A stretch of 64,000 nucleotides of DNA, taken from NCBI GenBank assembly GCA_035578905.1, contig JAQJVL010000278.1, positions 310,001 to 374,000 of the forward strand, read 5' to 3'. This DNA comes from Stictocephala bisonia. Taxonomy: Eukaryota; Arthropoda; Insecta; Hemiptera; Membracidae. The position numbers and the translations under genes are program-made. This document shows positions 1 to 64,000 of this stretch, one piece after another. Each line of letters starts with the position of its first letter. Position 1 is the first letter of the stretch. The notes beneath the pieces are model-generated. The model was not told the origin of the DNA. It saw only the letters and a program-made list of their open reading frames with translations, and made no database searches.

Positions 1-1104
1 AATGAAAGAGTGTGGGAACCAGTTTCATCAAGGCAACACCCATACCCCCCACACTCTAATATCTCTGAGATACATGCGACCCTTGACGTTAGAACTTTTT
101 ATTCTGTATATGTAAGATGACAATTCATAATTTGTAATAAACAACAATTTGTATTAAAATGTGTTATTATTTATGATAATCAAAGTCCGATATAAAAATA
201 TCACACTATAACATTTGAAATTAATTTATATGTAATATTTAGTTCAAAATATTAAGTTTACTTAGATAGGCTAATTGATACAAAAAGAAAGATTAATAAT
301 TCTAATGATTATTCAAATAGGAATCTTTATGACATTTTTATTTATGTAAAGAACCTGAAGCCATTTAAAACTAAACGGTCAGTAGTATCTGACAGATACC
401 GTGCGACCTTTCTCGTCCTTGGATTTTTACAGTTATATAATAGAAAATGTTGTATTTTACTTTAAATTTTTTTAAAAATCTGACCTACCGAAATTTACAT
501 TACCAGATATTGTTTAATAAGATTAAGGATTTAAACTTTCAATATTGATGTATCACATTGCGTTAAACTAAGTTTTAGGCCATCGTAATACATCTGAAAA
601 TAAATGCATCTTGTAGATATGGTGTGACCGATCGTGTTAAGTTTTAGGTGCGACTGCTGGAGGGTTAAAAACGTACAAATGAACAGGTTAATTTTTATTC
701 TGATATAATTTTCCATAGTGTGTTTTTAACAAATGAGAAGAAAAAAAGCTACAGCCAAGCTGTCTAAGGTGTTAGGACTTTCAGGCTAAATTAGAGATTG
801 AGCAGGTTTGAATCTTGGACTTGACAGAAACCTTTTTTCAGTATTATTCACCTTATACTGTACTGCCTCTCTCCCTTATGTTGTCTCAATAAGTTCTCTG
901 TACTAATATTGAGGTTAGGAAAGTAGGCCTAAAAAGGTGATCAGTAGGGCCTCTCTTTACTGATGACAAAAAAAAGGAAAAAAAACAACAATAAATAATG
1001 TTTTAATATTCATCATTGCAACTTACTAACCAACTGTCCAGAAGTTTCCGGAATAATAATTAACTGACAACGTTTTTGCAATATTTATTATAAAGCCACC
1101 AATG
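1..1104. other. AT-rich non-coding DNA
   Basis: No convincing coding, RNA or structured element was found. The only open frame, near 531-716 on the minus strand, is short, low in complexity and lacks splice context. Confidence 0.5.
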
Positions 1105-1146
1105 TGAGGGAGACAAAGGTAGTTGGACATTTGCCATTACATGAAA

Positions 1147-1203
1147 ATTACCAATCACAAGGTTTCCATTTCGTAAAACCCAAACCTTTTTCAGGTGCTA
1201 AAA
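1147..1203 (-). ncRNA. Degenerate hammerhead-ribozyme-like motif, left arm
   Basis: Read on the minus strand, the sequence runs GCACCTGAAAAAGG, then a hairpin that would be stem II, then GGAAACC and TTGTGATTGG. The hammerhead core box CUGANGA appears as CTGAAAA (one change) and a GAAA box is present. The usual GUH cleavage triplet is altered to CTT. CAC and GTG could pair as a short stem I. I read it as a decayed copy of the right-arm motif, probably inactive. Confidence 0.4.
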
Positions 1204-2163
1204 ACTAAATTACATCTTCACAAACATGTTATAAAACTACATTCTTAAATTAATAAACTTATTTACTTTAATAATTATCTACATTTTAACCTAGATCCTA
1301 GAATGGAGTACAACAAAATGAACTTCTTCTAAATATAAAAATGTTAACAGGGTTAAATTAATATAACCAATTAGACGCTGTCAAGGTCACGATATCAACG
1401 AAAAAACGTTAAAACACAATTAAATTAATATTCAAATCAGACTGAAATAAGATTACATTAACTAATCATAAATAAAATAAATATATGGTACCTGAAAAAC
1501 ACTATTAATTTAAAATAACATTCAACATGCACAAAAATGATATATATGACTCGGAAGGACTGAGACTACTATTACAATTACATTTTAACTTGAAAAGACA
1601 ACAATTATTAGGAATAAAACAATACAATAATCAAATATTACAAAAATTATGAAGTCTTACGACTTTAAGTCTGGGACGTCTAGACGCCATCGTCACTGCG
1701 GGTCATAAGACTTAATCATTTTTGTAATATTTGATTATTGTATTGTTTTATTCCTAATAATTGTTGTCTTTTCAGGTTAAAATGTAATTGTAATAGTAGT
1801 CTCAGCCTTTCCGAGTAATATATATCATTTTTGAGCATGTTGAATGTTATTTTAAATTAATAGTGTTTTTCAGGTACCATATATTTATTTTATTTATTAT
1901 TAGTTAATGTAATCTTAATTCAGTCTGATTTGAATATTAATTTAATTGTGTTTTAACATTTTTCGTTGATATCGTGACCTTGACAGCGCCTAATTGGTTA
2001 TATTAATTTAACCCTGTTAACATTTTTATATTTAGTAGAAGTTCATTTTTTTGTACCCCATTCTAGGATCTAGGTTAAAATGTAGATAATTATTAAAGTA
2101 GATAAGTTTATTAGTTTAAGAACGTAGTTTTATAACATGTTTGTGTAGATGTAATTTAGTTTT

Positions 2164-2211
2164 TAGCACTTGAAAAAGGTTTGGGTTTTACCAAATCGAA
2201 ACGTCGTGATT
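2164..2211 (+). ncRNA. Degenerate hammerhead-ribozyme-like motif, right arm
   Basis: The order is CAC (stem I), TTGAAAA (decayed CUGANGA), the stem II hairpin GGTTTGG/CCAAATC closing a short loop, then CGAAACGTC with a GTC cleavage triplet, then GTG, which can pair with the leading CAC. GAAAC-GTC with almost no stem III is typical of hammerheads carried by Penelope-like elements. The left arm keeps CTGA and this arm keeps GTC, so the ancestor probably had both. Confidence 0.45.
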
Positions 2212-2262
2212 GGTAATTTTTACGTAATGATGGCAAATGTCCATCTACCTTTGTCTCCCTCA

Positions 2263-4268
2263 TCTGATACTCCATCATTAACAAATTTTAAAAACAAACC
2301 CACCAATGTCATGAATTTTCTGACTGTGTTAAGAGTTAGATGTAAAAATACCATTACCTGGATACCAGTTTCATTTCCTCATGAATCCGTCTGTTTGAAG
2401 ATGGTAAACGTGGTTTACAGAAATCGATCACCATAACATTTGTACCTCTTTGTACTTATATTATACAAAATTTTATGTAACATTAACTTGTATAATTTTT
2501 TTCTATCACTGTGTAATTAAGAATAATTTTGAAACTAATTTTAAAGTTAATTAAGAAACCAAATGGGTGAAGACAAATAAAATTATACCCAAGGTCCTAA
2601 CTTATCATTAACTTTTTAATTTCTCAAACATGGCAAAAATTAAGAAAAAATTAACAACATAAGGAATATTATTTTAAGGTTGAACTAACATAAAGATATA
2701 ATAATCAATAATCTATAACAAATGTATTTATGTGTTGTGAAGCATTAACTTGAATCTTATAATGATAATTATATCTGGCAATAGGTAATGATCAGCTTCC
2801 ATTAAAGATTTAACAGTGAATGTAATTATTAAAATCTAGATAGGTAACACTACTGCTTATTGAGATAGATTTTTCTTATTTTAAGGACAAGTTTATAGCC
2901 ATGCACTGTTTTCAAAGTCTATGTTAATAGGTTTATTTTATTATTATATAAAATAAAAATTATGTAGTTTTTAACATTAAACTGATTAAGTTAATCATGC
3001 CACAATACAACTATTTATTTCCTGAGAAAGGACATTCAATTAATATAATGACAATAGTTACTTATCATTAATCAATATACTGTTTGAATTTAAAAAAACT
3101 AGTCAAAAGATATTAAAAAGTTATATAAATAAAAACAAGTGCTCAGGCTGTAAAATTTCATTTTACCTATACCATTGCCAGACATAATAATAAGAACACT
3201 TAATGTTTATACTAAAAATGAAACCATTGACTATAGAAAGAAATAGACTGTCCAAGCCAATGCCTGTGTTGCTATTTAACAGTTATTTGTTTCAAATAAA
3301 TGCTCAGATGACTATTTGGTGTACTATTAGCCACTTCAGCGTGTGCTGGAGATAGACAGAGATGGGGGGGGATTGATTGCACTACCTATGATAACATAAC
3401 AAACAAATTATTTTACCAAACATGAAAATCATCGATATATAGTACTATAAGACGCTGCAGTAGGTTTCAGAGCGCACGCACCGGTGTATTGAGGAGTGCA
3501 TTCACCCCCAAGAAGGCTTTAAGAACTCCGAGCTCTTCAATGATTAAACCTAAAATTGACTACATTTCCTGTGATTATGCTCAATTACTTTTATTTTCCT
3601 GAACAAAATTATTTGATTATATTTTAGGTAATGTAAATTATTCTATTTGTTCCAGCAATTTACATTTGTACCTCAGTTTTCATTTCATGACTTATCAAAT
3701 GCTTTTGTCTAATAAATTGTTATATTATTAGTTAAAATTATACGCATATATATTTTTTAAATAAAATATTCATATACTTCACTTTTTGTCTCCCTGTAAA
3801 CAATTAGTTAAGTGTATTGGAGCAAATGGTGTAGCTTATTTAGTTATAGAAGAACTTGTGTTTCGTTTTAAATGTAAGAGTTCCATACAATAACGTACTA
3901 GTAATTTATATGATATTGACGCTATTATACAGTTAGTTGTTAACTTCTGTAAAAAATAAAGATGTTTAGATTTAATTAACTTTGTAAATTCCCTTACTCT
4001 GAAACATGTGTAAAAGATTTTAAGTAGTTATGTAATTGTTGTATTAATTATTTCAAAACTCTGTTGTTAAAAGAATACCAATATATAAAATAGTTGAATT
4101 TTTTTGTTACTAATACAAATAGAATTGGATTCTAGGATTTGTGTGATGTAAATAGGTTACAATGCTTGGTTTTTATTTAATAAATTTTGCCTTAAAACAA
4201 AACTAAAACATAAAATAATACATAATAAGTATATTTCTTTACTTAAAGTTTATATATATGTTTAAATC
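2263..4268. other. AT-rich non-coding DNA
   Basis: No supported gene. The segment is AT-rich with short poly-A and poly-T runs, apart from a slightly GC-richer patch near 3320-3540 that contains no open frame. Confidence 0.4.
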
Positions 4269-4498
4269 TTAACAAATAAATTGCCATAGTTTGTCTAAAT
4301 TACGATGATTATTACTGTGTGCAAGGCCAGCAATAGAATTTTGCCTTAATAGGGCCTTCAATTCTTGAAATGCAACCTCGAAAATCTGCTCGGCCTCCGC
4401 AGCCCAGCCCGCGATCCAGTAGTAAATATTGATGATGAAATCAGCTTCATGGGACCCATATGAGACTTGGGACCCCAAGAAGACCTGGGACAGTCTTC
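4269..4498 (-). CDS. Exon-like ORF, possible terminal exon of unknown gene
   Basis: On the minus strand an acceptor-like ...AAAAACAG precedes an open frame that runs to a stop at 4269-4271. The peptide includes the stretches IINIYYWIAGWAAEAEQIF and FQELKALLRQNS. Base composition is richer in GC than the flanks, as expected for coding DNA here. I do not recognise the protein. It could be a terminal exon of the gene whose other exons lie upstream on the minus strand, or a transposon remnant. Confidence 0.3.
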
Positions 4499-4514
4499 CT
4501 GTTTTTATAGTCAA

Positions 4515-5257
4515 TGATTAATCTTAACTTAAAGAAAATTTACTTTCATAATACAGTAAAAGTACTGAAAAGTTACACCCAAATACTGCTTTAGAAGTAC
4601 TGTAGTTACATTAATCAAGTATTGACTATCAAGACAGTGTTTTAAGCACTATTTTAAGCACAAGTTTACAACCACGAACATTGTGAATTTGTTTGAAATA
4701 ATGTTATTGTGCAAGTCAAATTTAATTTTTTAAGTTTATATTTACAGCACCAACTTTTCACAAGGTCCAACATTTTTCACTTCAAATTCAATAAGAATGA
4801 ATATTATTAGATAAATGTGTGTGTATTCTGTTTGATAACAAGAATATACATCTTCCTGTTTTGTTTGAACTCCCAATGTTCCGATTTTTCCCCAGATTGA
4901 AGGCTACTCTAAACTAGTTTTATATCATTACTTTTTCAAGAGTAAATCATTTAGTTAAACAACTAATCCAGATTTCCAAAAATATAAATCGTACAAACTA
5001 CTATGATTTTAAATAAGTTAATCCATGTGTTAATTTCACACAATTCCAGAAAACAATGACAAAAATCTGTGGCTGATTTGAAAAATACAATTTAATTCCA
5101 TTTTAACTTCTGAATTCAATTTAAACAAAGATAGTCTGCCTGCGGCCGTTTTTGAGGAGGAGTCCTGCAGAGAAATATATCCAACAAATAGTTGCCGAGT
5201 CAAAACTCAACCCACAAACAATGTTACACATCAGAAAGGTTAATACAAAAATAATTA
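4515..5257. other. Non-coding DNA
   Basis: No gene or recognisable repeat seen. Confidence 0.35.
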
Positions 5258-5424
5258 TTTCACTACACTACGATGAGTTCAGCTGTTTTCGTTATGTGTT
5301 TACAACCTGCGAAACATCATATTTTCAACAGCTGTCTATTGTTTACTACCGAAAGTAACATTGTTTACAACCAAAAATTTTCCACAGTCAACAACACCTG
5401 TTTTTATTCCGTAGTGTAGTGAAA
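5258..5424. mobile_element. Short MITE-like element
   Basis: The 15-bp terminal inverted repeats TTTCACTACACTACG (5258-5272) and CGTAGTGTAGTGAAA (5410-5424) match perfectly and bound 167 bp without coding capacity. No convincing target-site duplication could be read, so the superfamily is unassigned. Confidence 0.5.
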
Positions 5425-6185
5425 AGTATCGTTCAAAACTCGAGTGAAAGTGTTTTGTATGTTCGACCATTTGAAGTGCTCGACAAGTCTCGCACTTCAA
5501 ACATATGGTCTCTAACATGCAAAACCCCACTTTCCACTCTTGTTATGAAATATACTATTGTTTAGGAAAACAAACAAAAACAAACATGTTAAACATCAAT
5601 AGCAATACTAAATTGTAACTTAAGTGTATTTTGTGGTGAGTTTGTTATAGATTCAACAAAATTACGTTTAATTTGGCAAGCACTTTGATATGTTACCTAG
5701 AATATAGGCCTGATGGAAATTTCTAATACTTGGTTTTCACAAAATACATAGCTATTGTTTTAAATATATAATGCATCCTGTTCAAAACTATTCATTTAAA
5801 TAAAAAGAACTCCCTTCCCAAAGTCGAAAGAGAGTACAATTTTTCAATTTTCCTATTTTAGTTATTTCTGAAATACAATGAGAATAGTATCACAATATTA
5901 TTATTATTATTATTATTAACACATTCCTTTTCGTTGTAAGTTTATTAACTATTTTGTTACATACCATAATGTTCCTTAATGTTTTTGAACATACAAATAT
6001 ACAGTTTATAAAATCTTTTGTTAATGTATTTTTAATGTTAAAAAAACACTTGTACAACATCCAATGACAGCTTGCCAATATGGAATAATGAAATGGCAAT
6101 TTTTAGAGTTAGTAATATCATGGTTTTGTAACTTTTTTGTTGTAGATAGTTCAAATAAAATAATTTTAGAACTTAGGCTTAAGCA
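5425..6185. other. Non-coding DNA with ATT microsatellite
   Basis: No gene seen. A simple ATT repeat lies at 5895-5918. Confidence 0.45.
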
Positions 6186-6356
6186 TTCATAATTTTGTTC
6201 ACTTCTAATTCTGAATCAAGATTATAAAATATGAATTTATAATTAGTGCTGCAATCCAAGTCAAATAATTTTCATAATTTTGTTCACTTCTAATTCTGAA
6301 TCAAGATTATAAAATATGAATTTATAATTAGTGCTGCAATCCAAGTTAAAATAATT
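6186..6356. repeat. 85-bp tandem duplication
   Basis: Two nearly identical copies (6186-6270 and 6271-6356) each start TTCATAATTTTGTTC. They differ at a base or two near the end (CAAGTCAAATAA versus CAAGTTAAAATAA). This is a recent local duplication without coding content. Confidence 0.9.
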
Positions 6357-6554
6357 TTCATCTTGGTAGAGAAAATCTTCAGGCAGAAATTGGGTTTAAC
6401 TTTTCCAAAGTGTACATGAACTGGTATTAAAACATACCAATACTTCAATAACAAAACAAAAATGACATGAATTGATGATAGTCACCAACTGTACTTGAAG
6501 GTAAAATCCATGTGGGTAAAAAAGTGTTTTGTCTCTTTTAACAACAGTTTCAAT

Positions 6555-6607
6555 TTATTCATCTACTCCAGTTTTTGACTTTTTCTTTGTCTTCTTTTTA
6601 ACAGGAT
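6555..6607 (-). CDS. Terminal coding exon of an unidentified gene
   Basis: After the acceptor TTCTTTCAG the frame (starting with two bases of a split codon) reads PVKKKTKKKSKTGVDE and stops at 6555-6557. The C-terminus is strongly basic and resembles a nuclear or nucleolar localisation tail. Its phase matches the exon at 6723-6804: that exon ends in G, giving GAT (Asp) across the junction. It is not the JIP3 C-terminus. Product unknown. Confidence 0.5.
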
Positions 6608-6722
6608 CTGAAAGAATTAAATTCTATTATTAAAAGTCATTAAATTAAAAAAACGTGCTAAGCTATAAGAGACTTCATAAATAAATACTAGACCCTTTAT
6701 ATGGAGAAAGACAGCAACAGAC

Positions 6723-6804
6723 CTTGTAGTTGTTTCCAGACAAAACTGATACGCTTCCTTCCAACCGATACATCAGATGTTGTGCTTAGTGCCAATACAT
6801 CACC
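6723..6804 (-). CDS. Internal coding exon of the same unidentified gene
   Basis: This is an 82-nt exon between acceptor ...CATGTAG and donor CAAG|GTCTGT. The only open frame, starting in phase 0, reads GDVLALSTTSDVSVGRKRIS and then FVWKQLQ. It splices in phase to the terminal exon at 6555-6607 and receives the exon at 7043-7122 in phase 0. The peptide looks like folded coding sequence, but I cannot name its family. Confidence 0.5.
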
Positions 6805-7042
6805 CTACATGTTATCTCTTGCATTATGCAGGAACCCTCATAACATAGCATGTTTTGTAAGATAATCTACTAAACAACAGTAAGCAGTGATAACTATTGT
6901 TATAGGACATTTTTTTTTAAATCATGATGAGTTTATTTCATTCATTTTTATGGCCAATAGGCTGATATAAATGACTTTACTTTCTAATCTAAAAACAAAA
7001 CTATCCTTACTCCTTTTGGATTTCTATGACTAAAACAGTTAC

Positions 7043-7122
7043 TCCTTCAAGTTGTTCAGGACACCTGTTAGTGAAAGACATCCTGGTAGTTCTTAAAGGT
7101 TTAAAACAATTAGGAGCTGTGC
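7043..7122 (-). CDS. Internal coding exon of the same unidentified gene
   Basis: After the acceptor ...CTCTTAATAG one frame is open and contains CFKPLRTTRMSFTNRCPEQL. Using donor GAAGGA|GTAACT at 7042 it ends in phase 0, which matches the next exon. An alternative donor at 7010 (GTAAGG) keeps the frame open longer but gives an incompatible phase. Further upstream exons were not identified. Confidence 0.42.
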
Positions 7123-7829
7123 CTATTAAGAGGAAATTTTTTTGTTCAGAGCAGATACCCATACTCGCATGGGAGTGTGCATATTCTTAGCTTAGTAAGA
7201 CATAACTCCCATATTAGATTTAGATCTACATTAATCTAAGAAATGCTTCAAATCCAGATCTGATTTAATGAAAGAATACATTACAAAAGATGCATCTTTT
7301 GGATGAGTACTTTTACAGTCATGGGTCACTTCTTAATTGAAGACTCAACATTAAATTTGGACTCTACATATTGATTTCTGCATATAAAAGAAACATTTTC
7401 ATATTTTTTTGTTAGTTTGACATTCTACTTTCTATAACTAAACTTGTGCAGTAAACTTTTGCAGAAAAAAAAACAGGATTCATTTTTTCAACATTTTAAA
7501 AGATAAGTACTGTTTTAGTGGCTTTTGATTCAGTTCTCGAAGCACTTAAAATGCTGAGCAATTAACTTATTTTTATGATAAAGATTCTTCTTTGTCATCA
7601 TATAAACATTTATCATTCTGGTGAGATTCTCTTTTAGGGTTCCTACAACATTTAAATTTCAAAATGTCCAGATTATTCTGTCAACTCCCTTGACACTTTG
7701 TTAGGTAGTAAAATTAAGACATCTTCCTGACAAAATTTTGAAATAATGTTTAGTTTTGAGTGACAAACTTTTTTAATAACTAAAAACTGTTTTCAACTAG
7801 TTGAGTCCCAAGTTTATTTGTAAAAATAC
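7123..7829. other. Non-coding DNA
   Basis: No gene or recognisable repeat seen. Presumed intron or intergenic. Confidence 0.35.
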
Positions 7830-7925
7830 TAGGGGTGTGCGAGTACTGATTTTTGAGTTCAAGTCGAGTAGTTGGCATTTTTTCGAGTATCGAGTATTTT
7901 CAAGCGAGTATTTACAGAAGGATTT
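7830..7925 (+). mobile_element. hAT-like transposon end
   Basis: The start TAGGGGTGTGCGAGTACTG followed by repeated CGAGTA motifs (GTCGAGTAG, CGAGTATCGAGTA, GCGAGTATTT) resembles the end of a hAT-family element. No matching opposite end was found downstream, so this is a fragment. Confidence 0.35.
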
Positions 7926-8157
7926 CCTGTCCACCCAAGACAACTGTAAAAGGCAGACACTATCCTAAGTCTATGTTAAGAGTTGCCAGATTCGTAAATA
8001 TATACATCTAAACTGAACACAATAATTTTGATTTGTTGTTTGTAACTGTAACATTTGATAAATAAAACTTTTTACTTCCTTCATTTTTATGTGGCATTGT
8101 TTTGTTTAATCGTTTTCCTTTTTTCATAACTAATATTATGTAAGAAATTAAGAAAGT
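7926..8157. other. Non-coding DNA between the hAT-like end and the 630-bp repeat
   Basis: No open frame or internal repeat seen. It may be interior of the hAT-like fragment, but nothing in it shows that. Confidence 0.3.
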
Positions 8158-8792
8158 ATATTATTAATTGAAACAACGTGGATTATAAAGATTTAATATT
8201 TAATCTTGTCTGTTCACTCATTTCACAGATAAGATTTTCCACGCAAGCCAATTATACTGTTTCAAGCCGGCCGCTATGTTCATCTGATGGTTCAGTTCAA
8301 AGTGCACAGCGAAAACTTAGTGAAGCTTGTTGGCAAAAGTTGCATCCAACCAAACTGATGCTAAAATTCAGGCATCATCGCCAAATGCGGTGAGAATTGG
8401 CTTTGAGAATTGCCTCCTCTAAAAAAAAAAAAGATTATTGTGTACACGCCAAGAAGAGTGGATCTGTATTCTGTGGGTATTTAATTCAGTAATAACAAGA
8501 TTACAACTAACTGGAAATAAGCTGTGAATTATACAATCAAATTTGAAAATCTGGATGACAAAGACTGTAGTTCAATCGATTAATAACAATAACTAAGCAG
8601 GTTCACTAAAAATAAATTTTAAAGTCGCTTAGGATGAATTACTTTTTAAATTATGATCGGTAATGAAATATGTGCAACTTGAAACTACTTCGATACATGA
8701 GGCTACACTGAACAACAGATAAATAATTATGTCAACGAGAAATTCATTAAAACCGGGTGTAATCGAATGAAAACCATAGACGTAGTTGGCTA
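8158..8792. repeat. Left copy of a 630-bp direct repeat
   Basis: The sequence from GAAACAACGTGGATTATAAA to ACCATAGACGTAGTTGGCT recurs at 14511-15138 in the same orientation with substitutions and indels. The two copies flank the Ulp1/esterase/RT retrotransposon. Short open frames in it are not conserved between copies, so it is probably a non-coding repeat. Confidence 0.85.
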
Positions 8793-9107
8793 TTTCCATC
8801 GAGGTGGAGGGGGCGGCTGAGAGCCCACTAGCTGTGTTCGATATCGCTCGTGACAATTTGACTATGTTTCCGTTATAAATGTTGTAATGTGTAATTTCTT
8901 TTAGTTTGTTTGTGGTCTCTAGTGCCTTGGGACATTAAAATTTACTGCCACTTGGATAATTATTACATGAGTAAATATAGGTAGAACTTTATGCTACATA
9001 ACCCTAAAATCAGACTAACGAGCTTAAACACGAGGCAAGACCAGAGCCACGCGTGACATCACCGTTCCAGAAAATCAACAATCAAATCCAAGAAGGGACA
9101 TCTCAGC

Positions 9108-9182
9108 GATCTCGTGGCGCACAGTGTAACGGCGTGGATTGCTACGCCTAAGATCAGGAGTTCGATCCCAGCACCAGGAGAA
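9108..9182 (+). repeat. tRNA-like sequence (SINE head or tRNA pseudogene)
   Basis: CGTGGCGCACAGTGTAACGG resembles an A box and GGAGTTCGATCCC is a good B box. GGCGT...ACGCC forms an anticodon-like stem but with a loop of eight. A run of T follows nearby. The geometry is not that of a functional tRNA, so a tRNA-derived SINE head or pseudogene is more likely. Confidence 0.5.
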
Positions 9183-9540
9183 ACTTTTTGTTAACCCCAC
9201 TGAACTGAAATTCTTTATTATTCTCTTGTTTGTTATTTTATAAACAAGTTAATTAATTTGTAATTATTTTAAGCTTAAAAAATTGGTGTAACTTTAACTG
9301 CAATATGCATAAGGTAAAGCCTGCTAAATTAATTACACCAAACAAAGAGAGCCCTTTATATAAATTAAGATCTTATACTCAAAAAAAAGATTGATAATGT
9401 AGACCCACAGAACTGTAAAAACACCCCTAAACCTTCAGCTAAAATAAGAAGTGCGAACCACCTTATTTCAACTAAAACAGTTACTTCTAGGCCGACCTCT
9501 CTCAGAACGCCTGTGAGAGGCTATTACTGCGCAACCAAGT

Positions 9541-10344
9541 GAGCAGTTATCTGATAACTTACTTCTTTCTCCTAGCACTCCAAATACATATGTAAATCCT
9601 CAAGACATCATAGCTGGTGACTCGAGTTTAAATAACGCCCTAGTAGACCAGAAAAACTCAAATTTATCTGATAGCGTGATAAGAACATTATTGGGCCCAA
9701 ACTTGCTGTGCGATGACGTAATCCGACGCTATTTGAATTTAATTGAAGACAAACTTATAAAATCCAAACCTATTTTGTGCCTTAATCCGGTCGTCAGCAA
9801 TGGTGTAAAAATACTAGAGGATTACGAGCATCTCTTAAATCCTTTGTCATTGGAGGCTTATGACCACATATTGATGCCCATTAATGACAGTAGCGCACCC
9901 ACAGCAGAAGGAAGCCATTGGAGCTTATTGCTTTACCAAAGGAATGATGATATTTTTTATTATTTTGACTCCTGCTCCAAATATAATTATGCATCAGCCG
10001 AAAAATTGGCTCTAAAAATAAAAACATTATTACATGGTGTAACTTCTGTGGAAACAATAAAAATACATGTTGTACCGACACCGCAACAACAAAACAATTA
10101 TGACTGTGGCATGTATGTGTTGATCTACACTGACATTATTGTTCAGCGAATAATGAGCAAGCTAAATGTGAATGACATGTCAACAGTAGAGATAACTGAC
10201 CTGGATGTGATTGATAAGAGATCAAAAATTGCTTACATATTTCATAACAACAACCTTGTATCGCAAGAGTTCTTTAACTCGCAGCTATTTAAGTGTAAGT
10301 TGAGTAAACATTGGAAGAAACAGAAGAGAATATTAATAGGATAA
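9541..10344 (+). pseudogene. Ulp1/SENP-type cysteine protease domain (C48) of LINE
   Basis: The frame is open from about 9541 (its own start is lost upstream by a stop/frameshift near 9514) to 10344. The catalytic signature is clear: HWSLLLY supplies the His, YYFDSCSK the Asp, and NYDCGMYVLIYTDI the Cys in the DCG motif, with a Gln-rich stretch (TPQQQ) before it as in Ulp1 oxyanion regions. Such proteases remove SUMO/ubiquitin-like peptides or process polyproteins; in a transposon the role is unknown. It overlaps the next frame by 34 bp. Confidence 0.75.
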
Positions 10345-11490
10345 GTTTATTGGAAGAACAAGTTCTTTTTTACATTGAAGCCTTAACGCAGTTAGAAAAC
10401 ACTGTCCATATGAAAGATATGGTTATAGATGAATTAAGTAATAAAAATGTTTCTCCTTGTGAGCTATCAAATACACATGGAGGCGGAAGAAATATGGTCC
10501 ACAAAACAAATATAGCGAAAAAAAGTAAAATAAAAGTTAAGCAAAGGGAACAAAGTAAATTTGTCAAACTACAACAAAAAACAACTGTGGAAGCTCAAGG
10601 TGCCACGCGCACGGAAGGTATTGTTACAAAAAACAATTCCCAGGTACAATCTAATAAAGTAAAAAAGATTCATATTCTAGCTGATAGCTACGGTAAAGAC
10701 TTGGGGCCACTTCTACAGGTGGAGCTGGGAGCAGCGTACAACGTGAGCTGTCACACGATGCCTGGCGCGCCGCTCTCCCATCTCACTGACCACTTGGACG
10801 CGGACTGCGATCCCTCGGTGCCGAAGACTGCCTCGTAGTAATTGGGGGGACTAATGACCTGAGCTATACTTCTAGGGTAGACTTAAGTTGTGTTCAAAAG
10901 GTTATTCAAAAATCAACTAGTTGTTCAGTAGCTTTTGTAAATATTCCGTTAAGGTTTGATTCACCTCAACAAAACAAAACAATAAATATAGTAAATAGGA
11001 AAATCAGCCAATTATGTAATAAAAACAGTAACTGTTATTTTATTTCAACTTCTAATTTTAAAAGAGCTACCTATACAAATCACGGTTTGCACATGAACAA
11101 ACTAGGAAAACGATTATTGTGTAAGATTATTAAAAATAGTTTGTTAACTCAGTCAAATAGTAACATAAGCGTAACCGGTTCAGCAGCTACAGATAACTCT
11201 TATCTCAGTCCACAGCATGTTACGATAGAGTCAGAGACACTGGCGCTGTTGATAATGATCAACAGACTAGAGTAAATATTGAAGAATTTACTTTTAGCAA
11301 CACTATTAGTGATGTAAATACTACTGTAAATAATATAAGTGAAAATGATAATTTAGCTAAGCCTGATAAGAGCCCCATTGTAAACAATGAGCGCTTCGCC
11401 ATTAATGTAACTGGAGACTCGAGCCAAACTCCCCGAACTGATAGTTTTTTAGGTCTGTTGAAACACATTCCACCCCTAATTGTGAGGTAA
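10311..11490 (+). pseudogene. LINE ORF1: coiled coil plus SGNH/GDSL-type esterase, frameshifted
   Basis: The N-terminal part (10311-10838) has heptad-like residues (ISLLEEQVLFYIEALTQLE), a basic linker, then IHILADSYGKDLG, block I of an SGNH hydrolase. A frameshift near 10830 moves the domain to another frame, where VVIGGTNDLSYTS (block III, GGTND) and HGLHMNKLGKRLL (catalytic His block) are found up to 11275. A further shift near 11265 leads to a tail ending near 11490. Esterase domains of this type occur in ORF1 of CR1-like LINEs. Confidence 0.7.
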
Positions 11491-11537
11491 ATTGCATTAA
11501 ACTGTCCTGCAGTGTAGATGAGCGTTGTATTGACGTT

Positions 11538-14357
11538 TTGTTTTGGAATGTACAATGCCTTTCAAATAAAATTGAATATCTTAGTTTTTTGGGGCAGCAA
11601 TATAATACTAAAGTAATCACATTAGCTGAGCATTGGGCTAGAGGTAGCGATACTCAATTTGTGTCAATACCTGGTTACGAATTGGCAGCAATATATGGTA
11701 GACCAACCAGATTACACGGAGGGGTAGCCATTTTTGTTGAAAGTGGATGTTTATTTGAAACTATCCCAAGCATTAGTGCTCTGTCTATTGAGATGGTTTG
11801 CGAAGTGGCTGCAATAAAACTCATTGAGGAAAATGTGATTATTGTAACTATTTATAGGCCTTATAATGATAATGTTGACTTTTTTGAAAATTTTTTACAC
11901 TGTTTCTATAATGTATTATTGATTGCTACGAAGTCTAAGAATAGTATTATGATTTGTGCTGATTTCAATGTTAAGTTTGGCAAAGGAGGCAGGTTTGAGC
12001 GAGAGTTACTTAACATGTTACATGCTTTTGGCTTGAGTATTACAGTAAGAGATATAACTAGACCGGGTCCACAGATAGGTTCTGGGAACTGTGTTGACAA
12101 CATTGTAACAGACATTCATCGTAGTCGGTGGGTGTCTTCTGTTGTTCACACAGTTTTATCAGATCATAATGCTGTTATTTGCAAAGCCATTTTAAAAGTA
12201 AAAATCACTCCTGCAACTCCACGTAAAACCCTAGAGAAGAGATTTGTTAGATCCATGAACGACTATAATATAAAGGTTTTTGTAAATGCTTTAAAATCAA
12301 TAACATGGTTTGATGTTTACTCTCCAGGAGATGTAGATGAAAAGTTTACAATATTTAATAGACTATTCATGTGGGCAGTTAACATAGCATTTCCTCTTTC
12401 TTCTCAAGTTTCGAAAATTAAAAATACTGATAATCAATGGTATACCCACGATCTGTTTAAACTTAAGCAAAAGTGTGATCAGCTTTATAATTTATCTAAA
12501 GTATACAAGTGTGATTATCTTACTAATAGTTACAAGCAATGTAAAAATCATTATAAAAAATCAATAATTCAGGCAAAACAAAGTTACTATTCTAAAGTTA
12601 TCAACCAGTCTCATAATAAAGCCAAAAAAATGTGGGAAGTAGTTAATAATCTAACAAACTACAACTCTAAAAGCAATTCTACCGCGTGTGGAATTAAACC
12701 TGATGGTTTTAATGATTTTTTTATTAGTCATGTAGAACAGCTTAAAGATAGTATAGCCCAAAGTAAATTTCCCAGCTCCCATTATTTGAAAACTATAAAA
12801 ACTATCTCCACCCGTTTCTCATTTTCACATGTTAAAGTAGAAGATGTCTTTAATGCTATAAATAAGTTAAGTAACAGTAATTGCCTAGACATGTATGGTG
12901 TAAATTCTTTAATTTTGAAATTGTCAGCCCCTTTTATAAGTGAAGTGTTATCATATGTATTCAATCAGTGCATAGATAATAGTGTATATCCAAGAGATCT
13001 CAAGAAAGTTAAAGTAATTCCAATTCCTAAAACGAATGATAAAAATGAAATACATAACTATCGCCCTATTTCAATTGTTCCAGTAAAATCCAAGATGTTT
13101 GAATCATTAATTAATATGCAATTCTCTAATTACTTTGAGGACAATTTCCTTTTTACAGAAAAACAGTTTGGTTTTAGACCCAATCAAAGCACTGTTAATG
13201 CAATAAGTAACCTAGTAGATGGTGTAGTAAATGATCTTGAAAAAGGGCTATCTGTTTGTTTTAGATCTTATGATATGACAAGAGCTTTTGACACGGTGGA
13301 TCATGATTTACTGTGTCAGAAGCTTCGTTTTTATGGTGTTGACAGCCCTTCAGTAAAATTGATTGAATCTTACTTGTCCTGTCGATCTCAATATGTTTGT
13401 TTGGGTACTTTGTTTTCTGGGGAGAGAGTGAGCCGATGTGGAGTTCCACAAGGTTCAGTTTTGGGACCTCTTCTCTTCAATATATATATAAATGATTTGC
13501 TAGCCAATATTGATAATATGAGCAATAATGGGTATCTTTTTGCAGATGATTTTGGGCTGAAAGTCTCAAGTAATACATTGATAGGTGTTCACAATCAACT
13601 TAAAAATAGATCCTCAATTTTAGGAGACTGGTGCTCTGCCAACAACTTAGTTTTGAATGTCAACAAAACTCAAGAGATACATTTTTTTTACAGCAGCCCA
13701 AAAGTAAGCTTACAAACCGAAAAAGAATTATCTCTTAAATTTTTAGGTATCTGGCTGGAACCAAACTTGTCGTGGAAAACTCACACCGAACATGTATCAA
13801 GGAGGTTGTCAAAGGGTTTATATATGTTGCGTAGACTAAGTACATCTATAGATGTGGTGTGTTTATTGCAAGTATATTATGCTCAAGTTCACTCACACTT
13901 GTGTTATGGGGTGCAATTGTGGGGTAATAGCCAACATTCCATGAAACTTTTTATTTTGCAAAAGAGGGCAATACGGATTATCTGCAATGCTGGCAGCAAA
14001 AGTCATTGTCGGCCCCTTTTTATCAGATTGGAAGTATTAACGCTACCCTCTCTATACATATTTCATTCATTGTTATTTGTAAAAAACAATCAACAATTGT
14101 TCTCAAAAAATACCATTTATCATGAGCATGCAACGAGCCATAAAAGTAACATTCGAACAATGAAGTATAAACGCACCACATCTCAGAAAAATTGGTACTT
14201 TATGTTGACAAAATTATTTAACTATCTACCAGCATATGTTAGAGAATTGCACAATTCCCAGTTTAAAAATAAAATTGGAAATATTTTAGTTCAAGAATGT
14301 CTTTATGAAGTAAAAAATTTTTTGCAAATTGATTTTAAAAAGTATTTTGAGATGTAG
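11538..14357 (+). CDS. LINE ORF2: APE endonuclease and reverse transcriptase
   Basis: A 939-residue uninterrupted frame, also open a little upstream of 11538. The endonuclease at about residues 1-220 shows FWNVQCLSNK, AEHW, IYRPYND, CADFNV and SDHNAV. RT follows: NYRPISIVPVKSKMFE, QFGFRPNQST, YDMTRAFDTVDHDLL, GVPQGSVLGPLLFNIYINDL and FADDFGLK. The catalytic box is FADD, a conservative variant of YADD. The length is normal for ORF2 of this class and there is no RNase H. Intact here even though ORF1 is broken. Confidence 0.9.
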   Translation: MFWNVQCLSNKIEYLSFLGQQYNTKVITLAEHWARGSDTQFVSIPGYELAAIYGRPTRLHGGVAIFVESGCLFETIPSISALSIEMVCEVAAIKLIEENVIIVTIYRPYNDNVDFFENFLHCFYNVLLIATKSKNSIMICADFNVKFGKGGRFERELLNMLHAFGLSITVRDITRPGPQIGSGNCVDNIVTDIHRSRWVSSVVHTVLSDHNAVICKAILKVKITPATPRKTLEKRFVRSMNDYNIKVFVNALKSITWFDVYSPGDVDEKFTIFNRLFMWAVNIAFPLSSQVSKIKNTDNQWYTHDLFKLKQKCDQLYNLSKVYKCDYLTNSYKQCKNHYKKSIIQAKQSYYSKVINQSHNKAKKMWEVVNNLTNYNSKSNSTACGIKPDGFNDFFISHVEQLKDSIAQSKFPSSHYLKTIKTISTRFSFSHVKVEDVFNAINKLSNSNCLDMYGVNSLILKLSAPFISEVLSYVFNQCIDNSVYPRDLKKVKVIPIPKTNDKNEIHNYRPISIVPVKSKMFESLINMQFSNYFEDNFLFTEKQFGFRPNQSTVNAISNLVDGVVNDLEKGLSVCFRSYDMTRAFDTVDHDLLCQKLRFYGVDSPSVKLIESYLSCRSQYVCLGTLFSGERVSRCGVPQGSVLGPLLFNIYINDLLANIDNMSNNGYLFADDFGLKVSSNTLIGVHNQLKNRSSILGDWCSANNLVLNVNKTQEIHFFYSSPKVSLQTEKELSLKFLGIWLEPNLSWKTHTEHVSRRLSKGLYMLRRLSTSIDVVCLLQVYYAQVHSHLCYGVQLWGNSQHSMKLFILQKRAIRIICNAGSKSHCRPLFIRLEVLTLPSLYIFHSLLFVKNNQQLFSKNTIYHEHATSHKSNIRTMKYKRTTSQKNWYFMLTKLFNYLPAYVRELHNSQFKNKIGNILVQECLYEVKNFLQIDFKKYFEM

Positions 14358-14510
14358 TTTACAATATATAATTTATTATAATATAGGATACGATACAGGC
14401 ATATTGTATTAGTTTTATTAATTTAGCATAGTAAATAGTCATAACTTGTGACAATGTCAATACGTTTTTTGTAAATGTGTGATGACAATAAATATCTTAT
14501 GTCTTATGTC

Positions 14511-15138
14511 TTATTTAATTAACTGAAACAACGTGGATTATAAAGATTTAATCTGTTCACTCATATCACAGATCAGATTTTCTATGCAAGCCAATTATAC
14601 TGTTTCACAGCCAGCCGATATGTTTATCTGGTGGTTCAGTTCAAAGTGTACCGCAAAAACGTAGCGAAGCTTGTTGGCAAAAGCTGCATCCAACCAAACT
14701 GATGCTAAAATTCAGGCGTCATCGCCAAATGCAGTCATTTGCTTACAGAATTGCCTCCTCTCAACAAAAAATTGATTGTGTACACGCCAAGAAGAGTGGA
14801 TCTGTATTCTGTGGGTATTTAATCCAGTAATAACAAGGTTACAACTAACCGGAAATAAGCTCTGAATCATATAATCAAATTTGAAAATCTGGATGACAAA
14901 GACTGTAGTTCAATCGATTGATAATAAAAACTAAACAGGCTTACTAAAAATAAATTTTAAAGTTGCCTTTAAAAAAAATGAATTAGTTTTTAAATTATGA
15001 TCGGTAATGAAATATGTGCAACTTGAAACTACTTTGATACATGAAGCTACACTAAACAACAGATAAATAATTATTTCATAATGAGAAATTCATGAAAACC
15101 TGGCGTAATCGAATGAAAACCATAGACGTAGTCGGCTA
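14511..15138. repeat. Right copy of the 630-bp direct repeat
   Basis: Begins just after the LINE tail with AACTGAAACAACGTGGATTA and ends at GACGTAGTCGGCT. It parallels 8158-8792 with many small differences. Confidence 0.85.
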
Positions 15139-15697
15139 ATATAATAGGTCTAACTGACATTGGCGATAAGATGTAGTCTGAAATATCAGCTAAGTGCCAA
15201 CTAAAGATACAGTGAAGATTTTTGGGCACCTAAATTATAAACTTATGAAACGAGACATTTGATAAGGCTTGATTCAGTAAAAATTATTTTCCGAATCTCT
15301 AAATTCGTCGTATTTTGTTTAGAAAAGGTTTTCCAGCATGTTTCTCCCTCATTTGGGTTGATTCGTGAATGTTTTACAGTTTACATCAACATCAACGTGA
15401 ACAGGGGCCCGTTCGGTGAGTTTACGAATCAAAATTATCGTACGTTACCACATTTTACACTCCAACTGTGTTATTGTCTATCCTTGGCAGAAAACTGTTC
15501 AACAATTTGACAGGAAAAAATATTGTATGCACAAATATTACAACAAACAAAAAACACACAGTTTTGGCGATCTAAGGTGTTTTCGGAATAATAATTAGTA
15601 GGCGTTTACCACGGATATATATATCTATTTTTTATTTGAGAGAAAATAAATCAATAATGTTGTGTCACACGCTACTAGAACGCCATTACCATATTTT
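15139..15697. other. Non-coding DNA between repeats
   Basis: Short open frames (for example 15259-15510) show no recognisable domain. Nothing supported. Confidence 0.35.
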
Positions 15698-15707
15698 ATA
15701 TGATATA

Positions 15708-15738
<31 letters not shown>

Positions 15739-15922
15739 CTTTATTGTCGTTTTACATAAAGCATTGACACAGTCGCATATACATCTAACAGACATAGTCA
15801 AAACAATCATATTGCACATATACATTATTCAATCTAGAATGACAAATATGGTTAACAAACGGTCATTTAAGTAAACAGTAATTTACATAACTGGTATGAT
15901 TCTAAAGTACAGGTCCAACAAT

Positions 15923-16861
15923 CTAGAAACTAATATCTTGCATACTGAAAAACTCCCCTAGTTCATAAAATGGATTTTTTAGCAACCAGTTATACAGTTT
16001 GATTTTAAAAAGTGTTGTCGGGTATTTATTAACTAAATCTTTTAATTTATTATAAATCTTCTGGGAAATAAAAACATGACTGTGTTGGGTTCTACTCAGT
16101 CTGCAAAACTCTATGGCAATATTATTTTTATTTCTAGTATTATAGCTGTGAATGCTGCTGCTAAGAATGAGGGATGGGCTATTTTTTAAAATGTATGACA
16201 TTAAATCAAAAATATACAAATTTATAACAGTTTGAAATTCAAGCTCAATGAAAAGTGGTTTGCAGTGGTCCAATGGTTGTGCTTTACTTATCAGTCTAAT
16301 GGCCTTCTTTTGTAAAATAAGAATGTCACTAACTTTAGTACTATAGCCCCATATTATAAGTCCGTATCTAATTATAGATTGAAAAAAAGCATAGTATGCG
16401 GTTTTTACATAACTTTCCGGGACACTGTCCATTAAACGTTTAAGTAAAAAGATTACTCTAGATAATCTTTTAGAAATATACTCAACGTGAGAGTTCCATG
16501 ATAAGTTACAATCAATATGAATACCTAGAAATTTAACACTGGGAAGGAAATCATTAGGTAAGTTATTTGCCGGACTCTGTCTTAAACTGAACATGATATT
16601 TTGGGTTTTAGTTTCATTTAATAAAAGGCCATTTGTCCTAAACCACAAAGATGCTTCATCAAGTGTTTCATGTACAATGTCTTGTAAAGTGTTAAAGTTT
16701 GTGTTACTGTTTAAGAATGTTGTATCGTCTGCATACAAAAAGGATTTGGTTTTAATAGCACTTGGAAGGTCATTTATGTATAGTAAAAATAGCAGGGGTC
16801 CCAACACCGACCCTTGGGGTACTCCACATTCAACCACTAGTTCATTGGACCAGTTTTCCAT
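15923..16861 (-). pseudogene. LINE ORF2, RT C-terminal half
   Basis: Contains GVPQGSVLGPLLFLLYINDL and SFLYADDTTFL (YADD catalytic box), then the thumb and a C-terminal region resembling the end of the 11538-14357 protein (LQKKAIRLI, HCKPLFIELE). A single frameshift near 16855 separates it from the upstream half. The related but different sequence shows it belongs to another family of the same broad clade. Confidence 0.85.
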
Positions 16862-18600
16862 TAATTAAAACCTTTTGTCTACGATTTTTTAAATAGTCTT
16901 GAAAAAACTTAGCAGAAATACCAGTTATGCCATAGTAGTTTAGTTTTAAGATTAACTCATCATGTTCAACACAATCAAATGCCTTGCTCAAGTCACAGAG
17001 AGTGGCTTGAGCAAAGGCCTTACTCTCAAAAGCTTTTATAATTTCCCTAACTAGTGCATCAACTGCATCAATTGTACATTTATTTCTTCTAAAACCAAAC
17101 TGTGATGAATTCAGGTAATTATTGTTTTCCAGATAGGTGACAAGTTGATCATGTACTATAATTTCTATAATTTTGGATATCACTGGTACAATGGATATAG
17201 GGCGATAACTTTCAGCAAGTTGTTTTGACCCTTTCTTAAAGATTGGGCATAGTCTAGACAATTTCAGTTCGTCTGGAAAAATACCCTCTTTCATACATTT
17301 ATTTATACATGTGGTTAAAGGATTCAAAATTATATGACTAATCTTCTTGAACATGTTATTTGATAAATTATAAATATCCTTGCTTTCAGAATTTTTTAGT
17401 CTTTTAACAGCGTTAGTGACATTATCAACAGAAACTTTCATAAAATAAAATTTATTTCTCTTGACTGGATGATTTTTGACTAGGCTTATACTATTGATAT
17501 TGTTGGGCTTCTTAATATTGTCTTTTATTTGTTTAATTGAATTAATAAAAAAATTATTAAACTGGTCTGGGCTAATATGTATGTCTGTTTGTAAAGATGA
17601 GTTATTTATATTTTCTTTTATTAAGTTCCATGCAGCCTTACATTTATTTTTACTATTTTCTATTTTTTCTGCATTGTGAGCCAGTTTAGCGTCTTTGATT
17701 GACTGTTTATAAAGTTGTTTTAGATTAGCATATTCAGCATGAAGCCTGTCATAACTACAATTCTTCACCAATTTGTCAAGAAATAAAAGTCTCTCTTTCA
17801 TTTGGGCCAGTTCCCTTGTATACCATTCAATGTTATTTTTAATATATTTACCTGTGGAACACTGTTTTTTTAATACAGAAAAAAATGTCAAGTTATTAAT
17901 TATAACTGAAAAAAATGCTTGAAAAAATTGTTGCGCACTTAAAGTTTTTTCATTCTTAAGTAAGGGATTCCAATCATGGGACAAAAGGCTGCTGATCAGA
18001 TTATCAATTGATGACTTAGGAAAACTGATTACAAATGGTGCAGATTGTTCTCTGGTTCTTTTCGAGTGTTTAGATATTTTTGAAAAGGTTTTAGTTTTAA
18101 TACTTACGATAAGACCATCATGATCTGAAAAAGGAAAGTTAAAGATGTTACATGAGATTACAAGATCTAGGCAATTTAAAAATATGTTATCAAGGCAATG
18201 GTTTTTTTTGGGTTGGTTTATCGTTGATACAAAAATAATTATGCTGCCTTAAAGTATTTAAAAACTCCCTTTTTGTTTTTTTGTGGGATGTTATGTCAAA
18301 GCTAGCATTTATGTCACCTCCCATTACAATTGAATAGCCACGAAATGAAGAGATGAAAGTAAACAATTTCTCCAGTGTTTCTAGAAAGATATTTGGGTCA
18401 CCTGCAGGTGAATGATAAATTGAAACTGCTATAACTTTAAGGCTATCAACAGCAGCCATACATGCTTCAAAATTAAGTTCTGAGCAAAAAGTTGAGATAT
18501 CAATTTTTTTAGAATTTAATTTTTTGTTAATAAGAATAGAGGTACCACCTCTTCTGTGATCTTTTCTACAGAAATCGGATACACAGTAGAAGACAGTAGA
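16842..18600 (-). pseudogene. LINE ORF2, endonuclease end and RT N-terminal half
   Basis: From 18600 downwards the frame encodes part of the endonuclease (GGTSILINKK, SIYHSPAGD, MGGDINASFD), then shifts frame at a poly-T run near 18205. It continues with FSDHDG and the RT fingers and palm (SYRPISIVPVISKIIE, QFGFRRNKCT, CDLSKAFDCVEHDEL) to a stop at 16842. Missing N-terminal endonuclease and two frameshifts make it a pseudogene. Confidence 0.85.
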
Positions 18601-18608
18601 ATATGATA

Positions 18609-19165
18609 CAGTGTTTTCTTACGTCAAATCATTGGACGATTAAAAATCACTCAATTTTTAAAAAAATAGACCTCGATTGACTCGCGAGAAATATACGATA
18701 ATACAATTTCTATACGATAATAAAAGTGAAAATATACGGGTGTACAATTTCAGTTCCGAAAAGGAGCTGAACGGTTCCTTACACGTACGTATACTACACC
18801 CAAGATGAACTTTCGCCTAGAAAAGATGGGAAGTTCGATTCTAGGGATGTAAAGTGACCTGTTCTCGGGACCCTTTTGATTGAACGGCCGTATTGATATG
18901 AACGAAAATATGCATAATTTCTACGGCGTACAGACAATTAGATTTGTATCGGTAACAGATCTTTTTAAGCATCTTGAACCGGATCTCTCGCCCCCTTTCT
19001 TGGGTCATAAAGACACTAACCAGCATTTCTGTTTTATTCACGCTATTTTAGGTTAGGTTACAAGTGACTGGTAGACTCGACAACCAACATGTGTGATCGC
19101 TACAATCCCAGCTCTGTTGTTCACTTTGAATTGAAGTAGTTCAAATCATAATGAACGAACTCGTT
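18609..19165. other. Non-coding DNA with degenerate transposon-like motifs
   Basis: No gene seen. Near 19120-19165 motifs such as GAACGAACTCGTTC and, just inside the array, GTCGACTAGTTC look like decayed hAT-type subterminal repeats. The tandem array starts within this sequence. Confidence 0.4.
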
Positions 19166-20051
19166 CACTACGTCGACTAGTTCATTTGACTGTCGTCGTG
19201 TACTACCTATTCTTAGGCGTATTGTTTAGTTCATAATTACACATACTAAACTGATAACGTATGGTTAAGGGTTTTTACAAGTGCACATACTCGAAGTTTC
19301 AAGTAGTCGCGCACCCCCAACAACAACAACAAAATCTTAATTAGACATTAAATATAAGTTATTCTGTAAAAACTGTTTGGAGCAAATTTAAATCTTTCTT
19401 GTGAATTAAACATTATAAGATAAATGAAATGATGAATAAGTATGCATGTCTGTATTTGGTTTATAAAAATAAAATAAATAATTGCAGATTTTAAAGAGAT
19501 TATTCACTTTAAGGTTTATACTATCAACCATAGATGACTATGCATTATTTTTCTTAGACTGCTTAAAAAGTAGACTAATATTCATATTGTCAATACTGTG
19601 AACAGCATAAGTTCTAGAACAAAGTCACATGCAGCAACATAAAATCAGCCAGGAATTTTGGAGAGTAGGATTTTGCAAGCAGAAACTGTCTAATGCTTTT
19701 ATAATGTTGGTTACTTTAGCAATCCCAGATAAATATTTTTTATGGAGGGATGATTAAAGTAATAACATGGAAAGTGTAGATGTTGGCCATCAACAGTTGA
19801 ATGAACCCCTAAGAGAAAAAACGAGGGAAGCCCACAATTATCCATTCAATAGAGACATGAGGGATTCTTTGCCAATATTGCTAAGATTCAACCTTTTTTG
19901 TAATTTTTGCACTTTGATATAAGCTTGATATTTATTGTTTCATATAACCAATCTACTAACACAATTTTGGAAAATGATCACACATATAGTGACATTATAA
20001 ACTATGAAATAAATGAAAGGGAATTTATAAATGAAAAGAACTAATACTCAC

Positions 20052-20236
20052 AACTTCCATACAGTTTGTTTTTTCTTGTCAATGTTAGGGTCATTTCTCG
20101 ATGCTCGTAACATTTCTGACCATCTCACAGCTTCCTGCAGTTCCATGAATCGTTCTTTGTACTGATTCCTCTCCATGAGTACTCGAGCCATTTCTACTCT
20201 GGTAAACCTCTTCCTTTGCGCCATAGGTACATCTTC
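20052..20236 (-). CDS. syd: JIP3/sunday driver exon B, copy 1 (RH2-like region)
   Basis: After acceptor TTGATTGTAG the exon reads [20 protein letters not shown] and continues [19 protein letters not shown], ending ...VWK plus TT before donor GTGAGT. This is the highly conserved segment after leucine zipper II in JIP3/JIP4 scaffolds, overlapping the RILP-homology 2 region that binds Rab GTPases. JIP3 links kinesin-1 and dynein/dynactin to cargo and JNK signalling. The exon is 185 nt, enters in phase 0 and leaves in phase 2. This copy keeps the conserved Val in MARVLMERN and Asp in RNDPNID. Confidence 0.93.
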
Positions 20237-22071
20237 CTACAATCAACACCTGTAAAGTTAATTTTCTAGATATACATAGTTTGATGTTTGTAAACACTTT
20301 ACACATTTGTAAACCTATTTGTTGCATTTGTTGTGCAATTTTCAACCCTATTGGTATCAGTCGTTGATACTATAGATAATTGTCAACCTCACTGACTGTC
20401 ATCGGTCAAAGTATAAACAATGTGCCAGGCTTTAAGAGAGCCTGGTAACATATAATGGCTGCTAAGAGACAAAATGTCACAAAAATAACATCGAAACTTT
20501 AAATGTTAGATGGAAAGAAAAAGTTCCATTTAACATTTAAATGTTTTTAGTTTGCTCTAAGTCTGTTTCTAACTGCAAAATAAAATTCTGTTGTTTCAAC
20601 ATATTTCAGGCACTCTAGCATCTATTACACTCATTGTAAAAAATAAGTGTTTGGCCGGCTTAGTTCATTGTTACCAATATTTATTTTTATTTAATTAACC
20701 CCCTAGGTGCTAAAATCCCTACAGCGGCTTTCAAACATGCGCTTTAATAATCAATTCCTATTCCTTATTCTGTATGCCAATCGGTTCATAACATTTTTTG
20801 TTTGAATCGGAAGGCTTCATGCTTTTGAAAGCAGTCCCTGACAATTAGCTTGGATAAGCATCAAAAGATCAATGTAAATTCATCTAAATACGGCAATAAA
20901 CATCGAAAGATCTAAATAAATTCATCAAAATATGGCAACTGTTTCAGCTGCAATTGACGTGTATGGTAGGTGCTGTTCAGTGTTGTTGTTTACTTTGCTA
21001 TTAAAATGGATGACAATTTACATTCCAGTGAATTATAAAGGTTTTGGGTGAAGATATAAGTGAAAAATAATGATAATGATGATTCGGCTGTTGATATAAC
21101 AAGTGCTATTAGACCTTAATTTGTGTTTTAAACAAATTTTTCCATGTAACCTTGCAACGACCACAAAAAGTAATGGAATTACTAATTGTATAAAATATAC
21201 TGTGTTATTATTAATGTAAAATTAATATTTTTGTATACATGTTTTAAGACTTGTAAATTCTTTTCTGTACATTTTCATTTTTTTTATAAGTAATTAATAA
21301 ACATTTACAATTATTAACGAAACATTGTATTTGTTAATAATCAGCTTTCCTCAAAACATAACACTGTTTTTAAATTAAAAACAACGAAGGCTAACAGGCC
21401 TTTCTTTAACAAACGCATATGAAACTAAACATTGAAATAATATACAAAATTTTAAAACCAAACTTAAAAATGATAAAACTAATTTTAAACTAGTTACCAT
21501 GCAAAGAGTAATTAAAACAGGTTTTTATTTATAATTTTAAATATGAACGTAGTAAACGTCTACTGTACACGTACATACGTTAATACTGTAAGTAATGTGA
21601 ACTGACCCACTAACTTTAGTTTTAGTGTTTTGTATTAATTGTTGAATTTTGCCTATTAGTTTCAAATTCTCTATTAGTTTTATATTATAAATCAATAAAA
21701 TGTTGAATTACAAGTGTTTTCTGTTCGCACTATTCAATGTAGCAATGCATTAGCTGAATAGATTTTTTTACTTTGACTTATAATCTGAAATAACAAAACA
21801 TTGGCTCACAAAAATTATTACAATAACTAAGTTGCAATCAATTTTGCTATGTAGTATTTGTCCTTCAGGGCCGTATTTGGGCTTGACACCATCTTAATTA
21901 AACCAAGTAAAATTAATATACACAATACGATGGTTGTGGACACTGTCTATTTGGTAAACATTAATATTTATTTATTCTTAATACGCCGATCATCAATAAA
22001 ACCACAGCTTACTCATTAAGTATAATAAAATATTGAGAGTAAGACTGGACCAAACATAACCTAACACTTAC

Positions 22072-22219
22072 TTCATCATCTGATTTGTTTGATTTTGCCA
22101 ACTTTTCTGCCTCTTCTTTGGTTTTCTTTAATTCTTCTTCCGGCTCAGACACTTTCTGCTTCAACCTATTTTTTAATGTTTGTAATGACTTCAATTCTTC
22201 TCTGAGAATCTCCTGTTCA
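22072..22219 (-). CDS. syd: JIP3/sunday driver exon A, copy 1 (leucine zipper II coiled coil)
   Basis: A 148-nt exon between acceptor TTTTTTACAG and donor GAA|GTAAGT. It reads (S)EQEILREELKSLQTLKNRLK and ends KSNKSDDE. It corresponds to the coiled-coil segment of JIP3 following KVDELT. It enters in phase 2 and leaves in phase 0. This copy carries Pro in SEPEEELKK where copy 4 has Leu, which should weaken the helix. Confidence 0.92.
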
Positions 22220-22317
22220 CTGTAAAAAAGTTTTTGAAATTTTTTATGTTATTACAAGCTAATCACTCTGCAGTTACATTTTTATTCTTTAACAAGCCAA
22301 GCTAAATTAAAATGCTC

Positions 22318-22620
22318 CAAATGTGGCGGCTCAGTGGTTAAGGCTGAAAACTCTGGAGTACAAAGGTCAAATCCCCACAAAGCTGCCAGCCAGTACTTTA
22401 CCTGTTGAATAAAGTTTATGGACATGACTGCAACCAATGTGAAGTCAGGTTTTCATCACAACAAATTTAAGCCTCTATAAAGAGCAAACATGAATTACCA
22501 CTTAAACTGACTATCCTACAGAGCACTCACCCTGCCAACCTACTTTCAAACATGACTAACAATAGTCACTCCCTTCCCAACTACAACTAATGGAAATGGA
22601 AGAAACAGAAAACAATAATC
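22318..22620 (+). repeat. tRNA-derived SINE, copy 1
   Basis: TGGCGGCTCAGTGGTTAAGG is a clear A box and AAGGTCAAATCCCC a B-box relative, followed by a body of about 230 bp. It is present at the same place in all four units, so it inserted before the duplications. No clear target duplication was read. Confidence 0.65.
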
Positions 22621-23836
22621 TGTTATAAATAAGCGATGAACCAAACAAATAAATTTATTTAATGCTCACAACACTCATTGGTGTTAAAACAATAAAAGAG
22701 AGGTGGGAGGAAGGACTGAACGCATTGCAAATATTGATATTTTTCAATCAATACAGTGCAAGTATGACAAATAAAATAACAAAACAAAATTTACCTTATC
22801 ATCTCCTATGTATCCACACAAATCAACATCTTTAAGAACCTTCCACCAACCTATATATGTATACTACTTTAAAACTCACACAAATATGAAACACGTTAAA
22901 TACCTTCTAATGCATTCACATACTTATAACATTTACATGACCCATAATCACTACGTCGACTAGTTCATTTGACTGTCGTCGTGTACTACCTATTCTTAGG
23001 CGTATTGTTTAGTTCATAATTACACATACTAAACTGATAACGTATGGTTAAGGGTTTTTACAAGTGCACATACTCGAAGTCTCAAGTAGTCGCGCACCCC
23101 CAACAACAACAACAAAATCTTAATTAGACATTAAATATAAGTTATTCTGTAAAAACTGTTTGGAGCAAATTTAAATCTTTCTTGTGAATTAAACATTATA
23201 AGATAAATGAAATGATGAATAAGTATGCATGTCTGTATTTGGTTTATAAAAATAAAATAAATAATTGCAGATTTTAGAGAGATTATTCACTTTAAGGTTT
23301 ATACTATCAACCATAGATGACTATGCATTATTTTTCTTAGACTGCTTAAAAAGTAGACTAATATTCATATTGTCAATACTGTGAACAGCATAAGTTCTAG
23401 AACAAAGTCACATGCAGCAACATAAAATCAGCCAGGAATTTTGGAGAGTAGGATTTTGCAAGCAGAAACTGTCTAATGCTTTTATAATGTTGGTTACTTT
23501 AGCAATCCCAGATAAATATTTTTTATGGAGGGATGATTAAAGTAATAACATGGAAAGTGTAGATGTTGGCCATCAACAGTTGAATGAACCCCTAAGAGAA
23601 AAAACGAGGGAAGCCCACAATTATCCATTCAATAGAGACATGAGGGATTCTTTGCCAATATTGCTAAGATTCAACCTTTTTTGTAATTTTTGCACTTTGA
23701 TATAAGCTTGATATTTATTGTGTTTCATATAACCAATCTACTAACACAATTTTGGAAAATGATCACACATATAGTGACATTATTAACTATGAAATAAATG
23801 AAAGGGAATTTATAAATGAAAAGAACTAATACTCAC

Positions 23837-24021
23837 AACTTCCATACAGTTTGTTTTTTCTTGTCAATGTTAGGGTAATTTCTCGATGCTCGTAACATTT
23901 CTGACCATCTCACAGCTTCCTGCAGTTCCATGAATCGTTCTTTGTACTGATTCCTCTCCATGAGTAATCGAGCCATTTCTACTCTGGTAAACCTCTTCCT
24001 TTGCGCCATAGGTACATCTTC
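23837..24021 (-). CDS. syd: JIP3/sunday driver exon B, copy 2
   Basis: The same 185-nt exon with intact acceptor (GATTATAG) and donor. Differences from copy 1: Leu in place of Val in MARLLMERN (shared with copy 4), and Tyr in RNYPNID where the other copies have Asp. The open frame and phases are kept. Confidence 0.9.
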
Positions 24022-25804
24022 CTATAATCAACACCCGTAAAGTTAGTTTTTTAGATATACATAGTTTGATGTTTGTAAACACTTTACACATTTGTAAACC
24101 TATTTGTTGCATCTATTGTGCAATTTTCAACCCTATTGGTATCAGTCGTTGATACTATAGATAATTGTCAACCTCACTGACTGTCATCGGTCAAAGTATA
24201 AACAATGTGCCAGGCTTTAAGAGAGCCTGGTAACATATAATGGCTGCTAAGAGACAAAATGTCACAAAAATAACATCGAAACTTTAAATGTTAGATGGAA
24301 AGAAAAAGTTCCATTTAACATTTAAATGTTTTTAGTTTGCTCTAAGTCTGTTTCTAACTGCAAAATAAAATTCTGTTGTTTCAACATATTTCAGGCACTC
24401 TAGCATCTACTACACTCATTGTAAAAAATAAGTGTTTGGCCGGCTTAGTTCATTGTTACCAATATTTATTTTTATTTAATTAACCCCCTAGGTGCTAAAA
24501 TCCCTACAGCGGCTTTCAAACATGCGCTTTAATAATCAATTCCTATTCCTTATTCTGTATGCCAATCGGTTCATAACATTTTTTGTTTGAATCGGAAGGC
24601 TTCATGCTTTTGAAAGCAGTCCCTGACAATTAGCTTGGATAAGCATCAAAAGATCAATGTAAATTCATCTAAATACGGCAATAAACATCGAAAGATCTAA
24701 ATAAATTCATCAAAATATGGCAACTGTTTCAGCTGCAATTGACGTGTATGGTAGGTGCTGTTCAGTGTTGTTGTTTACTTTGCTATTAAAATGGATGACA
24801 ATTTACATTCCAGTGAATTATAAAGGTTTTGGGTGAAGATATAAGTGAAAAATAATGATAATGATGATTCGGCTGTTGATATAACAAGTGCTATTAGACC
24901 TTAATTTGTATTTTAAACAAATTTTTCCATGTAACCTTGCAACGACCACAAAAAGTAATGGAATTACTAATTGTATAAAATATACCGTGTTATTATTAAT
25001 GTAAAATTAATATTTTTGTATACATGTTTTAAGACTTGTAAATTCTTTTCTGTACATTTTCATTTTTTTTATAAGTAATTAATAAACATTTACAATTATT
25101 AACGAAACATTGTATTTGTTAATAATCAGCTTTCCTCAAAACATAACACTGTTTTTAAATTAAAAACAACGAAGGCTAACAGGCCTTTCTTTAACAAACG
25201 CATATGAAACTAAACATTGAAATAATATACAAAATTTTAAAACCAAACTTAAAAATGATAAAACTAATTTTAAACTAGTTACCATGCAAAGAGTAATTAA
25301 AACAGGTTTTTATTTATAATTTTAAAGATGAACGTAGTAAACGTCTACTGTACACGTACATACGTTAATACTGTAAGTAATGTGAACTGACCCACTAACT
25401 TTAGTTTTAGTGTTTTGTATTAATTGTTGAATTTTGCCTATTAGTTTCAAATTCTCTATTAGTTTTATATTATAAATCAATAAAATGTTGAATTACAAGT
25501 GTTTTCTGTTCGCACTATTCAATGTAGCAATGCATTAGCTGAATAGATTTTTTTACTTTGACTTATAATCTGAAATAACAAAACATTGGCTCACAAAAAT
25601 TATTACAATAACTAAGTTGCAATCAATTTTGCTATGTAGTATTTGTCCTTCAGGGCCGTATTTGGGCTTGACACCATCTTAATTAAACCAAGTAAAATTA
25701 ATATACACAATACGATGGTTGTGGACACTGTCTATTTGGTAAACATTAATATTTATTTATTCTTAATACGCCGATCATCAATAAAACCACAGCTTACTCA
25801 TTAA

Positions 25805-28061
25805 CACGTTCGCTGCGGAGCGGTCGAATTCGACTGGTCAGTGATCTGGCGCCGGTGGCGGACCAGTCGAATTCAAGGGGTGGAACCATATATTTTTGTT
25901 GACTTCAGTATGCAGTTAGCTTTCAGTGCCGGCACACGTGTCTTTGTTTCCGCTATCGGTAGTGACTAAATAACATATTTTCGTGTTGGTTTTCCAATTG
26001 CAATGCTTTTATGTGTTGTACATTGTTTTGTGTTTATGTGTATATATAATTAGAAATTGTATATAATAGTGTTGTTTTTATTGTGATTTATTTGTAAATT
26101 CAAGATGTCAGACAGCTCTAGCAACAGTGATGAAGTTGAATATGACAGTGATTTGGTAGGTAGTACAGAATCAGAAAGTGATGATGATAATATTGTTGTT
26201 ACACCGCCTACATGGTCGACATTCACTGGGGGGATGAAGAGATTTAGTTTTACCAAGGAAAACAAACTGTTAGTGCCTGTTCCAGGTGAGAAACCCATTG
26301 ATTGGTTTAGAATGATGCTAGATGATGTTGTTTTAGAATTTATTTGCTCAAAAACAAATAAATATGCCTTAGAACTCTATTGTTCAAACAATACCGTTGA
26401 GAAGTCTAGGATCACCAAATGGAAGGACCTAACTGTACCTGAGTTTTTAACATTTTTAGGCCTACTATTACATACAGGATCAATCCAGCTAAACAGAATC
26501 CAGGACTATTGGTCGACACACCGGTTGTTTAGTTTTCCGTCGTTCAGAAACTACATGGCGAGAGATAGATTTTTAGGAATATTGAGATGCTTATATTTTT
26601 CACAACCTACACAATCTACTACAAATCCCCAACCATCAAAATCAACACAACAACCTCGTTCCTCCACTGAAAAAATTGATGAAATGGTCTCTTATTTTAA
26701 CAATAAAATGTCACAAATTTATTATCCCAACCGAGAACTGTCTATTGACGAGTCAATGGTCCTGTGGCGAGGGCGTTTACGCTTTCGCCAGTACATAAAA
26801 GGTAAACGTCATAAGTTTGGAGTAAAGCTATATTCTCTAAATGAACCAGATGGTTTGACGTACAAATTCAAAATTTATTCCGGTAGTAGTGACGTAACAG
26901 CTGGATTAGGACACACAGAAAAGGTAGTGATGTTGCTCATGAATAGATTGCTGAGAAACGGCCATTCAGTATTCATGGACAATTACTACAACAGTTTCTC
27001 TCTTGCATCCAAGCTGTTATCCATGAATACATACTGTACAGGAACACTTAGGAAAAACCGTAAATGCAATCCAAAAGAAATAGAAAATGCAAAACTGAAA
27101 AAAGGTGAGACTGTTGGTAAATATGCTGAGGGTGTTCTCGTAGGGAAATGGCGAGATAAAAGAGATGTGTTGTACATTTCAACAGAATTTGAGAATGATA
27201 TGGTCACTATGCACAACAAATTTGGACAGCAATTGGAAAAACCACTACCCATCGTGCAATATAATGCAAACATGAAGGGAACGGACCGACAAGACCAAAT
27301 GATGTCTTATTATCCTTTAGAACGGAAGACTCTAAGGTGGTATAAAAAGATATTTGTGCATATCATTCACATGTGTCTAACAAACTCTTATATGCTGTAC
27401 AACATGCACAGAGTGGACAGTGGGCAAAAAAAAGTGTCCCTCTTCAAATTTCGTTTGGAAGTTATTGAAGAGTTGCTCCCACCAAAGCTTCCTACAATCA
27501 GTCCACGGCAAAAGCGACCTGTTTCCCATGAATTGGTAAAAAATGACGAAGTATGTAAAAAAGGGTTTACAAAAAGAAAAAACTGTAGAGTATGCTATAA
27601 AGAAGGCAATAAAAATAAACAGAGTATCTACATATGTTCTGGTTGCCCAGGAAAGCCAGCACTGTGTGCGGTACGATGTTTCGAGAAGTTCCACAAATGA
27701 GAGAAGCAAAGTAGAAAATGTACATAGTGTAAATATTTTTTTTGTATATAAATAACTCTTTATTGAAACTTTTAATGTGCTTAGTAAAACATTACACACC
27801 TGTATAAGGACCATAGCCATGTTTTGGGTGTGTTTACCGATATTGACATGGACAAGGGCTGGCGCCAGTCACGGAGCAGACGAATTCGACCGATGGAAAT
27901 TAGCATCAAGTAATTCGACATCTATGCCTTCCATCCACCTCAAAACATCATATTTGGACTTCTTTACGATAAAGGTAAGGTAGCTGAACTAGAATTTTTA
28001 AATTATTCTAGTTCAGCTACTGGGGCAATAACAAGGTCCAAACCGCACCACAGCGAACGTG
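25805..28061 (+). mobile_element. Complete piggyBac DNA transposon
   Basis: A 2257-bp element flanked by TTAA on both sides (25801-25804, 28062-28065); the unoccupied site is present in copies 1 and 3 as ACTCATTAAGTATAA. The 19-bp terminal repeats CACGTTCGCTGCGGAGCGG and CACGTTCGCTGTGGTGCGG (right end, complemented) differ at two positions. Subterminal GTCGAATTCGAC-type repeats and a hairpin (27980-28020, GTAGCTGAACTAGAAT and complement) lie near the ends. It entered after the exon array had duplicated. Confidence 0.96.
26105..27700 (+). CDS. piggyBac transposase (DDE_Tnp_1_7)
   Basis: A 531-residue frame from an ATG to TGA, apparently intact. An acidic N-terminus (SDSSSNSDE...) precedes the catalytic domain. 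Asp215 lies in LSIDESMVLWRG, Asp292 in VFMDNYYNS, and Asp394/Asp397 in MKGTDRQDQMM, matching the DDD triad of piggyBac transposases. A C-terminal cysteine-rich domain (CRVCYKEG, CSGCPGKPALC) matches the zinc-binding domain that binds the ends. The length is normal. Whether it is active cannot be judged from sequence alone. Confidence 0.95.
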   Translation: MSDSSSNSDEVEYDSDLVGSTESESDDDNIVVTPPTWSTFTGGMKRFSFTKENKLLVPVPGEKPIDWFRMMLDDVVLEFICSKTNKYALELYCSNNTVEKSRITKWKDLTVPEFLTFLGLLLHTGSIQLNRIQDYWSTHRLFSFPSFRNYMARDRFLGILRCLYFSQPTQSTTNPQPSKSTQQPRSSTEKIDEMVSYFNNKMSQIYYPNRELSIDESMVLWRGRLRFRQYIKGKRHKFGVKLYSLNEPDGLTYKFKIYSGSSDVTAGLGHTEKVVMLLMNRLLRNGHSVFMDNYYNSFSLASKLLSMNTYCTGTLRKNRKCNPKEIENAKLKKGETVGKYAEGVLVGKWRDKRDVLYISTEFENDMVTMHNKFGQQLEKPLPIVQYNANMKGTDRQDQMMSYYPLERKTLRWYKKIFVHIIHMCLTNSYMLYNMHRVDSGQKKVSLFKFRLEVIEELLPPKLPTISPRQKRPVSHELVKNDEVCKKGFTKRKNCRVCYKEGNKNKQSIYICSGCPGKPALCAVRCFEKFHK

Positions 28062-28117
28062 TTAAGTATAATAAAATATTGAGAGTAAGACTGGACCAAA
28101 CATAACCTAACACTTAC

Positions 28118-28265
28118 TTCATCATCTGATTTGTTTGATTTTGCCAACTTTTCTGCCTCTTCTTTGGTTTTCTTTAATTCTTCTTCCGGCTCAGACACTT
28201 TCTGCTTCAACCTATTTTTTAATGTTTGTAATGACTTCAATTCTTCTCTGAGAATCTCCTGTTCA
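28118..28265 (-). CDS. syd: JIP3/sunday driver exon A, copy 2
   Basis: Same 148-nt exon and splice sites as copy 1, including the Pro variant (SEPEEEL). The piggyBac element lies 56 bp beyond its donor, in the A-B intron. Confidence 0.92.
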
Positions 28266-28365
28266 CTGTAAAAAAGTTTTTGAAATTTTTTATGTTATTA
28301 CAAGCTAATCACTCTGCAGTTACATTTTTATTCTTTAACAAGCCAAGCTAAATTAAAATGCTCCA

Positions 28366-28740
28366 AATGTGGCGGCTCAGTGGTTAAGGCTGAAAACTCT
28401 GGAGTACAAAGGTCAAATCCCCACAAAGCTGCCAGCCAGTACTTTACCTGTTGAATAAAGTTTATGGACATGACTGCAACCAATGTGAAGTCAGGTTTTC
28501 ATCACAACAAATTTAAGCCTCTATAAAGAGCAAACATGAATTACCACTTAAACTGACTATCCTACAGAGCACTCACCCTGCCAACCTACTTTCAAACATG
28601 ACTAACAATAGTCACTCCCTTCCCAACTACAACTAATGGAAATGGAAGAAACAGTTTGGAACACTTAGTTCCAATAGTTAGTTGTTCTAGAACTATCTAG
28701 AACACTAGTTTATAGATAGTTATTTATAAAAATAATCTGT
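28366..28740 (+). repeat. tRNA-derived SINE, copy 2, with palindromic insert
   Basis: Same SINE as in copy 1. Near 28655-28730 the tail is interrupted by a palindrome-rich insertion (TTAGTTGTTCTAGAACTA, CTAGAACACTAG) absent from the other units. Confidence 0.6.
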
Positions 28741-29954
28741 TATAAATAAGCGATGAACCAAACAAATAAATTTATTTAATGCTCACAACACTCATTGGTG
28801 TTAAAACAATAAAAGAGAGGTGGGAGGAAGGACTGAATGCATTGCAAATATTGATATTTTTCAATCAATACAGTGCAAGTATGACAAATAAAATAACAAA
28901 ACAAAATTTACCTTATCATCTCCTATGTATCCACACAAATCAACATCTTTAAGAACCTTCCACCAACCTATATATGTATACTACTATAAAACTCACACAA
29001 ATATGAAACACGTTAAATACCTTCTAATGCATTCACATACTTATAACATTTACAATGACCCATAATCACTACGTCGACTAGTTCATTTGACTGTCATCGT
29101 GTACTACCTATTCTTAGGCGTATTGTTTAGTTCATAATTACACATACTAAACTGATAACGTATGGTTAAGGGTTTTTACAAGTGCACATACTCGAAGTCT
29201 CAAGTAGTCGCGCACCCCCAACAACATCAACAAAATCTTAATTAGACATTAAATATAAGTTATTCTGTAAAAACTGTTTGGAGCAAATTTAAATCTTTCT
29301 TGTGAATTAAACATTATAAGATAAATGAAATGATGAATAAGTATGCATGTCTGTATTTGGTTTATAAAAATAAAATAAATAATTGCAGATTTTAGAGAGA
29401 TTATTCACTTTAAGGTTTATACTATCAACCATAGATGACTATGCATTATTTTTCTTAGACTGCTTAAAAAGTAGACTAATATTCATATTGTCAATACTGT
29501 GAACAGCATAAGTTCTAGAACAAAGTCACATGCAGCAACATAAAATCAGCCAGGAATTTTGGAGAGTAGGATTTTGCAAGCAGAAACTGTCTAATGCTTT
29601 TATAATGTTGGTTACTTTAGCAATCCCAGATAAATATTTTTTATGGAGGGATGATTAAAGTAATAACATGGAAAGTGTAGATGTTGGCCATCAACAGTTG
29701 AATGAACCCCTAAGAGAAAAAACGAGGGAAGCCCACAATTATCCATTCAATAGAGACATGAGGGATTCTTTGCCAATATTGCTAAGATTCAACCTTTTTT
29801 GTAATTTTTGCACTTTGATATAAGCTTGATATTTATTGTGTTTCATATAACCAATCCACTAACACAATTTTGGAAAATGATCACACATATAGTGACATTA
29901 TAAACTATGAAATAAATGAAAGGGAATTTATAAATGAAAAGAACTAATACTCAC

Positions 29955-30139
29955 AACTTCCATACAGTTTGTTTTTTCTTGTCAATGTTAGGGTCATTTC
30001 TCGATGCTCGTAACATTTCTGACCATCTCACAGCTTCCTGCAGTTCCATGAATCGTTCTTTGTACTGATTCCTCTCCATGAGTACTCGAGCCATTTCTAC
30101 TCTGGTAAACCTCTTCCTTTGCGCCATAGGTACATCTTC
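29955..30139 (-). CDS. syd: JIP3/sunday driver exon B, copy 3
   Basis: Intact 185-nt exon with acceptor GATTGTAG and donor GTGAGT. The peptide is the same as in copy 1 ([16 protein letters not shown]). Confidence 0.92.
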
Positions 30140-31974
30140 CTACAATCAACACCCGTAAAGTTAATTTTCTAGATATACATAGTTTGATGTTTGTAAACAC
30201 TTTACACATTTGTAAACCTATTTGTTGCATCTATTGTGCAATTTTCAACCCTATTGGTATCAGTCGTTGATACTATAGATAATTGTCAACCTCACTGACT
30301 GTCATCGGTCAAAGTATAAACAATGTGCCAGGCTTTAAGAGAGCCTGGTAACATATAATGGCTGCTAAGAGACAAAATGTCACAAAAATAACATCGAAAC
30401 TTTAAATGTTAGATGGAAAGAAAAAGTTCCATTTAACATTTAAATGTTTTTAGTTTGCTCTAAGTCTGTTTCTAACTGCAAAATAAAATTCTGTTGTTTC
30501 AACATATTTCAGGCACTCTAGCATCTACTACACTCATTGTAAAAAATAAGTGTTTGGCCGGCTTAGTTCATTGTTACCAATATTTATTTTTATTTAATTA
30601 ACCCCCTAGGTGCTAAAATCCCTACAGCGGCTTTCAAACATGCGCTTTAATAATCAATTCCTATTCCTTATTCTGTATGCCAATCGGTTCATAACATTTT
30701 TTGTTTAAATCGGAAGGCTTCATGCTTTTGAAAGCAGTCCCTGACAATTAGCTTGGATAAGCATCAAAAGATCAATGTAAATTCATCTAAATAAGGCAAT
30801 AAACATCGAAAGATCTAAATAAATTCATCAAAATATGGCAACTGTTTCAGCTGCAATTGACGTGTATGGTAGGTGCTGTTCAGTGTTGTTGTTTACTTTG
30901 CTATTAAAATGGATGACAATTTACATTCCAGTGAATTATAAAGGTTTTGGGTGAAGATATAAGTGAAAAATAATGATAATGATGATTCGGCTGTTGATAT
31001 AACAAGTGCTATTAGACCTTAATTTGTATTTTAAACAAATTTTTCCATGTAACCTTGCAACGACCACAAAAAGTAATGGAATTACTAATTGTATAAAATA
31101 TACTGTGTTATTATTAATGTAAAATTAATATTTTTGTATACATGTTTTAAGACTTGTAAATTCTTTTCTGTACATTTTCATTTTTTTTATAAGTAATTAA
31201 TAAACATTTACAATTATTAACGAAACATTGTATTTGTTAATAATCAGCTTTCCTCAAAACATAACACTGTTTTTAAATTAAAAACAACGAAGGCTAACAG
31301 GCCTTTCTTTAACAAACGCATATGAAACTAAACATTGAAATAATATACAAAATTTTAAAACCAAACTTAAAAATGATAAAACTAATTTTAAACTAGTTAC
31401 CATGCAAAGAGTAATTAAAACAGGTTTTTATTTATAATTTTAAAGATGAACGTAGTAAACGTCTACTGTACACGTACATACGTTAATACTGTAAGTAATG
31501 TGAACTGACCCACTAACTTTAGTTTTAGTGTTTTGTATTAATTGTTGAATTTTGCCTATTAGTTTCAAATTCTCTATTAGTTTTATATTATAAATCAATA
31601 AAATGTTGAATTACAAGTGTTTTCTGTTCGCACTATTCAATGTAGCAATGCATTAGCTGAATAGATTTTTTTACTTTGACTTATAATCTGAAATAACAAA
31701 ACATTGGCTCACAAAAATTATTACAATAACTAAGTTGCAATCAATTTTGCTATGTAGTATTTGTCCTTCAGGGCCGTATTTGGGCTTGACACCATCTTAA
31801 TTAAACCAAGTAAAATTAATATACACAATACGATGGTTGTGGACACTGTCTATTTGGTAAACATTAATATTTATTTATTCTTAATACGCCGATCATCAAT
31901 AAAACCACAGCTTACTCATTAAGTATAATAAAATATTGAGAGTAAGACTGGACCAAACATAACCTAACACTTAC

Positions 31975-32122
31975 TTCATCATCTGATTTGTTTGATTTTG
32001 CCAACTTTTCTGCCTCTTCTTTGGTTTTCTTTAATTCTTCTTCCGGCTCAGACACTTTCTGCTTCAACCTATTTTTTAATGTTTGTAATGACTTCAATTC
32101 TTCTCTGAGAATCTCCTGTTCA
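31975..32122 (-). CDS. syd: JIP3/sunday driver exon A, copy 3
   Basis: Intact 148-nt exon identical in peptide to copies 1 and 2, with the Pro variant in SEPEEEL. Confidence 0.92.
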
Positions 32123-32221
32123 CTGTAAAAAAGTTTTTGAAATTTTTTATGTTATTACAAGCTAATCACTCTGCAGTTACATTTTTATTCTTTAACAAGC
32201 CAAGCTAAATTAAAATGCTCC

Positions 32222-32525
32222 AAATGTGGCGGCTCAGTGGTTAAGGCTGAAAACTCTGGAGTACAAAGGTCAAATCCCCACAAAGCTGCCAGCCAGTACT
32301 TTACCTGTTGAATAAAGTTTATGGACATGACTGCAACCAATGTGAAGTCAGGTTTTCATCACAACAAATTTAAGCCTCTATAAAGAGCAAACATGAATTA
32401 CCACTTAAACTGACTATCCTACAGAGCACTCACCCTGCCAACCTACTTTCAAACATGACTAACAATAGTCACTCCCTTCCCAACTACAACTAATGGAAAT
32501 GGAAGAAACAGAAAACAATAATCTG
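32222..32525 (+). repeat. tRNA-derived SINE, copy 3
   Basis: Same element at the same unit position as copies 1, 2 and 4; A box TGGCGGCTCAGTGGTTAAGG visible. Confidence 0.6.
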
Positions 32526-33740
32526 TTATAAATAAGCGATGAACCAAACAAATAAATTTATTTAATGCTCACAACACTCATTGGTGTTAAAACAATAAAA
32601 GAGAGGTGGGAGGAAGGACTGAATGCATTGCAAATATTGATATTTTTCAATCAATACAGTGCAAGTATGACAAATAAAATAACAAAACAAAATTTACCTT
32701 ATCATCTCCTATGTATCCACACAAATCAACATCTTTAAGAACCTTCCACCAACCTATATATGTATACTACTTTAAAACTCACACAAATATGAAACACGTT
32801 AAATACCTTCTAATGCATTCACATACTTATAACATTTACAATGACCCATAATCACTACGTCGACTAGTTCATTTGACTGTCATCGTGTACTACCTATTCT
32901 TAGGCGTATTGTTTAGTTCATAATTACACATACTAAACTGATAACGTATGGTTAAGGGTTTTTACAAGTGCACATACTCGAAGTCTCAAGTAGTCGCGCA
33001 CCCCCAACAACATCAACAAAATCTTAATTAGACATTAAATATAAGTTATTCTGTAAAAACTGTTTGGAGCAAATTTAAATCTTTCTTGTGAATTAAACAT
33101 TATAAGATAAATGAAATGATGAATAAGTATGCATGTCTGTATTTGGTTTATAAAAATAAAATAAATAATTGCAGATTTTAAAGAGATTATTCACTTTAAG
33201 GTTTATACTATCAACCATAGATGACTATGCATTATTTTTCTTAGACTGCTTAAAAAGTAGACTAATATTCATATTGTCAATACTGTGAACAGCATAAGTT
33301 CTAGAAGAAAGTCACATGCAGCAACATAAAATCAGCCAGGAATTTTGGAGAGTAGGATTTTGCAAGCAGAAACTGTCTAATGCTTTTATGATGCTGGTTA
33401 CTTTAGCAATCCCAGATAAATATTTTTTATGGAGGGATGATTAAAGTAATAACATGGAAAGTGTAGATGTTGGCCATCAACAGTTGAATGAACCCCTAAG
33501 AGAAAAAACGAGGGAAGCCCACAATTATCCATTCAATAGAGACATGAGGGATTATTTGCCAATATTGCTAAGATTCAACCTTTTTTGTAATTTTTGCACT
33601 TTGATATAAGCTTGATATTTATTGTGTTTCATATAACCAATCCACTAACACAATTTTGGAAAATGATCACACATATAGTGACATTATAAACTATGAAATA
33701 AATGAAAGGGAATTTATAAATGAAAAGAACTAATACTCAC

Positions 33741-33925
33741 AACTTCCATACAGTTTGTTTTTTCTTGTCAATGTTAGGGTCATTTCTCGATGCTCGTAAC
33801 ATTTCTGACCATCTCACAGCTTCCTGCAGTTCCATGAATCGTTCTTTGTACTGATTCCTCTCCATGAGTAATCGAGCCATTTCTACTCTGGTAAACCTCT
33901 TCCTTTGCGCCATAGGTACATCTTC
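33741..33925 (-). CDS. syd: JIP3/sunday driver exon B, copy 4
   Basis: Intact 185-nt exon with splice sites. It has the Leu variant in MARLLMERN shared with copy 2, and Asp in RNDPNID. Confidence 0.92.
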
Positions 33926-35537
33926 CTATAATCAACACCCGTAAAGTTAGTTTTTTAGATATACATAGTTTGATGTTTGTAAACACTTTACACATTTGTA
34001 AACCTATTTGTTGCATCTATTGTGCAATTTTCAACCCTATTGGTATCAGTCGTTGATACTATAGATAATTGTCAACCTCACTGACTGTCATCGGTCAAAG
34101 TATAAACAATGTGCCAGGCTTTAAGAGAGCCTGGTAACATATAATGGCTGCTAAGAGACAAAATGTCACAAAAATAACATCGAAACTTTAAATGTTAGAT
34201 GGAAAGAAAAGTTCCATTTAACATTTAAATGTTTTTAGTTTGCTTTAAGTCTGTTTCTAACTGCAAAATAAATTCTGTTGTTTCAACATATTTCAGGCAC
34301 TCTAGCATCTATTACACTCATTGTAAAAAATAAGTGTTTGGCCGGCTTAGTTCATTGTTACCAATATTTATTTTTATTTAATTAACCCCCTAGGTGCTAA
34401 AATCCCTACAGCGGCTTTCAAACATGCGCTTTAATAATCAATTCCTATTCCTTATTCTGTATGCCAATCGGTTCATAACATTTTTTGTTTAAATCGGAAG
34501 GCTTCATGCTTTTGAAAGCAGTCCCTGACAATTAGCTTGGATAAGCATCAAAAGATCAATGTAAATTCATCTAAATAAGGCAATAAACATCGAAAGATCT
34601 AAATAAATTCATCAAAATATGGCAACTGTTTCAGCTGCAATTGACGTGTATGGTAGGTGCTGTTCAGTGTTGTTGTTTACTTTGCTATTAAAATGGATGA
34701 CAATTTACATTCCAGTGAATTATAAAGGTTTTGGGTGAAGATATAAGTGAAAAATAATGATAATGATGATTCGGCTGTTGATATAACAAGTGCTATTAGA
34801 CCTTAATTTGTATTTTAAACAAATTTTTCCATGTAACCTTGCAACGACCACAAAAAGTAATGGAATTACTAATTGTATAAAATATACTGTGTTATTATTA
34901 ATGTAAAATTAATATTTTTGTATACATGTTTTAAGACTTGTAAATTCTTTTCTGTACATTTTCATTTTTTTTATAAGTAATTAATAAACATTTACAATTA
35001 TTAACGAAACATTGTATTTGTTAATAATCAGCTTTCCTCAAAACATAACACTGTTTTTAAATTAAAAACAACGAAGGCTAACAGGCCTTTCTTTAACAAA
35101 CGCATATGAAACTAAACATTGAAATAATATACAAAATTTTAAAACCAAACTTAAAAATGATAAAACTAATTTTAAACTAGTTACCATGCAAAGAGTAATT
35201 AAAACAGGTTTTTATTTATAATTTTAAAGATGAACGTAGTAAACGTCTACTGTACACGTACATACGTTAATACTGTAAGTAATGTGAACTGACCCACTAA
35301 CTTTAGTTTTAGTGTTTTGTATTAATTGTTGAATTTTGCCTATTAGTTTCAAATTCTCTATTAGTTTTATATTATAAATCAATAAAATGTTGAATTACAA
35401 GTGTTTTCTGTTCGCACTATTCAATGTAGCAATGCATTAGCTGAATAGATTTTTTTACTTTGACTTATAATCTGAAATAACAAAACATTGGCTCACAAAA
35501 ATTATTACAATAACTAAGTTGCAATCAGTTTTGCTAT

Positions 35538-38500
35538 TAGCCCAGTCAATGAAGGGTTTTATTCGCAACTAATTAGGGGAAAGCTGGATTTTTCCCTGAT
35601 GATAGACCATGATAAGAGGTACATTTTCCCAAAAGTCCCCCCTTCTCCCCCTTGTGCTTCCCCCCCTACCCCCTTGAACTTGTTATTTACAAGCTTTCGC
35701 TATAACGCGCATATCTCAGTTGTTGTTAGTCCGAAAATGGTTTTCTTTTTTTTGTTGTGTTTGTCTATAAACGGACTACAAATGTTATTCAGTAGACTTT
35801 TATTGTAAAACTAATGTTAAAGGCACCACAAAGCGATTAACTAAAAAAATATATGAATTAGGGTGACGAGTTTGCAGTTTTTTCTGTATATCTTTTTATA
35901 ACATAACTATAATAAAACATTGCTCATAAAATATTGTAGCAAATATAATTATCTTTAAATTGATACCCTTGGTGTGTTAGTATCGGGTAGTGTGAGGCCC
36001 TAAGGATCATTGCAAAGGGAGCGCGCACGTCTGGTTTCGCCGCGCTGGAGGTGTTATCTTGAGTTGCAGCATGCAGCGTCCTAACTAGCTAGCGTGTTAT
36101 CGCACATAGACCTACTATTAACTATGGTTCTACATATAATAGTGTGTTATTTTAAAAGCATGTAACAATAGCAATCACTGTATTTAATATTGTTTTAGTT
36201 ATGAAAGTGTTAGTAATGGTATGTGTAAAAGAAATAAAGTTTTAAAAACTGTAGTAACTGCCAAATATAGATTTAAACATTAGAATACACTCAGGCTTAC
36301 TAAGAAAATACAGTTGCCTTATATATAAATGTATTATTTATAGGACGCAATTTTCAATTTTGCCAGTTTTGGTTCGTTGGGGAAGACTTCCCCTACCCTA
36401 AAATTAGGGGTTTCCATTATCCACCACCTATGGACCCGCCGTGTTCCGGACTGGCAATAACCGGCAGATGTTGTTTGTTAGCTAGACATTGTGAATGTCT
36501 TCAAAGAAATGACATCATCACGGACCACCCACCCACCTCAATGAATTTCCTTTGCTTTAATTTTTTAAAATATGTTTTAACTGAACACAACAAAATATTT
36601 TAATAAAATGCTACAAAACATATGTACAACATTTTTGTTTGAGAGGAAAAGTTCTTTCTTCGTTACACATTTTGTGTGGGATTCAAAATCTATGGTGCAA
36701 GAAGAGTTCTTCGATGATCTCCGGGATTGCTCTTGCTCTTTGGTTGTTGGTTCATCAGGATAACCATAAAAAACAACCGTGCAGTTCCTTCTATAATGGG
36801 ATAAAACAAAGCTGCAGTAGTTTTGAACTATGTCTCCATACGTCGCTTCATTTGGCCAGGTTACATAGTGCAGCAAAAAGCCACCATCAACAACCGTGTT
36901 GGAATGGAAGTTCTTCAATAATGCCTTCACTAAAGACTTTGGTGAATGACGATTTAGTTCCTTTGCGCAATGATGAATCGTCAAACATTGATGGTGGAGT
37001 GCAAGCTAATTTGTACTCCAAGTACTTTTTCAGTTTGTTTGGGGAGTCACACACACATAATATTCGGTTGAAAAGTTGTTGGGGGTTAACAGTAACTGCC
37101 TTGGATCGCACCATAACAGTCTTGTGAGTAGCTTGCGTAACAACCATATCTTTTCGGTGTAGTTTCATCTCTCCAAAACTTATTCCGCTCATCTTTTTCA
37201 TTGCTGCTACACCAACTCCATAAGCGTTATCACAGTTTACACCTTTGTTTGAAACAAAACCAGATTCTACTTCTAGAGTAAGCATGACCACTTAATATGT
37301 GATTAACTGTATTATTACCATATACAGTTTCCCACAGTTTCTCCAATCCACTACCTTCCATTATACGCCCTACAGATCCCATGAACGACATTATAAGATG
37401 AAATCCTCCAAGGCGAACTATGGCTTTCGATAAATCGTTGTCAGGATCAGCATTTTGTACAATTTCCGAAGATTTCAAAAAAAGTGGCTGATCAAATGTG
37501 ATGACGCATGATAGGCTTCTTTCCCTTCATTCTTCTACTGCAAAACATAAGGCTGAATAAATTGTAGACATGTTGCTGGGGTCCATATTGATAAATGGAA
37601 GTGCTAAAATATATGTTGAATCGCATTCACTTTTGCTTTTACTTAAAACGTGCATGAACCCATTCCAGCCAGGGTTGTTTTTTAGCCCAACTGTCCACAT
37701 AATGTTAAGTGGGAATAAACATAGCTTTAAATGAGCTGGAGATGGAACCTTTAGTTTCAAGTCATCGTAGCCAACAGCTTTCATTTTCAGTGTTGCGTTT
37801 AGCTTTCTGGGATATGCTAAAGTACGGATTTCAGTGAGTTTTGAGTTTATGGATCCAGGCTGAATCTTGTCCACTTTGATTTTAGTGTCTACGCTTTTTC
37901 CCGGCGTTATGCACTGAATACCACCCATGGCATGAAATGTATCTAGTCCATCCAAAGTACGCACATTGACGTCTGCATTATCAAACACACGTTGTATAAA
38001 GCAATCATTCCCAACATCAGGCGACCCAGCATTGATCAGTGAGCTGAGATACATATTACTTTCATAGTAAGACGCGCACACACCCATAGATGTTAATAAA
38101 TCTATCAAATGCTTGGATCCGTACAGCCGGTGTAGAGTTAATGATAGTCCTATTTGAAGGGGTGATAGAAAGGACCTTGGGCGTACGGCTGAAATAATTG
38201 CGTGATTGACAACGTTACATACTCTTTTCACCTTTGACGATTCTGTGATTTTTCTATTTTTTATAACTCTCTATGTAAATAGTTTTAATGACGATGGTAC
38301 TAGATTTTCCCCACCCGATGTGATGGCTTCGACATCTGGATAGACATTCGACTCATAGGCCATTTTTTGTATATCCTCTCTCACAATATCAGCTGCTGCT
38401 AACACGATTCTCCGATCCGTGCGATACCCTAACGTAGTGGGTGCCACGCGTAGCACACGAACATGCGCGCTTCCTTTACAGGACTTCTCTGGGCCTCATA

Positions 38501-38968
38501 TTACCCAATACCACCACACCAAGGGTATCATTTTAAAGGTAATTATATTTGCTACAATATTTCATGAGCAATGTTTTATTATAATTATGTTATAAAAAGA
38601 TATACAGAAAAACTGCAAACTCGTCACCCTAATTCATATATTTTTTTAGTTAATCGCTTTGTGGTGCCTTTAACATTAGTTTTACAATAAAAGTCTACTG
38701 AATAACATTTGTAGTTCGTCTATAGACAAACACAACAAAAAAAAAAAATAAAACCATTTTCGGACTAACAACAACTGAGATATGCGCGTTATAGCGAAAG
38801 CTTGCAAATAACAAGTTCAAGGGGGGGTAGGGGGGGAAGCACAAGGGGGAGAAGTGGGGACTTTTGGGGAAATGTACCTCTTATCATGGTCTATCATCAG
38901 GTAAAAATCCAGCTTTCCCCTAATTAGTTGCGCATACAGGCTTTTTTTAGTCTTTATTGACTGGGCTA
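35538..38968 (-). mobile_element. Long-TIR DNA transposon, possibly Academ-like
   Basis: A 3431-bp insertion in copy 4, bounded by TAGCCCAGTCAAT and its complement with a 3-bp target duplication TAT (35535-35537, 38969-38971); empty sites in the other units read GCTATGTAG. Terminal inverted repeats run about 460-480 bp (35538-36000 and 38492-38968) and end near GAGGCCC. The interior codes on the minus strand. Long TIRs, a 3-bp duplication and a GG...YGYP-type nuclease-like segment suggest an Academ-type element, but I am not sure of the superfamily. Confidence 0.85.
36577..38456 (-). pseudogene. Putative transposase-like protein of the long-TIR element, disrupted
   Basis: Pieces in order on the minus strand: 38456-38274 (YPDVEAITSGGENLVPSSLK), an in-frame TAG at 38271-38273, 38231-37527 (FDNADVNVRTLDGLDTFHAM, acidic residues in DNAD), another stop, then 37478-37230 in the same frame (GGFHLIMSFMGSVGRIMEGS, TVNHILSGHAYSR). 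A frameshift near 37260 leads to 37291-36887, and another to 36984-36577 (VDGGFLLHYVTWP, VVFYGYPDEPTTKEQ, FLSNKNVVHMF). The last segment resembles PIN/XPG-like regions seen in uncharacterised invertebrate transposon proteins. At least two stops and two frameshifts make it inactive. Confidence 0.6.
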
Positions 38969-39192
38969 TATGTAGTATTTGTCCTTCAGGGCCGTATTTG
39001 GGCTTGACACCATCTTAATTAAACCAAGTAAAATTAATATACACAATACGATGGTTGTGGACACTGTCTATTTGGTAAACATTAATATTTATTTATTCTT
39101 AATACGCCGATCATCAATAAAACCACAGCTTACTCATTAAGTATAATAAAATATTGAGAGTAAGACTGGACCAAGTAGAACCTAACACTTAC

Positions 39193-39340
39193 TTCATCAT
39201 CTGATTTGTTTGATTTTGCCAACTTTTCTGCCTCTTCTTTGGTTTTCTTTAATTCTTCTTCCAGCTCAGACACTTTCTGCTTCAACCTATTTTTTAATGT
39301 TTGTGATGACTTCAATTCTTCTCTGAGAATCTCCTGTTCA
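39193..39340 (-). CDS. syd: JIP3/sunday driver exon A, copy 4 (ancestral-like)
   Basis: Same 148-nt exon and splice sites, but with Leu in SELEEELKKTK where copies 1-3 have Pro, and Ser in KSSQTLKNR where they have Leu. Leu at the heptad position is what JIP3 family members have, so this copy best preserves the coiled coil. It is the first exon A met by a transcript coming from 40555-40611. Confidence 0.93.
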
Positions 39341-39440
39341 CTGTAAAAAAGTTTTTGAAATTTTTTATGTTATTACAAGCTAATCACTCTGCAGTTACAT
39401 TTTTATTCTTTAACAAGCCAAGCTAAATTAAAATGCTCCA

Positions 39441-39745
39441 AATGTGGCGGCTCAGTGGTTAAGGCTGAAAACTCTGGAGTACAAAGGTCAAATCCCCACA
39501 AAGCTGCCAGCCAGTACTTTACCTGTTGAATAAAGTTTATGGACATGACTGCAACCAATGTGAAGTCAGGTTTTCATCACAACAAATTTAAGCCTCTATA
39601 AAGAGCAAACATGAATTACCACTTAAACTGACTATCCTACAGAGCACTCACCCTGCCAACCTACTTTCAAACATGACTAACAATAGTCACTCCCTTCCCA
39701 ACTACAACTAATGGAAATGGAAGAAACAGAAAACAATAATCTGTT
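39441..39745 (+). repeat. tRNA-derived SINE, copy 4
   Basis: Same SINE at the same position in the unit as copies 1-3. Confidence 0.6.
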
Positions 39746-40070
39746 ATAAATAAGCGATGAACCAAACAAATAAATTTATTTAATGCTCACAACACTCATT
39801 GGTGTTAAAACAATAAAAGAGAGGTGGGAGGAAGGACTGAACGCATTGCAAATATTGATATTTTTCAATCAATACAGTGCAAGTATGACAAATAAAATAA
39901 CAAAACAAAATTTACCTTATCATCTCCTATGTATCCACACAAATCAACATCTTTAAGAACCTTCCACCAACCTATATATGTATACTACTTTAAAACTCAC
40001 ACAAATATGAAACACGTTAAATACCTTCTAATGCATTCACATACTTATAACATTTACAATGACCCATAAT

Positions 40071-40554
40071 ATTTATTTATGTAGAATAATATAATAAGAG
40101 GAATATTCAGTATGAAAAAATAATATGTTTGTTAATCTATGTCTTTCTCTGGAGAAAATATTTGTATATTCCCAATGATTAAGGTTTTTGGTTAAAAAGT
40201 TTCTCCAAGTCACGTACACAGACATGACGTGATACAGGATTCCTGACATACTTGAAACTAACAAATGATTACAGAAAAAAAGAAACAGAGGTCGCTTTCT
40301 TATGGTAGTATTATTATTATTGATTACAACTAATGCACATCTATAAATCTGATGTAATAATTGCTACATTTATTTTTGAATATTAGGGGGAATAAGGACG
40401 AGGACTCTTTGGACAGACAAAGAGCTGGTTCTTTCATAGGCCTGGCGACTAACTACTCGACACATTTAGCGCACTATTGAATGTGAATTCTGTTTCCTTC
40501 TTCTCTGGTCATACCCAAAATTAAAAATAAAGACAGTAAAAGACAAAAACATAC
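40071..40554. other. Single-copy intron sequence
   Basis: Lies between the array and the exon at 40555. No further feature recognised. Confidence 0.5.
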
Positions 40555-40611
40555 CTCGTAAGCTCGTCCACTTTGATTATCAAATCGTCTTTAACTATGT
40601 TTAAGGCATTC
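40555..40611 (-). CDS. syd: JIP3/sunday driver exon, leucine zipper II
   Basis: A 57-nt exon with acceptor ATTTACAG and donor GAG|GTATG. It reads (K)NALNIVKDDLIIKVDELT and ends with AG, which joins the first T of exon A to make Ser before EQEIL. This is the strongly conserved zipper of JIP3/JIP4 that contacts kinesin light chain, dynactin and ARF6. Single copy. Confidence 0.93.
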
Positions 40612-40729
40612 CTGTAAATAAAAATACAGTATTAAAAACTAGCTGCTAAATAATTATATGCATATTTCACTTAAGTTTAACTAAAGATAACAACATTTAT
40701 AGGAAGTTTATAACTGACAGTTTTTAAGT

Positions 40730-42087
40730 TGTACCGGGTCGTTTTGACCGGTACATTTCGTTTTTTTCGTCGTTGTCTGCCGGGCTGCCTGAGACCGCTT
40801 GTGCCCGGCGATTCGCTTTACTTTGGTGGCCGTTGGCTCGGACTCGGTCGTTCCTTGTTCCAGCCTTTGTCTGTCAGGTTGGCGGTCATTTTGTCTTTGG
40901 CTCTGCCTGCTGAGATACAATGATCGGCTAGATACTCTAATACTCCAGGGTCCTTGAGTGGGACTTTCAGCCCTCAGCCTGCCGTCCGGTGGAATTTCAA
41001 TCTTCCCAACTGCGAGCCTGGCCTGGGGACCATGTGATTGAGCAAGCTCTGCCCCTCACTGCCCTCTCTACTTCTCGGGGCAATTTTCTTCAGTCCTCAG
41101 GTCAGTGCGTTCCATTTTTGTTTCCCGGCGGCTGAGCTGGGGGTTTTGCTGTTTATCTATTTAGATAAAAAAAAATAAACCAAAGAAAAAAAGTGAAATA
41201 TAAAGAAAAAGAAAAAAAGGGTGCCAAACTATTTATTGAGGCCTAGGCCTAAAGACTGAAAAGTTTATGAAACAGCCATGGGGACTTTAACATGTTTTTA
41301 ATTAAAGAAAAAAAAAGAACTTTTAAAATACACAAAGAACTTTGGATGTTCATCTTTATTGTTATTTAGTTTAATTAGTTTATTTGTTGTTATATTTTTT
41401 TAGATTTTATATTTGTTAGGTCCCTATGGTTAAGTTATGTTATTTATTTATATGTTTAGGCCTAGTGAGTTAGTTAAGTGTTATTTCTTTTGTTAGTTGT
41501 AGTATGTTTTGAAGTGAATTTTTACTAGAACGTTACCGGGTTATATTTTATTTTTAATTACTTCTTTTTTTAAACGTTCACCAAAAGGGGATTATTGTGC
41601 TTTGCTTAACTTCTAATTCGGAGCTGCCCAGGGATTCCGGCTTACTCCCTGGCCCCGGTGGAATCAAGGGATGTGGGCTAAATTGCCGGTTTAATTGTTG
41701 TGATCCAAAGGTTCTAAATTTTCACTTTTATTTGGGCATTAAATTTTTCTTACGTTTTGGGTGTCTCAGGCTAAGCTGCAGATAGGCCATGTAGTTGTTA
41801 ATTGTTAATTTTGGTATTTGTAGAGTTTGTTGTTTTGTAGCTTTTGTATTATTTTCTTGTTTATTTTAGTGTTTCTTGTTATTTATTTAAGTGCAAATTG
41901 ATATTGTGGCCTTCTGCCGGTTTTGACGGATTAACTTTTGTTTGCTTGCAATAGTAAAATTAGTTTTGCTCAGCTGCCGAGTGTTATTTTGACCCTCCAA
42001 CTGCCACCCGTGATCCCATCGCTTGCCTTGTTTTGAGCCATCTCCTGGTTGGCACGCTTTCCAGCTTTGGTGGGGGGATGGGTCTCA
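40730..42087 (+). repeat. 5' LTR
   Basis: 1358 bp, TG...CA ends. The first 30 bases form an inverted pair (TGTACCGGGTC and GACCGGTACA). A-rich runs with AATAAA near 41170 could act in polyadenylation. Open frames within it are not conserved coding sequence. Confidence 0.95.
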
Positions 42088-42089
42088 AT

Positions 42090-42107
42090 TGGTAGCGGAG
42101 CGTGGTT
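42090..42107 (+). other. Primer-binding site
   Basis: TGGTAGCGGAGCGTGGTT starts two bases after the LTR. TGG is the complement of a tRNA CCA end; the tRNA species could not be identified by eye. Confidence 0.65.
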
Positions 42108-42285
42108 GCCTAAAATAAAAAAAAAAAAAAAAAAAACTAGGCAATCCGCTTGGTTACTTTGTTGAATGGGTTTCATGGGTGGATTGGAGTGGTTGGCAGT
42201 GGCTCGGTAGGCTGAGGGTTTTGTTCGTCTTGGACCCTGGAGTTGTCGTTTTTTTTGTGTATTGTTGAGTTTTGTTGCGTTCGAG

Positions 42286-43638
42286 ATGGCCTATCTGCAG
42301 AATGTTGCCCTCCTAGTAAAGGAGGAATTGATTTTCGAGTTGAGGGCGCGTGGTGTGACTCCGGAGGGTGATGTTTTGAATCTCTGGAGGTTGCTGCGGG
42401 AGCAGTTGTCAGACCAATCCACCGCGGGTACGGCGGTGGATTGGTCTGATCTACTGGAGGTTGGTGATGAGTTGGTGGTTTGTAAACGGAAGGTGGAAGA
42501 TTGGGAAGGGGTTTTGGAAGATCTGCAGTTGGAACCTCCAGTGGGTCGTGACCGGGCCTGCCGTCTTGCACGTTTGGGGCATCTGCTTGCCCGCTTACGG
42601 ATGGATAACCGGGCACCGGGGTTGGAACCGTCAGATAGGGCGTGGATCTTGGAGAGTGTGTCTAGGCTTGATGAGATTTTTCAGGCACTCTCCGGTTCCA
42701 CGACTCCTACGGGTTTGGGTCAGCGGCCTAATTTCTTGCTGTCGCCTATCGTGTCGAGGCCGCAGGCTGAGACAACGACTCTCACTGTGCCTGAGGCTCC
42801 TTCTGAGCCTGCAGGCGTTTCTGTTGAGGTCGCTTGTGGTTCGGCTCCAGCTGCCGTTATTTCTGCTTCAGCTCCTTTGTGTTCACCTGCTCTTCTGCAG
42901 CTAAACTACCACAAGCTACCTAACCCTCTCACGCCCATGATTCAGAATCTCCCTGTGATCGATGGGATGGATCCTGAGGAGCTTCTTAAGTTTCTAGTGG
43001 CCTTTCTCAGACTTAGTGAGATGCCCAGCATGCAGGCTGGAGACTTGCTTCGTCTGATTTTCCCGTATTGCAGAGGTCCCGTTGGGGAGTTGCTGAGTTC
43101 TGTCTTGGCCAGTGATGCCTCGGTGGACTCGTTCCATCGAGAGTTACTTTCGTCGTTTCTTCCCATTCGACTCAGGGAGAGGATGGTCATGGACAGATTT
43201 TATCGGTCGCAGGGTAGGGGCAAGTCTCTGGCAGCCTATGTCTCTTCAGTCAAGGAAGCTCGGCAAGCGTTGCGCCTCACACTTTCTGAAGCTGACACTG
43301 TTCGTGTCATCCTGGATGGCATTTCACCTGAAGAACGGTGCAGATTAGTTTTTGCTGGAGTGCCTTCGTCTTTTCGGGAGCTGCATCAGCTGTGCATTGT
43401 TTCGCGCAGCGTGCAGTTCTCAGACCAGCAAGGGAGGGATTCTGAGAGTCATCGTGCTCTCCCCACCCGTCGACCGGCTATGTCTGTAGGTGTGAGTCAG
43501 CCAGTGGAGGGTCGTGGTTCTCGGCCTCCTATTGTGTGTTTTGCTTGTGACCAACCTGGTCACATTCGTCGTGACTGTCCACGTGCTCGAGGTCGTGGGG
43601 CGGGAAACGCTCAGTGCGAGGGGTTGCCTCCACAGTAG
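42286..43638 (+). CDS. gag: Gag polyprotein of the gypsy element
   Basis: A 450-residue frame from the ATG at 42286 (the frame is also open slightly upstream). A capsid-like central region (residues about 210-370) is followed by one zinc knuckle, CFACDQPGHIRRDC (C-X2-C-X4-H-X4-C), which binds RNA. The frame ends with TAG at 43636-43638, overlapping pol in the -1 frame. It forms the particle that packages element RNA. Confidence 0.93.
   Translation: MAYLQNVALLVKEELIFELRARGVTPEGDVLNLWRLLREQLSDQSTAGTAVDWSDLLEVGDELVVCKRKVEDWEGVLEDLQLEPPVGRDRACRLARLGHLLARLRMDNRAPGLEPSDRAWILESVSRLDEIFQALSGSTTPTGLGQRPNFLLSPIVSRPQAETTTLTVPEAPSEPAGVSVEVACGSAPAAVISASAPLCSPALLQLNYHKLPNPLTPMIQNLPVIDGMDPEELLKFLVAFLRLSEMPSMQAGDLLRLIFPYCRGPVGELLSSVLASDASVDSFHRELLSSFLPIRLRERMVMDRFYRSQGRGKSLAAYVSSVKEARQALRLTLSEADTVRVILDGISPEERCRLVFAGVPSSFRELHQLCIVSRSVQFSDQQGRDSESHRALPTRRPAMSVGVSQPVEGRGSRPPIVCFACDQPGHIRRDCPRARGRGAGNAQCEGLPPQ
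43602..43608 (+). promoter_or_regulatory. -1 ribosomal frameshift slippery site
   Basis: GGGAAAC stands in the gag frame as ..G GGA AAC, a canonical X XXY YYZ heptamer. A -1 slip (GGG AAA C) joins exactly the pol frame, which is open from here onward. It lies 28 nt before the gag stop. A downstream pseudoknot was not worked out. Confidence 0.75.
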
Positions 43639-46600
43639 CTCCCCGCGTTGTTGCGAGTGACCGTGGCCATTTGCCTCTGACACGTGCCCATAGCAGGAGT
43701 GTCGGGGATTTTTCGGGCCTTGCTGGCATGGCTTCCCTGGGACTTAGTGCGGTCACCTCGTTGTGTCCTGGCGTTTTTGTTTCTTTTGGTGGTACGGTGT
43801 GTCGAGCCCTTCTTGATTCTGGTTCGGCATGCAGTATCATCAGCCTTTCTCTTTTTGAGTCCCTTGACACCTTAGGACTTGTCAGGCACACCGAGCCTTC
43901 TTCTGTTACGTGCTGGACGGCATCCCAAACTCCTCTACCTATAATTCTAAAGGCGTTTTTCCATTTTAAAATTGAAGGATTTTACTGGAGGTGGGGTTTT
44001 CTTGTTGCCAAGGACCTGGCGGTTTCTTGTATCCTAGGGGCAGACTTTATCTCTAAAAGTGGTATGGTGCTTGACCTCCAGAAGCGCCAGATGTTTTTCA
44101 AGTTTTATCGGCGAGTTTTGGTGCCTCTAGTAGGTGATTCTGACTGCCCTCCTGCAGTCAGAGAGGTGGGTTGTGAGCCCGAACAACCCAAGGTGGATCC
44201 AGTTGGTCATCTCCCCCCTGAGCAGGCGGAGGCCATTAGGAGGCTGTGTTTGCAGTTTCCTGATGTGCTTACGCCTGAGCTTGGGGTCACTTCTCTTCTG
44301 GAGTATGAGATCCACCTCACCAATCCTCAGCCAGTTAGAAGTCAACCGTACAAACTTGCTCCCCCAAAGATGGAGGTTATGAGGGCTATGATTGAAGATC
44401 TTCTGAGCAAGGGTGTGATTGAACCGTCTCGTTCCGCTTATGCCAGTCCAGCTTTTCTTGTGCCCAAGCCTAATGGTAAGTCTAGGCTTGTGATGGATTA
44501 TCGGAGGCTCAACGCTAAGGTCGCTATTGACTCGGTACCTCTGCCTGATTTGCATTCTGTGTTTGATTGGTTCGGTAAGGCTAAGTTTTTCAGTGTGTTT
44601 GATTTGAACCAGGCCTACCATCAGATTCCATTGAAGAAGGAATCACGGCCTATGACTAGCTTCTGTGTTCCCTGGAATCTTTATCAGTTCACTAGGGTTC
44701 CTATGGGTCTTGCTGTGGGTGCCCAGACTCTTACTCGTCTGCTTGATTCCATCTTCCATGATGTGAAATTCGAGTTTATCTTCAATTACCTGGACGACCT
44801 TCTTGTCTACAGTGAGACTTTCGGGGAACACATGCAACATCTGGAGGAAGTTCTTAGTCGCCTTAAATCAGCTGGCCTTACCGTCAATCCAGAGAAAGTC
44901 ACTTTTGCTCGTCCTGAGATTTCTTTTCTGGGTCATCTTATCTCTTCTCGAGGCGTCTGCATTGATCCTGCGAGGACCCAGGGCATTCGGGATTTTCCTC
45001 CTCCCAGAGATGCCAAGGGGATTGCCCGTTTTGTGGGGATGGTGAATTTTTACCGGAGATTCATCCCTAACGTGGCCGAGCTTGCTGCCCCGTTGAACGA
45101 GTTGCGGAAGAAAGGTGTCCCTTTTGTGTGGGGCCAAGCTCAGCAGACTGCCTTTGATGCTCTCAAGGAGGCTATCATGCAACCTCCTGTCCTGCGTATG
45201 CCTGATTTCAGCAGAGAATTTATTCTTCAGACTGATGCCTCCTCCTCCGCCATTGCTGCTGTTCTTTCTCAGGAGTTTGATGGGGTCAGGCAGCCCATCG
45301 CTTTTGCTTCGAGGACGTTGTCTCATCAGGAAAAGAAAGCTTCTTCCAACTATGAGTTAGAGTGTCTGGCTGTTGTCTTTGCTACGGACAAGTTTCTGCG
45401 TTTCTTGGAACACGCTGAGTTCTTGCTGGAGACGGACAATCAGGCACTATCTTGGCTTCTTGCCCATCCCAGACAGCTTGGGAAAATTGGTCGCTGGGTG
45501 GTCAAAATTTCTGCTTTTAAGTTCCGAGTCCAACATCTTAGGGGTACCCAGAATGTCATCGCGGATGCTCTTTCCCGCATGTATCATGAACCCAGTGATC
45601 CACCGGCTGAGGCTGTTGCTCAGTGTGGTGCTGTTCTTCTGGACTTTCCTCTGGCTTTTGACGACCTACTGTCCCATCAGCAGAAAGATCCTGAGCTGTC
45701 AGTCATCTTAGGTGAGCTTCAAGAGGGAGGTGCCCACCCTCCCTATTTTCTGTCCAAAGGGGTACTCTGTTGCCGTCCTCGACAGAGGGGTGAACCCCGT
45801 GTAGTGCTGCCTAGTCATCTAGTACCGATGGTCTTTCAGTATTATCACTCTTCTCTTGTGGGCGGTCATCTTGGCATTCATAAGACCATCGCTAAGATTC
45901 GTAGGTATTTCATCTGGAAGGGCATGGACCGGGATGTTGCAGGCAGAGTGCGGGCTTGTCACCTGTGCTCTCTCAGCAAGCCTAGTCAGAATGCAAAGTT
46001 AGGGTTGTTATCTTCTGAGGTGGCCGAGCGTCCTTTTGAGAAGGTGTTCATCGACTACGTGGGTCCTTTTCCCCGTAGCAAGTCAGGTAGCTCCTACCTA
46101 CTTGTTTGTGTGGATGCTTTCTCGAAGTTCGTTTGGCTTTTCCCACTTCGGAGTGCTACGGCTAAGCTCACCATCCGTGCTCTCCAGTCCCAACTCTTCC
46201 AGCACTTTGGTGTGCCTTCTACTCTTGTGTCCGACAACGGTAGCCAGTTTACCTCACACGAGTTTCGTAGGTTCTGTTTTGGCAATGGTATCAGGCATGT
46301 GACTACCTCTCCTTATTACCCACAGCCTTCTCATGCAGAGCGGTTCAACCGCAATCTTCGGTCTGCCCTTATTACTTTCCATGCTGAGAAGCAGAACACC
46401 TGGGATGAGAGTCTCTCTTGGCTCCAGCTTGCTTTCAATTCTTCCAAGCATGAGAGTCACAATGCCACTCCCTTCGAGATTCTACATGGCTACCCTCCTA
46501 ACAACCCTTTGTCCAACTTGTGGAGGCTAGAGGATCTTCTACCTATGCCAGGTGCCACTGATGTAGTGTCCACGTGGCGGGCTGCTCGGCGCAACCTGCT

Positions 46601-46913
46601 ACGTGCTAGAGAGAGAGTAAGGAGGAGGTATGATAAGGGTCGTACTCCTAACCCTTTTCAGGTTGGAGATCTGGTTCTTTGTCAGGCTCACCCGGTCAGT
46701 TCGGCCGCGGAACGAAGAGCTGCAAAGTTGTGCTATCGGTGGTCTGGTCCCCACCGCATCGACAGGTTTTTGTCACCGGTGACTGCTCTGCTGGTTGATC
46801 CCCAGTCAGGCAGAGTGTTCAGGAAAGCCCATGTGTCCCAGCTTAAGGCTTTCCGGGGAACGGTTGATCCAGGAGTTGGTGTTCCTGGGGGTTTCTTGGG
46901 GCACAGAGATTGA
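43614..46913 (+). CDS. pol: Pol polyprotein: protease, RT, RNase H, integrase
   Basis: A 1099-residue frame without stops. Protease: ALLDSGSACSII (Asp about 68). RT: SPAFLVPKPNGKSRLVMDYR, FSVFDLNQAYHQIPL and the YLDDLLVYS box near residue 391. RNase H: LQTDASSSAIAAVL near 540. Integrase: HHCC zinc domain from GGHLGIHK to CHLCSLSK near 745-785, then FIDYVGPFP, VSDNGSQFTSHEF and an Asp-Asp-35-Glu spacing with Glu in HAERFNR. A GPY/F-like segment (RWSGPHRIDRF) is near the C-terminus. Translated by frameshift from gag. It appears intact. Confidence 0.96.
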   Translation: MRGVASTVAPRVVASDRGHLPLTRAHSRSVGDFSGLAGMASLGLSAVTSLCPGVFVSFGGTVCRALLDSGSACSIISLSLFESLDTLGLVRHTEPSSVTCWTASQTPLPIILKAFFHFKIEGFYWRWGFLVAKDLAVSCILGADFISKSGMVLDLQKRQMFFKFYRRVLVPLVGDSDCPPAVREVGCEPEQPKVDPVGHLPPEQAEAIRRLCLQFPDVLTPELGVTSLLEYEIHLTNPQPVRSQPYKLAPPKMEVMRAMIEDLLSKGVIEPSRSAYASPAFLVPKPNGKSRLVMDYRRLNAKVAIDSVPLPDLHSVFDWFGKAKFFSVFDLNQAYHQIPLKKESRPMTSFCVPWNLYQFTRVPMGLAVGAQTLTRLLDSIFHDVKFEFIFNYLDDLLVYSETFGEHMQHLEEVLSRLKSAGLTVNPEKVTFARPEISFLGHLISSRGVCIDPARTQGIRDFPPPRDAKGIARFVGMVNFYRRFIPNVAELAAPLNELRKKGVPFVWGQAQQTAFDALKEAIMQPPVLRMPDFSREFILQTDASSSAIAAVLSQEFDGVRQPIAFASRTLSHQEKKASSNYELECLAVVFATDKFLRFLEHAEFLLETDNQALSWLLAHPRQLGKIGRWVVKISAFKFRVQHLRGTQNVIADALSRMYHEPSDPPAEAVAQCGAVLLDFPLAFDDLLSHQQKDPELSVILGELQEGGAHPPYFLSKGVLCCRPRQRGEPRVVLPSHLVPMVFQYYHSSLVGGHLGIHKTIAKIRRYFIWKGMDRDVAGRVRACHLCSLSKPSQNAKLGLLSSEVAERPFEKVFIDYVGPFPRSKSGSSYLLVCVDAFSKFVWLFPLRSATAKLTIRALQSQLFQHFGVPSTLVSDNGSQFTSHEFRRFCFGNGIRHVTTSPYYPQPSHAERFNRNLRSALITFHAEKQNTWDESLSWLQLAFNSSKHESHNATPFEILHGYPPNNPLSNLWRLEDLLPMPGATDVVSTWRAARRNLLRARERVRRRYDKGRTPNPFQVGDLVLCQAHPVSSAAERRAAKLCYRWSGPHRIDRFLSPVTALLVDPQSGRVFRKAHVSQLKAFRGTVDPGVGVPGGFLGHRD

Positions 46914-47142
46914 TCACCTCTGCGCCCTAGGTTGCTGTTCTGAGAGAGTCTCCTTCTCTCTTTTCTGGTCGGGCCCGACCGTCAGGGTAGTTCGCTCCCT
47001 GTTCGAGGGGTTTCTCCTCTTAGATTCTCTTTGGCGTCCTTGGAGCACCACTCTTTGGAGGGTTCTTTTCTTCTTCTGGTTGGTTCCCTGAGGTACCGAG
47101 TTCTCCCCTGCCTGGGTGTGTTGAGGTTTTGCAGAGGGAGGT
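46914..47142 (+). other. Short 3' untranslated stretch and polypurine tract
   Basis: No env frame. GCAGAGGGAGG at about 47131-47141 just before the 3' LTR is the likely plus-strand primer. Confidence 0.7.
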
Positions 47143-48501
47143 TGTACCGGGTCGTTTTGACCGGTACATTTCGTTTTTTTCGTCGTTGTCTGCCGGGCTG
47201 CCTGAGACCGCTTGTGCCCGGCGATTCGCTTTACTTTGGTGGCCGTTGGCTCGGACTCGGTCGTTCCGTGTTCCAGCCTTTGTCTGTCAGGTTGGCGGTC
47301 ATTTTGTCTTTGGCTCTGCCTGCTGAGATACAATGATCGGCTAGATACTCTAATACTCCAGGGTCCTTGAGTGGGACTTTCAGCCCTCAGCCTGCCGTCC
47401 GGTGGAATTTCAATCTTCCCAACTGCGAGCCTGGCCTGGGGACCATGTGATTGAGCAAGCTCTGCCCCTCACTGCCCTCTCTACTTCTCGGGGCAATTTT
47501 CTTCAGTCCTCAGGTCAGTGCGTTCCATTTTTGTTTCCCGGCGGCTGAGCTGGGGGTTTTGCTGTTTATCTATTTAGATAAAAAAAAATAAACCAAAGAA
47601 AAAAAAGTGAAATATAAAGAAAAAGAAAAAAAGGGTGCCAAACTATTTATTGAGGCCTAGGCCTAAAGACTGAAAAGTTTATGAAACAGCCATGGGGACT
47701 TTAACATGTTTTTAATTAAAGAAAAAAAAGAACTTTTAAAATACACAAAGAACTTTGGATGTTCATCTTTATTGTTATTTAGTTTAATTAGTTTATTTGT
47801 TGTTATATTTTTTTAGATTTTATATTTGTTAGGTCCCTATGGTTAAGTTATGTTATTTATTTATATGTTTAGGCCTAGTGAGTTAGTTAAGTGTTATTTC
47901 TTTTGTTAGTTGTAGTATGTTTTGAAGTGAATTTTTACTAGAACGTTACCGGGTTATATTTTATTTTTAATTACTTCTTTTTTTAAACGTTCACCAAAAG
48001 GGGATTATTGTGCTTTGCTTAACTTCTAATTCGGAGCTGCCCAGGGATTCCGGCTTACTCCCTGGCCCCGGTGGAATCAAGGGATGTGGGCTAAATTGCC
48101 GGTTTAATTGTTGTGATCCAAAGGTTCTAAATTTTCACTTTTATTTGGGCATTAAATTTTTCTTACGTTTTGGGTGTCTCAGGCTAAGCTGCAGATAGGC
48201 CATGTAGTTGTTAATTGTTAATTTTGGTATTTGTAGAGTTTGTTGTTTTGTAGCTTTTGTATTATTATCTTGTTTAATTTAGTGTTTCTTGTTATTTATT
48301 TAAGTGCAAATTGATATTGTGGCCTTCTGCCGTTTTTGGACGGATTAACTTTTGTTTGCTTGCAATAATAAAATTAGTTTTGCTCAGCTGCCGAGTGTTA
48401 TTTTGACCCTCCAACTGCCACCCATGATCCCATCGCTTGCCTTGTTTTGAGCCATCTCCTGGTTGGCACGCTTTCCAGCTTTGGTGGGGGGATGGGTCTC
48501 A
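47143..48501 (+). repeat. 3' LTR
   Basis: 1359 bp, matching the 5' LTR except for about ten small differences (for example CCGTGTTCC versus CCTTGTTCC, and TTTTTGGACGG versus GTTTTGACGG). Confidence 0.95.
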
Positions 48502-48505
48502 AAGT

Positions 48506-49748
48506 TTACATTAAAATGAAATTGTAAAATAGGTTAAACAGTTTTCTAATAAGCAAATTACTTGCCGGTAGAAAAAATTAATAAGTGAACGTCACACAAC
48601 ACAAATTTATTACAATATAAGTAAAGAATATTCAAATATTATGTTCATAGATTTCAGTAAAACACGTTTACCTTTCTCAAACAAGAGGGATTCACAAAGA
48701 ACTTCAATTGTTGTAAAATTTGTAAAAAAACTGTAAAATTTAAATATAACAAGCTTGTTAACTTAACAAATCTTTCCAAAATTATATAATATTTGTATAA
48801 CTCTTTTTAAAATTTTTAAACTATAAAAGTAATTGTAAAATCCAAATTCTTACTATGGTTTCTTGATTTATGTACTAATATTGATTTTATATACAGATGG
48901 ACCAGTCTAACGTGCTCGCAGACTCGACTCTACTAACCGCTCTCACGACATACAACCATTTTATTTTTGTGTCCAAAGACTTAATAATAAATATTTTACA
49001 CATCCCTAAAAAATTTTTAAAGTTTCATTTATTATTTAAAAATATTAAGATATGATCAATCAGATGTAACAAAAAGGTAACATTTACCATGTACTTTTGA
49101 AATGTTGAAATAATATATTATTTGTTTATATAATTAAGATTATTTATATAAATACGATAAGTATTAAATTAGCAATTTTTAAATTTTACTATTAGTAAAC
49201 AGTCAACAACGTTTATAAGCAATATATTCTACACTTTATAAAAAAAAAATAACTTGCAAAAGAAACGTTCAGAAACAGTAATAATTAGTTGCAATGAATT
49301 AGAAAGACAGGTAATATTTACAAATAAAATTGATAAAAAATGATAAGTTGCTGGTGCATTTCTATTACACCGGTAACTAATGTTTTCCACCGGCTGTTAG
49401 AAAAGTGCCTACACCATGTCCCGCTTCTATTAGCCTCTCCTCAAGGTCACACGCACCTTTAGCCTTGGCCAACTGTACACACATATGGATTTCTCAAACA
49501 ATGCAAAATTGTTTGTCTAGTTATCAGCTGTTTTGTGATTTTTTGGCACTAGTGTAGTCTCATGTAAATGTAGTGCAGTTTAAACCAGCTGTAGTAGCAA
49601 AACTCAATAACTTATCAAATTAAACTGGTACAAAAAAATATTCATATTACATAATAAATAATCCAATTTAATGTTTTTGGTCGACAAGTTATTGTGGTAT
49701 TTAAACAGATGTTAGTTAGGCTTTAGAACATACCTTAGCTAGTTTAAC

Positions 49749-49784
<36 letters not shown>

Positions 49785-51052
49785 GATTTTTTGAACATTT
49801 TCCATTGAACCAAATTGAACCAAAAATTGAAGATTTTTGGAACAGAATCTGATTAACCTTTATTTGGTTGGTAAAATCTACTACTGCAAGATTGGCAATT
49901 TTAAGCAGTTAGTAGACATTTATACATGACAGGATGGCAAAAAGCCTTCAAGTTTTTAGACAAACATAAAATATAATATAAATACAACTGGCCATATTAT
50001 AAATTCTTAAGGAAGGCTTCTTGAAAAATTCAAAAGCATGGAAGACACACATTTTAAAGATACATAGGAGGTTTCTTTAATTTTGAGAATTAGTTTCTTT
50101 CTATCGAGATAGGCCTTTAACAACCCTGAGTACCACTTTTTCTCCTAATCTAATATTAGTCAGATGAGATTATCAACTAGGAAAACATATTCTTTGCTAA
50201 GGTTAAGAATAATACTAAAAATTAAGTGTTAGTCCTCAAGTTGTTTAGTTGATTTGGCTTTTTTGTCACCCACTTTTCAGCAATAAACGGAGAAAATAAG
50301 GAGTCAATCTTAAAATGATATTTTTGCTGTCCAGCACTATAATCTCAATTATTTTTAATCTGTGGGGACATAGATATAGGACTAAAATAATAACTACAAC
50401 TTTTTTACCCAATTTCTATAATTTTTTTCAGTTTCTTTTTGTGATTGTTAAGGTAATTTGTCTTTTTAAAACAGATTTCATCTAAAAAACATATAATTAA
50501 AGATTAACTATAATTAATTTATCTCACTCAGTTACTTGGAACTCTCTCTTTCACATTAGATTAGCAAATAGAGACATGAGTGATGTCAAATGTAAGGTCA
50601 TTCATGAGTTTTTGAAAAGAAAAAAAAACACTGTCCATAATCTCGGTGAAAATAATGTAATAGCAAATATTTAGCCTTAAAAAACAGTGAATAAGATATA
50701 ATATAAATACCAATTATCCATTCAAGATGAACCATTTAACAGAATGTTTTACTAAATTTGTTAACTTATAAAAAATTTTCTGTCTTCAAGTATGAATTCA
50801 TATATGGTAACAACAAAATAAATAACTATACTTTTTAACTAACAATTTTTAGAGATTAAAATTAACTAATTTTATTCAGTGAAATTACTAAAGTTATAAC
50901 TCTGACTTGTCTTTACATTTTATGTGCTGTCAGATATTCTTAAAATAAGATCATTTTTAAATATATTTTCAAAATCACATGGACACTGTGCTAAGATTTG
51001 TGAACTAAAAACTTGACCAACTTTTTAAATAAATTGGTCTTACTATACTTAC
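48506..51052. other. AT-rich intron sequence with poly-T tract
   Basis: No coding exon recognised. A T homopolymer of about 28 bases lies near 49757-49784, possibly the A-tail of an old minus-strand retrocopy. Confidence 0.45.
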
Positions 51053-51110
51053 TTGGTAGCTAAAAGTTCATTGTTTTCCATAATTAGATTTTCAACCTCT
51101 TTTCCCATAC
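51053..51110 (-). CDS. syd: JIP3/sunday driver exon, start of leucine zipper II
   Basis: A 58-nt exon with acceptor TTTTTTTCAG and donor CAA|GTAAGT. It reads (G)MGKEVENLIMENNELLAT, then AA, which joins G of the next exon to form Lys before NALNIV. The GMGKEVENL start is a hallmark of JIP3/JIP4. Upstream exons lie beyond the window or were not recognised. Confidence 0.93.
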
Positions 51111-51251
51111 CTGAAAAAAATGTTGACTACATTTAGTTTGGAGAACATAAAAGGATATTGATAGTTTTAAATCAAATACAAAGACAAGCTTAGATGTTTT
51201 TATTTTTAAATTATGGTGGTTATGATTTTGTAAAATTATAAAGACAAAAGC

Positions 51252-51325
51252 TTAACCCTTCGCACGCGGCAAACGAATATGTAGTCAGCCTCTACTTTGC
51301 CTCAAACGCGGTAAACGGATATCCA
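51252..51325 (+). mobile_element. Possible piggyBac-type terminal fragment
   Basis: TTAACCCTTCGCACGCGGC followed by a near-repeat (CAAACGCGGTAAACGGATAT) looks like a TTAA-flanked, GC-rich piggyBac-family end. No matching right end was found. Confidence 0.3.
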
Positions 51326-51979
51326 AAATGAAATATTTCTGTCGATAGTATAAATACTAGTTCTTAAAACTTCCGCTAGAGTGCAGCATCAACTTAGACA
51401 TGTCTTTGGCCAACTCCCTCAGCCTATCAAAAACGTAAATAGTCTATGAATGAAAAGGGGCGGAGCAGCCAATTAGAGCGTGCATGGGCACGGCTCCGTC
51501 TCCTGCCCTTTGCACACATGTAAAACGAAAATATCCTCCTTCTGTCGCTCCATTCAAGCACATTGTTTTCAACACTTATCGTTCTTTTTCTGTTTTCTAG
51601 TTTCAATTATTTTGTTGTAGTTATTATTGTATCATAAATGAAAGATACTGTTAAAATGTTCAACTAAAATGTTGACAATTTTTTATACATATATATATAC
51701 TTTTCATTATAGTTGTACATCTACAATAAAATAGCGTTCTATGTTCATTGTTTTTAAACCTAACTTTTTCTCATATTTTTTTAGTTGTATAGCAGAATTT
51801 CTATGAAACTACTAGCTGATTCTTATTTTCTATGTTTAGTTTGGATGTTTTCCACCAACGGCTCTCATATTTCTAGAGAAAACAGAATTTTAGGAAACAC
51901 TTTAGGTCTTTAGCTATATTAAACCTATCTTACAGTGTAATAATGTTATTTTAAAACATGATTATATGAAGCAATAGTG
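51326..51979. other. Non-coding DNA
   Basis: No exon or RNA recognised. The segment separates the piggyBac-like fragment from the minisatellite. Confidence 0.35.
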
Positions 51980-54715
51980 TTTTTATGGTGGATGGGTAGT
52001 TCTCAAGGAGATTTGTCTGTAGGATGAGTGGTGGGAGGAGGGTGTGTCCTAAGGAATTGTGTGTGCAGAGGTAGGTGGATTGGTCTATTAAGAGTCATGT
52101 GTGTGGTTAGTTACGTAGTCTATCTGTGTGTTGAGTAGGTGGGCGGTAAGTCAAGAGTGTTGGATGTTACGTAGGTAGGTAGGTAGGTTGTTCATGTGTG
52201 TTGGTGGTCTATCAAAGGTTTTATGTAATGGTTAGGTGGCTGATCTATCAGAGGTGTTGTGTGTTGAGTAGGTGGGTGGACTGTTAAGTCATGATTTTAT
52301 GGTGTGTGGTACGTATGTTAAATAGGTGGTTATACATAAAGTCTTGTATTTGTGGGTGGTTAAGTCGTATGTTTAGGAGGATGGATGTTCATGAATGTTA
52401 GGATTGTAAGTCAATCAAAGGTTTTATGTAAAGGTTAGGTGGATGATCTATCAGAGGTTTTGTGTGTTGAGTAGGTTGGTGGACTGTTAAGTCATGATTT
52501 TATGGTGTGTAGTATGTATGTTTGGTAGGTAGGTCATCCATGAATGTTACGGAGATGGATGGTCAATCAAGAGTCTTGTTTGATTAGTATGTGGGTGGGT
52601 AAACATAAGTCTTGTATGTACGGTGTGTGGTACGTATATTGGATAGGTAGGGGTATGTCAATAGGACTATTTTCATGGTAGTATGATGGTATATTAAGTC
52701 ATGTCTGCAGAGTGTGTAGTTTGTTTATCATGATTTTTGTATCTTTGGTAGGTGGTCCTTCAAAAGTCTTATGCTCTGGGAAGGTGGAGTGTCAATCGAC
52801 AGTTGTGTTTGTTAAGTTGATGTGTGATCAAACAAGTGTTTTGTGTTTATTGAGTAGGTTAGATGGTCAATCAAAAGTCTTGTATGTAGAGTGTGGTTAG
52901 TCTAGTATTTTAGGTGGGTAGGTGGTCAAATGTATTATGTGTCGAGAGGGGTGAGTGGTCTGTCAAGAGGACTATGTGTAGAGTGTGGTTAGTCTAGTAT
53001 ATTAGGTGGGTAGATGGTCAGTCAGATGTGCTATTTGTTGGGAAGGTGTGTGGCCTATCGAGGGTACTGTGTGTGTTGGGTAGGTAGGTGGTCAATCAAA
53101 GGTCTTGTATGTAAGGTGTGGTTAGTATAGTATATTAGGTGGGTAGATGGTCAGTCAGATGTCTTATGTGTTGGGAAGGTGGTTGGCCTATCGAGGGTAC
53201 TGTGTGTGTTGGGTAGGTAGGTGGTCAATCAAAGGTCTTGTATGTAAGGTGTGGTTAGTCTAGTATATTAGGTGGGTAGGTGGTCAGTCGGATGTCTTAT
53301 GTGTTGGGGAGGTGGGTGGCCTATCGAGAGTACTGTGTGTGTAGGGTAGGTAGATGGTCAATAAAAAGTCTTGTATGTACGGTGTGTGGTTTGTTTATCA
53401 TGATTTTTGTATCTTTGGTCGATGGTCCTTCAAAAGTCTTATGCTTTGGGAAGGTGGAGTGTCAATCGAGAGTTGTGTTTGTTAGGTTGATGTGTGATCA
53501 AACAAGTGTTTTTTTGTGTATTGAGTAGGTAGATGGTCAATCAAAAGTCTTGTATGTAGCGTGTGGTTAGTCTAGTATATTAGGTGGGGAGGTGGTCAAA
53601 TGTATTATGTGTCGAGAGGGGTGAGTGGTCTGTCAAGAGGACTATGTGTAGAGTGTGGTTAGTCTAGTATATTAGGTGGGTAGATGGTCAGTCAGATGTG
53701 TTATGTGTTGGGAAGTTGGGTGGCCTATCGAGGGTACTGTGTGTGTTGGGTAGGTAGGTGGTCAATCAAAGGTCTTGTATGTAAGGTGTGGTTAGTCTAG
53801 TATATTATGTGGGTAGGTGGTCAGTCGGATGTCTTATGTGTTGGGAAGTTGGGTGGCCTATCGAGGGTACTGTGTGTGTTGGGTAGGTAGGTGGTCAATC
53901 AAAGGTCTTGTATGTAAGGTGTGGTTAGTCTAGTATATTAGGTGGGTAGGTGGTCAGTCGGATGTCTTATGTGTATGGGAGGTGGGTGGCCTTTTGAGGG
54001 TCTGTGTGTGTTGAGTGGGTCGATGGTCAATCAAAAGTCTTGTATGTAGAGTGTGGTTAGTCTAGTATATTGGGTGGGTAGGTGGTCAGTCAGATGTCTT
54101 ATGTGTTGGGGAGGTGAGTGGCCTATCGAGAGTACTGTCTGTGTAGGGTAGGTAGATGGTCAATCAAAAGTCTTGTATGTACGGTGTGTGGTTTGTTTAT
54201 CATGATTTTTGTATCTTTGGTCGATGGTCCTTCAAAAGTCTTATGCTTTGGGAAGCTGGAGTGTCAATCGAGAGTTGTGTTTGTTAGGTTGATGTGTGAT
54301 CAAACAAGTGTTTTGTGTGTATTGAGTAGGTAGATGGTCAATCAAAAGTCTTGTATGTAGCGTGTGGTTAGTCTAGTATATTAGGTGGGTAGGTGGTCAA
54401 ATGTATTATGTGTCGAGAGGGGTAAGTGGTCTGTCAAGAGGACTATGTGTAGAGTGTGGTTAGTCTAGTATATTAGGTGGGTAGGTGGTCAGTCAGATGT
54501 CTTTTGTGATGGGGAGGTGAGTGGTCAATCTAAAGTACTGTGTGTGTAGGGTAGGTAGATGGTCAATCAAAGGTCTTGTATGTAGAGTGTGGTTAGTCTA
54601 GTATATAGGGTGGGTAGTTGGTCAGTCAGATGTCTTATGGAGAGGTGATGGATGATCAAGGGCCTTATGTGATGAATAGGAAGGTGATCTATCAAGAGTG
54701 TTGTGTGTTCTAGGT
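51980..54715 (+). repeat. GT-rich minisatellite with higher-order repeats
   Basis: Monomers of roughly 36-60 bp built on GGTAGGTGGTCAATCAAA and GTCTTRTGTGT are grouped into subunits of about 131-133 bp (marker GTGGTTAGTCTAGTATATTA). These are grouped again into blocks: the marker GTCGAGAGGGG recurs at 52941, 53611 and 54412 (670 and 801 bp apart), and TTTATCATGATTTTTG at about 52727, 53395 and 54197. The longer block has one extra 131-bp subunit. Strong strand bias (G/T on plus). Short open frames follow from lack of stops rather than coding. Confidence 0.92.
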
Positions 54716-56270
54716 TCTCCATGTGTTTGGGTCTCTGTGACAAAGTTGTGTATATACATTTTCTGATCGAATATTTTACAACCACAAGAGACCAAATTTT
54801 CTTACTGTTAATACCACGGTTTGTACAACAGAGACGTTTCAACTAACTATTCGTTTATTTGTTTAATACGCAGATAATTAGTAGTACCAGGTTTAGTTAA
54901 GCTCAGGCTTAAAATGTGAACATTATAGAGAATTTATTCCTATTGGTTACTTACACTTTCAACTGATTGAAGTCAACTAAGTAGCTATATAGGTTAAACA
55001 ATTAATTTACAGGAGTTAAGTCAGTTTTTTACGTTGTTTTGAGCTTGAACTAAGTTTAAAAAGGTTCTATAAGAGTATTTTAAAGGACGTTTTAATGTTT
55101 AGGACAAGTATCATTGTTATCGAACTGCTTTTAATAATTTTAGGGAATTATAACATATTTTGTACACAAATATCCCTACTTATGGAGGTTTTAACTAAAG
55201 TTTAAGGGGTTTGGGTTCTATGTCATAGTTTTCCTGACTATTGTGTTGTTAGTAGATGATAATCAAAGGGTTCAGCAGCCTTGGTTAGTGACAAAGACTA
55301 ACTAGTTCATCTACACTCCTTAAGGTCCAATACCTGTAAGATTAACGTCTCAGATACAGTAAATAGTGTATTGCTATGGTGTATATAAAGTGTGAGGAAT
55401 CACCTTGTGTTTGGGGTTATTACACTTCATTTATCATGTGTTTGTGGATATAATAATTGTTATTTGTAAGTTTAGGTTGTTTAACATACAATAATTCGGT
55501 AGACTAAGGTTAGGGTGTCTCTTGACATGTATAGGTTTTAAAGGTTTTGTTGGTTACTATGCTTCGTTTATAGTCAATGAACGTATGTAGGGTTATTCTT
55601 GTCAAGGGAGACTGCATACTTTAACTTGTTAAAAGTTTACTATTTTGTTGTGACTTAATGAAAAGATGTATTGAGTGTAGTGATGTGAGCCCTCTACTTG
55701 GGGGTAATGTGTTGATTGGAATGTAGGTTGTTACCTTTATTTTGTGACTTCAATGTGTATGAATGTAATTTGATAAGGTATTGCGCTATAACTCTAATGC
55801 ATATTGTTTAAAATTCTACCTAAACTATGGAAACATTAGAAATTACAGTATAATTTTGATGTATGATCTCTCATTATTACACATAAGATCAATGTTTTGG
55901 CATGTATACAGTATGGAATTTACAACAAAACAAATAGATAAAACTTTGTTAAAATTAGGTGTACTCGTAATGATTTAAATATAAAGCACAAATTATTGAA
56001 AAAGGTTCTATGTATTACGTATGATAATTGGAAATAACAGGAATATCAATTGATTTTACTGAATAAAACGTAGTGTGTAAATAAATTATTATTGCTCTCT
56101 TTTTTTAAAAGTGTGGGACTATAATACCAATAATTCTTTCGTTTTGTTTAATAATAGATGAGATATGGTCAGATTCTACGACTATCTCTGAGGAAAAGCA
56201 TATAATGCTGTTTGATATCACTAAACTTGACCTCTAGGGTTAGCATGTGGTTGATATGCAGTCCATCTGG
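54716..56270. other. Non-coding AT-rich DNA
   Basis: No gene, RNA or clear repeat recognised. Confidence 0.4.
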
Positions 56271-56379
56271 TGCCAATTAAACAATATTGAGGTCAGCCTG
56301 TGTTGTGTGAGAACTGAATGAACTGTCGGTGGCACCGAGCAAAGTAATTTAGGTTGAATAGTTCGGTTAGGCATGAGGG

Positions 56380-57010
56380 CTCTAGGGTAAGAGCGTTAAG
56401 CTAGCGTGTTAGGTTTAGAGGATGTCGAGTGTGTTTAATATGAAGATGAAGTTAACCAGAAGTAGATGGTAGTTGAAGGTAAGAGCGCATGTTAACAGAG
56501 TATTTAATATAAAATAAAAAATTAATTAAAATGGATAGGATAACAGTGTATTACAAATTATAAACAGATTAAATAAAAAGAATTGTCCCTTCATTTTTGA
56601 ATAAATAATTAATTAAAAACATGTATTGCGGGTTACCTAGAGTGTTAAGTAGGGCTTGAGGATGACTGTGATTGATAGATAAGTATAGGTAGGTAACAGT
56701 GTAGGAAGCCGTGGATGAGTACCCAAAGCTAAGAGCGTATGTTAACTGTGTATTTGTTAAAATTTCAGAAAAATTAAATTAAATAAGTAGTCTAACAGTA
56801 CGTGTGAGAAAGATTACTTGCAAAGTAGGGAGGTAACCAATCAGAGCGTGGCACTTGGGTGTGCGCCAGACCAGCAGACGACGTGTACGAAGGTAGCCGA
56901 CGGTCGCCGGAAGTATACGAAAGCATTTTATATAGTAAATATGTAAATGGCCGCCATCTTTTGCATTTTATTTAGTATGAGATGGGAAAGGTTAAGAGTG
57001 TATTTTTTAT
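56380..57010 (+). repeat. Degenerate TAAGAGYGTATGTTAAC repeats
   Basis: Related segments recur near 56390, 56481, 56730 and 56993 (for example AAGAGCGCATGTTAACAGAG and AAGAGCGTATGTTAACTGTG), spaced irregularly. CCAGCAGACGACG occurs at 56870 and again at 57188. Non-coding. Confidence 0.55.
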
Positions 57011-57239
57011 AGTATAACGACTGAATTTGAGGGAGGGAATTTTCCCACGGGGACTTCCCTTCCGAAGGCGCCATGTTTCCGAAAGGATGTGCTAAGTTTT
57101 GCCACCAGGTGCGCTACGATCGGGTCGAGCACATAGAGTATATGGAGTAGTGTATATATGAGTAGAGTAACAATGCGCATGCGCGCCCGACCAGCAGACG
57201 ACGCGTTAGTCATTTATTATAGTGTATTTTATATAGTAT

Positions 57240-57720
57240 AAAGACCGCCATCTTGGATGAGGGAATTTAGGGAGGGAATTTTGGGAGGGAAAGACGCCAT
57301 ATTGGACAAAAAAAGTTCATTTTATATAGCATAACATGGAAAAAGACGTCATGTTGGACAAACAAAGTTCATTTTATATAGTATAACATGGAAAAAGTTA
57401 GTGTATTTTATATAGTATAACAAGGTTAACAGTGCATTTTATATAGTATAACATGGAAAAAGACGCCATATTGAACAAAAAAAGTTCATTTTATATAGTA
57501 TAACATGGAAAAAGATACCATGTTGGACAAAAAAGTGCATTTTATATAGTATAACATGGAAAAAGTTAGGTTAAGAGTGTATTTTATATAGTATGATGTG
57601 GGAATTTGGAGGGAAATTTGGGAATTTGAGGGAAATTTGAGGTTAGGAAAACTGAGGTTAGGAAATTTGGCGGGAAATGGGCGCCGCCATCTTGGAAAAG
57701 TCACGTGACCGCTCTCGACC
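57240..57720 (+). repeat. Short tandem repeats with TTTTATATAGTATAACATGG core
   Basis: At least five copies of a unit of about 50-60 bp lie between 57310 and 57600, each with TTTTATATAGTATAACATGG and a GACGCCATNTTGG-like half. TATATA within every unit resembles TATA boxes. GCCGCCATCTT occurs at 56950 and 57681 with a variant at 57247. CACGTGAC and CCAATCAG stand at 57700-57725. No coding. Confidence 0.7.
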
Positions 57721-58214
57721 AATCAGAGGCCAGAAAAGTGAGCCTGAAACTGTCAGTTTTTCACTACTTATGATTTTAATTATAAATTTGACAAAACAAC
57801 AAACTGGCTAACGATCTCCAATATCTTTTCAACCAGTACCATTTTTATTGCTTTAACTGTGTTTTTATGAACAATAATAGTAGTTTTAGTAATTTTTTTT
57901 CAGATACACATAAAAATAAATGTAAAGCAGCATGAAAAATTATTAATAGCACAACAACTGCATTCCAAACGCCAAACTAAATCAAATCAGTACCAGTCCA
58001 AACTCCTTAAAAACACATTTTATCAAATCTGTATCAAAATAAACTTAAAAAAACCCATCTACCAAATTTCACGAATGGTTAGGAAAAGCCAATACTAATC
58101 AATGGCTTGAAACCTTTTGAGTGGACAGCAATCATATATATTCACATCATATATATTCACAATCAAATAGCGGTTAAATATTTAAATAATTCTGACAGTA
58201 CTGACAAATATAGT

Positions 58215-58962
58215 AAGTCTAAAAAAATTATAATAATCCTACACATTATTTATTCTGTTTCATTTTGTTTTAACCTCTGTTTAAAATATAGTTATATCCC
58301 TGAAGAATTAAAAAAAGTCCAGTCTGCCCAGATTTCAAAAAAGGGCCTATGAAAATGAACAAGGGAAATATCAACCCATCTTGATCATACCAGCTTAGGT
58401 AAATTATTAGACACAGTACACAAGCAAATCTGTAACTTTTTTAAATAAAATAATTTACTAAATACTATGCAGTTTGGCTTTAGAAAAAGCAGATCTTCTT
58501 TTCAAGCTTTAGATAGTCTCTGGAGCCTTGAAGACGGAGGCTTTTGCTCAGGTTATTTGTATGACCTGGGCAAAACTTTTGGCTGTGTTCGATACCAATA
58601 ACCTTATAACAAAGTTGACATACTACAGTCTTGGCAGCATGCCGATTTAATTTCTCAATCAAATCTTTGTAATAGAAAATAAAAAGTATGTGTTGGTGAA
58701 AATTGGTCTCAAGAATCAATTGTAAAGTTTGGTGTCCCAAAGGGTTCATTACTCAGTCTATTATTCTTCCTTCTTTGTATTAATGAATTACCATCCTCAG
58801 TCAGAGCTACAATCATCATATGTGCTGATAATACAACATTTCCTAATATTGGCAAAGACTTAACACATTCAGTGCTAAGGCTGTATTTTTGTTTTCACCA
58901 TGTGTGGCTGCATATATGAATTAAAAACTTACCCCAGTGGCCGAATTTTTTTTTCAAAAAAA
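58215..58962 (+). pseudogene. Decayed LINE reverse-transcriptase fragment
   Basis: Conceptual pieces in several frames include MQFGFRKSRSSFQALDSLW, YLYDLGKTFGCV, VPKGSLLSLLFFLLCINELP and CADNTTFPNI. These match the RT order QFGFR - AFD - GVPQGSxLxPLLF - YADD with many changes, including CADN for the catalytic box. Old and non-functional. Confidence 0.75.
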
Positions 58963-59462
58963 NNNNNNNNNNNNNNNNNNNNNNNNNNNNNNNNNNNNNN
59001 NNNNNNNNNNNNNNNNNNNNNNNNNNNNNNNNNNNNNNNNNNNNNNNNNNNNNNNNNNNNNNNNNNNNNNNNNNNNNNNNNNNNNNNNNNNNNNNNNNNN
59101 NNNNNNNNNNNNNNNNNNNNNNNNNNNNNNNNNNNNNNNNNNNNNNNNNNNNNNNNNNNNNNNNNNNNNNNNNNNNNNNNNNNNNNNNNNNNNNNNNNNN
59201 NNNNNNNNNNNNNNNNNNNNNNNNNNNNNNNNNNNNNNNNNNNNNNNNNNNNNNNNNNNNNNNNNNNNNNNNNNNNNNNNNNNNNNNNNNNNNNNNNNNN
59301 NNNNNNNNNNNNNNNNNNNNNNNNNNNNNNNNNNNNNNNNNNNNNNNNNNNNNNNNNNNNNNNNNNNNNNNNNNNNNNNNNNNNNNNNNNNNNNNNNNNN
59401 NNNNNNNNNNNNNNNNNNNNNNNNNNNNNNNNNNNNNNNNNNNNNNNNNNNNNNNNNNNNNN
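58963..59462. other. Assembly gap (500 N)
   Basis: Exactly 500 N, a placeholder size. The flanks duplicate each other. Confidence 0.99.
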
Positions 59463-61260
59463 AATTTTAATAATTACACATTTTTTATTCTGTTTCTTTT
59501 TGTTTTAACCCTTGTTTAAAAAATATTTATACCCCCGAAGAATTAAAAAAATTTCCAGTTGCCCAGATTTAAAAAAAAGGGCCATGAAAAATAAAAAGGG
59601 GAAAAATATAACCCATTTTGATCATACCAGCTTGGGGAAATTTAATTAGACACAGTACAAAGCAAATTCTGAAAATTTTTTTTAAAAAAAAATAATTTAC
59701 TAAATACTATGCATTTTGGGCTTAAAAAAAGCAGATCTTTTTTTTCAAGTTTAAAATAGTCTCGGACCTTGAAGAAGGAGGTTTTTGCCCCAGGTTATTT
59801 TTTATCCCTGGGAAAAACTTTTGGTGGGTTCGATACCAAAAACCCTTATAACAAATTTGAATACAACGTCTTGGCAGCTTTCCGTTTTAAATTTTCTCAA
59901 TCAAATCTTTGAAATAGAAAAAAAAAAAAGATGTGTTGGTAAAAATTTGGGGTCTCAAAAATTTAAATTGTAAAGTTTTGGTGCCCCAAAAGGGTTCATT
60001 ACTCAGTCTATTATTCCCCCCTTTCTTTGTATTAATGAATTACCATCCCTCGTCAGACCCTCCAATCATCATATTTTGCTGATTTTACAACATTTCCTAA
60101 TTTTGGCAAAGGGACTTAACAAAATTCAGTGCTAAGGCTGTATTTTTGTTTTCCCCTTTTGGGCGCAAATATAAATTTAAAAAAATTTCCCCCCAGGGGC
60201 CAAATTTTTTTTTTTCAAAAAATAACTTTTGTAATTAGTATTTGTCAATTTATAAACCCCAAAGAATTTGTCTGTATATGGGGAGGCTAAAAAAAATTTA
60301 AATTTTTATTTATGGCCGTCTAGTGGGCCATCGGGCCGGGGTGAACAACTATTTAAATTAAAAAAAGGGAATTAAGTAAAAACCAAAATAAAAAGTTTAA
60401 AACAACTATTACCGGGCCCATTTCTAAAAATTTTTTCAAAATTAAAGTTAATCCGAGATACTTTTTTTTAAAACCCTTAAAAAACAAAAACCATCACTTT
60501 AAAGTGGGGCCCGGGGGTATTTGTAAAACAAAAATTTACAGTATTTTTTTTTTTTTTCCCTTCTTTGCAGAAAATTTCTAAATCTTCTTTTTTTAATTTT
60601 TTCCCTAATTTCTAAAAAAAAAAATTTAAAAAACAGAAAAAAGAAACTCAAAAAATAAAGGGAAAATGAAAAACCGGGTCAAATCTTTGGATACAGAAGA
60701 AGGGGGCGGGACTACTAGCAAGCAAAACCCCAGAAAAAGGCGGGGCCCGACCTGAAAAGGACAAAATTTTTAAAAAATTGGAGTGGGGCATTAAGGGCCC
60801 CAAACCCTAGATGGCTATTCAGCCACCGCTTGGCCAAACTACACACCCACTCCCCGGGTCGGAGGGGTTCGGGTGGCCGTTTTTAAGGGCCCAAAGTAGC
60901 ATTTGAATTTTTTTTTTTAAATTTAAATTTAATTATCCCCCAAAATAAAAATTTTTAAGAAGCATAAATTTTTTGTTTGGTAGCGTAGTTTTTATTTTGA
61001 ATCAATCAAAACTCAAAATTTTTTATTTAAATTAGGATCTTTGATCACCATAGCTCTCACCTTAAATTTTAAAAAAGGAGTGAAATTTTTCCTTTGGGGG
61101 TTTTTTTTTTAAAAACAAACATTTAAAATTTGGGAGTCCATTTTAAATTTATTTTTAAAAACACTAGGTTCACTAGAGTGTTTTAATCTTCCAAAAGACG
61201 CCCCCATTTTTTGCGTCCATTTTTTTAAAATAAAAAACAGCCTATTTTGCACTTTTTTCA
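59463..61260 (+). other. Error-rich sequence, partly a duplicate of the pre-gap LINE fragment
   Basis: 59463-60220 repeats 58230-58960 in the same order with homopolymers and doubled letters expanded (AACCCTTG for AACCTCTG, CCCCCGAAG for CCCTGAAG, TTTTTTTTCAAG for TTCTTTTCAAG). The style of change, continuing to about 61260, looks like uncorrected low-quality sequence rather than evolution. Genes cannot be called here. Confidence 0.8.
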
Positions 61261-62324
61261 ATCTGTTCTTTTATTACACTGAATGTGTTAATGAATTGAA
61301 TATTATCACCCAAGTCACATGTGCTTATACTACTGTTCTTGCTCTTTGGTAGTATAAGCAATGCTAGTAAGATCAATAACATATAAATTCTCTAGAAGTA
61401 AATCATAAGAGTTATTTATAAGTCACATAGGTTAAAACACTGTAAACCCCTTTAAAAAAATATAATATTTCAAACTATTATAGGTCTGTACATGTATGAC
61501 TATTAATTAATTTGTTTCAAAATCCATACCTACTAGTACACAACAAAGAGACTCACTCACATAATAAAAGAAAAAGAAGCCCACAATCATATAATTTAAC
61601 ACATTAAATAACATTCTAAATAGTCATTTGGTTGTTTCCATCAAGATATATAACCATTTGATTAAAATAATTTCCAAATATGACGAAAAACTGTTCTTGA
61701 AGAAACTATATGACTGACATATGGAGAAACCTTTTCTTATTTAAATAAGTTCTTTTGTAAAAAATTATTATTTTAATGTGTTTTGTTGTTTTAATTTATA
61801 TCTGTTATATATAAATTATAGTATTATATTATATTGTCTATTTATTCTTAAATCCAGGATAATTCCTGGTTGCTAGAATGAGCTGCAACAAGACTTGGTA
61901 AATGAATGTGTAAAATTTATTTTGACAGTAAAATGAACTTGATTTGAGTTTGATTTCATTATTTATTAGTGAGACGCCAATCGTCAAGATATCGACGAAT
62001 ATAAGGGGTGAATGAGTGAGATGAGTGAAGATGAACAAGTGTAGTCATTGTTACTAAGGTTTACTGTTCCTCAGAAACAGCTATTTATTAATAGTCAGGG
62101 CAACTGAGAGACCTACAGCTTTATGTGGAAACCAAAACACGTAGTGATGGTCTAATTTTCATCTAACTGACAAGCCTTGATACTCAGGTATCTTCCCCCT
62201 ACACCTCAAGCAATCTGAACCTTGACTAACATCCATCCAACAAGGGACATAAACAGTCATAAAACAGTATATAAAACATCCAGACTTCTCTAGTAAATAT
62301 TAAAACAGCTCTGACAAAACTTAC
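61261..62324. other. Non-coding AT-rich DNA
   Basis: Sequence quality appears normal again. No exon or RNA recognised. Confidence 0.4.
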
Positions 62325-62524
62325 CCTTTATGACTCTGAATTGCATGTAGTGCACTTTGCTTAGAGTCACAAATTAGGCTTGTCGAATTTGACAACGTCA
62401 GAATCTAGCAACCTGATTTTCTCAAAGTATCCATCTCATTAACTAAAGAGATCAGCTGATTAGCAGTTTTTGATGCCCCACTGTATTGCTTCCCAACGTC
62501 ATTCCAATTATTAAGCCTTTTCAG
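62325..62524 (-). pseudogene. Disrupted exon-like segment, weakly SNARE (syntaxin-17)-like
   Basis: Between acceptor AATTTTTAG and donor AAAGG|GTAAGT a frame reads LKRLNNWNDVGKQYSGASKT and ANQLISLVNEMDTLRK. It then needs a frame change (LLDSDVVKFDKPN) and another (DSKQSALHAIQSHK) to continue. The helical pattern loosely recalls the N-terminal region of syntaxin-17-type SNAREs, but this is from memory and weak. The in-frame TAG and two shifts mean a pseudo-exon or sequence errors. Confidence 0.3.
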
Positions 62525-64000
62525 CTAAAAAATTAAAACATCTATTAGAAATTTAACAAAAGTGTCACAAACGCATTTGAATACATTACTAATCATGATG
62601 GTCGATTTGGTTCCTCTTGCTTTCATGAGATTGAATTGACAAGAGCCTGAAAGAAAAAGATTTTCAGAATTTTTCCAGTCACTCCTATGGGTTCTCATTT
62701 CTGAACTTTATCAAGTTAAAAGATGTCATAATTCGAATAGTTATAAAAATATTATGTTTCAGAATGTAAAATTAACTCAATGCCGTCTGTTTAGCTGGCA
62801 AAAAATTTTGTATTTTTTGGTTGTTTTGTGTCAGATGGTTAATTCTTTCTGTTTTATCTAAGTGCATGATAGCATTTGTAATAGTAATAGATTATTTAAC
62901 AGTTGATGATAATAAACAAACAAATTAATAAATAATAGTTTTATAAGAATAACATTAAAAGTTTGTAGGCCAGTGGGGTGGATTCTTGAGGTAAGAGAGA
63001 AAAATCCTTTCTTAATGAGTTTAAGGTAAACCTATGTAACAGTACCAAATTTCAAGTCTATCGGCCTTGTGGTTTTGTAAATTTCATGATGAGTGTGTCA
63101 GTTGGTCATATTTTGTCCACTTTGTGGTCTTATTATGTCCACAAATGACTATGAATGTCCGCACACAACTATCCTCAGACTCAACCAGTTTTGGGGTGAT
63201 AAAAATACCAAATAAGTAGTGCTTTGATCCTCCTGAGTATTTTAAGACCAAAACGACCTACCTCAATTGGAACCTGAGATATAGATGTTTAAGTTAGAAA
63301 AAAAAACCCTTGGAAAATCATAAATTAAGTCACGTTTGAGTACAACTTGAATAAGGTCAGACTTAAGTTTAATCCAATGCCTGATGCCTTGTATGTGCAC
63401 TAATAACTTTCATAAAAAAGAATTGAAGAAAATCGACTGGATAGAATGTCCAAGCAAACTTGGAATAGATTTTGCCAATTCTTTTATGTACAGATTGCAC
63501 TATGATTTGTTTCTTCCAACTAACAAATTTGTTTGAATAAGCTTTATTGTGTTAATATAAAACATTCTATGTAAACATCTATGTTTATATCTGTTCTATC
63601 TGATTCAACAGTATTATCCAAATCATGATCTAAACCTGCGCCAAAATATACAATAACTACTGTAATTAAGATAACATTTTTGTAATATCCATGACTTTTG
63701 AGATGGTAAATGTTAACTATCGATAACTCTTGGAATTAGCCAGTGTGATGTAATAGTATGACAACAGGAATTCAATTGTTGAAGAGTAGAAGAATCAAGC
63801 TACAAACAAGCCTTGTTCCCAAGCTACTCATTAGTTTGTATATTGTGCTATAGCCTATTGATGGTTGTGTTGCACAGTCGCTTTATAATTTTTTTTTTGT
63901 TTATTTACGCCAGTGGCATTTTTGACTTGTCACTGTTGTGTGGGACAACGGTCCAAACCCATCAAGCAATTGCCTCAATACATAACATAATCCAGATTGA
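62525..64000. other. Non-coding DNA
   Basis: No supported feature. Confidence 0.4.

Follow-up and report, generated by a model that had tools for sequence, protein, structure and literature searches.

Partial gene (segmental) duplications can undergo secondary tandem amplification. The locus described here shares with such duplications the copying at the DNA level, introns included, one edge in a dispersed repeat, an apparent relaxation of constraint and private transposon insertions, and differs from them in nothing of principle. It seems a tidy case, since one assembly contains both a relative with the segment in single copy and another version of the array.

With the JIP3/JIP4 family (MAPK8IP3, SPAG9, sunday driver, UNC-16), the locus shares the exons of leucine zipper II and the RH2 core. 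While 239 of the 240 family proteins listed have one RH2 core, the locus has an exon pair, A–B, four times over, and the RH1 and WD40 parts were not found there.

Clusters of tandemly duplicated exons, whether mutually exclusive or additive, are also known (PMC9013439, PMC9741552). The array shares with such clusters the head-to-tail copies set in a structure of introns and exons, the intact splice sites and the kept frame. Unlike them, its units are 99.3–99.6% identical, and its cassette consists of two exons, whose symmetry permits inclusion of more than one cassette; there is no indication that different variants are selected for, and the other exons that a working gene would have were not found with it.

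Four A–B units and their surroundings

The window, a stretch of 64,000 nt of the Stictocephala bisonia contig JAQJVL010000278.1 (C278), contains four head-to-tail units on the minus strand, starting at 19165, 22948, 29066 and 32852, with the array end at 40069. Disregarding unit-specific insertions, the units are 3,783–3,786 bp long; they differ pairwise by 0.37–0.69%, with 35 sites differing among them. Unit boundaries and alignments thereby bear out the initial annotation, which described a 3.78-kb segment in four copies, each holding an exon A of 148 nt and an exon B of 185 nt. Unit 1 (19165..22947) is the last in transcription order; unit 2 (22948..29065) contains a piggyBac-type transposon at about 25804–28064 and some 73 nt extra at 28655–28727; unit 3 (29066..32851) is uninterrupted; and unit 4 (32852..40069), the first in transcription order, contains a 3.4-kb element at about 35541–38968. 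Another 3.75-kb tandem array lies 40 kb from the A–B array.

All eight exon copies are preceded by AG and followed by GT, with the correct reading frame open in each. The phase is 2 on entry to exon A, 0 at the A–B junction and 2 again on leaving B, and splicing from B to the following A would thus keep the frame (TT+T gives Phe). Since the gene is on the minus strand, the order of transcription is A4 B4 A3 B3 A2 B2 A1 B1. Two exons of leucine zipper II lie upstream of the array, also on the minus strand: exon a at 51053..51110 and exon b at 40555..40611, the latter ending in AG| with in-frame joining to A (Ser). Together with the eight exon copies, they make 483 codons with no stop. The earlier claims of splice sites and open frame kept in all eight copies, and of a pair symmetric in phase 2 with in-frame joining of B to A, are thus confirmed.

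Exons A1 (22072..22219; KVSEPEEEL), A2 (28118..28265) and A3 (31975..32122) have a Leu-to-Pro replacement; A4 (39193..39340) keeps the Leu at that site and has Leu-to-Ser at KSSQT. Exon B carries the RH2 core, open in all four copies: B1 (20052..20236) and B3 (29955..30139) are identical in protein sequence to the single B exon of contig C3067 (see below), B2 (23837..24021) has Val-to-Leu and Asp-to-Tyr, and B4 (33741..33925) has Val-to-Leu; the Val-to-Leu change of these two copies falls within the core.

The assignment to JIP3 holds: a single PDB sequence gave a match, and it is JIP3 (8pr2_B, E 5.4e-23), while the ten best relatives among proteins, with 83–86% identity over 150 residues, consist of arthropod JIP3/JIP4 and an unnamed sequence. 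Leucine zipper II is present, encoded by the two upstream exons plus A, and its start, MGKE[VI], was found as a motif in 119 of the 120 relatives listed. A and B alone score 26.2 bits against PF16471 (cut-off 30), covering the last 31 of the 71 profile positions. A motif count over the 240 JIP3-type proteins listed found a second RH2 core in none (239 with one, 1 with none), and over these proteins the earlier statement that no JIP3 protein with such repeats is known stands. A locust protein (P0121), which covered 98% of a two-module query, was rejected as a two-module protein: it has one RH2 only.

Positions 14713..51758 of the window (minus strand) are colinear with C3067:61305-70849, the latter position being the end of contig C3067. 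Upstream of about 51758, the homology stops inside a dispersed repeat (51252–51783), and the upstream flank is unrelated to C3067; downstream, the homology reaches the very end of C3067, and its true end may lie beyond the sequence of that contig. At first the homology had seemed to end with the array; the sequence itself showed that it continues, masked by a LINE on the window side and by a short deletion on the side of C3067. The LINE (15705..18600, approximate edges; minus strand) adjoins the array, has ATATGATA at both edges and is absent from C3067. Also absent from C3067 is an LTR retrotransposon on the plus strand between the two leucine zipper exons (40728..48502; LTRs 40728–42088 and 47141–48502, 99.3% identical).

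A further, noisy contig, C6158, shares the upstream flank of C278 and has two occurrences of the array junction. Of these two junctions of units, GACCCATAA|TCACTACG, one is exact and the other has small indels, and LTR sequence is found at the same place as in the window. Aligned to C278 over a 3-kb stretch, C6158 shows 84 gap openings per kb, and a FastTree phylogeny of the units, C6158 and C3067 was set aside because C6158 is too noisy. The first 1,500 bases of C6158 match the colinear place beyond the gap of C278 (see below), a match that is not unique.

JIP3 exons elsewhere in the genome

We searched the 1.68 Gb assembly with the JIP3 of a spittlebug as the query, obtaining 31 matches (38 of 252 candidates scored). 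This search misses short exons: the leucine zipper exons of C278 are unlisted in it, yet were found by tblastn. Strong matches to residues 1–346 occur only on C3067, which has the exons for these residues, both leucine zipper exons, a single A and a single B; for the RH1 and leucine zipper I exons, there are besides three weak matches, on C416, C528 and C79 (29–31%, E 2.5e-4 to 8.2e-4). The 3′ JIP3 exons were matched only on C4903 and C5189, where searches with PF19056 and the spittlebug protein place the WD40 exons; neither search found WD40 exons on C278.

On C278 itself, the only JIP3 exons found were the four A, the four B and the two of the leucine zipper. By tblastn, other JIP3 exons, including those for RH1 and leucine zipper I, were not found in C278:210001-474000, a region of 264 kb with one gap of 500 N, neither over 112 kb on the upstream side nor over 120 kb on the downstream side; the remaining matches there on the gene's strand are at chance level (E above 5). 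On C3067, the next exon upstream lies at a distance of some 15 kb, and the exons on C5189 are spaced 1.5–4.3 kb apart. C5189 was considered as the direct continuation of C278 and rejected: the stretches that they share look like repeats only. Two tested stretches of C4903 match C278 in short repeats only.

Divergence and constraint

C278 differs from C6158 by 0.97% (clean stretch) and C4903 from C5189 by 1.96%, while the divergence of C278 from C3067 is 3.6–4.2%; for the introns of the array against C3067, local alignment gave 4.1%. A value of 8.1% from global alignment of these introns was discarded, as we took it to be inflated by misaligned indels.

Within the array, the variable sites number 4 of 333 in exons and 31 of 3,446 in introns (Fisher p 0.54). 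All four exon changes are amino-acid replacements, in columns where 61–66 of 66 distinct arthropod relatives agree. The sites are few, with four changes in exons, and so they hint only weakly that the array copies now change without visible constraint. Mutually exclusive splicing of variant modules was considered and rejected, the copies being too alike and the four replacements being at conserved sites.

The exon differences from C3067 that are common to all array copies are three, all synonymous. Under neutrality, about seven amino-acid changes would be expected on the array branch (P about 0.001, a rough Poisson estimate), and three synonymous differences in place of some seven expected replacements suggest that the sequence stayed constrained up to roughly the moment of its amplification. 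Such a pattern is not expected of an old ectopic fragment; the copy must then be recent, from a haplotype already about 4% distant from C3067. The array would represent an early stage in the amplification of a gene fragment, with constraint visible before amplification and not after.

Origin of the array

The initial annotation had taken the A–B pair as part of a working JIP3 gene. That view sits poorly with strong matches to residues 1–346 on C3067 only and matches to the 3′ exons on C4903/C5189 only, and with exon changes as frequent as intron ones, all four of them replacements. We interpret the locus as a young partial copy of JIP3/sunday driver that underwent tandem amplification and no longer shows constraint, and put the probability of this reading at roughly 0.7; the splice sites and frames, all still intact, speak against it, as do the purely synonymous exon differences shared by the array copies, the homology that runs to the end of C3067, the small number of exon changes and the short exons that the genome search missed. 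C278 would be a separate place in the genome rather than an allele, C3067 and C4903/C5189 would be parts of one working gene, and the array locus would yield no functional protein. It had also been proposed that the gene could make up to four modules or choose among variants. Of that proposal, the phases and the assignment to JIP3 stand. A four-module protein is unlikely, because the array seems to lie in a stray fragment lacking the ends of the gene, and a fuller copy elsewhere has the pair once. In raw sequence, an array of exons with intact frame and splice sites is not necessarily a new protein; here, the view over the whole genome points to a partial copy.

Alternatively, C278 and C6158 could carry the working JIP3 gene in the form of a diverged haplotype, with A–B amplified in place and one to four modules spliced in, or one picked. 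Consistent with this are a colinearity with C3067 that spans the two leucine zipper exons, A and B and lasts to the end of that contig, the read-through of a cassette symmetric in phase 2 and the constraint held until about amplification; moreover, residues 1–346 were matched only once in the assembly, and so the second haplotype of that part would be missing or collapsed. We nevertheless consider such an allele unlikely: the genome search and tblastn over 112 kb upstream and 120 kb downstream found no further JIP3 exon on C278, although the next upstream exon on C3067 is only about 15 kb off and the gaps on C5189 are short; the upstream flank is unrelated to C3067; the divergence of 3.6–4.2% exceeds the 1–2% between presumed alleles; and with C3067 the two array contigs would bring the haplotypes to three, which only a pooled sample could contain. 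Less probable still is a segregating allele in which splicing adds one to four leucine zipper/RH2 modules as serial motor/Rab-binding sites, their number varying among individuals. If the allele reading were true, it would offer a natural test of how many RH2/leucine zipper modules a motor adaptor tolerates.

That the array belongs to a second complete JIP3 paralogue, its other exons missing from the assembly and its 3′ half possibly being C5189, is very improbable: the 3′ exons do come in two versions, 2% apart, and the constraint before amplification would fit, but 1.68 Gb holds a single set of strong matches to residues 1–346, C4903 and C5189 fit alleles better, and the exons are absent from 264 kb around the array with just one gap. 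Mis-assembly of noisy reads could have inflated the repeat number from a true one or two, as the assembly includes contigs that look uncollapsed and unpolished (witness the gap openings in C6158) and a second array of 3.75-kb units lies 40 kb away; against this, 35 sites differ among the units, two units have private insertions, the unit junction recurs on C6158, and four head-to-tail units are not what simple doubling of haplotypes gives. We consider such an artefact very improbable too.

The partial copy would have arisen by copying at the DNA level of the exons from leucine zipper II to RH2, together with their introns, and without the N-terminal, middle and WD40 exons; the dispersed repeat at its upstream edge probably took part. 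The 3.78-kb A–B unit within this copy would then have been amplified to four, for which unequal exchange or replication slippage is the simplest route, while the cell would rely on the gene on C3067, with its single A–B, and C4903/C5189. Mobile elements entered individual units. The transposon in unit 2 includes a piggyBac-type transposase reading frame (26087..27700, plus strand; DDE_Tnp_1_7 in Pfam). The element in unit 4 (35541..38968) has inverted ends of about 470 bp, 93% alike, and no Pfam match in the two of its reading frames tested; it is absent from C6158, and array content seems not to be the same on two contigs of this assembly.

Four tandem units of a JIP3 exon pair

In a self-comparison of the window, positions 19165-40069 resolve into four units arranged head to tail, of 3,783-3,786 bp once private insertions are set aside, which differ from each other by 0.37-0.69%. 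On the minus strand, every unit contains a 148-nt exon A and a 185-nt exon B of JIP3/sunday driver (numbered by unit: A1-A4 and B1-B4), and all eight exon copies have AG/GT borders and an open frame. Further upstream are two leucine-zipper exons of this gene, at 40555-40611 and at 51053-51110; the ordered join of these two with the eight array exons runs through 483 codons without a stop. Shuffling left exons A4 and B1 both open in none of 2,000 shuffles. Against the PDB, A + B matches JIP3 (8pr2_B, E 5.4e-23), and the top-scoring protein relatives are crayfish isoforms (85%) and a spittlebug JIP3 (86%); proteins of other insects and of a shrimp come next. The host would accordingly be an arthropod, perhaps a hemipteran.

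We found no protein with two RH2 cores among the best 120 of 1,472 hits and the best 120 of 4,401 hits (the latter from a two-module query, with 7,985 candidates scored): 239 of these 240 proteins have one RH2 core motif, and P0106 has none by that motif. Kinesin light chain and dynactin p150 are described as partners bound by leucine zipper II of JIP3/4 (PMC6831827). LRRK2-phosphorylated Rabs are described as being recognised by RH2 proteins including JIP3 and JIP4 (PMC12393467, preprint). Since these modules bind motor partners or Rabs, a multi-module JIP3 protein would be notable if made.

A single-copy relative and a second version of the array

Contig C3067, on which A and B occur once each, is colinear with the window (51758-14713 corresponding to C3067:61305-70849) and lacks the LTR retrotransposon (window 40728-48502), the LINE of 15.7-18.6 kb, the piggyBac-type element and the 3.4-kb element. 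The upstream homology break falls within a dispersed repeat (51252-51783), which accounts for 37 of the 40 matches listed; C3067:52001-61305 has no counterpart upstream of window position 51758 in the C278 sequence compared (C278 being the contig of the window), except A-rich runs. Downstream, C3067 stops, 3.7 kb past its B exon, before homology breaks off anywhere. A 133-bp unit is tandemly repeated in about nine copies at window 52983-54188, about 1.2 kb upstream of the end of the C3067 homology.

The 30.7-kb contig C6158 holds a second version of the array. It is noisy: aligned to the window, one 3-kb stretch has 84 gap openings per kb. This very indel-rich contig is apparently unpolished long-read sequence left in the assembly, and its exon frameshifts are untrustworthy. 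The junction GACCCATAA|TCACTACG occurs on it at two places, at one of them with small indels, and the end of the array at one; C6158 therefore has a minimum of two complete units plus the beginning of another. LTR sequence sits at the same place as in the window, the 3.4-kb insertion of unit 4 is missing, both A copies carry the Ser and Leu typical of A4, and one B copy is intact, the other being indel-rich throughout. Upstream, C6158 continues to match the window past position 51758. The first 1,500 bases match the expected place past the gap (window 61942-60513) at 77.4%, which is only suggestive because C278:278511-277093 matches slightly better (79.6%).

Divergence and constraint

Counted as substitutions outside indels, C278 and C6158 differ by 0.97% over a clean 1.76 kb (by 1.3-1.8% in noisier copies), and C278 and C3067 by 3.6% in that same stretch; C4903 and C5189, two contigs with 3' JIP3 exons, differ by 1.96% over 2.3 kb. 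Overall, C278 and C3067 differ at 253 of 6,206 intron sites (4.08%) and at 4 of 448 exon sites (p 1.8e-4 by Fisher's test); one of the four exon differences is a Leu-to-Pro change private to A1-A3, and the other three, common to all window copies, are synonymous. Variable sites within the array number 4 of 333 in exons and 31 of 3,446 in introns (p 0.54), and all four exon changes replace a residue. Among the 66 distinct arthropod relatives (out of 120 proteins, 119 yielded the segment), the affected column is Leu in 61 for the Leu-to-Ser change of A4, Leu in 64 for Leu-to-Pro, Val in all 66 for Val-to-Leu in B2 and B4, and Asp in 62 for Asp-to-Tyr in B2. The contrast between exon:intron changes of 4:253 (against C3067) and 4:31 (within the array; p 0.009) involves few changes and is suggestive rather than proof. 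Constraint thus appears to have held until about the amplification of the unit to four copies and is not visible afterwards.

Partial copy or allele

The assembly (1.68 Gb, 11,105 contigs), of which the window forms C278:310001-374000, was searched with the spittlebug protein, 38 of 252 candidates being scored. Among the 31 matches listed, the exons of C3067 cover residues 1-346 and are followed by a single A and a single B; C278 has four of each, and C6158 an A and a B. The 3' exons exist in two versions 2% apart, one on C4903 and one on C5189, most likely uncollapsed alleles, and residues beyond 998 have no match in this list. Three weak matches to the N-terminal coiled coil (C416, C528 and C79; 29-31%, E 2.5e-4 to 8.2e-4) are regarded as other genes. 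The leucine-zipper exons are absent from the list, yet tblastn detects them on C278 and C3067, so other short exons could also escape the genome search. Over C278:210001-474000, which includes one 500-N gap, tblastn with two JIP3 queries, one of them the spittlebug protein, revealed no further JIP3 exon above chance level on the gene's strand, to which one of the outputs was confined. The WD40_2 model (PF19056) matches the assembly at five places, on C102, C87 and C5189, the last being JIP3-like, and nowhere on C278.

The simplest account is that the array represents a recent partial copy of the JIP3 gene, which would have come from a source haplotype about 4% from C3067, then been amplified in tandem and invaded by mobile elements. 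That it lies instead in an allele of the working gene is less likely: the N-terminal exons would have to be more than 112 kb upstream, whereas on C3067 the next upstream exon is about 15 kb away. Downstream, more than 120 kb would separate the array from its next exon, compared with inter-exon gaps of 1.5-4.3 kb on C5189, and a third haplotype would be demanded. The allele reading keeps some probability because C3067 ends so soon (3.7 kb) after its B exon.

Among the mobile elements, a TTAA-flanked piggyBac-type element within unit 2 has an unbroken 537-aa transposase frame (26087-27700; DDE_Tnp_1_7 and zf-Tnp_2 domains). The element at 35541-38968 has inverted ends of about 470 bp, 93% alike, and no Pfam match in either of two reading frames tested. 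A LINE-like stretch (9517-14357) has one frame with a Ulp1 protease domain and a second with endonuclease (under Pfam's cut-off) and reverse transcriptase domains. Outside the window, C278:390656-426930 forms a second tandem array, whose 3,750-bp unit does not match the JIP3 unit, though almost equal in length; its seven near-full and three partial copies are 98-99.9% identical, and the unit derives from a degenerate LINE, with reverse-transcriptase-like reading frames recognised by eye.
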